Source: Ectothiorhodospiraceae bacterium
GTDB lineage: Bacteria; Pseudomonadota; Gammaproteobacteria; Nitrococcales; Aquisalimonadaceae
DNA length: 58,659 bases
Assembly: GCA_020831885.1 (NCBI GenBank)
Contig: JAFIFU010000017.1
Span: forward strand, 1 to 58,659
Direction: 5' to 3'
Part shown: positions 1 to 58,659 of the stretch, piece after piece
Layout: the number at the start of each line of letters is the position of its first letter
Numbering within the stretch: position 1 is the stretch's first letter
Notes under the pieces: model-generated
The model's input: the letters and a program-made list of their open reading frames with translations, nothing else
Told to the model about the DNA's origin: nothing
Databases searched by the model: none
Position numbers and translations under genes: made by a program

Positions 1-31
1 CAGCAAGGCCAGGACCAGGCGCGCTTTCTCT

Positions 32-43
32 CCCCCCCCCCCC
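32..43. repeat. C12 homopolymer tract at the left edge
   Basis: Twelve consecutive C residues lie in the short stretch left of the first gene's stop codon. The rest of positions 1-101 shows no gene. The tract could be a true slippage-prone sequence or a base-calling or assembly artefact; the sequence alone cannot decide. Confidence 0.5.
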
Positions 44-101
44 GGCGTTCCGGATCGGTGCCTGAATGACGCGTGCCCGGGCCCGTTGGTGGCTTGCCCG
101 T

Positions 102-926
102 TCAGAGTCTCGTCAGTAGCGCGTCCAGTCGGCGCTCGCCAGTCTCCGTTTGTCCGCCAATGTCCAGGAAGCGCCGCAGGCGCTCCTGTGTTCCAGGGGT
201 TCGAAGGCATTGCTCAAAGTGGCCGTTCTCCAGAGCGAGCCCGGATTCCCAGTCGCGTTCTGCGGCGAGTACCGAGGCTTTTGCCCGCTGGACGGCTTCC
301 TTGGGAAATCCGGCGATGCGCGTGGCCAGCCGGTCAACGAACCCGGCAATGGTGTCCGCGGGCAGGGCACGGTTAACGTAACCGTACCGCTCGGCGGTTT
401 CTGCATCGAACCCCTCGCAACCCAGGATGATCTCCAGTGCCCGTGACCGCCCGGCAAGGCGGGCCAGCCGTTGGGTGCCGCCTCCCCCGGGGATGATGCC
501 GAGCCCCACTTCGGGCTGACTCAGGCGTGCTTTGCCGATGGCGGCGAAGCGCATGTCCAGCGCCAGCAGCAGTTCGCACCCGCCGCCTCCCGCGTGCCCC
601 TCGATCTGCCCGATGGTGATCTGGGGCAGGCGTCGGAACCGCTCTGTCATCTGTTGAAACCCGTTGGTCCAAGGCGTGTGGACGCCCTCTCGCGGTTTCT
701 GATCAGCAATCATGCCCACATCCGCGTGGGCGATAAAGAAGTTAGGCAGGCTGCTGCGCAGGATGACCACGTGGATATCGGCGCTGCGGGCCACACGGCG
801 CGCCACTGTATCCAGCTCCTTGATGAGTGCTGCGTCCATCAGGTTGATGGGGGCGTAATCAATGGATACCACAAGCACGCGCTCTCGCGTTTCCGCATGC
901 AGGCAAGTGAAGTCATCGGTTCTCAT
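102..926 (-). CDS. Enoyl-CoA hydratase/isomerase (crotonase family)
   Basis: This 274-residue cytoplasmic protein belongs to the crotonase superfamily, which hydrates or isomerises enoyl-CoA thioesters in beta-oxidation-like routes. The oxyanion-hole region is HAGGGGCELLLALDMRF, and both glutamates used by classical hydratases are present (Glu118 in GGGCE and Glu139 in QPEVGLG), followed by IIPGGGGTQ. Both residues being present favours a true hydratase over an isomerase. It starts at an ATG and is divergent from the TRAP transporter genes, sharing a 173-bp upstream region that holds a weak operator candidate. The precise substrate is unknown; the context suggests the unidentified acid handled by the neighbouring transporter, ligases and thiolase. 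Confidence 0.9.
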   Translation of the reverse strand: MRTDDFTCLHAETRERVLVVSIDYAPINLMDAALIKELDTVARRVARSADIHVVILRSSLPNFFIAHADVGMIADQKPREGVHTPWTNGFQQMTERFRRLPQITIGQIEGHAGGGGCELLLALDMRFAAIGKARLSQPEVGLGIIPGGGGTQRLARLAGRSRALEIILGCEGFDAETAERYGYVNRALPADTIAGFVDRLATRIAGFPKEAVQRAKASVLAAERDWESGLALENGHFEQCLRTPGTQERLRRFLDIGGQTETGERRLDALLTRL

Positions 927-981
927 GACGGATCTCCTGTGAGGCGTGGATAATCTGCGAACAGGGAATAACTTGCATATC

Positions 982-1000
982 CAAACAAACGTATGATAAG
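982..1000. promoter_or_regulatory. Weak candidate TetR operator between the hydratase and dctP
   Basis: The sequence AAACAAACGTATGATAAG matches about 12 of 17 positions of the motif at 9079-9097 (AAACGAACGATTGTTAG). It sits in the divergent intergenic region, which is the right place for a shared regulator, but the central palindrome is degraded. It is much weaker than the three other sites. Confidence 0.3.
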
Positions 1001-1099
1001 AAGTGTACTACCAAGTGGCATCCTGGTTCATCGGTTAATGCCGGGAGCTCTGGATAGCAAGGCCATTAAAAGGCCACCACGATATCGGAGGAGAACACA

Positions 1100-2137
1100 A
1101 TGCTTAAACGATTGAGCATCATGGGTGCGTTGCCCCTGGCTTTGGCCGTGACTGCAGCGCAGGCGGACTATCCGCGCATGACGCTTCAGATGGCACACCC
1201 CTTGCCGGAAACCTGGCCCGCGGCGGAATGGGACAAGTGGTGGGCCGAGGAAATCGAGCGGCGCAGCGACGGCAACATCCAAATCCAGATCTTCTGGGCC
1301 GGCCAGATCGCCGGGCTCACCGAGGTCATCTCCCTGGTGTCGAGTGGTGGTGTTGATCTGGGCGTGTTTGCCCAGGCCGTGCATGCCTCTGACATGCCCC
1401 TGACGTCCATCGGCGGCGGCCTGCTGAACATGGTCTCTGTAGACCCGAGGACGGCCAACTGGCTGGCGGGTGAGACGTATGCAGCCCCCACCACGCAGGA
1501 GGAACTGGCGGACCTCAACCTGGTCCCGATCAAATGGACCGTGCCCACCGAGTACCGGCTGCAGTGCAATACCCCCATCAACAGCACTTCCGACCTGGAT
1601 GGCCTGCGCGTGCGCGCGGTGGGTGGGGCCTTCGTACCGATCTGGATGGAATCGTTCGGTATTGTACCCACCCGGGTGCAGGCACCGGAGATCCGCGAAG
1701 GCCTCCAGCGCGGCACGCTGGACTGCAATTTCGGTCCCATCGAGTGGTCGACGTTCTTCGATCTGCACGAGGTCGCCCCCTACCTGTCGGACATCAACAC
1801 GGGGTCGTTCACGACTTTTCAGTTGTATGCGAATCGTGAGGCGTTCGAATCATGGCCGGAGGCTGTCCAGGAGCTGTTCATGGAAGTGGCTCGCGAGGCC
1901 ATGGAGCGGGACCTGGCCGAACTCGACGAAGTGCGTGCGCGCAGCCTTGAGCACTTCCGGGAAGCAGGTGGGCAGGTCACGGAACTGGAAGATCCCGACC
2001 GACTGATGGAGATGGCGCCGGATATGGTTGACGTGTGGATCCAGCGCATGAACCGCGACGGTTACGGGGATGCCATCGAACCCCTGATACCGCTCCAGCG
2101 AAAGGCCCAGGAAGGCTTTACCTCCCCCACGCTGTAA
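1100..2137 (+). CDS. dctP: TRAP transporter solute-binding protein, DctP family
   Basis: This 345-residue periplasmic receptor delivers an organic acid to the DctQM membrane complex. A signal peptide covers residues 1-22 (hydrophobic core LPLALAVTAA, likely cut after AQA). The central region LDGLRVRAVGG carries the Arg (around residue 170) that in this family usually pairs with the ligand carboxylate. The ATG follows a GGAGGAG-type ribosome site in gatatcggaggagaaca. It leads a dctP-dctQ-dctM operon followed after 27 nt by an acyl-CoA ligase gene, so the ligand is probably a carboxylic acid that is activated to a CoA ester after uptake. The specific ligand cannot be read from the sequence. 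Confidence 0.93.
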   Translation: MLKRLSIMGALPLALAVTAAQADYPRMTLQMAHPLPETWPAAEWDKWWAEEIERRSDGNIQIQIFWAGQIAGLTEVISLVSSGGVDLGVFAQAVHASDMPLTSIGGGLLNMVSVDPRTANWLAGETYAAPTTQEELADLNLVPIKWTVPTEYRLQCNTPINSTSDLDGLRVRAVGGAFVPIWMESFGIVPTRVQAPEIREGLQRGTLDCNFGPIEWSTFFDLHEVAPYLSDINTGSFTTFQLYANREAFESWPEAVQELFMEVAREAMERDLAELDEVRARSLEHFREAGGQVTELEDPDRLMEMAPDMVDVWIQRMNRDGYGDAIEPLIPLQRKAQEGFTSPTL

Positions 2138-2149
2138 TGCCATGACGCT

Positions 2150-2180
2150 GCCGACCCCCCGCCGCGACGGGTGGGTCGGC
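2150..2180 (+). other. RNA hairpin between dctP and dctQ
   Basis: GCCGACCC (2150-2157) pairs with GGGTCGGC (2173-2180) just after the dctP stop, with no T-run behind it. Such hairpins after binding-protein genes commonly protect the upstream mRNA and lower expression of the downstream permease genes. It also argues against the GTG at 2171 as the dctQ start, since that codon lies inside the hairpin. Confidence 0.55.
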
Positions 2181-2200
2181 GGGCTAGCAACATCGGGGGA

Positions 2201-2692
2201 ATGATGCTTGAACGTGTGATTCTCGGGGTGTGCGCTGCCGCACTGTTTTTGCTGATGGTGGTGGGTGCCGCCGATATCGTGCTCGGCAAGTTGTTCGGCC
2301 GCTACCTGGGCTTCAAGGTCGATATGTCCGAGATCTTGCTTGCCATGTCGGTCTTTCTGGCCTGGGCGATCGCGCAGAAGCAGGATGCGCATATCCGGGT
2401 GGAGATCTTCATCAGCCGGGCACCCCGGGCGCTCAAGGTGTTCTCGAACGTTGTGACCGCGCTGTGCGGCTTGCTCGTGTTCGGGCTGATCAGCTACGGG
2501 GCTTACAATATGGCGGCTCGCAGCTATCGTGTCGGGGAGACGTCGGCGGCGACGCTCGGGTTTCCGATCTGGCCCGCAAAGATCGTCTGCGCGGTGGCCG
2601 CGGTTCTCACCATTGCCATCCTCGTATACCAGTTGGTGCGCACCGTCTGGCTTGGCGTGTGTGGCACACGCAATGCCGGGCAGCCGTCGTAG
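2201..2692 (+). CDS. dctQ: TRAP transporter small permease, DctQ family
   Basis: This roughly 163-residue inner-membrane protein shows four hydrophobic segments and is the small integral subunit of a tripartite ATP-independent transporter. The conserved AWAIAQKQDAHIRVEIF stretch, with charged residues in the second half, is typical of DctQ proteins. The start is placed at the ATG at 2201 (MMLERVILG), behind a CGGGGGA ribosome site; a longer GTG start at 2171 would add a polar leader and fall in a hairpin. It lies 9 nt before dctM, so the two are co-translated or nearly so. Confidence 0.9.
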   Translation: MMLERVILGVCAAALFLLMVVGAADIVLGKLFGRYLGFKVDMSEILLAMSVFLAWAIAQKQDAHIRVEIFISRAPRALKVFSNVVTALCGLLVFGLISYGAYNMAARSYRVGETSAATLGFPIWPAKIVCAVAAVLTIAILVYQLVRTVWLGVCGTRNAGQPS

Positions 2693-2701
2693 AGGAAACG
2701 C

Positions 2702-4006
2702 ATGAGCCCTCTTGCCATTGGCGGTCTTGCCCTGTTCGCTCTCCTGCTGTTGCTCGCGCTCGGTGTGCCGGTGGCTCTGGCCATGGGCGCTGTCGCCGCA
2801 GTGGGCCTCTATCTGGTGATGGGTGAGCGTTTCCTGTTAAGCACGTTCGAATCCCTGCCCTACGCCCTGACCTCGGATTACACGTTCGTGGTCATCCCCA
2901 TGTTCGTGCTCATGGGGGTGATCGCCTCCCATGCGGGGATTATCGGTGACATGTATACGGCTGCCTACCGTTTCATGTCCCGGGTCCGGGGTAGTCTGTA
3001 CATGGCAACCGTGCTTGCTCAGGGCTCTTTCGCCGCGGTTTCAGGTTCCACGGTGGTGGCATCCAGTGTGTTCACGCGCATGGCTTTGCCGGAGATGCTG
3101 CGCTTCGGATATAACCCTGGCGTCTCCGCGGGTTGCATCGCCGCCGCAGGCACCCTGGCCGGGTTGATACCGCCATCCATCGCTATGGTGCTCTACGCAG
3201 TACTCACCACTCAGCCGATCGGCCAACTACTGATTGCCGGTATCGTCCCCGGCATTCTCACCGCCGTGGTCTATATGGTCGGCATCCGCTTATTTCTCAT
3301 TGTGCGCCCCCACTGGGCGCCGCAAGCGTTGGAGAAGTTCAGTTGGAGAGACCGCTTTAGCTCTCTGAAACGGGTTTGGGCCATTATGCTGCTGATGTTC
3401 ATCGTGCTGGGTGGCATCTACGGCGGTGTGTTCCCGCCGTCGGCCGCAGGTGCTGTCGGGGCTGCAGGCGCCTTGCTGATCGCGCTGTCCATGCGGCGCA
3501 TCTCCCGCAGGCAGATCTGGAGTTCACTGATTGATGCCGCCCGGACCACCGCCATCATCTTCCTGATCGTGCTGGGAGGGCTGCTGCTAAGCCGCTTTCT
3601 CATCATCAGCGGCTTTATCGGAGAGCTTCGCTCGCTGGTTATCGCCGCGGATCTCAGCATCGTTGGCTTTCTGATCATCACTGTCGTGCTCTTCATTCTA
3701 CTCGGGATGTTCATCGACAGCGTGTCGCTGCTGGTAATCACCGTTCCGTTCCTGTACCCCATTTCTCAGAGCCTGGGTATTCACCCCATCTGGTTCGGCG
3801 TGATCGTCGTGAAGCTGATCGAAATCGCAGCGATCACACCACCTGTGGGGCTCAATCTTTACGCGGTGCTGGCCTCGACTGATGGTCGCGTCAATGCCCG
3901 GGAACTCTTTGCAGGCGTGACTCCGTTCATCGTTCTGGACATCATCGTGCTGGCGCTCCTTATTGCATTTCCGGCCATGGTGCTTTGGCTCCCGCAGACC
4001 ATGTGA
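2702..4006 (+). CDS. dctM: TRAP transporter large permease, DctM family
   Basis: This 434-residue protein has around twelve hydrophobic helices and is the sodium-coupled transport channel of the TRAP system. Characteristic stretches include the small-residue-rich VSGSTVVASSVF and AAAGTLAGLIPPSIAMVLYA in the first half and ITPPVGLNLYAV in the second half, which match the paired ion/substrate-binding loops of DctM. The length is usual for the family. The ATG at 2702 follows GAGGAAACG. With dctP and dctQ it forms a complete high-affinity uptake system in the inner membrane. Confidence 0.93.
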   Translation: MSPLAIGGLALFALLLLLALGVPVALAMGAVAAVGLYLVMGERFLLSTFESLPYALTSDYTFVVIPMFVLMGVIASHAGIIGDMYTAAYRFMSRVRGSLYMATVLAQGSFAAVSGSTVVASSVFTRMALPEMLRFGYNPGVSAGCIAAAGTLAGLIPPSIAMVLYAVLTTQPIGQLLIAGIVPGILTAVVYMVGIRLFLIVRPHWAPQALEKFSWRDRFSSLKRVWAIMLLMFIVLGGIYGGVFPPSAAGAVGAAGALLIALSMRRISRRQIWSSLIDAARTTAIIFLIVLGGLLLSRFLIISGFIGELRSLVIAADLSIVGFLIITVVLFILLGMFIDSVSLLVITVPFLYPISQSLGIHPIWFGVIVVKLIEIAAITPPVGLNLYAVLASTDGRVNARELFAGVTPFIVLDIIVLALLIAFPAMVLWLPQTM

Positions 4007-4033
4007 TCAACCAACTCCGAGGGAGGGGTTTCC

Positions 4034-5584
4034 TTGCGGCTCATCGACCTCTTTGATCGGGCAGCCAGCCTTTATGCGGACAACGTGTTTCTGCAGCAGG
4101 ACGGAATCGTCCGGCGCTACACCGAGTCGCAGCAGACCACGCATCGCATAGCCGCTGCCTTGCAGCGCGAGGGTCTGGTTGCCGGGGATGCCATCGGGTT
4201 CCTGATGCCCAACGACTGGCGCGGCATTGAGACTCTTTACGGGGCGTTCCGGGGTGGGCATCCGGTGGTACCGCTCAATGCCCGGAACCCGCTGGCGTAT
4301 CATCTGGATCAGCTCCGTGCGGCTGAGGCCCGGGGACTCGTCTTCCACAGCCGCTTCGAGGCCGAGGCACGTGAGGCGATGGCCCGGGATGGGAGACTCG
4401 GGTGTGCCGTCTGCCTGGATCGGGAGCTGGATGGGATACCATCGCTCGAGGCCTGGATGGCCCCGGAAGGTGTGCAGGTGGACACCGCTGCCGTGACACC
4501 GGAGTCGCCCTGGGCGATCTTCGGGACAAGTGGTACCACCGGCAAGTCGAAGCACGTTGTGCAGACGCAGCTCACCTCCATCGCTCTGGCGTGGGATATG
4601 CTCTTCGCTCTGCGCGCCCATGATCCGGTGCGGCACTTGGTGGTGGCCCCGGTCAGCCATTTTGCCGGCTCATTTCTGTTCGCACTCACTGGGGTGGGCA
4701 GCCACCACGTTCTGCATGCAGACGTGGATCCCGGGGCCATCCTCGAAACCATCCAGCGGGAACGGATTCAGATCCTGTTTCTTCCACCCACGGTCATTCG
4801 CCTGCTCATGGACCATCCGGACCTTGGGCGGTACGACCTGAGTTCTCTGCGCGCTCTGATCTATGCGGGCGCACCGATGACGCGTGCTGACGTGATGCGC
4901 GCGCTGGACGTGTTCGGACCGGTGTTGATGAACATGCTCGGGCAGACCGAGGCCAATGGGCCGATCACCTTTCTCCGGCAGGACGAGTACCGGCCGGATG
5001 ATGGTGAGGAGTGGGCGTGGCGGTTACTGTCCATCGGTCGGCCGTCCATCACCCGGCAAGTGGAGATCATGGATGATGAGGGCCGGTTGTTGGGACCCGG
5101 TGAGGCGGGTGAGGTTGTGATTCGCGGCTGGGGGAACTCCGCGGGTTACATCGACAACCCCGAGGCGAATACGTACCTGATGCGTCACGGCTGGTTGCAC
5201 ACCGGTGATGTGGGCATCAAGGACGCGGAAGGCTACATCGTGCTGGTGGACCGCAAGAAGGACGTGATTATCTCCGGTGGTTTCAATGTGTTCTCAGCCG
5301 AGGTGGAGCAGGTACTGGAGTCCCACCCGGCTGTGGCGGCGGCAGCGGTGATCGGGGTGCCTGATGAGAAATGGGGCGAGGCCGTGAAGGCCCTGGTCGA
5401 GCTCACTACCGATGCCTCCGCCTCCGAGGACGAACTCATCGCGCTGTGCAAGACGGCGTTGGGGAGCGTGAAAGCACCGAAATCCGTGGAGTTCATGCAG
5501 GAACTCCCACGCAACCCGGCCGGCAAGCTGCTCAAACGGCAATTGCGCGAGCCCTTCTGGCAGGGCAGGGAACGCACCATCTGA
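4034..5584 (+). CDS. AMP-forming acyl-CoA ligase (class I adenylate-forming)
   Basis: This 516-residue cytoplasmic enzyme activates a carboxylic acid to its CoA thioester through an acyl-AMP. Visible motifs are the phosphate loop TSGTTGKSKHVV, the adenine motif LGQTEANG, HTGDVG, DRKKDVIISGGFNVF, and a C-terminal PRNPAGKLLKRQLR containing the catalytic Lys. The phosphate loop deviates from the usual TSGTTGxPKG by having Ser for Pro and His for Gly. It starts with TTG at 4034, behind GGGAGGGG, 27 nt after dctM, so it most likely activates the acid imported by the TRAP system. The acid itself is unknown. Confidence 0.9.
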   Translation: MRLIDLFDRAASLYADNVFLQQDGIVRRYTESQQTTHRIAAALQREGLVAGDAIGFLMPNDWRGIETLYGAFRGGHPVVPLNARNPLAYHLDQLRAAEARGLVFHSRFEAEAREAMARDGRLGCAVCLDRELDGIPSLEAWMAPEGVQVDTAAVTPESPWAIFGTSGTTGKSKHVVQTQLTSIALAWDMLFALRAHDPVRHLVVAPVSHFAGSFLFALTGVGSHHVLHADVDPGAILETIQRERIQILFLPPTVIRLLMDHPDLGRYDLSSLRALIYAGAPMTRADVMRALDVFGPVLMNMLGQTEANGPITFLRQDEYRPDDGEEWAWRLLSIGRPSITRQVEIMDDEGRLLGPGEAGEVVIRGWGNSAGYIDNPEANTYLMRHGWLHTGDVGIKDAEGYIVLVDRKKDVIISGGFNVFSAEVEQVLESHPAVAAAAVIGVPDEKWGEAVKALVELTTDASASEDELIALCKTALGSVKAPKSVEFMQELPRNPAGKLLKRQLREPFWQGRERTI

Positions 5585-5639
5585 TGGAGGCGGCCATGGC
5601 GTCTGGACGGCTGACCACACGCGGCATCCCGGGAGCGTT

Positions 5640-6635
5640 TCAGGCGTTCGGCCTAATGAACACCTTGCCCCGGCGACCGGGTGATGCCGCATGCCGGACG
5701 GCGTCTGACGCCGCCGACAACGGGTAACTTGCCTCCACCGGCACATGCAGACGCCCGTCGGCGATCATATGAGCCAGCTTCTCCAACAAGGCGTTGATCT
5801 GCGGGCGCGGGGTCTCGTCCCACCAGCGCTGAAGCCAGAAGCCCCGGAGCGTGATGTCGCGGAAAATCGGATGCCGCGGGTGTAACGCGCAGGGCTCCCC
5901 GGAGAGCAACCCGTAACTAACCAGCATGCCACCGGCGGCAAGACAGTCTGCGAGCCGTCCGGTGTCCGCCCCGGCAACCGCATCGATGGCGAGTCGTGCC
6001 ATCGTTCCGCCGGTGATGTCGGTGGCTTCCTGCTGCAGCTTGTCGCTGCTGACCAGCACATGTTCAGCGCCGGCTTCACGGAGATCGGCCACCGCATCGG
6101 CGCGACGGACCACGTTGATGGTGTTGATCCCCAGGGCCCGTCCCAGTTGGATGATGTAATGCCCCACCGAGGAGTTCGCCGCGTTCTGGATGACCCAGTC
6201 ACCCCGCTGCAGGGCGACATAATCCTGCAGCATCAGCCAGGCCGATGGTGGGTTACCGTTGATCATGGCCAGTTGCAGGATGTCGGCCCGGGGGAGCGCA
6301 ATCAGTTCCGAGGCGGGATGCAACAGGCGTTCACGCCAGATGCCGACGCCCGCGAAATAGACGTGCAATGGGACCAGATCACCGGGTCTCAGGTGTTGAA
6401 CATGGGCGCCCGCCTCCAGCACGCGACCGACGCCCTGGGAGCCGGCATCGGCGGGCAGGGCGCCGGCGCTGTCGCCATAGGCACCCCGCAGACGCAGCAG
6501 ATCCGACGGGTTGATGGTTGATGCCTCCACGGCCACCAGCACCTGGTCCGGACCCGGCGGACCGGGCTCCGGAATCTCCACTGTTTCCAGAACCATGTGC
6601 GGTTCGCCGTAACGGCGGTGTCTGATTGCGAGCAT
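5640..6635 (-). CDS. Zinc-free MDR reductase, MECR/ETR-like 2-enoyl thioester reductase
   Basis: This 331-residue medium-chain dehydrogenase/reductase has an N-terminal GroES-like fold and a C-terminal NAD(P)-binding Rossmann fold. No structural zinc-binding cysteine cluster is visible. The motif QNAANSSVGHYIIQLGRALG is very close to the signature of mitochondrial-type trans-2-enoyl thioester reductases. Its likely role is NADPH-dependent reduction of an enoyl-CoA double bond, though other quinone-oxidoreductase-like activities remain possible. The gene lies 14 nt downstream of the ligase gene at 6650-8215 on the same strand and probably shares its transcript. It converges with the ligase gene at 4034-5584, leaving a 55-nt gap. 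Confidence 0.85.
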   Translation of the reverse strand: MLAIRHRRYGEPHMVLETVEIPEPGPPGPDQVLVAVEASTINPSDLLRLRGAYGDSAGALPADAGSQGVGRVLEAGAHVQHLRPGDLVPLHVYFAGVGIWRERLLHPASELIALPRADILQLAMINGNPPSAWLMLQDYVALQRGDWVIQNAANSSVGHYIIQLGRALGINTINVVRRADAVADLREAGAEHVLVSSDKLQQEATDITGGTMARLAIDAVAGADTGRLADCLAAGGMLVSYGLLSGEPCALHPRHPIFRDITLRGFWLQRWWDETPRPQINALLEKLAHMIADGRLHVPVEASYPLSAASDAVRHAASPGRRGKVFIRPNA

Positions 6636-6649
6636 GGTTGTCGTTTACC

Positions 6650-8215
6650 TCAACTCTTCCAGTACGGGTCCCGCAGCAGACGACGGAGCACCTTGCCAAG
6701 CGCATTGCGCGGCAACTCGTCGCGGACTTCCACGGCAGACAGGCGTTGGAATTTCGCGAGCCGCCCGTTGCACCAGTCCCGGACCTCGTCCGGGTCGGGA
6801 GCAGTGCCCGGCTTGGGAATGATGAACGCCAGCGGCGCTTCGTCCCATTTCGGATGAGGCACGCCGATGACGGTGGCATCCGACACATGGGGGTGTTGCG
6901 TGACCACGGCTTCGATATCCGCGGGGAAGACGTTGAAGCCGCCGGAGATGATCATGTCCTTCTTCCGATCGACGATCCGCAGGAAACCGTCCTCGTCCAT
7001 CATGCCGATATCGCCGGAGCGGATGAAGGTGCGTCCCCGTTCATCGTGCCAGATCAGTTCCGCTGTCTTCTCGGGGTTGCCGTAATACTCCTTCATCATG
7101 CCGGCGCCATAGCCCGCGATCTCGCCCACCTCGCCGCGTGGCAAAGCATTGCCCCGGTCATCAAGGATACGGACTTCGAAGCCGATCACCGGTACACCCA
7201 CCGTGTCCATCTTCTCCCCATGCTGGCCGGGCTTGAGCATGGAGGCGAACCCCTCGGAAAAGCCGTAGAGCTCGATCAGCTTGTCACCGAAACGTCGGAT
7301 GACCTCTTCCTTGACGAGAAGCCGCAGTGGCGAGCCGGCGCAGAGCAGGATCTGCAGGCTGGAGAGGTTCCGGTCATCGAACTCGGGGCACTCCAGCACC
7401 ATCTGGTACTGGGCGGGAACCATAAAGGTGTGCGTGATCTGCTGTGTTTCGACGGTCTGGAGGAACTCCTCCGGCTGGAACGCAGGCATGACCACAAGCG
7501 TGCCGCCGACGAAAAGCGTGGGCAGCATCATGAGCCAGGTGCCATTGGAGTAAAGGGCCGTGGTGGTGAGCGAACGACTCCACTGCGTGATGCCCATCTC
7601 GATCGCATTGGAGAATGCCCAGTGCAGCCGCGCGCGGTGGGTCTGCACGATGCCCTTAGGCAACCCCGTGGTCCCCGAACTGTAGATGATATTGAAATCA
7701 TCCGAAGGGGCGTAGTTCACGGGCGGCGGGGTATCGGGCGCATCACCGAGAAAGGACTCTATCGGCGTCCAGCCGTCCTCCGCGCCAAGCGCGGCGATGC
7801 GTTGGCCTTCCCGAATCCCGCCCAGTTCGCCCAAGTGCGGCTTGAGCTTGTCGCGGAACTCGGCGCTGGCGATCGCGGCGACCGAATCGCTGTCGTTGAT
7901 AAGCTGGGCCAGTTGTTCGCCGGTGAGCATGCCCGAAAGCGGGACAACGCACCCGCCGGCCTTGACCACCCCGAAGATGGCTTCCAGCATCTCCGCACTG
8001 TTACCCATCATCACCGCCACTTTCTCTCCCTTGGAGAGACCGGCGCGCAGTAACGCCTGAGCGAGGCGGTTGATGTTGCTGTTGAATTCCCCCCAGGTCC
8101 GCACTTGCGCACCGCACATCACCGCCGGCTTGTTCGGCATGTAGGTGCCGTGTTTCTGGAACACATCGGGAATCGATACGTGTGCATCGTCCAGATGGGC
8201 TTGTTTCTTTGTCAT
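6650..8215 (-). CDS. AMP-forming acyl-CoA ligase
   Basis: This is a second class I adenylate-forming ligase, 521 residues from the chosen start. It carries YSSGTTGLPKGIV, YGFSEGF, RSGDIGMMDEDG, RKKDMIISGGFNVFP and the C-terminal PRNALGKVLRRLLR with the catalytic Lys. The start is set at the ATG at 8215 (MTKKQAHLDD) because a GGAGGGG ribosome site lies just upstream; an in-frame ATG 30 nt further out has none. It is divergent from the TetR gene across a 170-bp region that holds the best palindromic operator of the window, so the regulator probably controls this gene directly. The acid substrate is not identifiable. Confidence 0.9.
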   Translation of the reverse strand: MTKKQAHLDDAHVSIPDVFQKHGTYMPNKPAVMCGAQVRTWGEFNSNINRLAQALLRAGLSKGEKVAVMMGNSAEMLEAIFGVVKAGGCVVPLSGMLTGEQLAQLINDSDSVAAIASAEFRDKLKPHLGELGGIREGQRIAALGAEDGWTPIESFLGDAPDTPPPVNYAPSDDFNIIYSSGTTGLPKGIVQTHRARLHWAFSNAIEMGITQWSRSLTTTALYSNGTWLMMLPTLFVGGTLVVMPAFQPEEFLQTVETQQITHTFMVPAQYQMVLECPEFDDRNLSSLQILLCAGSPLRLLVKEEVIRRFGDKLIELYGFSEGFASMLKPGQHGEKMDTVGVPVIGFEVRILDDRGNALPRGEVGEIAGYGAGMMKEYYGNPEKTAELIWHDERGRTFIRSGDIGMMDEDGFLRIVDRKKDMIISGGFNVFPADIEAVVTQHPHVSDATVIGVPHPKWDEAPLAFIIPKPGTAPDPDEVRDWCNGRLAKFQRLSAVEVRDELPRNALGKVLRRLLRDPYWKS

Positions 8216-8277
8216 GTCCCCTCCATTCGCTGTCACGCCGAACACCTTGGCTGGACTCGTGGTTAAGGTGATAACAG

Positions 8278-8292
8278 AAAACGATCGTTTGG
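8278..8292. promoter_or_regulatory. Palindromic TetR operator candidate between ligase and tetR
   Basis: AAACGATCGTTT at 8279-8290 is a perfect 12-bp palindrome in the divergent region of the ligase (start 8215) and the TetR gene (start 8386). On the minus strand it falls in the spacer between a weak -35 (TTTACC, 8292-8297) and a -10 (TTATCA, 8269-8274). Its core is shared with sites at 9079-9097 and 23964-23981. Confidence 0.65.
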
Positions 8293-8385
8293 TAAAATAT
8301 TGCCTCCGTGCGATGGCCGGAATGGTAAACTTCTGGTGGTAGCGAAAAGACGATTGGGGATGGAGCGCCGGAAAAGGAGGATTTG

Positions 8386-8997
8386 ATGGCTGTACGTGCT
8401 TCCAATGTGCGGCGTGGGCGGCAGGGCCGTGGTGAGCGTGGTGGTGAACGCCGCAGGCAGGAAATCATCAGTAAATCTGCCAGACTGTTCGCCACCAAGG
8501 GTTTTGATGCAACGTCCATGCGTGACATCGCAGCGGCCGCAGGGCTGAACGCGGGCTCGCTGTACTACCATTTCAAGTCGAAGGATGAACTCTTCCTTGC
8601 GGTGCATTCTGCCGGAGTTGAATCGGCCATGGAGGCGGTTCGCAAGGCTCTCGAAGGGCTGACCGACCCTTGGGAACGACTTGAGGCGGCTGCGGCTGCT
8701 CACGCCTCCGCATTGTTTGAGTCAGCGGATTTGATGATCATGCTTGTTCCGAATTTTCCTGGCGGCTTCAGCGAGTTCCGCGATGAACTCGTTCGGCAAC
8801 GTGATGAGTATGAGCAGATCATCCGTGACCTGGTGACCGATCTGGACCTGCCAGCGGACATCGACCGGGATGTATTCCGCCTGCATTTCCTTGGCGCGCT
8901 TAACTGGACGCAGACCTGGTATCGCCCGAACTCACGGCTGACGCCTGAGGATATCGGTCGCCAACTCGTGCGCATCCTGCGCTGCTCGCGGGAGTAG
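8386..8997 (+). CDS. TetR-family regulator of acyl-CoA catabolism
   Basis: This 203-residue repressor-type protein has an N-terminal helix-turn-helix (residues about 20-70: ATSMRDIAAAAGLNAGSLYYHFKS, shown here only as the HTH core AAAGLNAGSLYYHF) and a C-terminal ligand and dimer domain. The C-terminal LNWTQTWYRP stretch resembles TetR members such as KstR2 that sense acyl-CoA intermediates; that is a family resemblance, not proof of ligand. The ATG at 8386 follows AAAGGAGG. It is divergent from a ligase and precedes the reductase-P450-thiolase operon. A palindromic motif recurs at these promoters and at the distant mutase promoter, making this gene the leading candidate for their shared regulator. 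Confidence 0.88.
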   Translation: MAVRASNVRRGRQGRGERGGERRRQEIISKSARLFATKGFDATSMRDIAAAAGLNAGSLYYHFKSKDELFLAVHSAGVESAMEAVRKALEGLTDPWERLEAAAAAHASALFESADLMIMLVPNFPGGFSEFRDELVRQRDEYEQIIRDLVTDLDLPADIDRDVFRLHFLGALNWTQTWYRPNSRLTPEDIGRQLVRILRCSRE

Positions 8998-9078
8998 GAT
9001 GGACTGACGCGTTTCCGAGAGATGACGTATCACCGGCATTTCTCAGCGACGGGGCATGCAATTTTCTGCTTGCATTAT

Positions 9079-9097
9079 AAAACGAACGATTGTTAGT
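9079..9097. promoter_or_regulatory. TetR operator candidate upstream of the reductase-P450 operon
   Basis: AAACGAACGATTGTTAG lies about 65 bp before the reductase start. Its reverse complement CTAACAATCGTTCGTTT is almost identical to the site at 23964-23981 before the mutase operon. It directly follows a TATAA stretch (9076-9080), a position suited to repression. The inner 14 bp pair at 5 of 7 positions. Confidence 0.6.
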
Positions 9098-9162
9098 CTT
9101 TATGCGTAGTGAGATCGCTGTGGGCAAATGCTTCCCATGGCGAAGCCTGAGAGGATTGCGCA

Positions 9163-10128
9163 ATGATCGAGGTCCAAGTCCGCGAGAGGCGGAAAGAAGC
9201 GGATGCCGTGGCCGGTTTTGTGTTGGAGACGGTGTCCGGGGAAGCGCTTCCGGATTGGGAACCGGGCGCCCACATCGACGTGGAACTGACAACTGCGGAC
9301 GGAAAAACGGTGCTGCGCCAGTATTCGCTGTGCGGAGAGGTGGATGATCCACGCTGGCGTATCGCGGTGCTTGATACACCTGACTCCCGCGGCGGCTCCC
9401 GCGCCATGCATTCCGAGATCGATACCGGGAAGCTGATCCGGGTCAGTGAGCCCCGGAATAACTTTCCACTCCACGAGGGGGATGCCCCGGCCGTACTCAT
9501 TGCGGGTGGCATCGGGGTGACTCCGATCCTGCCCATGGCCCGGGAACTGCACCGCAGGGGCGCGCGCTTCCGGATGCATTATCAATACCGCTCCGAGACT
9601 GCCGCCGCGTTTCTGGAGGAACTGAAAGCCGCGCCGTTTGCCGAGTCGGTCACCTTCGGATCCGACAGCAAGATGGACCCGAAGGCTGCCATTAACGCGG
9701 CGCTTAAGGATGCTGACCCCAAGGGGCACTTCTATGTGTGCGGCCCCGCCGGCTTTATCGAGGCGGCAGAGATCGCCGCAGCCGCAGCCGGATTCAGTGC
9801 TCACCGTATCCACCGAGAGCTTTTCTCCGCGGCCCAGGCAGCGGTGGATACGGAGGATGATGAGCAATTCGAACTCGTCCTGGCGGAGTCTGGGTTTTCG
9901 GTATTGGTGCCACCAGGAAAGACGGCAGTTGCAGCCCTTGAGGAGGCTGGTGTTGATGTGCCGGTGTCCTGTGAACAGGGTGTGTGTGGCTCGTGCCTGA
10001 CGAAAGTGCTTGAAGGTGAGCCGGACCATCGGGATGCCTTCCTCATGCCTGAAGAGCGCAAGCGCGGTGATTACTTTACGCCGTGCTGCTCCCGTGCCAG
10101 GAGCGAACGCCTGGTGGTCGCGCTCTGA
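9163..10128 (+). CDS. Phthalate dioxygenase reductase-family electron transfer protein
   Basis: This 321-residue cytoplasmic flavoprotein moves electrons from NAD(P)H through flavin to a plant-type [2Fe-2S] centre. The flavin motif RQYSLCG, the nucleotide-binding GGIGVTPILPMA and YVCGPAGF, and the cluster motif CEQGVCGSC (C-x4-C-x2-C with a fourth Cys near FTPCC) appear in the order typical of VanB and phthalate dioxygenase reductases. Such reductases normally serve Rieske oxygenases, but the only oxygenase nearby is the P450 that begins 23 nt downstream. It is therefore likely the dedicated redox partner of that P450. Confidence 0.92.
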   Translation: MIEVQVRERRKEADAVAGFVLETVSGEALPDWEPGAHIDVELTTADGKTVLRQYSLCGEVDDPRWRIAVLDTPDSRGGSRAMHSEIDTGKLIRVSEPRNNFPLHEGDAPAVLIAGGIGVTPILPMARELHRRGARFRMHYQYRSETAAAFLEELKAAPFAESVTFGSDSKMDPKAAINAALKDADPKGHFYVCGPAGFIEAAEIAAAAAGFSAHRIHRELFSAAQAAVDTEDDEQFELVLAESGFSVLVPPGKTAVAALEEAGVDVPVSCEQGVCGSCLTKVLEGEPDHRDAFLMPEERKRGDYFTPCCSRARSERLVVAL

Positions 10129-10151
10129 ACTGATCGATCCGGAGAATACCA

Positions 10152-11360
10152 ATGGAACTCGTATACGACCCGACTCGACCGGACATTCGCCGGGATCCGT
10201 TTCCTCTCTACCAGCAACTCCAGGAAAATGACCCTGTTCACTGGAGCGAGCCCCTTCAGAGCTGGATCGTGACCCGGTACGCTGACGTGCGGAAGGTGGC
10301 GATGAGCAAGGAGTTGTCCCCGGATCGCCTCACGCCCTTCTATGAGGCCAGCCGGGGTGAGCGCCGCGAATTGCTCACGGAAATCATGCGTTACCTGAAT
10401 CGCTGGCTGGTATTCCGTGATCCGCCGGAGCATACCCGACTGCGTCGGCTGCTCAACACGGTGTTCACGCCCTCGGCGATCGCCTCCCTGCGGCCCACAA
10501 TCACCGGCACCGTCGAGCACATTCTCGCCGACATCGACGACAGCCAGCCCATCGACTTCATCAGCAAGTTCGCGATGCTGCTACCCGGCTACGTCATCAT
10601 GGACATGCTGGATATCCCGCGTGAGGACTTCCCGAAAATCAAGGTCTGGTCAGATGATATGCGGTTGTTTATCGGTTCCGCGCGGGACGTACCCGATAAG
10701 TATCAGCGGGCCCACGATGGCTGCGTGAACATGGCCGAGTATTTCCGTGGGGTCATCCGTGAGCGGCGCGCGAACCCGGGGGAGGATTTCGTCAGCCGAA
10801 TGACAAAGGCCCGCGACGAGGGCAACATGCTGACCGAGGATGAACTGATCGCGACCTGCATGCTTTTGCTATTCGCCGGGCATGAGACAACCACCAACCT
10901 GCTGGGTAACGCGGTCAAGGCGATGATCGACTTCCCGGAGCAACGTGAGCGCCTGCGCGAGAACCCGGACATGATCGAGACGGCCGTGGAGGAGTTTCTG
11001 CGGTATGACGGACCCAGCAACTCCATCGCCCGGGTGGTCGCTGTCGATCACGAACTGGGCGGAAAACAACTGCGGAAGGGCGAGCGCGTGTTCGCAATGA
11101 TCAATGCGGCCAACCGGGATCCCCAGCAGTTCGAGCGCCCCCAGGATCTGGATCTCTCCAGGTCCCCGAATCGGCATCTGACCTTCGGTCAGGGGCCCCA
11201 TTTCTGCCTTGGCGCCCCGCTGGCACGGCTCGAGGGGAATGTTGCACTGGCCATCATCGCCGAACGGTTCCCGAACCTGCGGGCGGCTGACAAGGAACCG
11301 GATTGGGTGGATGCGCTCATCATGCGTGGCCTGATGCGACTACCCGTACGGCTGACCTGA
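10152..11360 (+). CDS. Cytochrome P450 monooxygenase
   Basis: This 402-residue soluble bacterial P450 uses O2 and two electrons to hydroxylate its substrate. The I-helix oxygen-activation motif is LLFAGHETTTN, the K-helix ExxR is EEFLR, and the heme loop FGQGPHFCLGAPLARLE places the thiolate ligand at Cys352. The length is normal for a class I enzyme with no fused reductase. It is sandwiched between a phthalate-family reductase and a thiolase gene in one operon, pointing to hydroxylation of an alicyclic, terpenoid or branched acid before CoA-dependent chain shortening. The substrate is inference only. Confidence 0.93.
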   Translation: MELVYDPTRPDIRRDPFPLYQQLQENDPVHWSEPLQSWIVTRYADVRKVAMSKELSPDRLTPFYEASRGERRELLTEIMRYLNRWLVFRDPPEHTRLRRLLNTVFTPSAIASLRPTITGTVEHILADIDDSQPIDFISKFAMLLPGYVIMDMLDIPREDFPKIKVWSDDMRLFIGSARDVPDKYQRAHDGCVNMAEYFRGVIRERRANPGEDFVSRMTKARDEGNMLTEDELIATCMLLLFAGHETTTNLLGNAVKAMIDFPEQRERLRENPDMIETAVEEFLRYDGPSNSIARVVAVDHELGGKQLRKGERVFAMINAANRDPQQFERPQDLDLSRSPNRHLTFGQGPHFCLGAPLARLEGNVALAIIAERFPNLRAADKEPDWVDALIMRGLMRLPVRLT

Positions 11361-11400
11361 CGGCGAGAGCGTGCGGTGGAGTCCGCAGGAGGAGACGAAC

Positions 11401-12654
11401 GTGCAAGATGTTTATGTGATTGGCACTGCCTGTACACCGTTCGGGAAGCATCCGGACCTGGGCTTCAAGGAGCTCACCCGCCAGGTGTACACCCGGGTGC
11501 TCGAAGACTCGTGCTTGCCGGACGCCGGAGCGATTGAGCAGGCGTGGTTCGGTAACTGCGGAATGGGCACGTTTGGCCAGCGGAACATTCGCGGCCAGGT
11601 CTGCTTCACGCCTCTGGTTCGCGAGGGCCTGTTCCCTGAAAGAGTGGGGATCATCAACGTGGAGGGCGGCTGCGCCACCGCGTCAATGGCGTTCCACGGC
11701 GCCTGGAAGGACGTGTTGTCCGGCCAGGCTGACGTCTCGTTGGCCGTGGGCGTGGAGAAGACCTTCATCCCGGACGATCCGGCCCGTACTCAGGAGATCT
11801 TCGAGGGCGGGATCGATCAACTGGATCCCGAGGAATGGCACGCCTATTATGCGGATGCCGGACAGCGTTCGGGCAAACCGTTTCAGCCGAATGCGGGCGG
11901 CGGTACCGTCTTCATGGACACCTACGCAATGCAGGCGGCTTACCACATGAAGCGGTTTGGTACGACCCAGGAGCAGATTGCCCGTGGGGCATCGAAGAAC
12001 CACGCCATGGGCGCGCGCAACCCGCTCGCGCAATACCGCTTCGAAGTCACACCGGAAGAGGTTTTGGCGGATCGGGAGGTGAGTTGGCCCCTGACGCGCT
12101 CCATGTGCGCCCCGGTGGGCGACGGCGCTGCGGCGGCCCTGCTCTGCTCGGAGAAGTTCCTGAGATCCCTGCCTCCGGCGGCGCAGGAGCGCGCGATCCG
12201 AGTCCGGGCCAGCGTGTTGACCGGCGGCAAATACCGTGACCTGGACGAGCCCGGCCTGTCCCATGTCGCCGCCAAACGCGCCTATGCTGCGTCAGGCTTG
12301 GCGCCCGAAGACGTGGATGTGGCCGAGGTGCATGACGCCACCGCCTTCTGCGAGATCTATCAGAGCGAGATGCTGGGTTTCTGCGAAATCGGGAAAGGCG
12401 GTGAGTTCGTGGCTTCGGGGGCCACGGCGCTGGACGGGCGAATTCCAGTCAACCTCTCCGGTGGCCTGGTCTCCAAGGGGCATCCAGTGGGGGCTACCGG
12501 GCTTTCCATGATTCATGAACTGGCGTTGCAACTGCGTCAGGAGGCCGGGGAGCGGCAGCGCCCTAACGCCCGGATCGCACTCGCCGAAAACGGTGGAGGC
12601 GTTGTCGGTTTCGACGAGGCAGCCTGCTCGATCATTCTGCTTGAAGCGCGTTGA
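11401..12654 (+). CDS. Thiolase family protein, SCPx-type
   Basis: This 417-residue enzyme resembles the thiolase domain of sterol carrier protein X, which cleaves branched or bulky 3-ketoacyl-CoAs. The acylated Cys is at about position 91 (NVEGGCATASMAF). Later motifs are HDATAFCEIYQSEMLG, GGLVSKGHPVGATG and LAENGGG; the second active-site Cys of classical thiolases is replaced by the NGGG stretch, as is usual for this subgroup. The GTG at 11401 is chosen because an AGGAGGAG ribosome site precedes it and the family N-terminus DVYVIGTA begins there. It ends the operon started by the reductase and P450. Confidence 0.9.
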   Translation: MQDVYVIGTACTPFGKHPDLGFKELTRQVYTRVLEDSCLPDAGAIEQAWFGNCGMGTFGQRNIRGQVCFTPLVREGLFPERVGIINVEGGCATASMAFHGAWKDVLSGQADVSLAVGVEKTFIPDDPARTQEIFEGGIDQLDPEEWHAYYADAGQRSGKPFQPNAGGGTVFMDTYAMQAAYHMKRFGTTQEQIARGASKNHAMGARNPLAQYRFEVTPEEVLADREVSWPLTRSMCAPVGDGAAAALLCSEKFLRSLPPAAQERAIRVRASVLTGGKYRDLDEPGLSHVAAKRAYAASGLAPEDVDVAEVHDATAFCEIYQSEMLGFCEIGKGGEFVASGATALDGRIPVNLSGGLVSKGHPVGATGLSMIHELALQLRQEAGERQRPNARIALAENGGGVVGFDEAACSIILLEAR

Positions 12655-12831
12655 CACCACCGAGGTGCAGGCGGCGCCGGGGTTTGCTGATGCCGCCTGC
12701 ACAGTCGACGGATGCCGTTCATCAATGCGCCTGATCGCCACTGAATGCGGCAGCATTGGTGCAGAAATCACCCATCAGCGTCCTCGGTCTCTCCGTGGAC
12801 AACCTATTGAGACTCCACACCTAGGGAAGTG

Positions 12832-13407
12832 TCATTGATCCAGCGCCAGTTCCACCAACTTGGCCATACCGGCACGGGCATGCTGCACCAGACCGCAATC
12901 CCGTGTGGTCTGGACCATGACCACGGCCCCTTCCAGCATCAGGACCAGCTCCGTGGCCAGCGCCTCCGGATCCGGCGCCCCCGCCCGCCGCGCCACCTCG
13001 GTGATGTAATCGATACGGAAGCGCTTGTGCTGGGCCGCGGCCTGATGAATCGGATGATCAGGATCGGGATACTGGACGGCCAGATTGATCATCGGGCAAC
13101 CGCAGAAATCCTCCCGCTGACACCATTCCTCCAACAGATCAACCAGCGTCAGCAACTGCTCACGGGGGGAAAGCTTGCGCTGCTCCACCACCGCCTCGAA
13201 CTCCTCCCGGAGTTGATCGTTTAGCCGTGCCGCGACGGCCAGAACGAGATTCTCCTTGGACTTGAAATGCTTGTACAGCGTCATCTTCGCCACGCCGGCC
13301 TCGGCCAACAGGCGGTCGATTCCGGTGGTATGACATCCGTTGCGGTAGAACAGCTCGGCAGCCGTCTCCAGCAGTTGATCCCGGCGGGAACTGGTACGCG
13401 TCGTCAT
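12832..13407 (-). CDS. TetR/AcrR-family transcriptional regulator
   Basis: This roughly 191-residue regulator has an N-terminal helix-turn-helix with GIDRLLAEAGVAKMTLYKHF and the following FKSKENLVLAV typical of the family, and a divergent ligand domain containing the Cys-rich CQREDFCGCPM. The start at 13407 (MTTRTSS) is favoured over the ATG one codon upstream because of spacing to AGCGGAGGAG. It is divergent from the PLP dehydratase gene, across about 140 bp, and probably regulates it or itself. The conditions it senses cannot be read from the sequence. Confidence 0.87.
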   Translation of the reverse strand: MTTRTSSRRDQLLETAAELFYRNGCHTTGIDRLLAEAGVAKMTLYKHFKSKENLVLAVAARLNDQLREEFEAVVEQRKLSPREQLLTLVDLLEEWCQREDFCGCPMINLAVQYPDPDHPIHQAAAQHKRFRIDYITEVARRAGAPDPEALATELVLMLEGAVVMVQTTRDCGLVQHARAGMAKLVELALDQ

Positions 13408-13460
13408 CATCTCCTCCGCTCTTTTATAGATCATGCGCCACCCTGACCCATTCAAAGTAT

Positions 13461-13480
13461 ACAATTCTGTCTGACAATTC
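13461..13480. promoter_or_regulatory. Possible operator between tetR and the PLP dehydratase
   Basis: Two ACAATTC copies 13 bp apart (13461-13467 and 13474-13480) flank the 9-bp palindrome TGTCTGACA (13468-13476). The location midway between divergent genes suits the adjacent TetR protein. The motif is short and unsupported by other copies in the window. Confidence 0.35.
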
Positions 13481-13550
13481 ACCTCCCCGGTTGGCAGCGG
13501 CCGCTGCGGCGCAGTATGGTTCCCGAGGCAGGTCACTGAGGAGGGACGTC

Positions 13551-14504
13551 ATGGAGGCGTCGGACATCCTGGCTGCCCGGACGCGTATCCGGGACCGCAT
13601 CGAGGTGACACCGCTGGTGGCGGATCTGCGACTGAGCGACCGCCTGGGGCAGCGCGTGCTGTACAAATGTGAACTGTTCCAGCACACGGGCTCCTTCAAG
13701 ATCCGCGGCGCCCTGAACTGGCTCCGCACGGCAAGCGCCCTTGAACTCAACTCCGGTCTCGGGGCGGTGTCCGCTGGCAATCACGCCATTGCTCTGGCCC
13801 GGGCGGCGGCGGATACAGGAACGCCCCTGACCGTGGTGATGCCGGCCAACGCCAGCCCCCTCAAAGTGGAGGCAAGCCGTGCGCTCGGCGCCGACGTGAT
13901 TCTGCACGGGGATATCAACGCCGCCTGGAACCACATGCACACACTGTGCGCACAACGCGGCCTGACGCTGGTTCACCCCTACGACGATCTGCGCATCATC
14001 GCCGGTCAGGGCACCTTGGGACTGGAGATCCTGGAACAGTCGCCGAGCGCGTCCTGCATCCTGTGCCCGGTTGGCGGCGGCGGACTGATCTCGGGTCTCG
14101 CCCTGGTAACCCGTAGCCGGCGACCGGAGCTGCGGGTCATCGGCGTGGAGCCGGAGGGTGCGCCCACCCTGCACCACGCATGGCAGTCAGGCGGCCCGAA
14201 GCGGCTGCCACGGGTGGACACCTGTGCCTGGAGCCTGGGGGCAGCCATTGCGGGGGAGCACACCTACCGGCTCTCCCGGCAATGGGTCAGCGGGCTGAGT
14301 CAGGTTTCGGAGGGCGCCATTGCCGAGGCCATGCGCCATCTGATCCACACCATGCGCCTGTTGCCCGAGCCCGGGGCTGCCGTCGGCGTGGCGTCATTGC
14401 TGGAACACGGCGTGCCGGACGGCGTTTCCCCGGACGGCGTGATCGTAGTGGTGCTCACCGGCGGCAACGCCAGTCTGGACGAGCTGAAACCCTGGCTCGT
14501 GTGA
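13551..14504 (+). CDS. PLP-dependent threonine/serine dehydratase-like enzyme
   Basis: This 317-residue fold-type II PLP enzyme carries the Schiff-base Lys at about position 50 (HTGSFKIRGALN), the substrate loop SAGNHAIALARAA and the phosphate-binding glycine loop GGGGLISGL. It lacks the C-terminal ACT regulatory domain of biosynthetic IlvA, so a catabolic threonine or serine dehydratase, a hydroxyaspartate dehydratase or a EutB-like role is more likely. The ATG at 13551 follows GAGGAGGG with good spacing. It ends convergently with the LOG-family gene, and both stop codons fall inside one palindrome. Confidence 0.85.
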   Translation: MEASDILAARTRIRDRIEVTPLVADLRLSDRLGQRVLYKCELFQHTGSFKIRGALNWLRTASALELNSGLGAVSAGNHAIALARAAADTGTPLTVVMPANASPLKVEASRALGADVILHGDINAAWNHMHTLCAQRGLTLVHPYDDLRIIAGQGTLGLEILEQSPSASCILCPVGGGGLISGLALVTRSRRPELRVIGVEPEGAPTLHHAWQSGGPKRLPRVDTCAWSLGAAIAGEHTYRLSRQWVSGLSQVSEGAIAEAMRHLIHTMRLLPEPGAAVGVASLLEHGVPDGVSPDGVIVVVLTGGNASLDELKPWLV

Positions 14505-14519
14505 CCGGCACCGGTCACA
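14500..14519. terminator. Palindrome spanning two convergent stop codons
   Basis: TGTGACCGG (14500-14508) and CCGGTCACA (14511-14519) form a perfect 9-bp inverted repeat separated by two bases. The TGA of the dehydratase (14502-14504) and the TGA of the minus-strand gene (14515-14517) both lie in its arms. It may act as a bidirectional stop, but no T-run follows. Confidence 0.45.
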
Positions 14520-15069
14520 GACTCCGGCGGTACAAGTCCTCCAGACGCCGCAACAGCATCTCTGGCGAGTCATCCAGGGTCAGGAGCCGACGGTGCTCCG
14601 CCCGAACGAAGCCGGCGTCCACCATCCGATCAAGGAACCGGGCCAGGGGCGTGTAATAGTCATCCACGTTGAGAGCGCCACAGGGCTTGGTGTGCATGTC
14701 GAGCTGCCCCCAGGTCAGCATCTCGAACAGCTCCTCCAGGGTGCCCAGGCCGCCCGGCAACGCGATGAAGGCGTCCGCCAGGTCCGCCATCAAGGCCTTG
14801 CGGGCATGCATGCCGTCCACCACATGCAGTTGTGTCACACCGTGGTGTGCGACTTCCTTGTCCTGGAGGAAACGCGGGATCACGCCGATCACCTCGCCAC
14901 CCGCTTCCAGAACCGCGTCGGCCAGCACCCCCATCAATCCCACACTGGCGCCGCCATACACCAACCCCAGGCCCTGCTCTCCCAGCAACAGCCCAAGCTC
15001 CCGGGTTGCCTCGGCATAAACCGGCTCATTGCCCCGTTTGGAGCCGCAATAAACACATATCCGTTCCAT
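14515..15069 (-). CDS. LOG family (YvdD-like) nucleoside 5'-monophosphate phosphoribohydrolase
   Basis: This 184-residue protein belongs to the lysine-decarboxylase-like/LOG family, whose members release a nucleobase from nucleoside monophosphates. The signatures [10 protein letters not shown] and [16 protein letters not shown] are intact. The ATG at 15069 ([10 protein letters not shown]) follows GAGGGG and gives the family's usual N-terminus; longer in-frame starts add an unrelated leader. It faces the PLP dehydratase convergently and has no evident pathway partners here. The old label lysine decarboxylase is not supported. Confidence 0.9.
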
Positions 15070-15326
15070 GCACCCCTCGTCCAGGAATCCCTCAGCAGCC
15101 GTCCTCAGGTCGCAGTGGCATACGGTCCACTGCACCGAGGCTAACAGCAGGCAAGTGTAGCGCGCCGCCTGCCGACAAGTAACCTGCTCCGCCGCAACGC
15201 AGGGTAGTGTCCCGTCCCGCAACAGCGGCATACTAGAACCATCCCTGTTGCCGCGTTACATTCGGCGTTAACCAGGAAATGTGCGTTACCGCTCAACGCG
15301 GCCCCGGCGCCGCAAGTGGAGGAAAC

Positions 15327-15854
15327 ATGCGTGGCCCAGCCCGACGTTACCAGGCAGTCGCAGGCAGTTGTGCACTGGGAGCCCTGCTGGCTGTCGGCAC
15401 TGCACAGGCCCAGCAACCATTCTACTTCGGCGTGGATCTTCACAACTGGTTCTTCAACCCGGACCGCGGAAGTGCCGCCAGTGACGTGGGTGTCCGCGCG
15501 AAATTCGGGGCGCGCCTCACACCACAGGTGGCGCTGGAGGCACATCTGGCCACCGGCGGTTCCGACCGAACCGGTCGGGGTGATGACATTGACCCAAGCC
15601 ACCTGCTGAGCGGCCTGGTACGGGGGGATATCCCGATTACCCGGTACAGCAGCCTGTACGGCGTGGTGGGCTTTTCGGAACTCCGCTACGATATGAACAA
15701 CCGTTCCGAGAAGGAAAGCAGCATCAGTTTCGGACTGGGCGGCGATTTCCAGGTGGCCAACAACACCTACCTGAACATCGACTACATCCGGTACATCAGC
15801 GACAGCGAATTCGATTACGACGCCCTGAACCTGGGAGCACGCTGGGAGTTCTGA
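15327..15854 (+). CDS. Small outer-membrane beta-barrel protein
   Basis: This 175-residue protein begins with a signal peptide (core GSCALGALLAVG, likely cut after AQA) and then shows alternating polar and hydrophobic strands ending in a C-terminal Phe (ARWEF), the hallmark of proteins inserted by the BAM machinery. The size fits an eight-stranded barrel of the OmpA-like or PagL-like superfamily, but no catalytic motif is recognised. The ATG at 15327 follows GGAGGAAAC; an upstream GTG would extend the protein without a better signal. It stands alone between convergent and divergent neighbours. The function is unknown. Confidence 0.8.
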   Translation: MRGPARRYQAVAGSCALGALLAVGTAQAQQPFYFGVDLHNWFFNPDRGSAASDVGVRAKFGARLTPQVALEAHLATGGSDRTGRGDDIDPSHLLSGLVRGDIPITRYSSLYGVVGFSELRYDMNNRSEKESSISFGLGGDFQVANNTYLNIDYIRYISDSEFDYDALNLGARWEF

Positions 15855-15925
15855 CAGGGGACCTGGCGGACCGGGGCGCCCCATCAATCAATGCGGCAGC
15901 GCCCCCAAACGGTCGCGAGCCCGGG

Positions 15926-16864
15926 TCACGGTTGCTGCTGTTCCAGCTCCGCCCCTTCCTTTTCCGGCGGCTGCAGATCGTACTTGCTCACCCCCATGGC
16001 CAATGCCGAGGAGCTGGCCACGAAGATGGAGGAATAGGTACCGACCAGCACCCCCAGCAGCAGGGTGAACGCAAACCCGGAAATGAGCTCACCCCCAAGA
16101 AGGTACAGGGACATCACCACCAGCAGCGTGGTGAACGAGGTCACGATGGTCCGGGAAAGCGTCTGGTTGATGGAGGTGTTCATGACCTCCTCGGTGGTTC
16201 CCTTGCGCATCTTGATGAAGTTCTCGCGGATGCGGTCGAAGACCACGATGGTATCGTTCAGGGAGTAGCCCACCACGGCGAGGAGCGCCGCAAGCACGGT
16301 GAGATCGAAGCTCACCTGGAACGCCGCCAGAATTCCCAGGATCAGGGTCACGTCATGCAGCAGCGCGGCGACCGAACCGGCGGCAAACCGGTACTCGAAG
16401 CGAAGTGCCACGTAGATGAGTATGCCGCCCAAGGCGATCAGCATGGCCAGCAGGCCGTCCTGGGTCAGTTCCTCACCGATCTGTGGCCCCACGAACTCCA
16501 CCCGCCGCAAATCCACCTCGGGCGCATGACTGCGAAGTACGGAAAGCACCTGATTGCTCAGTTCCGCCGCCTCCACGTCATCCTGAGGCGCCAGCCGGAT
16601 CATCACCTCCCGGGCGGAGCCGAAATGCTGAACCACGGCGCCCTCGAAGCCCCCCGCATTCAGGGTCCGGCGCACCTCGGTCAGATCCGCCGGCGCCGGG
16701 TAACCCACTTCCACCACGGTGCCACCGGTGAAGTCGATACCGAAGTTCAGCCCCCTTAGCAACAGGGCCGCGATCGCAGCGGCAAGCAGAATAACCGAGA
16801 CCACCGCCGCCAGCCGGCGGTGCCCCATGAAGTTGATGCTCGGATCCTTCTTGAAAAGCCACAT
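15926..16864 (-). CDS. secF: Protein translocase subunit SecF
   Basis: This 312-residue inner-membrane protein forms, with SecD and YajC, the proton-driven accessory complex of the Sec translocon. It has an N-terminal TM helix, a periplasmic domain and a five-helix RND-like bundle. The FGIDFTGGTVVEV stretch after the first helix and the VGYSLNDTIVVFDRIREN motif are diagnostic of SecF. It lies 24 nt downstream of secD on the same strand. The length and layout are standard. Confidence 0.97.
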   Translation of the reverse strand: MWLFKKDPSINFMGHRRLAAVVSVILLAAAIAALLLRGLNFGIDFTGGTVVEVGYPAPADLTEVRRTLNAGGFEGAVVQHFGSAREVMIRLAPQDDVEAAELSNQVLSVLRSHAPEVDLRRVEFVGPQIGEELTQDGLLAMLIALGGILIYVALRFEYRFAAGSVAALLHDVTLILGILAAFQVSFDLTVLAALLAVVGYSLNDTIVVFDRIRENFIKMRKGTTEEVMNTSINQTLSRTIVTSFTTLLVVMSLYLLGGELISGFAFTLLLGVLVGTYSSIFVASSSALAMGVSKYDLQPPEKEGAELEQQQP

Positions 16865-16888
16865 GGCGCTCTCGCTCCCGGTCCCGCC

Positions 16889-18751
16889 TCAAATAGGCAG
16901 CGCGCTCAGACGGCGCCGACGACCATAAATCAGATTGACCACCGCCCGCGTGCCCATGATGGCAGTGAACATGGACGTGACGATGCCGATGGACAGTGTG
17001 ACGGCAAAGCCCTGCACCGGGCCGGTGCCGAACAGGAACAACACCAGCGCCGCCAGCAGTGTGGTGATGTTGGCGTCGGCGATGGTGGACAGCGCCTTGG
17101 CATAGCCGGCGTGGATCGCCTCCTGGGGCCGCAGGCCCGCATGGAGTTCCTCACGAATACGCTGGAAAATCAGAACGTTGGCATCCACGGCCATGCCGAC
17201 CGTCAACACGATACCGGCGATGCCCGGCAAGGTCAGAGTCGCCTGCAGCATGGACAGCACGGCCACAATGAACACCAGATTCAGGAACAGCGCCATGTTG
17301 GCGATCAGACCGAAAACCTTGTAGTAAAATGCCATGAAGGCCACCACCAGCAGGAAGCCGATCACCACCGCCATGAAGCCCTGGTTGATGTTCTCCTGCC
17401 CCAGGCTTGGCCCGACGGTCCGTTCCTCGATGATGTCGATAGGCGCGCTCAGGGAACCGGCGCGCAGCAGCAGCGCCAGATCCCTCGCCTCCGTGGTGCT
17501 GTCCAGCCCCGTGATCCGGAACTGGCTGTGGAGCGGCTCGCGGATGGTGGCGATATTGATCACCTCCTCCGTCTGCACCCGTTCCCGTACCGTCTCCCCA
17601 TCCACTTCCCGCGTCTCCGTGCGGGTCTCGATGAACACCACGGCCATGGGCCGGCCCACGTTCTCCCGGGTGGCCCGGTTGAACAGGCTACCGCCGTCGG
17701 AGGTCAGGCGGATATTCACCTGGGGCCCACCGGTCTCGGAGTCGATCCCGGAGGAGGCGTTGCTGATGTAATCGCCGGTGAGCATCACCTCCCGCTCAAG
17801 AAGCACGTAGCCGCCATCCCGGTAGATGTAGCGCAGGGCGTCGGCGGGCACGGGACTGTCCTCCCGGCCGCCGTAGCCGGCGTTGTCCGAATGCACCATG
17901 CGGAACTCCAGCGTGGCCGTGGCGCCGATAATGTCCTTGGCCCGCGCCGTGTCCTGGACGCCGGGAAGCTGCACCACGATACGATCCGAACCCTGACGCT
18001 GGATCACCGGTTCCGCCACGCCCAGCTCGTTGACCCGGTTACGCAGCGTGGTAATGTTCTGCTGCAAGGCAGCCAGGCGGATTTCCTGTATCCGCTCTTC
18101 CGGCACCTCGCCGATCAGCCAGAACTGACCGTCCCGCTCCTCCTGGGAGAAGTTCAGATCATTCCGGTAACTGGCCCGCAGCAGTTGCAGGGCCTGTTCC
18201 CGTTCCGGCGCATTGCGGAAACGCGCGATGACCCGGTTGTCTTCCACCTCCACGCCGCTGTAGCGGATCCGCTCCCGGCGGAGCTGGGTGCGGAAATCGC
18301 TCTGGAAGCGCTGCAGCGTCTGCGCCACGGAAGCATCCAGGTCCACCTGCATGAGGAAATGCACGCCACCCCGGAGGTCCAGGCCGAGATACATGGGTTC
18401 CGCCTTCAGACTGCGCAGCCAGTCCGGTGTGGCGGGAGCCAGGTTCAACGCCACGGTGTAGCCGGAACCCAGATCATCCCGCAGCAGGTCGGCGGCGCGC
18501 AGTTGATCGTCCTCGTTCTCGAGACGCACCAGCACCCGCTCTTCCTCGATCTCGTAGCCCGTGTACGGGATCCCGGCCTCATCCAGAAAAGCCAGCACGC
18601 GGCGCTGCACATCCTGCGGATTGTCCTGTGCACGCGTCGCCGAGACCTGGACGGCCGGATCCTCACCATAGAGGTTGGGCAGCGCGTACAGAACGCCCAC
18701 CACCACGGCAACGATGAGCACGAGATACTTCCAGAGCGGATACCGGTTCAT
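16889..18751 (-). CDS. secD: Protein translocase subunit SecD
   Basis: This 620-residue inner-membrane protein is the large partner of SecF. The N-terminal helix is followed by the periplasmic P1 domain, with LGLDLRGGVHFLMQVDL at its start, and a C-terminal six-helix RND-type bundle containing GMAVDANVLIFQRIREE. Together they use the proton gradient to complete export of preproteins on the periplasmic side. The gene follows yajC with a 21-nt gap and precedes secF, giving the conserved yajC-secD-secF order. Confidence 0.97.
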   Translation of the reverse strand: MNRYPLWKYLVLIVAVVVGVLYALPNLYGEDPAVQVSATRAQDNPQDVQRRVLAFLDEAGIPYTGYEIEEERVLVRLENEDDQLRAADLLRDDLGSGYTVALNLAPATPDWLRSLKAEPMYLGLDLRGGVHFLMQVDLDASVAQTLQRFQSDFRTQLRRERIRYSGVEVEDNRVIARFRNAPEREQALQLLRASYRNDLNFSQEERDGQFWLIGEVPEERIQEIRLAALQQNITTLRNRVNELGVAEPVIQRQGSDRIVVQLPGVQDTARAKDIIGATATLEFRMVHSDNAGYGGREDSPVPADALRYIYRDGGYVLLEREVMLTGDYISNASSGIDSETGGPQVNIRLTSDGGSLFNRATRENVGRPMAVVFIETRTETREVDGETVRERVQTEEVINIATIREPLHSQFRITGLDSTTEARDLALLLRAGSLSAPIDIIEERTVGPSLGQENINQGFMAVVIGFLLVVAFMAFYYKVFGLIANMALFLNLVFIVAVLSMLQATLTLPGIAGIVLTVGMAVDANVLIFQRIREELHAGLRPQEAIHAGYAKALSTIADANITTLLAALVLFLFGTGPVQGFAVTLSIGIVTSMFTAIMGTRAVVNLIYGRRRRLSALPI

Positions 18752-18772
18752 TACACCCGTCCAATCAGCGGT

Positions 18773-19120
18773 TTACTTGCCTTCCTTCGGCTGCTCCTTG
18801 CCCTTGATAGTTCCCTTGGGCACCACCTGGGCGGCAGCGTTTTTCTGCACCTTCACCTGAATGCCGTCGGCGATCTCCAGGCTGACGAAGGTTTCGCCGA
18901 CATCGGTGATCCGGCCAAGCAAACCGCCCTGGGTGATGATTTCGTCCCCTTTGGACAGTTCGGAGACCATCTGCCGGTGCTCCTTGGCCCGCTTGGTCTG
19001 CGGACGGATCAGCAGGAAATAGAAAATCACGATCAACAGGATGGGGAAAAGCAGCGCCCCCCAGCCGGCACCACCCGCATCGCCGGCCTGCGCATACGCG
19101 CTGGAAATGAAGAAATCCAT
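18773..19120 (-). CDS. yajC: Preprotein translocase subunit YajC
   Basis: This 115-residue protein has a single membrane helix (LLFPILLIVIFYFLLIRP) followed by the family signature QTKRAKEHRQM and a small soluble domain with GDEIITQGGLLG. It associates with SecDF in the inner membrane. The start at 19120 (MDFFISSAYAQ) gives the normal N-terminus; the longer reading from 19159 adds residues unlike the family. It is the first gene of the sec part of a queA-tgt-yajC-secDF series. Confidence 0.95.
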   Translation of the reverse strand: MDFFISSAYAQAGDAGGAGWGALLFPILLIVIFYFLLIRPQTKRAKEHRQMVSELSKGDEIITQGGLLGRITDVGETFVSLEIADGIQVKVQKNAAAQVVPKGTIKGKEQPKEGK

Positions 19121-19243
19121 GAACAGTCCTCTCACGTGTTTGTTGTGGGCACAAGACAATGCCTGCCGGCCTGCCGGCCGTCAAACCCGGGGCGCATTAT
19201 GCCACAGCAGCGGGCAGACGCATGCCCATCTTCCCCGGTGGGA

Positions 19244-19277
19244 GGGGCTGCCCCCGGGCGATGGACTCCGCAGCCCC
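19244..19277 (-). terminator. GC-rich hairpin between tgt and yajC
   Basis: GGGGCTGC (19244-19251) pairs with GCAGCCCC (19270-19277) around an 18-nt loop in the 205-bp gap. It could terminate part of the queA-tgt transcript or separate it from yajC. No clear U-run follows on either strand. Confidence 0.4.
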
Positions 19278-19287
19278 GGTTCGCAAG

Positions 19288-19313
19288 GGAAGCACCGATC
19301 TGTTCCCATGGCG
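19288..19313 (+). repeat. Dispersed short repeat, copy a
   Basis: This copy matches about 22 of 26 positions of the repeat at the right edge of the window (58612 onward), with core GGAAGCACCGATCTGTTCCC. It lies in the tgt-yajC gap. The element type is not identified. Confidence 0.5.
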
Positions 19314-19325
19314 TTCCCATCACCC

Positions 19326-21490
<2,165 letters not shown>

Positions 21491-21571
21491 GCGCGTGAAC
21501 CAGCAGAAATCGGGGCCGGGAATAGTATCAGGAAGCACCGGCAGGGACGAGGCGGGCGACCGCCGCGACGG

Positions 21572-21600
21572 TTTCACCCCATCGGAATCTGCCTTATACT
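21572..21600 (+). promoter_or_regulatory. Probable sigma70 promoter of tRNA-Leu
   Basis: A -10 element TATACT (21595-21600) lies 17 bp after a weak -35 TTTCAC (21572-21577). The predicted start near 21607 is about 14 bp before the mature tRNA 5' end. Confidence 0.55.
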
Positions 21601-21620
21601 CCGCCCTCGAGCTCTCCCAT

Positions 21621-21707
21621 GCCGGGATGGCGGAACTGGTAGACGCGCCGGACTCAAAATCCGGTTCTGGCGACAGAGTGTGGGTTCGAGTCCCACTCCC
21701 GGCACCA
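21621..21707 (+). tRNA. tRNA-Leu (anticodon CAA)
   Basis: The 87-nt sequence folds as a class II tRNA. The acceptor GCCGGGA pairs with TCCCGGC, the discriminator is A and the CCA end is encoded (21705-21707). The D arm begins TGGCGGAACTGGTAGACG, typical of bacterial leucine tRNAs. The anticodon stem CCGGA/TCCGG holds the loop CTCAAAA, giving anticodon CAA, which reads UUG. A variable arm separates it from the T arm GGGTTCGAGTCCC. It is divergent from queA. Confidence 0.97.
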
Positions 21708-21860
21708 CATGAACCGCATCACCGGGCCCGTGTGCCGTCGCACCCGCCCCCCGATCTGCTCCACAACGCGATGCAACCGCGAATGATCCGGTGTCCCCTA
21801 CCGGCGAGGCGGAGTCGTCTGAAAGGACGATGTCGCCAGCAATGGACGGTACTAACCTCT

Positions 21861-21885
21861 CTTAAGGAAGCGCTGACCGATTCTC
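21861..21885 (+). repeat. Dispersed short repeat, copy b
   Basis: CTTAAGGAAGCGCTGACCGA followed by TTCTC resembles copy d at 58606 (CTTAAGGAAACACTGATC) and copy c. About 17 of 20 core positions match copy c. It lies between tRNA-Leu and the ligase gene, about 40 bp before the ligase start; the rest of the 217-bp gap shows nothing recognisable. Confidence 0.45.
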
Positions 21886-21924
21886 TCATAGACATAACAA
21901 GGCACGACCGGAGGAGCACCTGAC

Positions 21925-23544
21925 GTGATTCTGCACAGCCCGGAACTGATCAGAACCTACACCGAACAGGGTTACTGGGGCGACAAGACCTTGCTGCAGC
22001 GCTTCGCCGGCAACTGCGCGGCGCACCCGCAGCGCGAGGCGATCGTTGACCCCCCCGACCGCCAGGAGCTTGTGGGAACCATGCCCCGGCGCATCAGTTG
22101 GGGAGAACTGGAACGTGCCGTGGAAGCCACGGCCGAGGAACTGGCCCGCCGGGGCTTCGGCAAGGACGATGTGCTGGTGGCGCAGCTACCCAACGTCTGG
22201 GAGCTGGCCATGCTCTATCTGGCGGCGGCCCGGGCCGGCGGCGTGCTGACGGCGCTGCCCATGCAGTGGCGCAGCAAGGACGTGGGCTACGTGAAAGAGC
22301 TGACCGAATCCCGCTTCTACGTCTCGGCCGACACGTTCAAGGGCTTCAGCTACCGCGCCCTGGGGGAGGAACTCGGTTTCCAGCACTACATGGAGCTCCG
22401 GGAACTGACCGAAGTCGCGTCCCGCGAGCCGCGGAACCCGGTCGACGTCGCGGTGGAAGCCAACGACATTTTCACGCTGTGCTGGACCTCGGGGACCGAA
22501 GCCAATCCCAAGGGCTGCCCCATGAGCCACAACAACTGGGAGTATGTGACCAACACGATCTCCCCGATATGCGGCATCCAGCCGGCGGATCGTATCCTGT
22601 GCGTGGCGCCACTGGTCAACATGACCGCAGTGGGTGTGAACTACGTTCCCTGGCTGTACGCCGCCGGCACCCTGGTGCTGCACCACCCGATCACGCCGGA
22701 CATCCTGATGCGCCAGTTACTGGACGAGGGCATTCAGTACACCATTCTCGTGCCGGCGATGCTGAACATGATTGCCAAGCTCCCCAACGTGGATGAACTG
22801 GATCTATCCCGCATCCGCACCATCACCACCGGCTCGGCACCACCCTCGGCGTGGTCCATGCAGGAGTTCAAGCGTCGCTGGGACATCAATATCGTGAACA
22901 TCTGGGGCCAGAACGAGGGTACCGCGCTGGTTGCCGGTCCGGCGGATGTGCCGGAGCTGGACCGGCGGGTGGATCATTTCCCCTGGTGGGGCAAACCGGG
23001 CCGTGAGTGGCCCTCTGGTGTCCGCGGCGTCGAAGCCAGAATCCTGGATGAGGAAGGGCGGGACGTGACCGAGCCCGGGGGGATCGGCGAGCTGGTCTAC
23101 CGCAGCCCCGGTGTGTTTGCCGGCTATTTCAAGCGGCCCGACCTGGCAGAGCGTGCCTTCACTGCCGACGGCTTTTTCCGTACCGGCGATCTGTTCATCG
23201 TGCAGGAACCGGATTTCGTGGGTTTCTACGACCGCAAGAAGGACATCGTGATCCGTGGCGGCTTCAACATCTCCAGCGTGGAGGTGGAAAACGCGGTTCA
23301 GGGTTACCGGAAAGTGCAGGACGTGGCGGTGATTCCGGTTCCGGACGAAACGCTGGGCGAACGGGTCTGCGTCTGTGTGGTGCCGCGGGATCCGGATGAT
23401 GCGCCCACCCTGGAGGAGATCAATGAGCACCTCAAGGGCATTGGCATGAGTGTCTACAAGCTTCCGGAAAGACTGAAGCTCGTCGAAGAGATTCCCCGGA
23501 ACCCGGTGGGCAAGATCCTGAAAAAGGAACTGCGGGCGCCGTGA
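21925..23544 (+). CDS. AMP-forming acyl-CoA ligase near the mutase operon
   Basis: This 539-residue ligase activates a carboxylic acid to its CoA ester. Motifs are WTSGTEANPKGCPMSH (phosphate loop, with Glu-Ala in place of the usual Thr-Gly), WGQNEGTALV, FRTGDLF, DRKKDIVIRGGFNISSVEVE and PRNPVGKILKKELR with the catalytic Lys. The GTG at 21925 follows GGAGGAGCACC. It lies 481 bp before the B12 mutase genes, a neighbourhood seen in 2-hydroxyisobutyryl-CoA mutase clusters, where a ligase supplies the mutase. The gap contains its own promoter, so the genes are probably not one transcript. Confidence 0.9.
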   Translation: MILHSPELIRTYTEQGYWGDKTLLQRFAGNCAAHPQREAIVDPPDRQELVGTMPRRISWGELERAVEATAEELARRGFGKDDVLVAQLPNVWELAMLYLAAARAGGVLTALPMQWRSKDVGYVKELTESRFYVSADTFKGFSYRALGEELGFQHYMELRELTEVASREPRNPVDVAVEANDIFTLCWTSGTEANPKGCPMSHNNWEYVTNTISPICGIQPADRILCVAPLVNMTAVGVNYVPWLYAAGTLVLHHPITPDILMRQLLDEGIQYTILVPAMLNMIAKLPNVDELDLSRIRTITTGSAPPSAWSMQEFKRRWDINIVNIWGQNEGTALVAGPADVPELDRRVDHFPWWGKPGREWPSGVRGVEARILDEEGRDVTEPGGIGELVYRSPGVFAGYFKRPDLAERAFTADGFFRTGDLFIVQEPDFVGFYDRKKDIVIRGGFNISSVEVENAVQGYRKVQDVAVIPVPDETLGERVCVCVVPRDPDDAPTLEEINEHLKGIGMSVYKLPERLKLVEEIPRNPVGKILKKELRAP

Positions 23545-23932
23545 GCGGGCCCCTACCCCATGATCAGGGGCAAGGAGATGAACCCCGGTGCCGTTGTACT
23601 GGCAACAATTGCGAGATACCGGCGCTGGCCTGATCGGTGCTACAAGCCGTAGCTGTTGACGTCAACGCGGGAAACCACCTCGCGCAAATCGCCTCCCGGC
23701 TCTCCGAATCGATCGAGTTCTGCATGGCGGCGGAACAAATTCGCGCACGCTGAGCGGCATTGGCGTTCTTGACAAGGACCACGGCCATTGCCTGCGAACG
23801 CCGCCTTGTCAGCGCGCGCGAAGGGCTCCGCAGAGCACCGTGGGAATAGATCAGCGCTTCCCCAAATCCGTAGTGTTTACTCCCCGAGGCAGAACAGATT
23901 CGTAGCCCTTGAGACGCCGGGCCGTTTCAGGG
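23545..23932. other. Intergenic region between ligase and mutase operon
   Basis: No convincing gene is visible. A short hairpin (GCCCCT at 23549-23554 with AGGGGC at 23566-23571) may end the ligase transcript. A 38-codon reading frame from GTG 23637 to the stop at 23753 has protein-like composition (containing NHLAQIASRLSESIEFC) but no ribosome site and no recognised homology; it could be a gene remnant. A dispersed repeat copy lies at 23831-23861. The region may be the scar of a past insertion. Confidence 0.4.
23831..23861 (-). repeat. Dispersed short repeat, copy c
   Basis: On the minus strand this reads GGAAGCGCTGATCTATTCCC and continues CACGGTGCTCTG. It matches 28 of 31 positions of copy d at the right edge. 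Such agreement over 31 bp is unlikely by chance. Confidence 0.65.
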
Positions 23933-23961
23933 TTGACGCGCATATTCGGCACATCTACTAT
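23933..23961 (+). promoter_or_regulatory. Sigma70 promoter of the mutase operon
   Basis: TTGACG (23933-23938) and TACTAT (23956-23961) are separated by exactly 17 bp. The predicted start is near 23968, about 58 nt before the small-subunit gene. The operator candidate 23964-23981 covers this start site, which would suit repression. Confidence 0.7.
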
Positions 23962-23963
23962 TT

Positions 23964-23981
23964 CTAACAATCGTTTGCTTG
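23964..23981. promoter_or_regulatory. TetR operator candidate at the mutase promoter
   Basis: CTAACAATCGTTTGCTTG matches the reverse complement of the site at 9081-9097 at 12 consecutive positions and most of the rest. It overlaps the predicted transcription start. It ties the mutase operon to the TetR gene 15 kb away. Confidence 0.62.
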
Positions 23982-24025
23982 AAAATTTAACCATGCGTGG
24001 GTTATTGCTCACGGAGGCACCCTAA

Positions 24026-24451
24026 ATGAACCACCGCGGCAAAGTACTTCTCACTAAGATCGGTCTCGACGCACACGACCGAGGTAGCCGCATCGTGGCC
24101 ACGTACCTGCGCGATGCCGGAATGGAGGTGATCTATACGGGCCCTTGGCAACAGATTCCGGATGTTGTGAATCTGGCTGACCAAGAGGATGTTGATGTGA
24201 TCGGCATCTCCAGCCTGGCAACGGACCACGCGCTGGTGCCGGGGCTGATTCAGGCGCTTCGCGAGGCCGGTCTTGGCCATATCCGGGTCGTGGTGGGTGG
24301 AATCGTGCCCAACGCGGAAGCGGACGAGCTGATTCAGGCCGGTGTTGCACGGATCTTCCACCCCGGCGCAAGCCGAGAAAGTATCGTGCAGGAAGTGGAG
24401 GCGCTCGCTGCAGAAGCGCGCACCACTATCGAGCAGGATCATCAGGCATGA
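24026..24451 (+). CDS. B12-binding small subunit of an acyl-CoA mutase
   Basis: This 141-residue protein is a stand-alone cobalamin-binding domain of the methylmalonyl-CoA mutase type. The histidine that replaces the lower cobalt ligand lies in LDAHDRGSRIV (His17, the D-x-H-x-x-G motif), followed by GISSLATDHALVPGL and the glycine pair VVVGGIVP. It would bind adenosylcobalamin base-off and dock onto the large subunit encoded 43 nt downstream. Separate small subunits occur in isobutyryl- and 2-hydroxyisobutyryl-CoA mutases. The ATG follows CACGGAGG and the promoter at 23933-23961. Confidence 0.93.
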   Translation: MNHRGKVLLTKIGLDAHDRGSRIVATYLRDAGMEVIYTGPWQQIPDVVNLADQEDVDVIGISSLATDHALVPGLIQALREAGLGHIRVVVGGIVPNAEADELIQAGVARIFHPGASRESIVQEVEALAAEARTTIEQDHQA

Positions 24452-24494
24452 CGCGCCACCAACGATTACGACCAGTAAACATGAGGGGTTGGCC

Positions 24495-26207
24495 ATGAGC
24501 GAGCACCAGGAACAGAAGGGCTCCGCTACGGTATCGCAGGGGGATGGCAAGCCGGGCGATGCGGAGGCGCAGCGCGCCTGGAAAGAGCGTCTGACGGATT
24601 TGCTGGGCCCCGACGATAGGCGCACGAACCGCTCCGGGCTGGAAGTCCGGGCACTGTACGACCCCAATGACTGGGACTCCAGCCGGTACCTGGAAGATCT
24701 CGGATACCCCGGCGAGCCCCCGTTCACACGGGGCATACACACTAGCATGCACCGTGGGCGACCTTGGACACCACGGCTGGTGGTCGGTTACGGGATCCCG
24801 GAGGACTACAACAAGCGGATGCACCACCTTTACGAGCTTGGGCTTACCGGGCTCTACGTATCGCCATGCAACAGCCATATGCGCGGCTACGACCCGGATC
24901 AGGTGGAGCCGGTACTGTTGGGCACCTGCGGAACATTGATCGCCACCAAGGAGGACATGGATCTCTGTCTGGACGGTCTGCCCATCGACCGAGAGTCCGT
25001 GGCCCTGGGAGACACGGCTCCTTATACGCTCTCGGCCTTGATGTTCAACGTGGCGAAGGACCGAGGCATTGCGTGGCGCACGCTTGCAGGCACCTCAACC
25101 CAGTCGGACTACCTCTCGCACTGCGCCGCGCTCGGTATGTTCTTCCGCATCCCTCTGGATGCTCAGCGCCGTGCGCTGCTCGACCATGTCACCTGGATGA
25201 ATGAGACCGCGCCACGGTGGAATCCCATGTCCGTGGTCGGACAGCATTACCAGCAGGCTGGAGCCACGCCGGCGGAGGCCATGGGTTTCGCCTTGTCGGC
25301 AGCCCTTCAGCACGGGATGGACCTGGTCGACCGCGGCGCCGATCCGGAGGCGTTTCTGGCCCGGTTCAGCTTCTTCTTCGACGTTTCCCTCAGCTTCTTC
25401 GAGGAGGTTGCGAAGTTCCGCGCCGGGCGCCGGGTATGGTCCCGGCTGGTACGGGAGCGTTTCGGGGTAAAGAGCGCCCAAGCGAAGCGCCTGCGCTTCC
25501 ATGTTCAAACCTCTGGCGCGGACTTAACACGCCAGCAGCCGCTGAACAACATTGCGCGCGTGACAGTCCAGGCTATGGCGGGAATATTCGGTGGATTGCA
25601 GTCCCTGCATACGGACGCCTACGATGAAGCAATCTGCAGTCCCACAGAGCAATCCGCCCGGATTGCCGTCGCTACCCAGCACATTCTCCGCGACGAGGCC
25701 CACCTCGCCGACGTTATTGATCCGCTCGGGGGCTCTTACTACGTGGAACGGCTTACCGATGAGATGGAGGAACAAATCCTGTCGGTGATACGCATTGTCG
25801 ATGAGGCTGGCGGGATGTTTGAGGCGGTGCGGGACGGTGTCGTGCAGTCGATGATCGGCCGGTCCGCGTTGCAGCACCAGCGTGCCATTGACAGCGGGGA
25901 ACAGGTGGTGGTTGGCCTCAACAGATACGTCATCCCCGAATCCGAGGATGGGGATGAACAGGTCCTGCAACGGCCGGATCCCGAACGCATCGCGCGCTAC
26001 CTGGACCGCCTTAAGCATTTCCGCGAAACCCGTCAGCAGCGCCCGGTCCAACGTGCCCTGGACGAACTTGCCCGGGCCTACGAGAGCACCGATCAAAACA
26101 CCTACCAGGCAGTGATACGGGCGGTGGCGGCCGGCGCAACCCATGGCGAGATTTGCGGGCGCGTCCGGGAAACAGTCGGATTCGGCAATCCTCCGGTGGT
26201 GGTATGA
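24495..26207 (+). CDS. Acyl-CoA mutase large subunit, substrate class unassigned
   Basis: This 570-residue TIM-barrel subunit of a B12-dependent carbon-skeleton mutase keeps the fold signatures: FTRGIHTSM, RGYDPD, GGLQSLHTDAYDEA, VIDPLGGSYYVE and the catalytic His251 in GQHYQQAG. Substrate residues are unusual. The Tyr89 position of methylmalonyl-CoA mutase is Val96 (PRLVVGYG). The Arg207 position is Leu213 or Ala212, depending on one gap. Tyr243 is Gln250, and the usual TMY is SMH. Methylmalonyl enzymes have Tyr/Arg, isobutyryl Phe/Gln and 2-hydroxyisobutyryl Ile/Gln. The pocket should therefore be uncharged and different. The ATG at 24495 follows GAGGGG. The gene overlaps the GTPase gene by ATGA. 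Confidence 0.9.
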   Translation: MSEHQEQKGSATVSQGDGKPGDAEAQRAWKERLTDLLGPDDRRTNRSGLEVRALYDPNDWDSSRYLEDLGYPGEPPFTRGIHTSMHRGRPWTPRLVVGYGIPEDYNKRMHHLYELGLTGLYVSPCNSHMRGYDPDQVEPVLLGTCGTLIATKEDMDLCLDGLPIDRESVALGDTAPYTLSALMFNVAKDRGIAWRTLAGTSTQSDYLSHCAALGMFFRIPLDAQRRALLDHVTWMNETAPRWNPMSVVGQHYQQAGATPAEAMGFALSAALQHGMDLVDRGADPEAFLARFSFFFDVSLSFFEEVAKFRAGRRVWSRLVRERFGVKSAQAKRLRFHVQTSGADLTRQQPLNNIARVTVQAMAGIFGGLQSLHTDAYDEAICSPTEQSARIAVATQHILRDEAHLADVIDPLGGSYYVERLTDEMEEQILSVIRIVDEAGGMFEAVRDGVVQSMIGRSALQHQRAIDSGEQVVVGLNRYVIPESEDGDEQVLQRPDPERIARYLDRLKHFRETRQQRPVQRALDELARAYESTDQNTYQAVIRAVAAGATHGEICGRVRETVGFGNPPVVV

Positions 26208-26974
26208 GCGCCGTGGATACCGGACGGGACCGTTCACTCGAGGCGCTTGTGGAGCGCATTGTGGATGGGCACCCCCGCAGTATCGCTCGCGCCATCACAG
26301 AGATTGAGGACCAGACGGCGCGCGGCGAGAGTATACTTCAGCAATTGCCGGAACCGGACCAACCGGCGGCTGTGGTGGGCATCACGGGTCCTCCCGGAGT
26401 CGGGAAATCGACCCTGATCAACGCGCTGATCACCGAGCTGCGGGCCCGTGAACTCCGAGTTGGCGTGTTGTCTGTGGACCCCTCTAGCCCCGTCTCCGGT
26501 GGCGCCGTGCTCGGTGACCGCATCCGCATGGCCCGGCACGCCAGCGACCCGGGAGTCTTCATTCGCTCATTGGCGTCGCGCGGGCAAATCGGCGGGCTGT
26601 GCCGAACCATCGATCGGGTGATCCGGCTTGTGCATGCGGCTGGCTTTGACCTGTTAATCGTCGAAACAGTTGGGACCGGCCAGGTGGATGTCGCCATCAC
26701 CGAGGTGGCTAACACCAATGTCGCGCTATTTGCGCCCGGGCTCGGCGACGAAATCCAGGCCCTCAAGGCTGGCATCCTGGAGGTTGCTGATATTCTGGTG
26801 GTGAACCGGGCGGACAGTCCCCACACCCGGGGGACGCTGTTGGAACTGGAATCCATGCTCGCGTTGCGCGGCACCGAGCAGCGCCGGGTGCCGGTGCTGG
26901 CGACGATCGCGACCACCGGCGAAGGCGTGGCGGAATTGGCTGACCGCATCCTTGATCTCGCCAGCTCAGATTAG
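26204..26974 (+). CDS. MeaB/ArgK-type GTPase chaperone of the mutase, short form
   Basis: This 256-residue G3E-family GTPase should load or protect the B12 cofactor of the adjacent mutase. It has Walker A GPPGVGKSTLIN, the DPSSPVSGGAVLGDRIRM switch region, ETVGTGQ and NRAD in place of the common NKAD. It ends at GEGVAELADRILDLASSD, so the C-terminal dimerisation arm found in roughly 330-residue MeaB proteins is missing. The start ATG at 26204 overlaps the mutase stop (ATGA), indicating translational coupling. Upstream in-frame starts are not needed. Confidence 0.92.
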   Translation: MSAVDTGRDRSLEALVERIVDGHPRSIARAITEIEDQTARGESILQQLPEPDQPAAVVGITGPPGVGKSTLINALITELRARELRVGVLSVDPSSPVSGGAVLGDRIRMARHASDPGVFIRSLASRGQIGGLCRTIDRVIRLVHAAGFDLLIVETVGTGQVDVAITEVANTNVALFAPGLGDEIQALKAGILEVADILVVNRADSPHTRGTLLELESMLALRGTEQRRVPVLATIATTGEGVAELADRILDLASSD

Positions 26975-27199
26975 AAGGTCAGGGAAAGTGGCTGCTTGCT
27001 GGCTTCGCGAGCAGGGATTTCCGCAGAAAGAGGAATGAGGATCTTGGCAAACGCCTCGGATCCTGAATTCTGGCGATAATCCGGACTCGCAGCCGCGGGG
27101 AGCCGACCCGTGTGCGCTTCCAAGTCGGTTCCGATTCGATTGCGGGTCGTGCCACACTTCGATTACCGGCGAGTGGAACGCTTCATCACGCGGGCGCCC

Positions 27200-28915
27200 T
27201 CAAAAGCGCTGGATCAGCCAGTCGGCCGATTCCCCGTTGAGCAGCAACCGGCCGTCATCCAGCAACAGGCGGAAGGTGTAGCGATCCCCATCCCGGACCA
27301 GGATCCCCTGCATCACGAATTGCTGCAACTGCTCGGCAACCGCCTGGGCGGCCATGGCGTCCAGTTCCTCCTCCGAGGGCTCGATACCGGCGGTCTCGAA
27401 TTCCTGCCGCAACTGCACCCGGAGCAGTTTGCGCAACAAGCCCGGGGCCACGGATCCGTGGAGTTCCAGTTCATTGTCCGGCAGTAGCAGTCCCTGAGCC
27501 CCCAGCATCAGCAACTCCAGCGGTTGCGCGCGGACTGTCAGCGACAGCGTGCCGTCCGCATCGCCAAGGGCCACACGAAGCGGATCCACCCGCAGCCTTG
27601 GGCGCTCCCCCAGCAAGGCCAGGGCCGATTGACTCATGTCCGTGGCAAAAAACGGCAGCGACTCAGGGTCACCGTCGACAACGTGCTCGATCACCTGGTA
27701 TACCGTGCGCCAGAGCTGATCATAGGCTGGCCGTTGCAATTCCTCGAGGCCGAACCGATACTCGAGACTGGCCGCCTCGCTTAGCCCCTGGACAATGACA
27801 TCCTCCGCATTCACATGGGTGACCATCCGGACCGTATCCCCGGGGGATGGCTCGAACCGAACGCCGCCCTGAAGCCCGCCGGCGGTGAAACCCGGCATCT
27901 CGGTGTCCCGCGACTCCAGGTGCAGGGCATCCAGTGCCAGTGTGACGCCCCCGAACCAGGTATGATCCCCGTTGCGCTTGCCGGCGAATTCCACCTGGAC
28001 CGAGGTCGCCGCCATATCGTGCAGCGGGCTCTCGGCCTGGATCCGCTCCAGCGCGTAACGAAGATCGATCAGTTCCATGCTTCCCTGGTGGTCAAAACCC
28101 AGATCCAGCCGGGTGCGCTGGTCCCGCAGGTGCGTGGTGTAGACCTGATCCTCGATGTTCTCTTCCCGCACCGTCAGAGGCTCATGCGTCTCCACCGTGA
28201 ATTCGCGCAGCCTCTCGCCCTGAAAACGGGCCCGGAAATCCGACGTGGAGCCTTCCGAAACCGTGACGCCTCCAGGGTCCTGGAGCCGCATGCGGGCCAA
28301 GCGGACCTGCCCGACGTATTCACCGCGACGCAGATCGTACCGGAAGACCCCGCCGTCGTACGTCAGGCTGTAATCCATCTCCCAGCCCGCTTCAGCCAGC
28401 AGCGGACCGGAAGTCATGTCCAGTTGCAACGGTTTCCAGTCGCCCTGCACCACCCGGTCGAAACCGACCCGGGCGTGATACGCCTGGATAGGGGCCGCAC
28501 CCGGGAAGACCAGGAGTTGATCCAGTAACCAGCCTTCCGTGGAGGCCGTGCCGGAGATCGCGGCAACCGCAACGCCGTCGGCCAGCGGGCCGTGCCGGAT
28601 CTGATCGCGGACGCGCACGCGGAGCGGTTCCTGGGCATCCCCGGGCGCATCGGCCATCTGGATAACAAACCGCCGTAACGGGTCATCCAGAAGCACCTCG
28701 TAAGTGGCGGCGGACTCGAACCAGCCGCGCCGATAATGCGTTTGCTCCACCCTGACATGTTCCAGGCCGTCCAGCTGCCGCAGAAAATCCGCGTAGGCCC
28801 GCTCCACCTGCCGCCCGAACAGATACGGGCTCGCCATCGCCACCGCGACCAGCAGCACGATCAGTACCAGCACCACGCCGCCACGAAATCTGCGATTCCC
28901 TGCCGTAGACAACAC
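27200..28915 (-). CDS. DUF945 (YdgA-like) family protein
   Basis: This 571-residue protein has one N-terminal membrane helix (VVLVLIVLLVAVAMASPYLF) and a long periplasmic part rich in beta structure, matching the YdgA/DUF945 family in size and in the early motif VEQTHYRRGWFESAA. The molecular role of the family is not established. The gene starts 266 nt upstream of the end point of the next minus-strand gene's stop region and is preceded by no strong ribosome site, so the start could lie a little downstream. The 225 bp between it and the GTPase gene show no feature. Confidence 0.8.
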   Translation of the reverse strand: MLSTAGNRRFRGGVVLVLIVLLVAVAMASPYLFGRQVERAYADFLRQLDGLEHVRVEQTHYRRGWFESAATYEVLLDDPLRRFVIQMADAPGDAQEPLRVRVRDQIRHGPLADGVAVAAISGTASTEGWLLDQLLVFPGAAPIQAYHARVGFDRVVQGDWKPLQLDMTSGPLLAEAGWEMDYSLTYDGGVFRYDLRRGEYVGQVRLARMRLQDPGGVTVSEGSTSDFRARFQGERLREFTVETHEPLTVREENIEDQVYTTHLRDQRTRLDLGFDHQGSMELIDLRYALERIQAESPLHDMAATSVQVEFAGKRNGDHTWFGGVTLALDALHLESRDTEMPGFTAGGLQGGVRFEPSPGDTVRMVTHVNAEDVIVQGLSEAASLEYRFGLEELQRPAYDQLWRTVYQVIEHVVDGDPESLPFFATDMSQSALALLGERPRLRVDPLRVALGDADGTLSLTVRAQPLELLMLGAQGLLLPDNELELHGSVAPGLLRKLLRVQLRQEFETAGIEPSEEELDAMAAQAVAEQLQQFVMQGILVRDGDRYTFRLLLDDGRLLLNGESADWLIQRF

Positions 28916-29034
28916 CGTTGTGTTACTCCCTGGTCTTCATTCGGATAGAAATGACCCGTGCCGTTCCTGCCGGGCTTATCGTGAGAACGACACGGGCCAG
29001 TGAGATCTGCGGCGGATGCGGTACGCGACCCCGT

Positions 29035-29649
29035 TCAATCCATCGTCGCTTCCCAGCCCTGGCGGATGCGTTGCCGGTCGGGGGCCTCACCCCGATGCTC
29101 CGGCACCGGAAAGCCGGCCTGCGCATGCAGCGCCGCCAGTGCCTGCCGCACCAGACTGGCGAGAACAGCCTCGTAGGTGTGCACATCCACACCGCGGTCC
29201 TGGCGATACTGCCCGCGAACCTCGCCGTATTCGCTGAGCACGAGATCCACCTCGAAATTCACCGCGGTTCCCTCGCGTGGTCCATAAGGGATCAGCAACA
29301 ACGTATCCGCGCGACGCGTCAGATCGTAGACCAGGCGGGCGTCAGCGTCATGGAGCCGCACCGCATAGACCTGAACCCCATCGCGCAACTCGTGTGTATC
29401 CACAAGGATGCGCCGGATGTCGGCCGGCAACGGCCGCATATCCGTCAGCACGTTCTGCACCGTGGTGTCCAGCGCCATGCTTGGACGCGGATCGGTCAAC
29501 GCACTGCGGAAACGTGCCTCCATGACGAAGACAATCAGCAGGATGATGACCAGGGCACCCGCACCGATGCCTATCCACATCTGGCGCCGGATCGGCGCCT
29601 CGTAGGCCCGGGCCTCGGCCACCGTCATCGGTTTCTGTTCCTTGCTCAT
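29035..29649 (-). CDS. Single-pass membrane protein of unknown function
   Basis: This 204-residue protein has one hydrophobic helix (MWIGIGAGALVIILLIVFVM) near residues 25-45 and a periplasmic domain of mixed structure. No known motif is recognised. The start at 29649 (MSKEQKPMTV) is preferred over one nine codons upstream because a GTGAGG ribosome-like sequence lies upstream. It is followed on the same strand by the DUF945 gene after a 119-bp gap, so the two may share a transcript. No function is proposed. Confidence 0.7.
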   Translation of the reverse strand: MSKEQKPMTVAEARAYEAPIRRQMWIGIGAGALVIILLIVFVMEARFRSALTDPRPSMALDTTVQNVLTDMRPLPADIRRILVDTHELRDGVQVYAVRLHDADARLVYDLTRRADTLLLIPYGPREGTAVNFEVDLVLSEYGEVRGQYRQDRGVDVHTYEAVLASLVRQALAALHAQAGFPVPEHRGEAPDRQRIRQGWEATMD

Positions 29650-29893
29650 TAACAAATGCCTCACGTGGCTTTGCATTCACGAATGCGCCGGGAACCGGCC
29701 CATCCGCGGACCGGGTTCATCTCCGGGGTACGCAGCATGGCATGGGCACGCACATCACCGCGCTCCCGGCTTTCCCGCGTACGCGAAGCTTACTAGGCTT
29801 GCAGCAGGTATTGCCAGATCCGCCGCCCAGGCCAAACGTGGGACAGGACGGGCACCCCGGTCATGGAGTGCGGCACTGCAGCACCATTGATGG
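29650..29893. other. Intergenic region upstream of the LiuR boxes
   Basis: No gene, RNA or repeat is recognised in these 244 bases. The stretch separates the divergent membrane-protein gene from the ABC transporter promoter region. Confidence 0.5.
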
Positions 29894-29922
29894 TTGACGC
29901 TTACGTAAACGGGATCTACATT
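29894..29922 (+). promoter_or_regulatory. LiuR-type box with overlapping promoter before the ABC operon
   Basis: TTGACGCTTACGTAAACG (29894-29911) combines a -35 element TTGACG with the TTACGTAA palindrome characteristic of LiuR (MerR family) sites. A -10-like TACATT lies 17 bp on (29917-29922), and a TATATA follows. The near-palindrome in the spacer is the usual position for MerR-family control. Confidence 0.7.
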
Positions 29923-29990
29923 CGATATATAGAAAAGATCTGGCACAGCCAGACAGTTACGTCTACCTGACATGGGTACGATTACAACAC

Positions 29991-30008
29991 GACGTTTACG
30001 TAAGCGTC
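29991..30008. promoter_or_regulatory. Second LiuR-type palindrome before the ABC operon
   Basis: GACGTTTACGTAAGCGTC is palindromic except at one base pair and matches the boxes at 37593-37606 and 38093-38110. It lies about 90 bp before the first transporter gene. Two boxes upstream of one operon suggest strong coupling to the leucine catabolic regulator. Confidence 0.7.
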
Positions 30009-30099
30009 ATTTTCTGAGGCCCTTCCCAGGGCTTTTTGGAGGAGCGGCCCGCTGCAACAGAGGGCTGGAGAGACACCCATAATAGAGGAATGAAACCTC

Positions 30100-30903
30100 A
30101 TGGCAGACCAGCAGGCCGCCGGTAGCGGCGGGCAGGTACTTGTCTGCGAGAACGTCAGTCGTTGGTTTGGCGGTTTGCAGGCATTGAAGCGCATCGACGT
30201 TGCCATCAACCAGGGCGAGATTTTCGGGCTGGTGGGTCCGAACGGCTCTGGGAAGACCACGCTGGTGAACGCCATCACCGGCTTCTACCCCCCGCAGGAG
30301 GGAATCATCCGCTTCTACGACAGCACGCTCAATGGCCTCAAGCCGTACAAGGTGGCCATGCAGGGCATCGCGCGCACGTTTCAGAACGTGGCGCTGTTCA
30401 AGGGGATGAGCGTGCTGGACAACATTCTGCTCGGGCGGCACATCTTCATGCGCCCCAGCGCCCTGGCCTCGCTGTTCTACTGGTGGTGGGCGCAGAAGGA
30501 GGAGATCGCGCACCGGGAGAAGGCGGAGGAGATCATCGATCTGCTGCAGCTCGAGAGCGTGCGGGATGAGCCGGTGGATGTGATTCCGCTGGGGATGCAA
30601 AAGCGCGTGGAGCTGGCCCGTGCCCTGTGTGCGGAGCCGAAGTTCCTGGTGCTGGACGAGCCCATGGCGGGCATGAACCAGGAAGAGAAGGAATACATGG
30701 TGCGCTTCATCCTGGACGCCCAGGAGGCGCTGGGCCTGACGGTGCTGTTGATCGAGCATCACATGGACGTGGTGACCGCCATCTGCGACCGGGTGGTGGT
30801 GCTTAACAACGGCGAGAAGATCGCCGAAGGCCCGGCGCGCGAAGCGATCAATGACCCCGCCGTGGTGGCGGCCTACATCGGGAAGAGCCATGATGCAGCC
30901 TGA
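30100..30903 (+). CDS. Branched-chain-type ABC transporter ATPase, LivG family
   Basis: This 267-residue cytoplasmic ATPase powers uptake through the LivHM permease. Visible motifs are Walker A GPNGSGKTTLVN, a Q-loop near GIARTFQNVALF, the signature-like PLGMQKRVELARAL, Walker B FLVLDEPMAG and the switch His in IEHHMDVV. The signature departs from the usual LSGGQ, as is common in LivG proteins. The ATG at 30100 follows AGAGGAA at longer-than-usual spacing. It overlaps the next gene by 14 nt and opens a six-gene transport operon under two LiuR-type boxes. Confidence 0.93.
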   Translation: MADQQAAGSGGQVLVCENVSRWFGGLQALKRIDVAINQGEIFGLVGPNGSGKTTLVNAITGFYPPQEGIIRFYDSTLNGLKPYKVAMQGIARTFQNVALFKGMSVLDNILLGRHIFMRPSALASLFYWWWAQKEEIAHREKAEEIIDLLQLESVRDEPVDVIPLGMQKRVELARALCAEPKFLVLDEPMAGMNQEEKEYMVRFILDAQEALGLTVLLIEHHMDVVTAICDRVVVLNNGEKIAEGPAREAINDPAVVAAYIGKSHDAA

Positions 30904-32857
30904 ACACCAGTCTGTTGCCCACACCGATTCCGCCGCGCTGCACCCGGACTGGAAGGCGGAGGACCATCTGCTGAATCTGCTGGCCGCCAACGCCCGCGAG
31001 CACGGGGAGCAGGTGGCGATGCGGGAGCGCGATCGGGGGATCTGGCAGGAGTACACCTGGAAGGATTACCTGGACCGCGTGCTGTGCTTTGCCGCCGGGC
31101 TGGAGGAACTGGGGGTTGGCCCGGAGGACAACATCCTGGTGGTGGGGGACAACCGCCCGGCGCTGTACTTCGGCATGCTCGGTGCCATTGCCCTGCGCGC
31201 GGTGCCCTCCCCCGCCTATCCGGACACCACACCGGAAGAGCTCATGGGTCAGATGCAGCGCGAAGACATCCGCTTTGCGCTGGCCGAGGACCAGGAGCAG
31301 GTGGACAAGCTGCTGGGCATCCGGGAGTCCGGTTACGGGGCGCTGGAGACCATCGTCTATGACGACCCCCGAGGCCTGGCCGGCAAGGAGCCGTCCGGGG
31401 TGGTGGCGTTCGAGGCCATCGCGGCACGGGGGCGGAAGCGGCTGCGGGAGCAACCGTCGCTGGAGCAGGATCTGCTCTCCCGGGCCTCGGTTCACGATGT
31501 GGCCGTGCTGCTTCACTCCTCCGGTACCACGGGAGCGCCCAAGGGCATTCCCCTGAAGCACGGCCACATCCTCTCTGGCGTGCGCAACGCGGCCGCCGCG
31601 GGCTATTTCCGCGAGGGCGAGGTGCACATGGCCTACCTGCCCATGGCCTGGGTGGGGGACTTCATCTTCTCCGTGGGCGCGGCCATCGTGCTGCGCTTTT
31701 CGGTGAACATTCCGGAGCGTCAGGAAACCGCCCTGCATGACCTGCGGGAGATCGCCCCGACACTCTATTTCAGCTCCCCCCGCGCCTGGTCCAACATGCT
31801 GACCCGGATCCAGGTGGGCATCGGCGAAACCACACGGTTGAAACGCTGGCTGTATAACCGTTTCATGCCCTTCGCCGTGGAGCTGGAGCGCAAACGGCTG
31901 GAGGGTCACGAGCCCGGCGCCCTGGATCGCCTGTGGCGCGCCATTGGCGAGATCCTGGTCTACGGCCCGATCAAGGACCAGCTCGGCCTGGCCCGGGTCG
32001 AAAGGCCCTACACCGCCGGCGAGGCCATCGGCGAGGACGTCTTCCTGTTCTTCCGCGCCCTGGGCCTGAACCTGCGCCAGTTCTACGGGCAAACCGAGAA
32101 CTGTGCGCTGGCCGCGGCCCAGGATCCGGACTCCATCAAGCTTCACACGGTGGGCAAACCCTTTCCCGGCGTGGAGATCCGCCTCAGCGAGGAAGGCGAG
32201 ATCCTCATGCGCGGGGATAACGTCTTCGACGGGTATTACCGGAAGCCCGACGCCACCGCCGAGACCCTGCGTGATGGCTGGCTGCACACCGGGGACGCCG
32301 GACACATCGAGGAAGACGGTCAGATCGTGGTGCTCGGCCGCGTCTCCGAGGTTGTCTACACCGCCGCCGGGGAGCGTTTCATTCCCACATACATCGAGAA
32401 CCGTCTCAAGTTCAGCCAGTACATCAAGGATGTCTGCGTGCTGGGCAAGGAGCGGGATTATCTCGCGGCTCTCGTGGCCATCGACATCAGCGCCGTGGGC
32501 CACTGGGCCGAGGAGAACGGCGTGTCTTACACCTCGTTCGCCGACCTGTCGCAGAAACCGGAGGTGTACCGCCTGATCAACGGCGTCATCACCCATGTGA
32601 ACGAGGTGCTGCCGGAGGGGTTGCGGATCCGCCGTTTCGTCAACCTGCACAAGGAGTTCGACCCGGACGACGGCGAGGTGACCCGTACCCGCAAGCTGCG
32701 CCGCAACGTCATCGACGAGAACTACAAGCCCATCATCGATGCGCTTTACGGCGGCGAGAACTCCGTGGAGTACGAGGCCCGCATCACCTACGAGACCGGG
32801 GAGTCCGGCGTGCTGAAGCGGCACCTCACGGTGGCCGACGTGGCGAAGGAGACCTGA
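30890..32857 (+). CDS. Long AMP-forming acyl-CoA synthetase inside the ABC operon
   Basis: This 655-residue ligase is of the long FadD15-like type. It shows LHSSGTTGAPKGIPLKHGH, YGQTENCALAA, HTGDAGHIEEDG and, instead of the short-ligase motif, GRVSEVVYTAAGERFIPTYIE with a C-terminal extension. It converts a free acid to acyl-CoA in the cytoplasm. The ATG at 30890 (a second ATG follows directly) overlaps the end of the upstream ATPase gene, and the LivH gene begins 3 nt after its stop. Its position between transporter genes implies that the imported compound is a carboxylic acid needing CoA activation, not necessarily an amino acid. Confidence 0.92.
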   Translation: MMQPEHQSVAHTDSAALHPDWKAEDHLLNLLAANAREHGEQVAMRERDRGIWQEYTWKDYLDRVLCFAAGLEELGVGPEDNILVVGDNRPALYFGMLGAIALRAVPSPAYPDTTPEELMGQMQREDIRFALAEDQEQVDKLLGIRESGYGALETIVYDDPRGLAGKEPSGVVAFEAIAARGRKRLREQPSLEQDLLSRASVHDVAVLLHSSGTTGAPKGIPLKHGHILSGVRNAAAAGYFREGEVHMAYLPMAWVGDFIFSVGAAIVLRFSVNIPERQETALHDLREIAPTLYFSSPRAWSNMLTRIQVGIGETTRLKRWLYNRFMPFAVELERKRLEGHEPGALDRLWRAIGEILVYGPIKDQLGLARVERPYTAGEAIGEDVFLFFRALGLNLRQFYGQTENCALAAAQDPDSIKLHTVGKPFPGVEIRLSEEGEILMRGDNVFDGYYRKPDATAETLRDGWLHTGDAGHIEEDGQIVVLGRVSEVVYTAAGERFIPTYIENRLKFSQYIKDVCVLGKERDYLAALVAIDISAVGHWAEENGVSYTSFADLSQKPEVYRLINGVITHVNEVLPEGLRIRRFVNLHKEFDPDDGEVTRTRKLRRNVIDENYKPIIDALYGGENSVEYEARITYETGESGVLKRHLTVADVAKET

Positions 32858-32860
32858 TCC

Positions 32861-33748
32861 ATGGATATCAGCTATCTGATCGAACTGCTGATCAACGGCG
32901 CGCTCACCGGGCTGATGTACAGCATGGTGGCGCTGGGCATCGTGCTGATCTACAAGTCCGCCGGGGTGCCCAATCTGGCCCAGGGCGCCATGGTGATGAT
33001 CAGCGCCTACCTGATCTGGATGTTCGGCAGCCTGTTCGGCCTGCCGATCTACGCCTCCATCGCCATCGCGGTGGTGGCCATGTTCCTGTTCGGCCTGCTG
33101 GCCGAGCGGCTGCTGCTGCGCAAGATGGTGGGTCAGCCCATCATCATGATCGTCATGCTCACCCTGGGGCTGGAGATCTTCCTGCGCGGGCTGGGCCCCG
33201 GGCTCCTGGGGGCGGCGCCGAAGCAGTTCGATCTGGGCATCAACATGATGCCGATCATCGTCGGCGATGTGTTCATCAACCGGGAGTACCTGGTGGGCGG
33301 CATCGTCGCCTGCGTGCTGATCGCGCTGGCGCTGCTGTTCTTCCGCACCCGCATCGGGACGAAGCTGCGCGCGGTCTCCGATGACCACGTCTCGAGCTGG
33401 TCGGTGGGGATCTCGGTGGAGAAGGCCATCGGCATCTCCTGGGGCATGGGGGGCATTGCCGCCGTGGCGGCCGGCGCCCTGTGGGGGTCGGTGCAGGGGG
33501 TGGACTGGACGCTGTCCATGCTGCTGTTCCCGGCGGTGGCGGTGGTCATTCTCGGCGGCCTGGACAGCATCTACGGCGTGCTCATCGCCGGGCTGGTCGT
33601 GGGCATTCTCGGCAGCGTGATCCCCGGCTACGTGGACCCGATCGTCGGCGGTGGCACCCGCGACGTGGTGACCTCGCTGATCATCCTGCTGACCATCATC
33701 TTCCGCCCCCACGGCATGTTCGGCCGTGAAGACATCGAGAGGGTCTGA
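32861..33748 (+). CDS. Branched-chain-type ABC permease, LivH family
   Basis: This 295-residue inner-membrane protein has about eight hydrophobic helices and starts with the family-like LINGALTGLMYSMVALGIVLIY. The conserved VILGGLDSIYGVLIAGLVVG region near the C-terminus interacts with the ATPases in this family. It pairs with the LivM-type protein encoded 5 nt downstream to form the translocation pore. The ATG at 32861 follows AAGGAGACC. Confidence 0.93.
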   Translation: MDISYLIELLINGALTGLMYSMVALGIVLIYKSAGVPNLAQGAMVMISAYLIWMFGSLFGLPIYASIAIAVVAMFLFGLLAERLLLRKMVGQPIIMIVMLTLGLEIFLRGLGPGLLGAAPKQFDLGINMMPIIVGDVFINREYLVGGIVACVLIALALLFFRTRIGTKLRAVSDDHVSSWSVGISVEKAIGISWGMGGIAAVAAGALWGSVQGVDWTLSMLLFPAVAVVILGGLDSIYGVLIAGLVVGILGSVIPGYVDPIVGGGTRDVVTSLIILLTIIFRPHGMFGREDIERV

Positions 33749-33753
33749 GCGCC

Positions 33754-34827
33754 ATGTTCTATCGCCAATCCGGAGTGCATCACACCCGCTATCAGACCGC
33801 CCGCCGGCTCTGGCCGCTGCCCACGGACCAGGGCATCGTCTGGCTGCTGCTGGCGCTGGCCGTGGCGGCGCCGCTCTACCTCTCAGATCTCTACCTCACC
33901 AGCTACCTGCTGCCCTGGCTGATCTGGAGCGCGGCGGCGCTGTCACTGACCCTGCTCATGGGCATCGCCGGGCAGCTCCACTTCGGCTTCGCGGCGGTGA
34001 TGGCCATCGGCGCGTACACCAGCATCCATCTGACCCGCGCGGGCGTGCCCTTCGAGCTGGCGCTGATCGGTGCCGGGCTCATGGCCGCCGGTATCGGCTG
34101 TATTTTCGGTGCCGCCGCGCTGCGGGTGAAGGGGCTGTACCTGGTCATGGCCACGCTGGCCATGCAGTACCTGGTGGACTGGACCATCATCAACGTACCG
34201 GCCATCTCCGGCGGCGCCCAGGCCACCCTGCAGACCCCCGACGTGCGCTTTTTGTTCGTGCCGCTCCGAGGCGACGCCATGCTTTACTACGGTGCGCTGC
34301 TGTGGGCGGTGATCGTCACGCTGCTGGTGCTCAACATCAAGCGCACCAGCTTCGGGCGCGCGCTGGTGGCGGTGCGGGACAAGGATTTCGCCGCCTCGGT
34401 GATCGGCGTGAACCCGTTCAAGTTCAAGCTGCTGGCCTTTTTCGCCAGCTCGTTTCTGGGCGGCGTCAGCGGCGCCGTGCTGGCCTTCTGCTACTACCAG
34501 GCGGTGACGCCGGAGCAGTTCGGCTTCAACGTCTCCATCCAACTGGTGGCCATGGTGCTGGTGGGCGGCCTGGGCAGCGTGATCGGCGCCTACCTGGGGG
34601 CCGGCTTCGTGCTGCTGGTGCCCATTATCCTCACCAACCTGGTGGCCGGTGCGGCGGCGGCCGGCTGGCTGAGCGTGTCGTCAAATCTGCTGGCCCACAT
34701 CCCGCTGATGGTCTACGGCGGTTTGATCATCGGCTTCATCCTGTTCGAGCCGCTGGGACTGGCCAAGATCTACGACAATCTCAGGAAATATTTTCTGGTT
34801 TGGCCCTTCCGGCATACCCAGAGCTAG
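33754..34827 (+). CDS. Branched-chain-type ABC permease, LivM family
   Basis: This 357-residue inner-membrane permease shows around ten hydrophobic helices. SLTLLMGIAGQLHFGFAAVMAIGAY and, near the end, MVLVGGLGSVIGAYLGAGFV are typical of LivM, shown here by their cores GIAGQLHFGFAA and VLVGGLGSVIG. It forms the heterodimeric channel with the preceding LivH protein. The 59-nt gap to the binding-protein gene contains its ribosome site TAGGAGGAG. Confidence 0.92.
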   Translation: MFYRQSGVHHTRYQTARRLWPLPTDQGIVWLLLALAVAAPLYLSDLYLTSYLLPWLIWSAAALSLTLLMGIAGQLHFGFAAVMAIGAYTSIHLTRAGVPFELALIGAGLMAAGIGCIFGAAALRVKGLYLVMATLAMQYLVDWTIINVPAISGGAQATLQTPDVRFLFVPLRGDAMLYYGALLWAVIVTLLVLNIKRTSFGRALVAVRDKDFAASVIGVNPFKFKLLAFFASSFLGGVSGAVLAFCYYQAVTPEQFGFNVSIQLVAMVLVGGLGSVIGAYLGAGFVLLVPIILTNLVAGAAAAGWLSVSSNLLAHIPLMVYGGLIIGFILFEPLGLAKIYDNLRKYFLVWPFRHTQS

Positions 34828-34886
34828 GAACGGGCCGAGGTGCTCCCGCTTGCGGGTGCGTTCAAGTGTGTAGGAGGAGAGAAACC

Positions 34887-36134
34887 ATGAAAGGCTTCAT
34901 GAAAGGCCTCATCGGGGCGGCCACCATGGCGGCCGTCGGCTTCACCGGCGCAGCCAGCGCCGACAACAACACCATCAAGTTCGCGCTACTGCAGGATTTT
35001 ACCGCGGTCTATACCTTCGTCACCGACGAGTACAATCAGGGACAGCGGGACTATCTTCGACTGATCAACGAGGAAGGGGGCATCCACGGCCACACCTTCG
35101 AGGCCATTGTCCGGGATACCGGCAACGAGCCCCAGCGGGGGATCGAGGGCTACAATCGGGCGCGCCGCGAGGGTGCGGTCCTGGTGGACTTCCTCAGCAC
35201 TCCGGTCTCCCGGGCCGCGGTCACCCGCGTGCTGGAGGACGAGGTGGTGATGATCACCGTGCTCCACGGCCGGGGGGATGCCAGTGACGGCCAGACCTTC
35301 CCGTTCGTCTTCCCCATGATGGCCACCTACTGGTCCCAGGCGGCGCTGCTGCTGGACTACATCGACCAGGAGCGCGGCGGCCTGGAGGGCAAGCGCATCG
35401 CCCACGTCTACATCGATTCCCCGTTCGGCCGCGAACCGGTGCCGGTGATGCGGGAGATCGCCGAGCGCAAGGGCTTCGAGGTGCGCACCTTCGCCTATCC
35501 CAGCCCGGGCAACGAGCAGTCGGCCACCTGGTCCGACGTGCGTCGTTTCCGGCCGGATTTCGTGGTTCTCTGGGGGGCCGGCGGCGGCCAGGCGGTCTCG
35601 GTACGAGAGGCCATCCGTAACGGCATCCCCCAGGAGAACATCCTCTCCGTGGTGTGGATGGCGGAAACTGACGCCCGGACCATCGGCACCGAGCTGGCCA
35701 CCGGCATCAAGCGCTTCGAGGCCGTGGCCACCGGTACCGATTACCCGGTCATGCAGCGCCTGATGGAGAAAGTGATTGAACCGGGCCACGGCGCCGGTGA
35801 TCCCGCAAACGTCGGCACCACCTACTACAACATCGGCGTGGCCAGCATGGCCGTGGCCGTGGAAGGTGCCCGCATCGCCCTGGAGGAGTTCGGCCCGCCG
35901 CTGACCGGGGACAAGCTGCGCCAGGGTATGGAGATGATCGAGAACTTCGACCTGGACGGCATGATGCCGCCCATCACCCTGACCCCGGAAGACCACCAGG
36001 GCGGCGGTTACGGCCGGGTCTCCACCTGGAACGGCGAAGCCTGGGAGGCTGTCACCGACTGGTTCAACGCCTACCAGGACATCGTCTGGGAGGAAATCGA
36101 GAAGGACGCCGCCGGCTTCCGGGAAGGTCGCTGA
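34887..36134 (+). CDS. ABC transporter substrate-binding protein, LivJ/LivK-like
   Basis: This 415-residue periplasmic protein has a signal peptide (core LIGAATMAAVGFTGAASA, cut after ASA) followed by a type I periplasmic binding fold. Features include DFTAVYTFVTDEYNQGQRDY, GHTFEAIVRDTGNEPQRG and the hinge region YIDSPFGREPVPVM. The length exceeds the usual 370-390 residues, as in binding proteins for aromatic or other carboxylates. The ATG at 34887 follows AGGAGGAGAGAAACC; a much longer in-frame reading through livM is a shadow. Two strong hairpins follow the gene and probably boost its relative expression. Confidence 0.92.
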   Translation: MKGFMKGLIGAATMAAVGFTGAASADNNTIKFALLQDFTAVYTFVTDEYNQGQRDYLRLINEEGGIHGHTFEAIVRDTGNEPQRGIEGYNRARREGAVLVDFLSTPVSRAAVTRVLEDEVVMITVLHGRGDASDGQTFPFVFPMMATYWSQAALLLDYIDQERGGLEGKRIAHVYIDSPFGREPVPVMREIAERKGFEVRTFAYPSPGNEQSATWSDVRRFRPDFVVLWGAGGGQAVSVREAIRNGIPQENILSVVWMAETDARTIGTELATGIKRFEAVATGTDYPVMQRLMEKVIEPGHGAGDPANVGTTYYNIGVASMAVAVEGARIALEEFGPPLTGDKLRQGMEMIENFDLDGMMPPITLTPEDHQGGGYGRVSTWNGEAWEAVTDWFNAYQDIVWEEIEKDAAGFREGR

Positions 36135-36144
36135 TCGGCGAGGT

Positions 36145-36173
36145 GGCAGGCAGCGCCCGGCGCGCTGCCTGCC
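36145..36173 (+). other. 12-bp-stem hairpin after the binding-protein gene
   Basis: GGCAGGCAGCGC (36145-36156) pairs perfectly with GCGCTGCCTGCC (36162-36173) around a 5-nt loop. It lies 11 nt after the stop codon and has no following T-run. A role in mRNA stabilisation or partial termination is likely. Confidence 0.7.
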
Positions 36174-36188
36174 GCTCCGACACCGTTT

Positions 36189-36219
36189 CCCACAGCCCAT
36201 GCCCGGCGTGGGCTGTGGG
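36189..36219 (+). other. 11-bp-stem hairpin before livF
   Basis: CCCACAGCCCA (36189-36199) pairs perfectly with TGGGCTGTGGG (36209-36219) around a 9-nt loop. With the hairpin just upstream it forms a tandem block between the binding protein and the last ATPase gene. Confidence 0.7.
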
Positions 36220-36256
36220 AAGCGCACCGCACCATGGACAACCTCAGGGGATCGAG

Positions 36257-37093
36257 ATGCAGAACCAGGCAGCAGAACTCCGGACGGCGCCGGATGGCGC
36301 CACCCCCCTGCTCAGTCTCAGCAACGTGGAAGTGGTCTACGACAAGGTGTTTCTCGCCATCAAGGGCGTCTCCCTGGACGTCCGGCAGGGGGACATGGTG
36401 GCCCTGCTCGGCGCCAACGGCGCCGGCAAGAGCACCACGCTGAAGACCATCAGCGGCCTGCTCGCCCCGGAACGCGGCGAGGTCACCCGGGGCACGGTGG
36501 AATTCCAGGGCCGCAACATCGCACACCTGGGGCCACCCGCCCGGGTCGCCATGGGACTGGTGCATGTGCTCGAAGGCCGGCGCATCTTCGAGCACCTGAC
36601 CCCCGAGGACAACCTGCTGGCCGCCTACCCCTCCGGCGGCAGCCGGCAACGCTATGCGGAGCTCAAGGAACGGGTGTTCACCTACTTCCCGCGCCTGAAG
36701 GAACGCGCCCGCACCAAGGCCGGCTACCTCTCCGGCGGGGAACAGCAGATGCTGGCCATCGGCCGCGCGCTGATGACCGAACCGCAGTTGCTGATGCTCG
36801 ACGAGCCAAGCCTGGGCCTCGCCCCCCTGCTGGTGCAGGAGATCTTCGCCATCATCCGCGAGATCAACAAGGAGGAAGGGGTCAGCGTGCTGCTGGTGGA
36901 ACAAAATGCCGCTGCCGCGCTGGAGATCGTCCAGCACGCCTACCTCATCGAAAACGGCCACGTGGTCATGAGCGGCGAGGCGGAGGTGCTCAAACAAAAC
37001 CCGGACGTCCAGGAGTTCTATCTGGGCGGCGCCGGCAAGGTGGACTACCACAACGTCAAACACTACCGCCGGCGCAAACGCTGGCTGGCCTGA
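36257..37093 (+). CDS. Branched-chain-type ABC transporter ATPase, LivF family
   Basis: This 278-residue ATPase is the second nucleotide-binding subunit of the Liv-type importer. It has Walker A GANGAGKSTTLK, the signature YLSGGEQQMLAIGRAL, Walker B LLMLDEPSLGLAP and the H-loop region VLLVEQNAAAAL, in which the final position carries Gln-Asn as usual for LivF. The N-terminus is about 20 residues longer than typical, and the C-terminus YHNVKHYRRRKRWL is basic. The ATG at 36257 follows CAGGGGATCGAG. It closes the operon, converging with the thioesterase gene. Confidence 0.92.
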   Translation: MQNQAAELRTAPDGATPLLSLSNVEVVYDKVFLAIKGVSLDVRQGDMVALLGANGAGKSTTLKTISGLLAPERGEVTRGTVEFQGRNIAHLGPPARVAMGLVHVLEGRRIFEHLTPEDNLLAAYPSGGSRQRYAELKERVFTYFPRLKERARTKAGYLSGGEQQMLAIGRALMTEPQLLMLDEPSLGLAPLLVQEIFAIIREINKEEGVSVLLVEQNAAAALEIVQHAYLIENGHVVMSGEAEVLKQNPDVQEFYLGGAGKVDYHNVKHYRRRKRWLA

Positions 37094-37118
37094 CTCCATG
37101 CACGGGCGATGCCGGCAA

Positions 37119-37550
37119 TCAGGGTATGGGGACAACCGCCAGGGTCACCGTGGCCTTGGCGCAGAGCCTGGCCGCATCACCCGCACCCGTGTGAATCCAG
37201 GACTCCGCCACAATCACGCTCCTGCCGGGTCGCAGCACCTCGGCCCGGCAGGTCAGTTCCTCCCCCACCGCCGGCCGCAACAGGTTCAGTTTGAACTCGA
37301 TGGTCAGCACCGTCCGGTCCGCCTCCACCAGCGTCAGGCCGGCACAGCCCGCCGTGTGATCGGCCATGGTGCCCTGGACACCCGCATGGATGAAGTTGTC
37401 CTGCTGAAGGTGGCGCCCTTCCACGGTCAAGCGGGTAAGACACCAGCCAGGCCCGCAGTCGTCCAACACCAGGCCCAGACTGCGAATGAAACGGGCTCCA
37501 TTGATAATGGAGCCGACGCGCTTCTTGTAGTGGGGATCGGACACCTGCAT
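37119..37550 (-). CDS. PaaI-family hotdog thioesterase
   Basis: This roughly 143-residue hotdog-fold protein probably hydrolyses an acyl-CoA. The family core is visible as DNFIHAGVQGTMADHTAGCAG, given here as HAGVQGTMADHTAG, with the acidic residue on the long helix. The start is uncertain: the GTG at 37583 lies only 6 bp from the LiuR palindrome, so the ATG at 37550 (MQVSDPHYKKR) is preferred. It is divergent from liuR and shares the 37589-37611 box, implying regulation together with leucine catabolism, perhaps to relieve CoA trapping. Confidence 0.85.
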   Translation of the reverse strand: MQVSDPHYKKRVGSIINGARFIRSLGLVLDDCGPGWCLTRLTVEGRHLQQDNFIHAGVQGTMADHTAGCAGLTLVEADRTVLTIEFKLNLLRPAVGEELTCRAEVLRPGRSVIVAESWIHTGAGDAARLCAKATVTLAVVPIP

Positions 37551-37588
37551 GTGGATCTGCCGCGTCGGTTCAAAGAGGCCCACACTAT

Positions 37589-37611
37589 GTTACGTTTACG
37601 TAAACGATAAC
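37589..37611. promoter_or_regulatory. LiuR box between thioesterase and liuR
   Basis: The 14-bp core CGTTTACGTAAACG (37593-37606) is a perfect palindrome, flanked by GTTA and ATAAC that extend the symmetry imperfectly. It lies 29 bp before liuR and next to the divergent thioesterase gene. This is the best copy of the motif and suggests autoregulation. Confidence 0.8.
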
Positions 37612-37634
37612 ACGACCCGCGGGGAAAGCGCACG

Positions 37635-38096
37635 ATGAAACAGGTCCGTCAGGCAAGCGACGAAGCCATGCCGAGGGGCACCACTTACACCATCGGGGAA
37701 CTGGCCCGGGAATTCGGTGTGACCACGCGATCCATCCGCTTCTGGGAGGATCAGGGCCTCCTGGCGCCCATCCGGATGGGCTCCAAGCGGCTTTACCGCC
37801 GCCGGGACCGCGCCCGGCTGAAGCTTATCCTACGCGGCAAACGATTGGGATTCACCCTCGGCGAGATCCGCGAGACCTTCGTGCTCTACGATCAGGCCCA
37901 CGGGGAGTCCAAACAGCTCCGCTACTATCTGGGGGTCCTGGAGGAAAAGCGCCGACAACTGATGCAGCAACGCCAGGATCTCGAGGACGCGCTGGACGAG
38001 CTGAGCCAGTCCTATGAACACTGCAAGCATCTCCTGGAAGAGCAGGAGCGCCGCGCGGCGGAGGAGGCATCCGCCGGGACGAGACGGCATGGTTGA
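37635..38096 (+). CDS. liuR: MerR-family regulator LiuR
   Basis: This 153-residue regulator has an N-terminal MerR winged helix-turn-helix (YTIGELAREFGVTTRSIRFW, then EDQGLL) and the LiuR-typical RLKLILRGKRLGFTLGEIRE, followed by a long coiled coil that mediates dimerisation. No metal-binding cysteine cluster is present, which separates it from metal sensors. In proteobacteria LiuR controls leucine and isovalerate catabolism, and four matching palindromes lie in this window. Its stop codon TGA (38094-38096) lies inside the box that drives liuA. Confidence 0.92.
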   Translation: MKQVRQASDEAMPRGTTYTIGELAREFGVTTRSIRFWEDQGLLAPIRMGSKRLYRRRDRARLKLILRGKRLGFTLGEIRETFVLYDQAHGESKQLRYYLGVLEEKRRQLMQQRQDLEDALDELSQSYEHCKHLLEEQERRAAEEASAGTRRHG

Positions 38097-38110
38097 CGTT
38101 TACGTAAACT
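38093..38110 (+). promoter_or_regulatory. LiuR box and -35 element before liuA
   Basis: TTGACGTTTACGTAAACT joins a TTGACG -35 to the LiuR palindrome. A weak -10 (CAATAT, 38116-38121) follows 17 bp after the -35. The liuR stop codon is embedded in the -35 hexamer. This should drive liuABCDE separately from liuR. Confidence 0.72.
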
Positions 38111-38154
38111 AGAACCAATATGCACCATCGAAAGAACAAGCGAGGAGTTTTCCG

Positions 38155-39321
38155 ATGATCCAGTTCCCCTCCCTGAACTTCGGTCTGGGCGAAGACATCG
38201 ATATGCTGCGCGACAGCGTGGCCGGCTTCGCTGCCGAACACATCGCGCCTCGCGCTGCGGAAATTGACCGCAAGAACGAATTCCCCGTGGACCTGTGGCA
38301 GAAGTTCGGGGACATGGGCCTGCTCGGTATCACCGTTGAAGAGACGTACGGCGGCAGCGACATGGGCTACCTGGCCCATATTGTCGCCATGGAGGAGATT
38401 TCCCGCGCCTCCGCCTCCGTGGGGCTGTCCTACGGCGCCCATTCCAATCTCTGCGTCAACCAGATCCGCCTCAACGGTAACGAGGCCCAGCGGCGCAAGT
38501 ACCTGCCGAAGCTCATCTCCGGGGAGCACGTGGGCGCCCTGGCCATGTCCGAGCCCGGTGCCGGCTCGGACGTGGTGAGCATGAAGCTGCGGGCCGAGAA
38601 AAAGGGCGACCGCTACGTATTGAACGGCAACAAGATGTGGATCACCAACGGGCCGGATGCCGACACCCTGGTGGTCTATGCGAAAACCGATCCGGAGGCC
38701 GGTTCCCGGGGCATCACCGCGTTCATCATCGAAAAGGGCATGCCCGGTTTTTCCACAGCGCAGAAGCTGGACAAGCTGGGCATGCGGGGCTCCAACACCT
38801 GCGAACTGGTCTTCCAGGACTGCGAGGTCCCGGAGGAGAACGTGTTGGGTGAAGTGGGCAAAGGCGTGCGCGTGCTCATGTCCGGGCTCGATTACGAACG
38901 CGCTGTGCTGGCCGCGGGGCCGTTGGGCATCATGGCCGCCTGCATGGACGCGGTGATCCCCTACATCCACGAGCGCAAGCAGTTCGGCCAGCCCATCGGC
39001 GAGTTCCAGCTCATGCAGGGCAAACTCGCCGACATGTACACCACCATGAACGCCTGTCGTGCTTACGTGTATGCCGTGGGGCGGGCCTGTGATCAGGGGG
39101 CGACCACCCGCAAGGACGCCGCCGGCGCCATTCTGTACGCCGCCGAGAAGGCCACCTGGATGGCCCTGGAGGCGATCCAGGCCCTGGGTGGCAATGGCTA
39201 TATCAACGAGTACCCCACCGGGCGGCTGCTGCGCGACGCCAAGCTCTACGAGATCGGTGCCGGTACCTCGGAGATCCGGCGCATGCTGATCGGGCGTGAA
39301 CTCTTCGCCGAAACCGCATAA
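38155..39321 (+). CDS. liuA: Isovaleryl-CoA dehydrogenase
   Basis: This 388-residue FAD enzyme oxidises isovaleryl-CoA to 3-methylcrotonyl-CoA in leucine degradation, passing electrons to ETF. The catalytic Glu is at position 248 in [16 protein letters not shown], the helix-G location specific to isovaleryl-CoA dehydrogenases rather than the C-terminal position of most acyl-CoA dehydrogenases. Other family stretches are [19 protein letters not shown] and [19 protein letters not shown]. It heads the liu operon and is followed by liuB after 10 nt. Confidence 0.95.
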
Positions 39322-39331
39322 GGCAAATCCC

Positions 39332-40939
39332 ATGTCCGTGATCAAGAGCAAGATCAATCCGCGCTCGGACGAGTTCGCAGACAACCGGGCCGCCATGCAG
39401 ACCCTGGTGGATGATCTGCGCGCCCGTGTGGAGCAGGTTCGCCAGGGCGGGGGCGCGAAGGCCCGGGAACGCCACCTGGCCCGGGGCAAATTGCTGCCCC
39501 GGGACCGCATCCAGGTGCTACTGGACGTGGGCTCGCCCTTTCTGGAACTGTCGCAATTGGCTGCCGGCGACATGTACGGAGGCGAGGTGCCATCGGCCGG
39601 CATCATCACGGGCATCGGCCGTGTGTCCGGGCGGGAATGCATGATCGTGGCCAATGACGCCACAGTGAAAGGCGGAACCTACTACCCGGTCACGGTCAAA
39701 AAGCACCTAAGGGCGCAGGAAGTGGCCCAGGAGAATCATCTACCCTGCATTTACCTGGTGGACTCCGGCGGCGCCAATCTGCCCAACCAGGACGAGGTGT
39801 TCCCGGATCGGGACCACTTCGGCCGGATCTTCTTCAATCAGGCCAACATGTCGGCCATGGGCATCCCGCAGATCGCTGTGGTCATGGGCTCATGCACCGC
39901 CGGCGGCGCCTACGTGCCGGCCATGGCGGAGGAAAGCATCATCGTCAAGGAGCAGGGCACAATCTTCCTTGGCGGCCCTCCCCTGGTGAAGGCGGCCACC
40001 GGGGAGGTGGTGAGTGCCGAGGATCTGGGCGGGGCCGATGTGCACTCCCGCGTGTCCGGCGTCACGGACCACTTCGCCCTGAATGACGCCCATGCGCTGG
40101 GCCTGGCGCGCCGCTCCGTGGCGAATCTGAACGGCAGCAAGCGCGTGGACCTGGACATCCGCCCTCCCCGTCCACCGTTGTATGATCCCGCGGAGATCTA
40201 CGGCGTGGTGCCGACTGACTCCCGTATACCTTATGACGTGCGCGAGGTCATCGCCCGCATCGTGGACGGTTCCGAGTTCGACGAGTTCAAGGCCCTGTAC
40301 GGTACCACCCTGGTCTGCGGCTTCGCCCACATCCATGGCTACCCGGTGGGCATCGTCGCCAACAACGGCGTGCTTTTCTCCGAATCCGCACTGAAGGGTT
40401 CACATTTCATCGAACTCTGCAGTCAACGCGGCATTCCACTGATCTTCCTGCAGAACATCACCGGCTTCATGGTGGGCCGGAAGTACGAATCCGGTGGCAT
40501 CGCCAAGGACGGGGCGAAAATGGTCACCGCCGTGGCCTGCGCCAAAGTGCCGAAATTCACCGTCATCCTGGGCGGCAGCTTCGGGGCCGGCAACTACGGC
40601 ATGTGCGGCCGGGCCTATTCCCCGCGTTTCCTCTGGATGTGGCCGAACGCCCGCATTTCCGTCATGGGCGGTGACCAGGCGGCCAATGTCCTGGCCCAGG
40701 TGCGTCGTGACGGCCTGGAGCGCCAGGGCAAGGAATGGCCGGAAGCGGAAGAGGAAGCCTTCAAGAAACCGATCCGCGATCAGTACGAGCACCAAGGGCA
40801 TCCCTACTACGCCACGGCACGGCTCTGGGACGACGGTGTCATCGACCCGGCGGATACCCGCCGCGTTCTCGGCCTGGGGATCTCGGCCAGCCTGAACGCG
40901 CCCGTCCAGGAGACCCGTTTCGGTCTGTTCCGCATGTGA
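39332..40939 (+). CDS. liuB: 3-Methylcrotonyl-CoA carboxylase beta subunit
   Basis: This 535-residue carboxyltransferase subunit moves CO2 from biotin to 3-methylcrotonyl-CoA, giving 3-methylglutaconyl-CoA. It shows the duplicated crotonase-like carboxyltransferase fold, with [33 protein letters not shown] and [15 protein letters not shown] typical of MCC beta chains. The start at 39332 ([15 protein letters not shown]) gives the family N-terminus; the upstream reading into liuA is not needed. It works with the biotinylated alpha subunit LiuD. Confidence 0.95.
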
Positions 40940-40946
40940 GGACGTG

Positions 40947-41732
40947 ATGCAGGAAGACACTTTCAAGACCGTCATCCATCAGGGTGTTGCGACGCTGACC
41001 CTGAACCGCCCCGAGCGCCACAATGCCTTCGACGACAGGTTGATCGCCGATCTGAGCGCCGAACTGAAACGGCTGGAGCAGCGGGAGGACGTCCGCGTGG
41101 TCATCCTGACCGGCGAAGGCAAGAGTTTCTCGGCCGGTGCAGACCTGAACTGGATGAAGCGCATGGCGACCTACAGCCGCGAGGACAATTACCGGGACGC
41201 CATGGCGCTGGCGAACCTGATGGAGACCCTGGACGGCCTGGCCAAGCCCACGATCGCCCGGGTGCACGGTGCCGCTTTCGGCGGCGGCGTGGGCCTGGTG
41301 GCCTGCTGCGATATCGCCATCGCATCGGAAGCGGCCGCGTTCTGTCTGTCCGAGGTGAAGCTGGGCCTGATTCCCGCCGCCATCTCGCCCTATGTGACCA
41401 AATGCATCGGGGAGAAACAGGCACGCCGCTATTTCGTCACCGCCGAGCGCTTCGATGCCGCCGAGGCGCGGCGCATCGGTCTGGTGCACGAGGTCGTCCC
41501 GGCGGAGGCGCTGGACGAGCGGGTCGCCCAGCTCACCGGGCAGATGCGCGGCAACGGTCCCCTTGCCATGGCGGCGGCCAAACAGCTGGCCCGGGACGTG
41601 AGCCGCGGCGTGGTGGATCAAGCCATGATGGAAGAGACCGCCCGACGCATTGCCGCTATCCGGGTCAGCCCGGAAGGCCAGGAAGGGATTGGCGCCTTCC
41701 TGGAGAAGCGCAAGGCAGCCTGGACGGAATGA
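40947..41732 (+). CDS. liuC: 3-Methylglutaconyl-CoA hydratase
   Basis: This 261-residue crotonase-family enzyme hydrates 3-methylglutaconyl-CoA to HMG-CoA. The oxyanion-hole stretch is GAAFGGGVGLVACCDIA, so the first catalytic Glu of classical hydratases is Gly116, while the second is kept as Glu136 (FCLSEVKLGLIPA). This pattern is usual for bacterial LiuC proteins. The ATG at 40947 is chosen over a GTG one codon upstream because of spacing to GAGG. It lies 7 nt after liuB. Confidence 0.93.
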   Translation: MQEDTFKTVIHQGVATLTLNRPERHNAFDDRLIADLSAELKRLEQREDVRVVILTGEGKSFSAGADLNWMKRMATYSREDNYRDAMALANLMETLDGLAKPTIARVHGAAFGGGVGLVACCDIAIASEAAAFCLSEVKLGLIPAAISPYVTKCIGEKQARRYFVTAERFDAAEARRIGLVHEVVPAEALDERVAQLTGQMRGNGPLAMAAAKQLARDVSRGVVDQAMMEETARRIAAIRVSPEGQEGIGAFLEKRKAAWTE

Positions 41733-41886
41733 GGGATCCACGCCGGCCACGCCCGTCTGCCGGGCCCGGGCCGGGGTGAGGATCCAAGCGGGGTATGCGA
41801 AATCGGGGAAAGCGCACCGATAAACAGCAACCGGTGCCCATACCCGAACCCTGCACACCCAGGTACTGGCAGAGGACATAACACCC

Positions 41887-43887
41887 ATGTTTGACAAGAT
41901 CCTGATCGCCAATCGCGGGGAAATCGCCTGCCGCATCGCCCGCACCTGCCGCACGCTGGGCGTGAAGACGGTGGCGGTCTACTCGGAAGCGGATGCACAT
42001 GCCATGCACGTCAGGGCCTGCGACGAGGCCTGGCTGATCGGTCCCGCCGCCGCCCGGGACAGCTACCTGAACATGGAGCGTATCCTGGACGTGGCCCGGC
42101 GTAGCGGCGCCCGGGCGATCCACCCGGGCTACGGTTTTCTGTCGGAGAACGCGCGCTTCGCCCGCGCCTGTGAGGAAGCCGGCGTCGTTTTCATCGGCCC
42201 GCCGGCGTCGGCCATCGAGGCCATGGGTTCGAAAAGCGCCGCCAAGGCCATCATGGAGAAAGCCGGGGTGCCGCTGGTACCCGGCTACCATGGCCAGGAC
42301 CAGTCACCGGATCACCTGGCAGCGGTGGCGGACGAGATCGGTTATCCGGTCCTGATCAAGGCCTCCGCCGGTGGCGGCGGCAAGGGCATGCGGCGGGTGG
42401 ATTCCCGTGCGGAGTTCCGCGAGGCTCTGGACGCCGCCAAGCGCGAGGCGGCATCCGCCTTCGGCGACGACCAGGTGCTGATCGAGAAATACCTGCTGGA
42501 ACCGCGCCACGTGGAAGTGCAGGTGTTCGCCGACAGCCACGGCAACACGGTGCACCTGTTCGAGCGCGACTGCTCCGTTCAGCGCCGTCACCAGAAGGTG
42601 ATCGAGGAAGCCCCAGCCCCCGGGCTCGGCACCCATCAGCGGGAAGCCATGGGCTCCGCCGCGGTGGCCGCGGCCAAGGCCATCGGCTATGTGGGTGCCG
42701 GCACCGTGGAGTTCATCATGGATGCCCGTGGTGATTTCTATTTCATGGAGATGAACACGCGGCTGCAGGTGGAGCACCCGGTCACGGAATACATCACCGG
42801 CCAGGACCTGGTGGCCTGGCAACTGCAGGTGGCCACCGGCGGCACCCTGCCCATGGAACAGAACCAGCTACGGATTCAGGGACACGCTTTCGAGGCCCGC
42901 ATCTACGCCGAGGACGCAGCAAGGGACTTCCTGCCGGCCACCGGCACCATCCGCCACATGCGCACGCCTGCGGAAGGGCCCCATGTCCGCATCGATACCG
43001 GTGTCCGTGAAGGTGACACCATCTCCGTCCACTACGATCCCATGATCGCCAAGCTCGTGGTCTGGGACCAGGACCGTACCTCCGCCCTGAAACGCCTGCG
43101 GGACGCCCTGCACCAGTTCATCATCGTGGGCACCACGACCAATGCCGGGTTCCTGGCCCGGGTGGCATCCCATCCGGCCTTCATCGAGGGCGGGGTGGAC
43201 ACGGGATTCATCGAGAAGTACCGGGACAGCCTGTTCCCCCCCGTCTCGTTGGCCAGTGATCACGCATTGTCGGCCGCCGCCCTGTTCGAGCTGCTCACGG
43301 TGGACCGCGAAGCGAAACAACGGGCGGTTGCGTCCGGTGATCCCTGGTCACCATGGAATCTCACGGACGGCTGGCGCCCCAACAGCGACAATTTCCATAC
43401 GCTGCACTTCCTGGATGGAGAGCAGGACCTGGAAGTGGTTGCCCACTACCGGGACGACTGCTACATCCTGGAGCTACCCGGTGGGGAGTGCCGGGCCAAC
43501 GGCGAGCTGGGGGACGACGGCCACCTGCATATGGTGCTGGACGGCATGCACGCGGATGCCTGGGTGCTCCGGGATGGGCAGAAGCTCACGACGGTGGTGG
43601 GGGCCGAACTCCGCGAACTGGTGGTGCATGATCCGTTGTCCGCGGGAATGGAAGACGAACTCAGGGAAGGCAGCCTGACAGCACCCATGCCCGGCATGAT
43701 CCGGGCGGTGCACGTGAAGGCCGGAGACGCGGTCAAGGAAGGTGACGCCCTGCTGGTGCTGGAGGCGATGAAGATGGAATACACCATCCGCGCCTTCGCC
43801 GATGGTATCGTTGATCACGTGAACTACGCGCCCGGGGACCAGGTCACCGAGGGTGCCGAGCTGCTGGCCATCAGCAGCGGGGACTGA
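41887..43887 (+). CDS. liuD: 3-Methylcrotonyl-CoA carboxylase alpha subunit (biotin-containing)
   Basis: This 666-residue subunit combines biotin carboxylase and biotin carrier. The N-terminal region begins FDKILIANRGEIACRIARTC. The ATP-grasp domain has KASAGGGGKGMRRV and EMNTRLQVEHPVTE, and the C-terminal carrier has LEAMKMEY with the biotinylated Lys at about 629. It partners with LiuB. It lies 154 bp after liuC; that gap holds GC-rich partial inverted repeats but no gene. Confidence 0.96.
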   Translation: MFDKILIANRGEIACRIARTCRTLGVKTVAVYSEADAHAMHVRACDEAWLIGPAAARDSYLNMERILDVARRSGARAIHPGYGFLSENARFARACEEAGVVFIGPPASAIEAMGSKSAAKAIMEKAGVPLVPGYHGQDQSPDHLAAVADEIGYPVLIKASAGGGGKGMRRVDSRAEFREALDAAKREAASAFGDDQVLIEKYLLEPRHVEVQVFADSHGNTVHLFERDCSVQRRHQKVIEEAPAPGLGTHQREAMGSAAVAAAKAIGYVGAGTVEFIMDARGDFYFMEMNTRLQVEHPVTEYITGQDLVAWQLQVATGGTLPMEQNQLRIQGHAFEARIYAEDAARDFLPATGTIRHMRTPAEGPHVRIDTGVREGDTISVHYDPMIAKLVVWDQDRTSALKRLRDALHQFIIVGTTTNAGFLARVASHPAFIEGGVDTGFIEKYRDSLFPPVSLASDHALSAAALFELLTVDREAKQRAVASGDPWSPWNLTDGWRPNSDNFHTLHFLDGEQDLEVVAHYRDDCYILELPGGECRANGELGDDGHLHMVLDGMHADAWVLRDGQKLTTVVGAELRELVVHDPLSAGMEDELREGSLTAPMPGMIRAVHVKAGDAVKEGDALLVLEAMKMEYTIRAFADGIVDHVNYAPGDQVTEGAELLAISSGD

Positions 43888-43919
43888 ATCCGGGAATTGA
43901 CCGGTGCAACGCTCACATC

Positions 43920-44129
43920 GGGAAGCTCAGGGGGCGGGAAGGCGCGCCATTGACGTAGGCTTTGATCCGCTCCGGTGCGGAGATGTGTTGGCCCGGACAC
44001 GCCGTGAATACGTCCCTGTAGGCTTGTCGGCGAGGTCCCCCTCGCCGCCAGTCCGGGCCAACACATCTCCGCACCGGATCTCCTCGCGCGGACTCGGCAT
44101 GGCGCGCCTTCCCGTCCCCCTGAGCTCCC
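43920..44129. repeat. 210-bp nested inverted-repeat element between liuD and liuE
   Basis: Perfect 28-bp inner arms (43971-43998 and 44051-44078) surround a 52-bp centre with a small hairpin (GGCGAGG/CCTCGCC). Outer arms (43920-43950 and 44099-44129) are also complementary over 30 bp with two single-base gaps. The centre contains GTGAATACGTCCCTGTAGGC, shared with the element at 45124-45233. The structure fills most of the intergenic gap. Confidence 0.85.
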
Positions 44130-44183
44130 AGCCCTGAACCCCGGTCGGTTACCCGGGATGGACACATCAGACAGAGGTCAGCC

Positions 44184-45092
44184 ATGCAACTCCCCCAATC
44201 GGTGAAAATCGTCGAGGTCGGTGCCCGGGACGGGCTGCAGAACGAGCCGAAAACCATACCCACTGAGGTCAAGCTGGAGCTGATTCACCGCCTTGCTGAT
44301 GCCGGCTTGCCCACGGTGGAGGCCACTGCCTTCGTGTCCCCGAAATGGGTGCCCCAAATGGCGGATCACGCCAGTGTTCTGCAGGGTATCCAACGGCAGC
44401 CGGGGATCAGCTATCCGGTGCTGACGCCGAACATCAAGGGCTACGAGAACGCGGTGGCCGCCGGCGCCCGCGAGGTTGCCGTGTTCGGGGCGGCTTCCGA
44501 GAGTTTCTCCAGGAAAAACATCAACTGCAGCATCGACGAAAGCCTGGAGCGCTTCGCCCCGATCATGGAGCGGGCCGCCACTGATGGAGTCCGGGTCCGC
44601 GGTTATGTGTCCTGCGTGCTGGGCTGCCCCTACGAGGGGGAAATCGCCCCCGCCACGGTGGCCCATGTGGCGGAAACGCTCTATACCATGGGCTGCTACG
44701 AGATCTCCCTGGGTGACACCATCGGTGTGGGCACGCCGCTGAAGGCCCAGCGCATGGTGGAGGCCGTGGCGGCCCGGGTTCCCATGGAGAAGCTCGCCGC
44801 CCATTTCCATGATACCTACGGACAGGCCCTGGCCAACCTGCTGGCGGTCATGCACCTCGGCGTGGCCACGGTGGATAGTTCAGTGGCCGGCCTGGGTGGA
44901 TGCCCGTATGCGAAAGGCGCCTCGGGCAACGTGGCCACCGAGGATGTGGTTTACATGCTCAGCGGCATGGGCGTCGAGACCGGCGTTGATCTGGATGCGC
45001 TGGCAGCCACCGGACGCTGGATCTGCGGGCAACTGGGCAAGCAGCCCGCCTCGCGGGTGGCGCAGGCGCTGGCGGCAAAGGCCACTTCGTAG
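44184..45092 (+). CDS. liuE: Hydroxymethylglutaryl-CoA lyase
   Basis: This 302-residue TIM-barrel lyase splits HMG-CoA into acetyl-CoA and acetoacetate, the last step of leucine catabolism. It carries [14 protein letters not shown] with the catalytic Arg and Asp, the metal-binding [12 protein letters not shown] and the Cys loop [18 protein letters not shown]. The length is standard. The gene is flanked on both sides by related inverted-repeat elements, which could alter its expression relative to the rest of the operon. Confidence 0.96.
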
Positions 45093-45123
45093 GCAACCCG
45101 GGTCGGATCCGTCGCTCTCACGA

Positions 45124-45233
45124 GGCCGGTGCGGGGAGGGACCATTCCGGACTGTCGGCCGCAGGGATGCGGCCGTCAAGCGTACAGGGACGTATTCACA
45201 GCGTGTCCGGAATGGTCCCTCCCCGCACCGGCC
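45124..45233. repeat. 110-bp inverted-repeat element between liuE and the ligase
   Basis: Perfect 28-bp arms (45124-45151 and 45206-45233) surround a 54-bp centre. The centre has a CGGCCGC/GCGGCCG hairpin (45156-45175) and, on the minus strand, GTGAATACGTCCCTGTACGC. It is the same family as the element at 43920-44129 but in opposite orientation and with different arm sequence. Confidence 0.85.
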
Positions 45234-45265
45234 GATTCGAAGCCACCCTGCTCACGGAGGCAAAC

Positions 45266-46837
45266 ATGGACATCGGCTTCATCACCCGACGCACACAATG
45301 GCCCTGTCAGCGCGTGTCCGGAAACCGTCCGGCTGTGTCCTTTGAGGATGGCGAGACCTGGAGCTTCGACGAGCTTCACCGGCGCGTGAACCGTTACGCC
45401 AACGCGCTGCTGGCCCGGGGCGTCTGCAAGGGCGACCGTGTGGGCATCCTGCTGTACAACGGCCTGGAGTACTGGGCCATTTATCTTGCCGCCACCCGGA
45501 TCGGCGCCATTGCGGTACGCCTGAACTTCCGCCTCACCGCGGAGGAACTGGACTTCGCCATCCAGGATTCCGGCAGCACCACCCTGTGCTTTCACAGCAG
45601 TTTCGCGGGAACGCTGGATCAGATCCGGGACCGGCTCCCGGTACAGCACCACATAGCCCTGGAACACGACGGAATCCCGGTTCCCGACTGGGCAGCCCCC
45701 TGGTCCGTGCTGGACAGCGCCTCCGATCAGGAGCCGGACCGGGAACGCCCTGCCCCCACCGACCCGGCCATGCTCATGTATACCTCGGGCACCACCGGAC
45801 GCCCCAAGGGAGCCCTCTGGAACCACGCCAACACGCTCTGGTTTACCGCCATACAGGCCCTGCAGTGGGGGCTGGACGAGAACACCGTGGCAATGACCAC
45901 CGGGCCCATGTACCACGTGGGCGCCGTGGAGGATCTCACCAGTGCAGCGCTGGCCGCCGGTGGTCACGCGGTGGTGCTGAAAAGCGGTGGGTTCTCCATC
46001 CGCCGGGTGCTGGAGATCGTTGAGCGGCGCCAGGTCACCGATCTGTTCCTGTTCCCGTTCATGATCTACGAACTGGCCCAACTGGACGCAACCGAGGCGG
46101 AACGGTATTCGCTCTCCAGCCTCAAACGCATTCTCTCCGGCGGCGACCCCCTGCTCCCATGGGCCACCCGGACACTCCAGCGCCGCTACCCCTGGATCCA
46201 GGTGATCCAGGTCTACGGCCTGACCGAGGGCACACCCATTGCCGCCTGCTCCACCGGCGAAGAGACCCTGCAGCATCCGGAGAGCGTCGGGCGGCCCATG
46301 CCGTTCACCGAGATCTCGCTGCGGGACGACCAGGGAGATCATGTGCCATCAGGCGCGGAAGGGGAAATCTGGATCCGCAGCCCGGTGGTCTGCAACGGTT
46401 ACTGGCAGCGCCCGGATGCCAATCGGGAGACCTTTGTTGACGGCTGGTGCCGGACCGGTGATCTGGGGCGACTGAATGAAGCGGGTCTGCTCTGCATCTC
46501 CGGCCGCAAGAAAGACATGATCCGCAGCGGCGGCGAGAACGTCTATCCGGCCGAGGTGGAGGACGTGCTGATGCGGCTGGACGGCATCAGGGAGGCGGCC
46601 GTGATCGCAGTACCGCACCCACGCTTCATCGAAACGGTCTGTGCCGTCGTCGTGCCGAAGGATGGATCAATGCTCAGCGCCGATGCGGTGATCGATCACT
46701 GCCGACAGCATCTTGCCGGCTACAAGTGTCCGAAGCACGTGGTGTTCGCACAGGAGCTGCCGCGTACCCCGTCGGGCAAACTGATGAAGTACCGCCTTCG
46801 GGAGGAGCACCGCCATCTGGGCTCCACTCCGGGCTGA
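45266..46837 (+). CDS. AMP-forming acyl-CoA ligase at the end of the liu operon
   Basis: This 523-residue ligase has the full set of motifs: YTSGTTGRPKGALWNH, YGLTEGTPIAA, CRTGDLGRLNEAG, GRKKDMIRSGGENVYPAEVE and PRTPSGKLMKYRLRE with the catalytic Lys. The ATG at 45266 (MDIGFITRRTQ) follows ACGGAGG; earlier in-frame starts lie in the repeat element. It is too short for a typical acetoacetyl-CoA synthetase, so it more likely activates a short or branched acid such as isovalerate for the liu pathway. mtgA begins 9 nt after its stop. Confidence 0.9.
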   Translation: MDIGFITRRTQWPCQRVSGNRPAVSFEDGETWSFDELHRRVNRYANALLARGVCKGDRVGILLYNGLEYWAIYLAATRIGAIAVRLNFRLTAEELDFAIQDSGSTTLCFHSSFAGTLDQIRDRLPVQHHIALEHDGIPVPDWAAPWSVLDSASDQEPDRERPAPTDPAMLMYTSGTTGRPKGALWNHANTLWFTAIQALQWGLDENTVAMTTGPMYHVGAVEDLTSAALAAGGHAVVLKSGGFSIRRVLEIVERRQVTDLFLFPFMIYELAQLDATEAERYSLSSLKRILSGGDPLLPWATRTLQRRYPWIQVIQVYGLTEGTPIAACSTGEETLQHPESVGRPMPFTEISLRDDQGDHVPSGAEGEIWIRSPVVCNGYWQRPDANRETFVDGWCRTGDLGRLNEAGLLCISGRKKDMIRSGGENVYPAEVEDVLMRLDGIREAAVIAVPHPRFIETVCAVVVPKDGSMLSADAVIDHCRQHLAGYKCPKHVVFAQELPRTPSGKLMKYRLREEHRHLGSTPG

Positions 46838-46846
46838 GCGCAGGAA

Positions 46847-47587
46847 ATGGTAGCGAGCACGATGGCGACAAAACACAGGCCGCCCGGCCGGCCCTGGTGG
46901 CTGAGAATCCTCTATGGAACGGGCCTCGCCATAGCGCTCTTCCTGCTGGGCACGGCGCTGCTGGTGGCCTCGCTGCGCTGGCTGGATCCTCCCACGTCTG
47001 CGTTCATGCTGCAGCATGACTGGGCCGCCTGGCGTGCCGGGGAGGATGCCCGTGCCGAGTACGTCTGGAGGTCCCGGGAGGCCATATCACCCCATGCCGC
47101 GCTGGCGGTGATCGCCGCGGAAGACCAGCGTTTCCCCCAACACCGGGGTTTCGATTTCGATTCCATCCGGGATGCCATTACGGATTACCGGACACGGGGA
47201 CGGGTCCGCGGCGCCAGCACCATCACCCAGCAGGTGGCGAAGAACCTGTTCCTCTGGCCCAGACAGAGCCTGTTGCGCAAGGGGATCGAGGCCTGGTTCA
47301 CCGTCCTGATCGAGCTGTTCTGGCCCAAACAGCGGATTCTGGAGGTCTATCTGAATGTGGCCCAGTTCGGGCCCCATACCTACGGTGTGGAGGCCGCCAG
47401 TCAACGTTTCTTCGGCAAGCCGGCAGCCCAACTCAACGCCAGCGAGGCGGCGTTGCTCGCCGCCGTGCTGCCCAACCCCGTCCGGCTCCGGGTTGACGCT
47501 CCCAGCCCACATGTCAGGGAGCGTCAACGCTGGATTGAACGCCAGATGCGGCAGCTTGGCGGCCCCCGCTACCTGGATCGGCTGTAG
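46847..47587 (+). CDS. mtgA: Monofunctional biosynthetic peptidoglycan transglycosylase
   Basis: This 246-residue family 51 glycosyltransferase polymerises lipid II into glycan strands at the outer face of the inner membrane. One N-terminal helix (GLAIALFLLGTALLVASL) anchors it. The catalytic Glu92 is in IAAEDQRFPQHRGFD, and RGASTITQQVAKNLFLW is intact. There is no transpeptidase domain. The ATG follows GCAGGAA. Although it begins 9 nt after the ligase gene, its role is housekeeping, so shared transcription may be incidental. Confidence 0.95.
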   Translation: MVASTMATKHRPPGRPWWLRILYGTGLAIALFLLGTALLVASLRWLDPPTSAFMLQHDWAAWRAGEDARAEYVWRSREAISPHAALAVIAAEDQRFPQHRGFDFDSIRDAITDYRTRGRVRGASTITQQVAKNLFLWPRQSLLRKGIEAWFTVLIELFWPKQRILEVYLNVAQFGPHTYGVEAASQRFFGKPAAQLNASEAALLAAVLPNPVRLRVDAPSPHVRERQRWIERQMRQLGGPRYLDRL

Positions 47588-47633
47588 GCCCAAGCCGGAG
47601 CATCAGGAGGATCGATCGGCGCCTCCTCAAGCC

Positions 47634-48881
47634 TCAGGCGTTGGGGCGCCGTCCGGCACCGGCGTTTCTGCCGCGGTTGGGCCCGCCGCCGCCCGCACGT
47701 CCCCGACCGGCCGGTTTACGCACCAGCGGCTGGGGTTTCTCGCGAGGATCAGGCTCGAATCCGGGGAACACCTCCCGGGGGAGTTCCCGTTTCAGCAGCT
47801 TCTCGATGCCGTTCAGCAACTTCAACTCGTCCACGCAGACCAGGGACAGCGCATCACCGCCGTTGCCGGCACGACCGGTGCGGCCGATGCGGTGCACATA
47901 GTCCTCCGGAACGTTGGGCAGTTCGAAGTTCACCACGTGGGGCAACTGATCGATATCCAGGCCCCTGGCGGCGATATCCGTGGCCACCAGCACCCGCACC
48001 CCACCGCGCTTGAACTCGCTGAGTGCCCGGGTGCGGGCGGTCTGACTCTTGTTGCCATGGATCGCGGCGGCCGGCAGGCCGTCCCGCTCCAGGAATTCGG
48101 CCAGCCGGTTCGCGCCGTGCTTGGTACGGGTGAACACCAGAACCTGGCGCCAATCACCTTCGCGGATCAGCCGGCTGAGCAATGGCCGCTTGGCATCGCG
48201 GCCCACCGAGTACACGGTCTGCTGCACGGATTCGGCAGCGGTGTTGCGCCGGGCCACCGTGATCTCGGTGGGCTGCTTCAGCATGCCCTGGGCGAGCTTG
48301 CGAATGTCATCCGAGAACGTGGCGGAGAACAGCAGGTTCTGCCGCACTTTGGGCAGCGCGGCGATCACCTTCTTGATGTCGTGGATAAAGCCCATGTCCA
48401 GCATGCGGTCCGCTTCGTCCAGCACCAGGATCTCGACCCGGGAGAGATCAGCGGTACCCTGACGCATGTGGTCCAGCAACCGGCCCGGCGTGGCCACCAC
48501 GATATCCACCCCCCGGCGCAGCGCCTGCACCTGGGGCTGCATGCCCACACCGCCGAAGATAACAGCGGATTTCAGCGGCAGATGCTTGCCATAGGTGGTG
48601 ATGCTCTCCTGCACCTGAGCGGTGAGCTCCCGGGTCGGCGTCAATACCAGCGCGCGTACCGGGCGCACCCTGCCCTCCGGCCGGTTCCGCATCAGCAGCT
48701 CCAGCATGGGCAGGGTAAAGCCGGCGGTCTTGCCGGTGCCCGTCTGGGCCGCGGCCATGATGTCACCCCCCTGCAGGACGGCGGGAATCGCCTGGGCCTG
48801 CACGGGCGTAGGTATGTTGTAACCCTGATCCGCGACAGCACGAACCAGCGCGGCCGAAAGGCCGAGATCATCAAAATGCAT
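47634..48881 (-). CDS. rhlE: DEAD-box RNA helicase, RhlE-type
   Basis: This 415-residue ATP-dependent RNA helicase has all core motifs: Q motif [10 protein letters not shown], motif [46 protein letters not shown] and [10 protein letters not shown]. The C-terminal tail is Arg- and Gly-rich ([17 protein letters not shown]), as is common in RhlE proteins that act in ribosome assembly and mRNA turnover. It is convergent with mtgA. The 278 bp between its start and the PEBP gene hold no recognised feature beyond promoter-like sequence. Confidence 0.93.
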
Positions 48882-49159
48882 ATTCAGGGAAACTCCTGGA
48901 GTGCCTTCCCGCCAGCGGAAACAAATCCGGAACGGGCCCGGTCCAGGCTGATTGGATAAACGACTTCGAGGGAAATACCGCGAAAGCGCGATGCTGACCG
49001 GAGCGCATCAACTGGCGGGCACTATACCAGAACAGGACACGATGCATAGAAATACTTTCCGGGTCCGGTATCCCGCATTGATTTCCGGCGCCGGGCAATG
49101 CAAGGATTCCGATGGGATACTGACCACGTCACAAAGCAAGCAACAAGAGGAGAACGACC

Positions 49160-49636
49160 ATGGGTTTCGCACTATCCGAGATGCAACTGCGCAGCAGTGC
49201 CTTCGGCCAGCGCCAGGGCATCCCCCAGAAGCACACCGGCGAGGGCGATGATGTCTCCCCGGCGCTGGAATGGTCCAACCCACCGGAAGGCACCCGTGCT
49301 TTCGCGGTTATCTGCCACGACCCGGACGCACCGCTGGTTTCCCCGGGCACCTATGGGTTCGTCCATTGGGTGCTTTACAACATTCCCGGTTCGGTGACCA
49401 GCCTTCCGGAAAACTGCCAGGAATACACCGCCGGCAAGAATGATTTCGGCAACGCCGGCTACGGCGGGCCCATGCCTCCCAACGGCCATGGCGTGCATCA
49501 CTACTTCTTTTGGGTGTTGGCCCTGGACAAGGCCCTGGACCTGCCACCGGGACTGAACATGTGGGAACTGCTGGAAAAGGTTGAACCCCACTGCATCGGC
49601 ATGAACCGGCTTGTGGGCACCTACGAGCGCGCATAG
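49160..49636 (+). CDS. PEBP/YbhB-family protein
   Basis: This 158-residue protein belongs to the phosphatidylethanolamine-binding/Raf-kinase-inhibitor-like family. The ligand-site motifs ICHDPDAPLVSPGTYGFVHW and GYGGPMPPNGHGVHHYFFWV are clear. No signal peptide is present, so it is cytoplasmic. Bacterial members have no settled function. The ATG follows AAGAGGAGAACGACC. A hairpin ends the gene against the convergent CAP gene. Confidence 0.93.
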   Translation: MGFALSEMQLRSSAFGQRQGIPQKHTGEGDDVSPALEWSNPPEGTRAFAVICHDPDAPLVSPGTYGFVHWVLYNIPGSVTSLPENCQEYTAGKNDFGNAGYGGPMPPNGHGVHHYFFWVLALDKALDLPPGLNMWELLEKVEPHCIGMNRLVGTYERA

Positions 49637-49649
49637 CGTCGCCTTCCGG

Positions 49650-49672
49650 GGACGCCGTCCACGGCGGCGTCC
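49650..49672. terminator. Bidirectional hairpin between two convergent genes
   Basis: GGACGCCG (49650-49657) pairs with CGGCGTCC (49665-49672) around a 7-nt loop, 13 nt after the PEBP gene stop and directly abutting the stop of the minus-strand CAP gene. It can serve both transcripts. No strong T-run follows. Confidence 0.55.
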
Positions 49673-50188
49673 TCAATCCGCTGGCGCAGCCAGCACCAGC
49701 GTCCAGTAGCGGGCTCCGTTGCGGTCATGGGCCACTGCCGCCCCGAAGTGGGTGTACGCGGGATTCATGATGTTGACACAGTGTCCGGGGCTGTCCAGCC
49801 AGGCCAGGACCACGCTGGCCGCATCCGGCTGGCCGGCGGCCACGTTCTCACCCCAGGCCCGGGGGCGGTAACCGGTGGCGCGGATTCTGTCCTCGAGGGT
49901 TTCGCCGCGGCTGCCCGCATGACTCAAGCGCTGACTCCGGGCCATATCCAGGCTGTGGGCCGCCGCCGCTTCGCCCAGGCGATGGTCCCAGGCCAGCAGC
50001 GCCGCGGCATCATGGACATGGTTCCCGCAGCGGCGTTCCCGGGCCCTGGCATCGTTGAGCAGCCCCGTCCAGCGGCCCTGGTCGACACGCTGTCCGGTGT
50101 CTGCAGACTGGGACGCACCGGTTGCCATACAACCGTGCAGGGCCAGCATGGCAGCCATGAGCAACAGCCGGCCCGCCTGCGCCGGCAT
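49673..50188 (-). CDS. CAP/SCP-domain lipoprotein
   Basis: This 171-residue protein begins with a lipoprotein signal peptide (LLLMAAMLALHGCMATG, lipidated Cys in LHGC) and continues with a CAP (SCP/PR1) domain. Domain motifs are LAWDHRLGEAAAAHSLDMA, GENVAAGQPDAASVVLAWL and SPGHCVNIMNPAYTHFGAAV. Bacterial CAP proteins are secreted or membrane-anchored, and their activity is unsettled. The ATG at 50188 is chosen because only from there is a signal peptide formed; the longer reading frame upstream is unrelated. Confidence 0.88.
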   Translation of the reverse strand: MPAQAGRLLLMAAMLALHGCMATGASQSADTGQRVDQGRWTGLLNDARARERRCGNHVHDAAALLAWDHRLGEAAAAHSLDMARSQRLSHAGSRGETLEDRIRATGYRPRAWGENVAAGQPDAASVVLAWLDSPGHCVNIMNPAYTHFGAAVAHDRNGARYWTLVLAAPAD

Positions 50189-50294
50189 TGTCACCGATGA
50201 GCCGGCGAGCCGCCCTTGGGCAATCCTGTTCACTCCGGTGCCAGCGGCGCGCCGGCCGCTGGAGAACGCATGGGCGAGGAAGCGTCTGATGGGT

Positions 50295-53183
50295 TCAATC
50301 CTCCTGCGAGCGCGCCCCGTTGGCCGGTTTCCGCTCCTGCTGCGTCTGTCTCCGGGACGTGTACGCCAGGTCGGGGTCACCACAATGCTCCCGGATGAAT
50401 GCCCGCGCCGCATCCCGGAGCCGCACCGCCTCCGCCCAGTCATCACCGGCGGGCGGGATGGGCGGGCCCACCACCACACTGATCCGTCCAGGCCGCGGTA
50501 GCCACTGGCTGCCCCGCAGCAGGTGGCGGGTTCCCCGCAAGGCCACCGGAACAACGGGGGTCTGCGTCCGCACGGCGGTCACGAAGGCCCCCATGTGGAA
50601 TACGTCCAGCCCGGCGGCCGGACGGAACGTGCCTTCGGGAAAGAACGCCAGGGAATCCCCGGCATCCACCGCCCGGAAAGCGGGTTCCGTGTCCCGGCTG
50701 GCCTGCAGTGGATCAAATCGTTGCACGAAAAACACACCCATCCGCTCCAACAACGGACGGATCAGCGAGCGTTCCCGCAGTTCCGCCTTGGCGATGTAGC
50801 GGAACCCCCGCGGTAGGGCCGCCGTCAGCACCAGGGAATCCAGGTAGCTGGCATGGTTCGCCACCAGAACACACGGACCTTCAAGGGGCAGTTGATCCTG
50901 CCCCCGGACCCGGATGCGAATACCGGCCAGGGTGGCCACGACGCGCGCAACCCGGTGGGCGAAAACCCAGCGCCAGCGGCGCCGGGGCAAAAGCATGAGG
51001 ATCGGGCCGCCCAGCATGACCGCGATGCCGAACAGCCCCCATGCATAGGTGGCATAGGCACGATCCCACAACCACCACAGGCCACGACCCAGTCGGGCAA
51101 TCCCCGCCTTCAGGCCCAAGCGCAGCACCTGACGCCACACCGAAGCCCCCTCCTCGCCCAGGCGTCCACTCCGGTACAGCTCCCGGGTCGCGGCCCGTCG
51201 GATCTTTCCGCTGGAGGTCTTCAGTACGCCATGCGGGGGGATCAGGCACACATCATCGGCGGGGATATTGATCACATCGATGGTGACTTCCCGGATGGCG
51301 TCCAGCATCTGCCCATGCTCTTCCGGATCCTTGCTGCGGGTTTCCGCAACCACCACCAGTTCCTCGATGCCGGTTTCAGGATCCGGATTCCCGAACACGG
51401 CAACACAACCCTTGCGGACACCGGAAACGCGGCCGATGGCATCCTCCAGATCATAGGGATAGATGTTGCGGCCACCACGCACGATCACGTCCTTCACGCG
51501 CCCGCTGATGTACAGATCGCCGTCCGCCAGATAACCGCGGTCCCCCGTGCGCAGCCAGCCGTCGTGGAACAGCTCCCGGGTCTTGTCCTCGTTGTGGAAA
51601 TAGCCGTTGGTGGCCGAGGGTCCGCGGAACTCCACCTCCCCATCCGTCCGGTCCGGCAACGGGTTTCCGTCCCCATCAACGATCCGGATATCGTAGCCGT
51701 CCAGCGGCGGGCCGCAGCTCACCAGATTGAGCGCCTTGGCATCCCCGGACGCGGGCTCGGCCTGTCCCGACTCGGTGAATGCCTTCTGAGAGACGCGATC
51801 AACGATCACGCCCCGGCCGGGCGGCGAGACACACAGCCCCACCGCCGCTTCCGCCAGTCCATAGACCGGCATCAGCGCCCCGGGGCTCAGCTTGGCCGGC
51901 GCAAGGCGCTCCGCGAACCGTTCCATGGTGACGGCGCTCACCGGCTCTGCACCATTGAAGGCGACGCGCCAGCTACTGAGATCCAGGGACGCGATCTGCT
52001 CGTCGGTGAGCGCCCGCAGGCACAGTTCATAGCCGAAGTTGGGGCTTCCGGACAGCGTGCCCCGGTACTGGTGGATCAGTTCCAGCCAGGTCACCGGTCG
52101 TGACAGGAAGCGCAGCGGGGACATGACCACCAGGGGCACCGAGTAGTACATGCTCCCCAGCCAGGCGGCGATGAGCCCCATATCGTGGTACAGGGGCAGC
52201 CAACTGACAAACACATCACGGGAACCCGCGTCCAGCCGCTCCCCCATGGCCCGCACGTTGGCCAACAACTGTCCATGGGTCAGCATCACGCCTTTTGGAT
52301 CCCCGGTACTGCCGGAGGTGTACTGCAGCAGGCCGACACTGGTGGACGCCGGAAGCTCGAAGGGCCGCACATCGCCCCCCTGGGCGAGGTCCGCCGGCGT
52401 CAGAATAGCGGTCAGGCCCGGCGCCTCAGCCCGAAGCAGGCCGGCAACCCGCCGCGCTTCCGGCACCGTGATCAGCATCCAGGCCCCGGCATTGGTCAGG
52501 ATACGGCCATGGCGCCGCAGATGCTCTTCCAGTTGTGTCGGACGCGCCGGCGGGTAGATGGGGACCGGCACAGCCCCGGCCCGCAGGATGGCGATAAAGC
52601 TCACGAAATAGTCGCGCCCGGTGGGCAGCATCAGGGCCACCCGATCCCCGGGACGCAGCCCGCGGGCGGTCAGCCCGGACGCCACGCCCGCGGCGGCCTG
52701 ATCCAGCTCGCCGTAAGTCAGCGTGGTCACATCCCCGTCACTGTCGTGGATGTGCAGGTGAGGGCGGTCCGGATGCCGATCCAGATGCCAGTCCAGAACC
52801 CCGTTCAGGGTTTCCGCGCCGGCCGGGGAATCGGTTACCTCCGCCAGTTCCGGGATCGGCTCCCGGGCGGACGGCTCGAACCGCACACCGCGCGCCTCGG
52901 ATACATGCCGGAGCAACACGGCCGGAGTGTCCGCCATCAGCGCCGATTCCGGCAGGCTGACGGAGAACGCCTGCTCGATGCGCACCAGCAACTCCGCCCG
53001 TGCCAGACTATCCAGCCCCAGGTCCCGGTCCAGCCGGGTCTTCGGACCGATGGAGATATCCGGCAAACGTCCCGGCTGCGTCTCCCGGGCCAGCTCTTCA
53101 ACAAGCTGCAGCAACCGTTCCTGCATGTGCCGGGTCGACTTGTGCTGCTGTTGCGGTTTCGGATCATCAGCCATGGAGACCAT
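50295..53183 (-). CDS. ACP - fatty acyl-AMP ligase - acyltransferase fusion protein
   Basis: This 962-residue protein joins three activities. Residues about 20-95 form an acyl carrier domain with the phosphopantetheine Ser59 in DLGLDSLARAE. Residues about 110-690 are an adenylate-forming domain of the FAAL type (IYPPARPTQLEEHLRRHGRI, TSGSTGDPKGVMLTHGQ), which usually loads ACP rather than CoA. Residues about 740-960 are a PlsC-type acyltransferase with NHASYLD and FPEGTF. Together they could activate a free fatty acid, hold it on the built-in ACP and esterify a glycerolipid. The ATG at 53183 overlaps the VTT gene stop in TGATG, behind AAGGGG. Confidence 0.9.
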   Translation of the reverse strand: MVSMADDPKPQQQHKSTRHMQERLLQLVEELARETQPGRLPDISIGPKTRLDRDLGLDSLARAELLVRIEQAFSVSLPESALMADTPAVLLRHVSEARGVRFEPSAREPIPELAEVTDSPAGAETLNGVLDWHLDRHPDRPHLHIHDSDGDVTTLTYGELDQAAAGVASGLTARGLRPGDRVALMLPTGRDYFVSFIAILRAGAVPVPIYPPARPTQLEEHLRRHGRILTNAGAWMLITVPEARRVAGLLRAEAPGLTAILTPADLAQGGDVRPFELPASTSVGLLQYTSGSTGDPKGVMLTHGQLLANVRAMGERLDAGSRDVFVSWLPLYHDMGLIAAWLGSMYYSVPLVVMSPLRFLSRPVTWLELIHQYRGTLSGSPNFGYELCLRALTDEQIASLDLSSWRVAFNGAEPVSAVTMERFAERLAPAKLSPGALMPVYGLAEAAVGLCVSPPGRGVIVDRVSQKAFTESGQAEPASGDAKALNLVSCGPPLDGYDIRIVDGDGNPLPDRTDGEVEFRGPSATNGYFHNEDKTRELFHDGWLRTGDRGYLADGDLYISGRVKDVIVRGGRNIYPYDLEDAIGRVSGVRKGCVAVFGNPDPETGIEELVVVAETRSKDPEEHGQMLDAIREVTIDVINIPADDVCLIPPHGVLKTSSGKIRRAATRELYRSGRLGEEGASVWRQVLRLGLKAGIARLGRGLWWLWDRAYATYAWGLFGIAVMLGGPILMLLPRRRWRWVFAHRVARVVATLAGIRIRVRGQDQLPLEGPCVLVANHASYLDSLVLTAALPRGFRYIAKAELRERSLIRPLLERMGVFFVQRFDPLQASRDTEPAFRAVDAGDSLAFFPEGTFRPAAGLDVFHMGAFVTAVRTQTPVVPVALRGTRHLLRGSQWLPRPGRISVVVGPPIPPAGDDWAEAVRLRDAARAFIREHCGDPDLAYTSRRQTQQERKPANGARSQED

Positions 53184-53863
53184 CACCCCTTGCCGTCGTG
53201 CCGATACCGTCGTTCCAGCGCTCGCCGGGCCCAGCCCCCGAGAAGCAGAAGCAGGGCCAGCACCACCAAGGGAACGACATCCCGGGCGTCGATCAGTTCC
53301 CCTCGTTCCAGGGCACCAACACCACGGTGAATGGCCGTGGAATAGACACCCCACTTGATGGTGAGCCCGACAATGGCTGCTCCCACGAAGCCCGGCAGCG
53401 GTAAACGCAGGATGCCACCCGCATAGTTCACAACGGAATGAGGGAAACCGGGCAGGATGCGAAGCGCGCACTGGGTGAGCGGTTCGCTGCGTTGGGACAG
53501 AAAGGCCATCACCTGCTGTGTGCGTCGCCCAAGCTGTGCATCCCGGCCCAGACGACTGGCCAGCCCATAGGCGGAAACCGCGCCCAGCACACTCCCGGTG
53601 ACCAGAATGAGAACGGCCACCACCGGCGGATGGAACGGCGCAATGAGCCAGACGAAGGCGCTGGCCGGCAGGGCAAAGGTGAACATCACCACCATGACCA
53701 GCACCAGCAAGACCAGGATCAAGGGATGCCCGGTCAGCCAACGCCCCCATTCCAGCAGCAGGGCGAGACTGATCGGTTGCCAGACGGCCAGCACCAGGCC
53801 GGCGATCACCAGGCCACCAAGAATCCAGGGGCCTGCCCTCAGGGTTCGCTCCGGCGCGTTCAT
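53183..53863 (-). CDS. VTT-domain (TVP38/DedA-like) membrane protein
   Basis: This 226-residue inner-membrane protein has about five to six hydrophobic segments and the VTT-type core, including FALPASAFVWLIAP, a GSVLGAVSAYGLASRLGRD loop and LRILPGFPHSVVNYAGG. Members of this superfamily move or scramble membrane lipids or take part in transport. The start at 53863 (MNAPERTL) follows AAGGA; the longer ORF overlaps the divergent TPR gene. Its stop overlaps the start of the acyltransferase fusion gene, so the two are coupled and may form a lipid-remodelling pair. Confidence 0.87.
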   Translation of the reverse strand: MNAPERTLRAGPWILGGLVIAGLVLAVWQPISLALLLEWGRWLTGHPLILVLLVLVMVVMFTFALPASAFVWLIAPFHPPVVAVLILVTGSVLGAVSAYGLASRLGRDAQLGRRTQQVMAFLSQRSEPLTQCALRILPGFPHSVVNYAGGILRLPLPGFVGAAIVGLTIKWGVYSTAIHRGVGALERGELIDARDVVPLVVLALLLLLGGWARRALERRYRHDGKG

Positions 53864-53939
53864 CCAACGTATCCTTGGGCTGTTTCCATCACATACTAAC
53901 CTGAACCGTTGTGAAAACCGGACAAGGAGGCTCAGGGCC

Positions 53940-54248
53940 ATGCGGGAACGACTGGAAAAGATGCTGGCTGCCGGACAGGATTCGTCCATGCTGCGCTTCA
54001 CGCTGGGCAACCAGTTGCTGAAGGAAGGCCAAGCGGCGCAGGCTGCGGAACACCTGCGCGAAGCCGTCCGACAGCAGCGGGACTACTCGGCCGCCTGGAA
54101 GCTGCTGGGAAAAGCCCTGACGGAATGCGGCGATCGGGACGGCGCCTTGGCCGCCTATCAGGAGGGTCTGACGGTGGCCCGGGAAAAAGGGGACCTGCAG
54201 GCGGCCAAGGAGATGGAGGTGTTCCGCAAGCGCCTGTTGAAATCCTGA
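53940..54248 (+). CDS. Small tetratricopeptide-repeat protein
   Basis: This 102-residue soluble protein contains about two TPR units (LGNQLLKEGQAAQAAEHLRE and WKLLGKALTECGDRDGALAA) followed by a basic tail. It probably acts as a protein-protein adaptor, with partner unknown. The ATG at 53940 follows AAGGAGG; longer upstream frames run through the divergent VTT gene. It converges with the pilus-type ATPase gene, from which it is separated by 19 nt. Confidence 0.85.
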   Translation: MRERLEKMLAAGQDSSMLRFTLGNQLLKEGQAAQAAEHLREAVRQQRDYSAAWKLLGKALTECGDRDGALAAYQEGLTVAREKGDLQAAKEMEVFRKRLLKS

Positions 54249-54267
54249 GCGGCCGGTGCGCCGTCCG

Positions 54268-56097
54268 TTATTCCAGGCGCACGCGATACACCTCACTGAG
54301 CGGGATGATCCGCTGTTCCGCCAGATGCAGGGCATGCCGCGTGAGCGGGGTCATTCCATCCCGCACGGCCTGGATCTGAATATCCGCCGCGGACGCCTCC
54401 GCCACTACCAGTTCACGCAAGGCCACCGAAACCTCCAGCAACTCGTAGGCGGCCCGTCGCCCCCTGATCCCGGTCTGGTGACAGGCGTCGCAACCGGCGC
54501 CGCGAAAAAACCGCGTGTCGGGACCGGCGCCGACCAGTTTCCGGACGTCCGGATCCACCTCCTCCTCAACCAGGCACTGCTGGCAATTGCAGCGGACCAG
54601 GCGTTGCGCCAGCACACCCAGCAGGGAACTGTTGAGCAGATAAGGTTCGATACCGATTTCCAGCAGACGGGTCACCGTGGTGGCGGCATTGTTGGTATGC
54701 AGGGTGCTCAGCACCAGGTGGCCGGTGAGGGCGCTTTCCACCGCCATCTTGGCGGTCTCGGGATCGCGGATCTCGCCCACCATGATCACATCCGGATCGT
54801 GACGCAGAATATGCCGCAGGGCCCGGGCAAACGTGTATCCGGGCACATGATTGACCTGGATCTGGGTGATACCGTCCACGTGATACTCAACCGGATCCTC
54901 CACGGTGATGATGTTCACGTTCTGGCGCTGCACCTCGCCCAATGCGGTATAGAGCGTGGTGGATTTGCCGGAACCAGTGGGCCCGGTCACCAGGAAGATC
55001 CCGTTGTTGCGGGTCAGCAGGTGCTGAATGCGGCGGGCGTCCTCGCCCTGGAAGCCCAAGTCTTCCAGCTTGCCCATGGCGAACTGGATATCCAGCAGGC
55101 GGATGACGACGCTCTCCCCGTAGAGCCCGGGGATGACCGACAGGCGCAGATCCACCTCCTTGTCCTGGTAACGGATGCGGGAACGCCCGTCCTGCGGCAA
55201 ACGACGTTCGGCAATATCCATTCGACCCAGTATCTTGATCCGGCCCACCACCGCCGGCAGCAGGGATTTGCTGAACTCCCGTTCCTTGCGCAGCATGCCG
55301 TCCACCCGGAAATGGACGTCCACGCCATGCTCCCGGGGCCGGATGTGGATGTCTGATGCCCGCCGGATCACCGCATCCGTGATCAGATTGTGCACCAAGC
55401 GAACCACCGGTTTCTCGTTGGCGCTGGCCTCGGTGTCGCGGGCACTGGGCGTGCCCGCCTCCATGCTGGCCGACTCCACCTCCAGCATCTCCAGTGCGGT
55501 CTTCACCTCCTCGTCGCCATAGTGGACACTGATGGAGAAACTGATGTCGTCCTGTGAGGCCAGGGCCACTTCCACGGCCCGGCCGGTCATGAAATGGAGC
55601 ATGGCCAGCAGGTCGGTGTCCGCCGGGTTGGTCATGGCAATGATCAGGCGCTGCTTGTCCAGCACCAGGGGCATCACCATGTGCTGACGTGCGAACTTGC
55701 CCGGCACGAAACGCAGGGCCTGCGGTTCCACGGTAAAATCCCGCAGCCGCACGTAGGGGACACCGAACCGTTGCGCCAACGCCAGGTAGACCTGGTCGGA
55801 GGTCACCCAGCCCTTGCGGCTCAGGTACTCGCCGATGCGCTCCCCCGGGCGGCGGCCGATCTGAAGATCGGTATCCGCCAGTTCGGCGGTGAGCGCCCCC
55901 ATCTCCACCAGAACGCCCCCCAGCCGCTTGGAATTGAGGCGGTAGTCGCCCTGCCGGTGGGACCGCAACTGCGCGGGGCTTGTTATGATCTCGTTGCGTA
56001 CGGCGTCATGAGCAGTCAAGGTCATATGCGGATCCGGATACCCGTATCTGGGCTGTGCGGCGGCCCAGGGAGGCGCCGACATGGCGTCTTTCCGCAT
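54268..56097 (-). CDS. GspE/PilB-type secretion or pilus assembly ATPase
   Basis: This roughly 609-residue ATPase has an N-terminal MshEN-like domain (RIGEYLSRKGWVTSDQVYLA), a nucleotide-binding domain with Walker A GPTGSGKSTTLYTAL, Asp box VEDPVEYHVDGITQ, Walker B VGEIRDPETAK and a His box (LHTNNAATTVTRL), and a tetracysteine zinc insert (CNCQQC and CDAC). Such ATPases drive type IV pilus extension or type II secretion; MshEN domains can bind cyclic di-GMP. No pilus or secretion genes lie next to it. The start is uncertain: ATGs at 56097, 56082 and 56025 are possible. Confidence 0.9.
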   Translation of the reverse strand: MRKDAMSAPPWAAAQPRYGYPDPHMTLTAHDAVRNEIITSPAQLRSHRQGDYRLNSKRLGGVLVEMGALTAELADTDLQIGRRPGERIGEYLSRKGWVTSDQVYLALAQRFGVPYVRLRDFTVEPQALRFVPGKFARQHMVMPLVLDKQRLIIAMTNPADTDLLAMLHFMTGRAVEVALASQDDISFSISVHYGDEEVKTALEMLEVESASMEAGTPSARDTEASANEKPVVRLVHNLITDAVIRRASDIHIRPREHGVDVHFRVDGMLRKEREFSKSLLPAVVGRIKILGRMDIAERRLPQDGRSRIRYQDKEVDLRLSVIPGLYGESVVIRLLDIQFAMGKLEDLGFQGEDARRIQHLLTRNNGIFLVTGPTGSGKSTTLYTALGEVQRQNVNIITVEDPVEYHVDGITQIQVNHVPGYTFARALRHILRHDPDVIMVGEIRDPETAKMAVESALTGHLVLSTLHTNNAATTVTRLLEIGIEPYLLNSSLLGVLAQRLVRCNCQQCLVEEEVDPDVRKLVGAGPDTRFFRGAGCDACHQTGIRGRRAAYELLEVSVALRELVVAEASAADIQIQAVRDGMTPLTRHALHLAEQRIIPLSEVYRVRLE

Positions 56098-56133
56098 ACC
56101 ATATCACCACGTATACGATGACACGGAACGGTC

Positions 56134-57105
56134 ATGAGCAGGCACGCCATTCTGGCAGACGGACTGGTCAAGCGCTTCGGCGACACGCTTGCGGTGGATC
56201 ATGTGGATCTGGCGGTGCCGTCGGGCACCGTTCTGGGTGTACTCGGGCCGAACGGCGCTGGCAAGACCACCACGGTGCGGATGCTGACCACACTGCTGCA
56301 ACCGGATGCGGGGCGGGCCACCGTGGCCGGCTATGACATCCGCACCCAGGCACACCAGGTGCGCCAGTTGATCGGTCTCACCGGCCAGTATGCCTCCGTG
56401 GACGAGAAGCTCACCGGCCGGGAGAACCTGCTCCTGATCGGCCGGCTGCTGGGTCTGACACGCAGGCAGGCCCGACAGCGGGCGGCGGAACTGCTCGGCC
56501 GTTTCCAACTGGACGAAGCGGCGCACAAAGCGGCCAAAGCCTATTCCGGCGGCATGCGCCGACGCCTGGACCTGGCGGCCAGCCTCGTGGGCCAGCCACG
56601 CATCCTGTTTCTGGACGAACCCACCACCGGACTGGATCCACGCGCCCGTCTGGATTTGTGGCAACTCATCCAGGAACTGGTCAGGGAGGGAACCACGGTG
56701 CTGTTGACGACGCAGTACCTGGAGGAAGCGGACCGTCTGGCGGACAACATCGTCGTGATGGACCGGGGCCGGGTGATCGCATCGGGCCCACCGGAGCAGC
56801 TCAAGGCCCGCGTCGGCGCCCGCATGCTGGCGATCACGGCACGGACGGAAGCCGATCTGCCTGCGATACGGGACATTCTCTCCCGGATGGTCCATGACCG
56901 GGTGGAGATCGAAGGGCTGACCATTGCCGTTCCAGCGGATACCCCCGACGTTCTCCCGACGGTGGTCCGGCAACTGGACGCCGCCGGTGTCGCCCCCGGG
57001 GAGTTGATGCTGCGTAGCCCCAGCCTGGACGAGGTCTTCCTGTCACTGACCGGACACGCGGCACCGGAGGACTCCGGGGAATCCACCGGGGGAGGAAACC
57101 CATGA
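56134..57105 (+). CDS. ABC exporter ATPase, DrrA-like
   Basis: This 323-residue ATPase belongs to the daunorubicin-resistance type of ABC-2 exporters. It has Walker A GPNGAGKTTTVRML, the signature AYSGGMRRRLDLAASL, Walker B RILFLDEPTTGLDP, the switch region TTQYLEEAD and the C-terminal DrrA-type domain ending in LRSPSLDEVFLSLTG. The ATG at 56134 is divergent from the pilus-type ATPase, leaving about 36 bp. It overlaps the permease gene by 4 nt (ATGA). The exported compound is unknown. Confidence 0.93.
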   Translation: MSRHAILADGLVKRFGDTLAVDHVDLAVPSGTVLGVLGPNGAGKTTTVRMLTTLLQPDAGRATVAGYDIRTQAHQVRQLIGLTGQYASVDEKLTGRENLLLIGRLLGLTRRQARQRAAELLGRFQLDEAAHKAAKAYSGGMRRRLDLAASLVGQPRILFLDEPTTGLDPRARLDLWQLIQELVREGTTVLLTTQYLEEADRLADNIVVMDRGRVIASGPPEQLKARVGARMLAITARTEADLPAIRDILSRMVHDRVEIEGLTIAVPADTPDVLPTVVRQLDAAGVAPGELMLRSPSLDEVFLSLTGHAAPEDSGESTGGGNP

Positions 57106-57914
57106 CCGGTTCTCACCACGAAACACCGGCAATTCGCGTCAGCCTCCTGGCCGGGCTGCAGCAGACCTTCACCCTGGCCTGGCGCACGCTGCTTCAGATC
57201 CGGCACAACCCATGGGAGCTGGGGGACTTCAGCATCCAGCCGGTGCTGTTTCTTCTGCTGTTCCTGTTCGTCTTCGGCGGAGCCATCGCCGGTTCCACCA
57301 GCGACTACCTGCAGTTCATGCTCCCCGGCATCATCGTCATGAACATGATGTTCGTCACCGTGTACGTGGGGCATGGCCTCAACACGGATCTGACCAAGGG
57401 CGTGTTCGACCGCCTTCGCGCACTCCCGATCGCCCGCTGGGCGCCGCTGGCCGGCCGCATCCTGGCGGACCTGGTGAAGCAGGCCTGGTCCATCCTGCTG
57501 CTGCTTGCCGTGGGTTTTCTGCTGGGGTTCCGACTGGAAACCTGGCTCGGTGCTGTGCTGCTGATGGGACTGCTGGTGCTGACCATGGCCCTGGCGGTCT
57601 CGTGGATCATGGTTCTGGTGGGGGTGGTCGCCCGGGATCCGGAGCATGTCCAGCTTTTCGGCTTTACCGCGCTGTTTCCCATCACGTTTGTCAGCAATGT
57701 GTTCGTACCCCTGGAATCCCTTCCCGGGTGGCTGCAGCCGGTGGTGGCACTGAACCCGGTATCCACACTGACTGAGGCTTCCCGGGGGCTGCTTCTGGGA
57801 GGCCCGGTGCTGGAACCCGCGCTCTGGTCGATGGCCTGGGCGGCGCTCATCGCCGCCGTGTTCGCGCCCGTGTCCCTATGGGCGTTGAACAGACGGCTTG
57901 CCCGCAGCGGCTGA
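57102..57914 (+). CDS. ABC-2 type exporter permease, DrrB-like
   Basis: This 270-residue inner-membrane protein shows six hydrophobic segments and the ABC-2 pattern: an amphipathic start (LAWRTLLQIRHNPWELGDF), VLFLLLFLFVFGGAI, PLAGRILADLVKQAW and FPITFVSNVFVPLESLPGWL, whose last part is the ABC-2 signature region. It forms the channel for the preceding DrrA-like ATPase, with which it is translationally coupled. The pair may confer export of a drug or lipid, but nothing in the sequence identifies the substrate. Confidence 0.92.
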   Translation: MTGSHHETPAIRVSLLAGLQQTFTLAWRTLLQIRHNPWELGDFSIQPVLFLLLFLFVFGGAIAGSTSDYLQFMLPGIIVMNMMFVTVYVGHGLNTDLTKGVFDRLRALPIARWAPLAGRILADLVKQAWSILLLLAVGFLLGFRLETWLGAVLLMGLLVLTMALAVSWIMVLVGVVARDPEHVQLFGFTALFPITFVSNVFVPLESLPGWLQPVVALNPVSTLTEASRGLLLGGPVLEPALWSMAWAALIAAVFAPVSLWALNRRLARSG

Positions 57915-57936
57915 TTTCAGGATTGATCGCCCTGTA

Positions 57937-58443
57937 TCAGCGCCGCAACCGGCCCGGACCGCGGCGGCGACGTTTCGGCGTGTCCTCACCGTGCGGATCG
58001 AACTGCAGCACCACCTGGAGCGCCCGCGCGTAATCCGCCTCCCGCACCAGGTACCCCTCCGCCTCCCGTTTCAACGCCTTGTCCACACGACTCCGGACCA
58101 CATCGGGCAAGGAGGCCAGTCGCTGTTCACCGATCAGATCCACATAGTGGGTCAGATAGCGCAGGCTGCGCAGCCTGCGCAAACGCTCACGACTCGAGCG
58201 CAACCAGAAACGCGTGCGGAGCCAGTCCATCAAACCAAGACCCAGGGCGGGCGCTAGCAGAAACACCAGCAGCATGAGCACAGTGCTCATCATCATGGCG
58301 TCCAGCCCCATCGACTGCCCGACGACGAAAGCCGCTCCCACCAGGGCCGCCAGAAAGACCATGACCAGTCCATTGGCCTTGAGGGTGGCCCAGAGATCCT
58401 GCTTCAGCAGCTCCTGTCGTTCCTCCAACAGCCAGTCGGACAT
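57937..58443 (-). CDS. Two-helix membrane protein of unknown function
   Basis: This 168-residue protein starts with a charged stretch (MSDWLLEERQELLKQDLW), then has two hydrophobic segments (LVMVFLAALVGAAFVVGQ and MMMSTVLMLLVFLLAPALGL), a charged helical region and an Arg-rich tail (KRRRRGPGRLRR). No family is recognised. The start at 58443 follows GGAGG, and the longer reading upstream has no membrane-protein character. It converges with the exporter permease gene across 22 nt. Confidence 0.75.
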   Translation of the reverse strand: MSDWLLEERQELLKQDLWATLKANGLVMVFLAALVGAAFVVGQSMGLDAMMMSTVLMLLVFLLAPALGLGLMDWLRTRFWLRSSRERLRRLRSLRYLTHYVDLIGEQRLASLPDVVRSRVDKALKREAEGYLVREADYARALQVVLQFDPHGEDTPKRRRRGPGRLRR

Positions 58444-58605
58444 GTCTGCCTCCTCCGTGCTCTGCACAGCGCACAATGACGAGCCCGCGCGCGGAAGAAC
58501 GCCCGCAAGCAGGACCGCTACTATTGAAGATGGTGCCGATCGCGAATATCGCAAGGATTCGACAACGGTCCCGGCGGTTTTTCCCCTGGCTTTTCTGATA
58601 CTAAG

Positions 58606-58645
58606 CTTAAGGAAACACTGATCTATTCCCATGGTGCTCTGGCTT
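58606..58645 (+). repeat. Dispersed short repeat, copy d, at the right edge
   Basis: CTTAAGGAAACACTGATCTA continues as TTCCCATGGTGCTCTG. It matches copy c (minus strand, 23831-23861) at 28 of 31 positions, copy a at 22 of 26 and copy b in the CTTAAGGAA start. It lies about 160 bp upstream of the membrane-protein gene, and the window ends 14 bases later, so a larger element could continue beyond. The remaining 58444-58605 holds no recognised feature. Confidence 0.6.
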
Positions 58646-58659
58646 TGCAGCGTGTTCGG

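Follow-up and report, generated by a model that had tools for sequence, protein, structure and literature searches.

A variant B12-dependent acyl-CoA mutase, encoded beside its own MeaB chaperone, in the pivalyl-CoA mutase lineage

The three-gene module and its flanks

The window, namely the whole stretch of DNA analysed here (58,659 nucleotides; contig JAFIFU010000017.1 of assembly GCA_020831885.1, from an Ectothiorhodospiraceae bacterium), carries at positions 24026-26974 three consecutive genes on the + strand, which encode the small and large subunits of an acyl-CoA mutase and a MeaB-type GTPase (Table 1). In the small subunit, the DxHxxG (present as DAHDRG), SxL, and GG motifs were read by eye. 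The large subunit matches PF01642 with 510 bits (cut-off 22.1) and TIGR00641 with 452 bits (cut-off 304); together with the DxHxxG subunit and His251 in the column of the catalytic His244 of methylmalonyl-CoA mutase (MCM), the PF01642 match places the system in the superfamily of adenosylcobalamin (AdoCbl)-dependent acyl-CoA mutases. The fold and catalytic motifs claimed in a preliminary description of this DNA thus hold up, and a structure model of the large subunit (mean pLDDT 90.3), used for fold comparison only, matched human MCM (8dyj, Z 51.4) and 2-hydroxyisobutyryl-CoA mutase (HCM; 4r3u, Z 51.3) in a tie. This is the one PF01642 match in the whole genome, where a PduO-type adenosyltransferase is also encoded.

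Table 1. Positions of the module, its flanking features, and the codons of pocket residues in the window
Feature	Coordinates	Strand	Evidence or conservation
tRNA-Leu(CAA), left edge of module	21621..21707	+	
Acyl/aryl-CoA ligase, 539 aa, possible activating enzyme	21925..23544	+	PF00501, PF13193
B12-binding small subunit (beta), 141 aa	24026..24451	+	PF02310 85 bits; TIGR00640 120 bits vs cut-off 57
Mutase large subunit (alpha), 570 aa, VL subtype of PCM clade	24495..26207	+	PF01642, trees
Val96 codon (MCM Tyr89 column)	24780..24782	+	V/I 12/12 VL, L 45/45 PCM-type
Tyr121 codon (MCM Ser114 column)	24855..24857	+	Y/F 12/12 VL; S 44, N 1 of 45 PCM-type
Gly172 codon (MCM Thr166 column)	25008..25010	+	G 12/12 VL, N 45/45 PCM-type
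Leu213 codon (MCM Arg207 column)	25131..25133	+	L 12/12 VL + 3 'LL' rows, N 45/45 PCM-type
Gln250-His251 codons (MCM Tyr243-His244 columns)	25242..25247	+	Q, H in 60/60 clade rows
Ser292 codon (MCM Ser285 column)	25368..25370	+	S 12/12 VL, T 45/45 PCM-type
MeaB-type G-protein chaperone, 256 aa	26204..26974	+	PF03308 250 bits, profile 1-233 of 273

The ATG of the MeaB gene at 26204 overlaps the stop codon of the large-subunit gene (ATGA), and the protein, when aligned with six relatives, has NRAD as its base-specificity motif and is missing their C-terminal arm. A mutase of this clade was absent from the 13 family relatives examined; in the congener G002, the same place holds liv genes, a FadD11-like ligase, and the end of liuA, with a 1068-aa ORF instead of the module, which could have been lost from G002 rather than gained here. 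The missing arm, the relatives without the module, and the long end branch of the window row (0.49-0.67 across trees) would all suit a relic or a decaying gene from horizontal transfer. We nevertheless consider such decay very improbable, given that all three frames are open, two of them with the ATGA overlap, and that the large subunit retains 110 of the 112 residues invariant across the other clade rows compared. The tRNA-Leu(CAA) gene lies beside queA in all 12 of the relatives' stretches compared, and its last 12-25 bases, searched as a mark of phage-like integration, are not repeated on either strand of the window. The best solved relatives of the ligase are salicylate and 2,3-dihydroxybenzoate AMP ligases.

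Clade placement and pocket residues

In three trees, which were of the "quick" type with SH-aLRT as their only support, the large subunit was placed in a tight clade with Xaut_5043 of Xanthobacter autotrophicus Py2; the clade comprised 39 of 87, 54 of 63, and 22 of 38 rows, with 100% support each. Six of the 60 clade rows (L035, L122, L118, L083_22215, L045, and L017) were omitted from the 54/63-row tree, and all 60 entered the residue comparison, although the row counts include redundancy (L118 and L008 refer to one locus, two near duplicates fall in L083, and the pairs L027/L045 and L015/L017 are near duplicates too). Identity to the window large subunit was 53-63% within the clade and at most 43% outside, and viral contigs contained only two partial relatives (41-44%). 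Xaut_5043, which we take to be the characterised (assayed) isovaleryl/pivalyl-CoA mutase (PCM), is 54.5% identical over 550 residues, and the small-large-MeaB order of Xaut_5044-5043-5042 is that of the window; the Xanthobacter locus differs in being preceded by a TetR gene.

The residues were paired with MCM columns in HMMER pairwise, MAFFT, and profile-profile alignments (the last aligning a profile of 40 clade members with one of 20 further mutases), where PDB 5req is the Y89F mutant and its Phe hence marks column 89. Val96 corresponds to Tyr89, Leu213 to Arg207, Gln250 to Tyr243, His251 to His244, and His86 to the Tyr of TMY. The pairings proposed in the preliminary description thus held for Val96, for Gln250, and for SMH in place of TMY, and the loop does read SPCNSHMRGYD; as the counterpart of Arg207, however, Leu213 was found in every alignment and the other candidate, Ala212, in none, its column being Ala in 59 of the 60 clade rows.

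The pocket also differs, as had been claimed, from those of the named classes, in a comparison that covered two methylmalonyl references (the Y89F mutant and human MCM), HCM, and an annotated IcmF. MCM resembles the window enzyme in fold and CoA-tunnel residues, but Tyr89, Arg207, and Tyr243 are all replaced here, and the two methylmalonyl references have Tyr/Arg. HCM is the best sequence match among solved structures (4r3u, 326.8 bits) and likewise has separate alpha and beta subunits; it nonetheless has Ile/Gln, retains Tyr243, and lies outside the clade, as does Xaut_5021 (83% identical to 4r3u). IcmF shares the fold (Z 43.5 to 5cjw over 495 residues, rmsd 1.8) but has a Phe/Gln pocket and both subunits plus the G-protein in one chain, whereas the window has separate genes and Val/Leu; the annotated Ideonella IcmF, with F/Q, falls outside the clade on a very long branch. 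According to their PDB titles, the IcmF structures 5cjw and 5cjv were solved with pivalyl-CoA and isovaleryl-CoA, and passages of PMC10481361 and PMC9974510 report that IcmF interconverts the two.

One might then ask whether a methylmalonyl-, isobutyryl-, or 2-hydroxyisobutyryl-CoA mutase was misread through bad alignment, since the general fold is common to the family and NCBI-style models name it methylmalonyl-CoA mutase N-terminal domain. This is scarcely credible: three kinds of alignment concur, none of the references for those classes falls inside the clade in the trees, and the scores stay below the equivalog cut-offs (MCM, 389 of 876 bits; IcmF, 180 of 1500 bits).

Within the clade, the picture changes. 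Gln250, His86, and a PCCS/PCNS loop are common to Xaut_5043 and the window, and the corresponding residues recur widely (C125 in 60/60, P124 in 58/60, N126 in 56/60, S127 in 57/60, and H86 in 50/60 rows); Gln250, the SMH triplet, and the PCNS loop are thus, by the alignment, ordinary traits of the whole clade. Val96 and Leu213, in contrast, are apparently peculiar to a sub-branch, here called VL.

The VL sub-branch and the PCM-type enzymes

The VL branch consists of 12 rows including the window, spans Pseudomonadota and Actinomycetota, and has V/I96, Y/F121, G172, L213, and S292 throughout, whereas the 45 PCM-type rows have L, S/N, N, N, and T. Xaut_5043 has Leu, Ser, Asn, Asn, and Thr, so that the window shares none of the five residues with it, and its pocket is, as far as residues tell, not PCM-like despite the clade membership. 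The catalytic His is kept by both types. Monophyly of VL was supported at 98% in the 54/63-clade tree and at 97% in the 22/38-clade tree (nine VL rows). Of 540 columns, 27 separate VL from PCM-type, and they make up 5 of the 28 pocket positions but 22 of the 512 remaining ones (p 0.009, one-sided Fisher test), a count that presumes the list of pocket positions used here. When the 27 columns were removed, 10 of the 12 VL rows stayed together (99%); because L003 and L121 then leave the group, VL may be a grade with the ancestral state. A distinct clade with common pocket residues, which the preliminary description had named as support for a new class, was found, but the window protein is nested with 100% support in the pivalyl-CoA mutase lineage. 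Judged from sequence, it represents an offshoot within an established lineage, not a new class standing by itself.

VL and PCM-type genes coexist in four genomes: in G431 and G432 they are consecutive, downstream of one clade-type B12-subunit gene, and in G420 and G433 they are on different contigs. That they adjoin behind one small-subunit gene argues for different substrates, and the two do not appear to be simple duplicates. It bears on whether the window enzyme is an ordinary isovaleryl-CoA/pivalyl-CoA mutase, with the VL residues as neutral drift and the substrate of the Xanthobacter enzyme; the ligase would then activate pivalate, and the mutase would yield isovaleryl-CoA for the liu enzymes. 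The clade and gene order shared with Xaut_5043, the liu genes for isovaleryl-CoA in the window, and a Val less bulky than the IcmF Phe, which suits an additional methyl, are what such a mutase would show. Yet the five positions change jointly and without exception, and two enzymes with the same substrate, adjacent in one operon and found together in four genomes, would be redundant; we regard this explanation as rather unlikely.

In the classical alpha-beta MCM, furthermore, the small chain is inactive, and a VL subunit could by analogy be a regulatory or structural partner in a mixed oligomer with a PCM-type chain and a common beta subunit. Several VL genes indeed have no adjoining small subunit (L002, L117, L003, L121, and L115), and the tandem genes of G431 and G432 would also fit. 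This arrangement is improbable, however, since His251 is present in all 12 VL rows, nearly all invariant residues persist in the window enzyme, and no other mutase that could be its partner is encoded in the genome. Small-subunit relatives (63-69% identity) were found in 9 of the 10 VL genomes searched, the match in the tenth (G674) being a 38-residue fragment (82%); in G421 and G440, a clade-type small subunit lies with MeaB away from the large subunit, among uninformative neighbours.

Proposed reaction and gene context

Quaternary carbons resist ordinary beta-oxidation, and to our knowledge few enzymes are known to open them. By analogy with the family, the three genes would provide an AdoCbl-dependent mutase (alpha plus B12-binding beta) and its chaperone: the Co-C bond of AdoCbl would break, the 5'-deoxyadenosyl radical would abstract a hydrogen atom of the acyl moiety, and the carbonyl of the CoA thioester would shift to the adjacent carbon. 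In MCM, R207 and Y89 are the polar residues that handle the substrate carboxylate, and because both are absent here, an uncharged acyl group would fit. The polar Asn/Asn of PCM (MCM columns 166 and 207) is replaced by Gly/Leu in the VL pocket, and column 114 is aromatic in VL and mostly Ser in PCM. From residues and context, we lean slightly towards a new VL subclass in the PCM lineage, a mutase with MeaB acting on an uncharged quaternary or tertiary acyl-CoA other than pivalyl-CoA. A candidate would be a larger 2,2-dimethyl-alkanoyl-CoA, converted to a 3-methyl-branched acyl-CoA that may then be delivered to the leucine (liu) route. The new uncharged, branched or quaternary substrate suggested in the preliminary description is supported in part; three of the oddities listed there (Gln250, SMH, and the PCNS loop) are clade-wide.

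More tentatively, and a little short of an even chance, VL may be a new mutase class with its own uncharged quaternary-carbon substrate, standing in some alphaproteobacteria beside a pivalyl-type mutase with one beta subunit in common. If so, a single beta subunit would supply both catalytic chains in a pathway for quaternary-carbon acids. The strict VL signature marks out specific proteins that could be assayed for new skeleton rearrangements, and with the natural VL/PCM pairs one could readily test which pocket positions govern the choice of substrate. A literature search found nothing on VL enzymes, assays included, and no match for the phrase "pivalyl-CoA mutase"; a proposed rearrangement of pivalic acid is mentioned in a passage of PMC2847961.

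LiuA-E are present in the window (the liu names are our own reading; the carboxylase and acyl-CoA dehydrogenase families were assigned by profile). The link to the liu pathway raised earlier is chemically sensible, but the liu/liv neighbourhood is no proof of a common pathway because G002 keeps these neighbours without the mutase module, and it was accordingly rejected as proof of a pivalate route. LiuB-like matches, moreover, are at least as frequent around other mutases (14/32 loci) as at clade loci (6/26), and NCBIfam did not distinguish 3-methylcrotonyl- from geranyl-CoA carboxylases for L027 and L033. FadD11 and liv neighbours occur at 6/26 and 7/26 clade loci vs 0/32 and 2/32 loci of other mutases; within the clade, all of these neighbours are at PCM-type loci and none at VL loci.

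Deducing the substrate from neighbours was likewise rejected, as no catabolic neighbour is common to the VL loci. Nothing close to the ligase of the window occurs at the remaining VL loci. Downstream of the VL gene, ORFs at L002 read as cobalamin synthesis genes, the EthD ORF of L002 being the one ORF checked by Pfam; L005 has an acyl-CoA carboxylase-like ORF and ORFs read as benzoyl-CoA-reductase-like; and L003 and L121 have unrelated ORFs.

The mutase module and its place in the clade

The interval that the preliminary description had assigned to a B12-dependent acyl-CoA mutase (24026-26974) indeed covers all three mutase genes: namely, those encoding the small subunit, which binds B12 (141 aa), the large subunit (570 aa), and a GTPase of the MeaB type. 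An AMP-forming ligase is encoded 0.5 kb upstream, and a tRNA-Leu lies upstream of the ligase. The large subunit was modeled confidently (mean pLDDT 90.3) as an acyl-CoA mutase barrel, the fold of which matched human methylmalonyl-CoA mutase (MCM; Z 51.4) and 2-hydroxyisobutyryl-CoA mutase (Z 51.3) in a tie. The mutase fold, the catalytic His, the B12-binding motif, and the chaperone are established in the window. The window genome gave a single PF01642 match and hence has no separate MCM, while a PduO-type adenosyltransferase is present. The window MeaB stops ~70 residues before its relatives and is without the C-terminal arm, no remnant of which was found downstream of the gene; NRAD and GQV replace NKAD and GQS of the relatives in an otherwise intact G domain.

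When genome contigs were scanned and the best 80 of 573 relatives kept, 35 loci (L002-L035 and L045) were 53-63% identical to the window protein, and the other 45 were at most 43% identical. Among plasmids, 426 records contained a relative; the six best listed were 53-58% identical, and the next was 41%. These six included Xaut_5043 from Xanthobacter autotrophicus Py2; Xaut_5043/5044 is reportedly the native isovaleryl-CoA/pivalyl-CoA mutase (PCM) described in J Biol Chem (2015) by Kitanishi, Cracan and Banerjee. Xaut_5021, the second mutase on that plasmid, was ruled out as PCM because it shares 83% identity with 2-hydroxyisobutyryl-CoA mutase and has the Ile/Gln pair. The clade with the window protein inside received 100% SH-aLRT support in trees of 87, 63, and 38 rows, outside of which fell two methylmalonyl and the 2-hydroxyisobutyryl references and, in the 38-row tree, also the IcmF reference; the 2-hydroxyisobutyryl reference was the sole one in the 63-row tree, and the trees were without named ethylmalonyl or unfused isobutyryl mutases.

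The substrate pocket

Val96, Leu213, and Gln250 aligned with Tyr89, Arg207, and Tyr243 of MCM, as in the preliminary description (which gave Leu213 or Ala212 for Arg207), with column 89 fixed by 5req, a Y89F mutant structure. The catalytic His244 is retained as His251, and the CoA-tunnel contacts R82, R87, R283, H328, Q330, Q361, and S362 are conserved. Among 60 clade rows, 12 had Val/Ile at 96 and Leu at 213 (VL), 45 had Leu and Asn as in Xaut_5043 (PCM-type), and three had Leu at both (L113, L116, and L122, in the genomes G431, G432, and G448); the reading frame of L122 is interrupted by a stop. A separate branch sharing the pocket residues had been proposed as support for a new class, and the VL rows formed one branch with 98% and 97% support in the 63-row and 38-row trees, respectively. 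VL and the 45 PCM-type rows were discriminated by 27 of 540 columns; five of these (96, 121, 172, 213, and 292) fell in a list of 28 pocket positions, versus 22 in the 512 positions elsewhere (one-sided Fisher, p 0.009). When all 27 columns were dropped as a control for circularity, 10 of the 12 VL rows including the window still formed one branch (99%). Since L003 and L121 left the branch, however, VL may be a grade, or its state may predate that of PCM. The claim that the pocket differs from those of the described classes is partly supported: the VL enzyme has a strict pocket signature of its own, but it forms a sub-branch within the PCM lineage.

Judging from its family, the enzyme would move the thioester carbonyl by a radical 1,2-shift. 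Judging from the pocket, the acyl chain would be without a charged group because Arg207 and Tyr89 are absent. While PCM has Asn172, Asn213, and Ser121, the window enzyme has Gly, Leu, and an aromatic residue, respectively, by which the VL pocket would become more apolar and differently shaped. A 2,2-dimethyl-alkanoyl-CoA other than pivalyl-CoA is the favored candidate substrate, and pivalyl-CoA itself is a less likely one. According to excerpts of PMC10481361 and PMC9974510, IcmF also interconverts pivalyl-CoA and isovaleryl-CoA, and an excerpt of PMC2847961 mentions a rearrangement proposed for pivalic acid; the match in PMC6759758 was in the reference list only. No description of the VL branch was found in the literature searched, which was mostly outside subscription journals.

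Co-occurrence of VL and PCM-type mutases

In G431 and G432, the genes are ordered as tetR, small subunit, VL large subunit, PCM-type large subunit, MeaB, and a third mutase, which has a Tyr/Arg pocket, Ala at the Tyr243 column, and a second small subunit with it. In G431, the VL and PCM-type large subunits share 61% identity. G420 and G433 have the VL gene and a complete PCM-type cluster on separate contigs. Each of these four genomes gave one clade-type small subunit (63-68% identical) and several further small subunits (at most 46%) in the search, and G431 also gave a 57% match over 64 residues. Side-by-side retention argues for different substrates of the two types; a mixed oligomer of their large subunits is a less likely alternative.

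Coordinates of the mutase module and of other features noted
Record	Coordinates	Strand	Feature
Window	24026-26974		Mutase module
Window	24495-26207	+	Mutase large subunit
Window	26204-26974		MeaB
Window	8383-8997		TetR-type gene
Window	9163-12654		Consecutive genes (by Pfam): ferredoxin-type reductase, cytochrome P450, thiolase-like
L112	7053-14881		Operon-like; three mutase large subunits (VL, PCM-type, Tyr/Arg-Ala type), two small subunits, one MeaB
L114	3181-10919		As L112
L084 (Diaphorobacter plasmid)	from 24590		Ala-type mutase (Ala in Tyr243 column), ~11 kb from PCM-type gene
L123 (G448)	8444-11868		Two tandem PCM-type large subunits behind one small subunit, MeaB adjoining
L083 (Sphingobium plasmid)	10830-24908		PCM-type cluster twice, IS6100 and ISSp1 around copies
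L002	1425-13073		VL large subunit without adjoining small subunit, directly before ORFs resembling cobalamin synthesis genes; EthD-domain ORF upstream
L160	1309-3009		Mutase outside clade, Val/Gln at the two specificity positions; adjoins B12-binding and MeaB genes
L041			Mutase outside clade, Val/Gln

Genomic setting

At E <= 1e-100, none of 13 family relatives (including two congeners) gave a clade mutase, and only four of 369 sampled genomes of the class had one at E <= 1e-150: the window genome and three with the PCM-type. In the congener G002, identity to the window is 86-95% from livG up to where liuA begins and 50% for DUF945; between DUF945 and tRNA-Leu, a 1068-aa ORF stands where the window has the ligase, mutase, and MeaB. 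The module thus either arrived recently in the window lineage or was lost in G002. The neighboring liv/liu genes are not by themselves proof of a pathway shared with the mutase. FadD11-like and liv genes were near the mutase in 6 and 7, respectively, of 26 clade loci with a length of at least 15 kb versus 0 and 2 of 32 other-mutase loci; the clade loci with such neighbors are all PCM-type and none VL, and the proximity is possibly an echo of the window setting.

The row of reductase, P450, and thiolase-like genes in the window is possibly another degradation cluster. The TetR-type gene of the window, ~15 kb from the mutase genes and beside another ligase, is 33-47% identical to the TetR genes preceding the small subunit at many clade loci.
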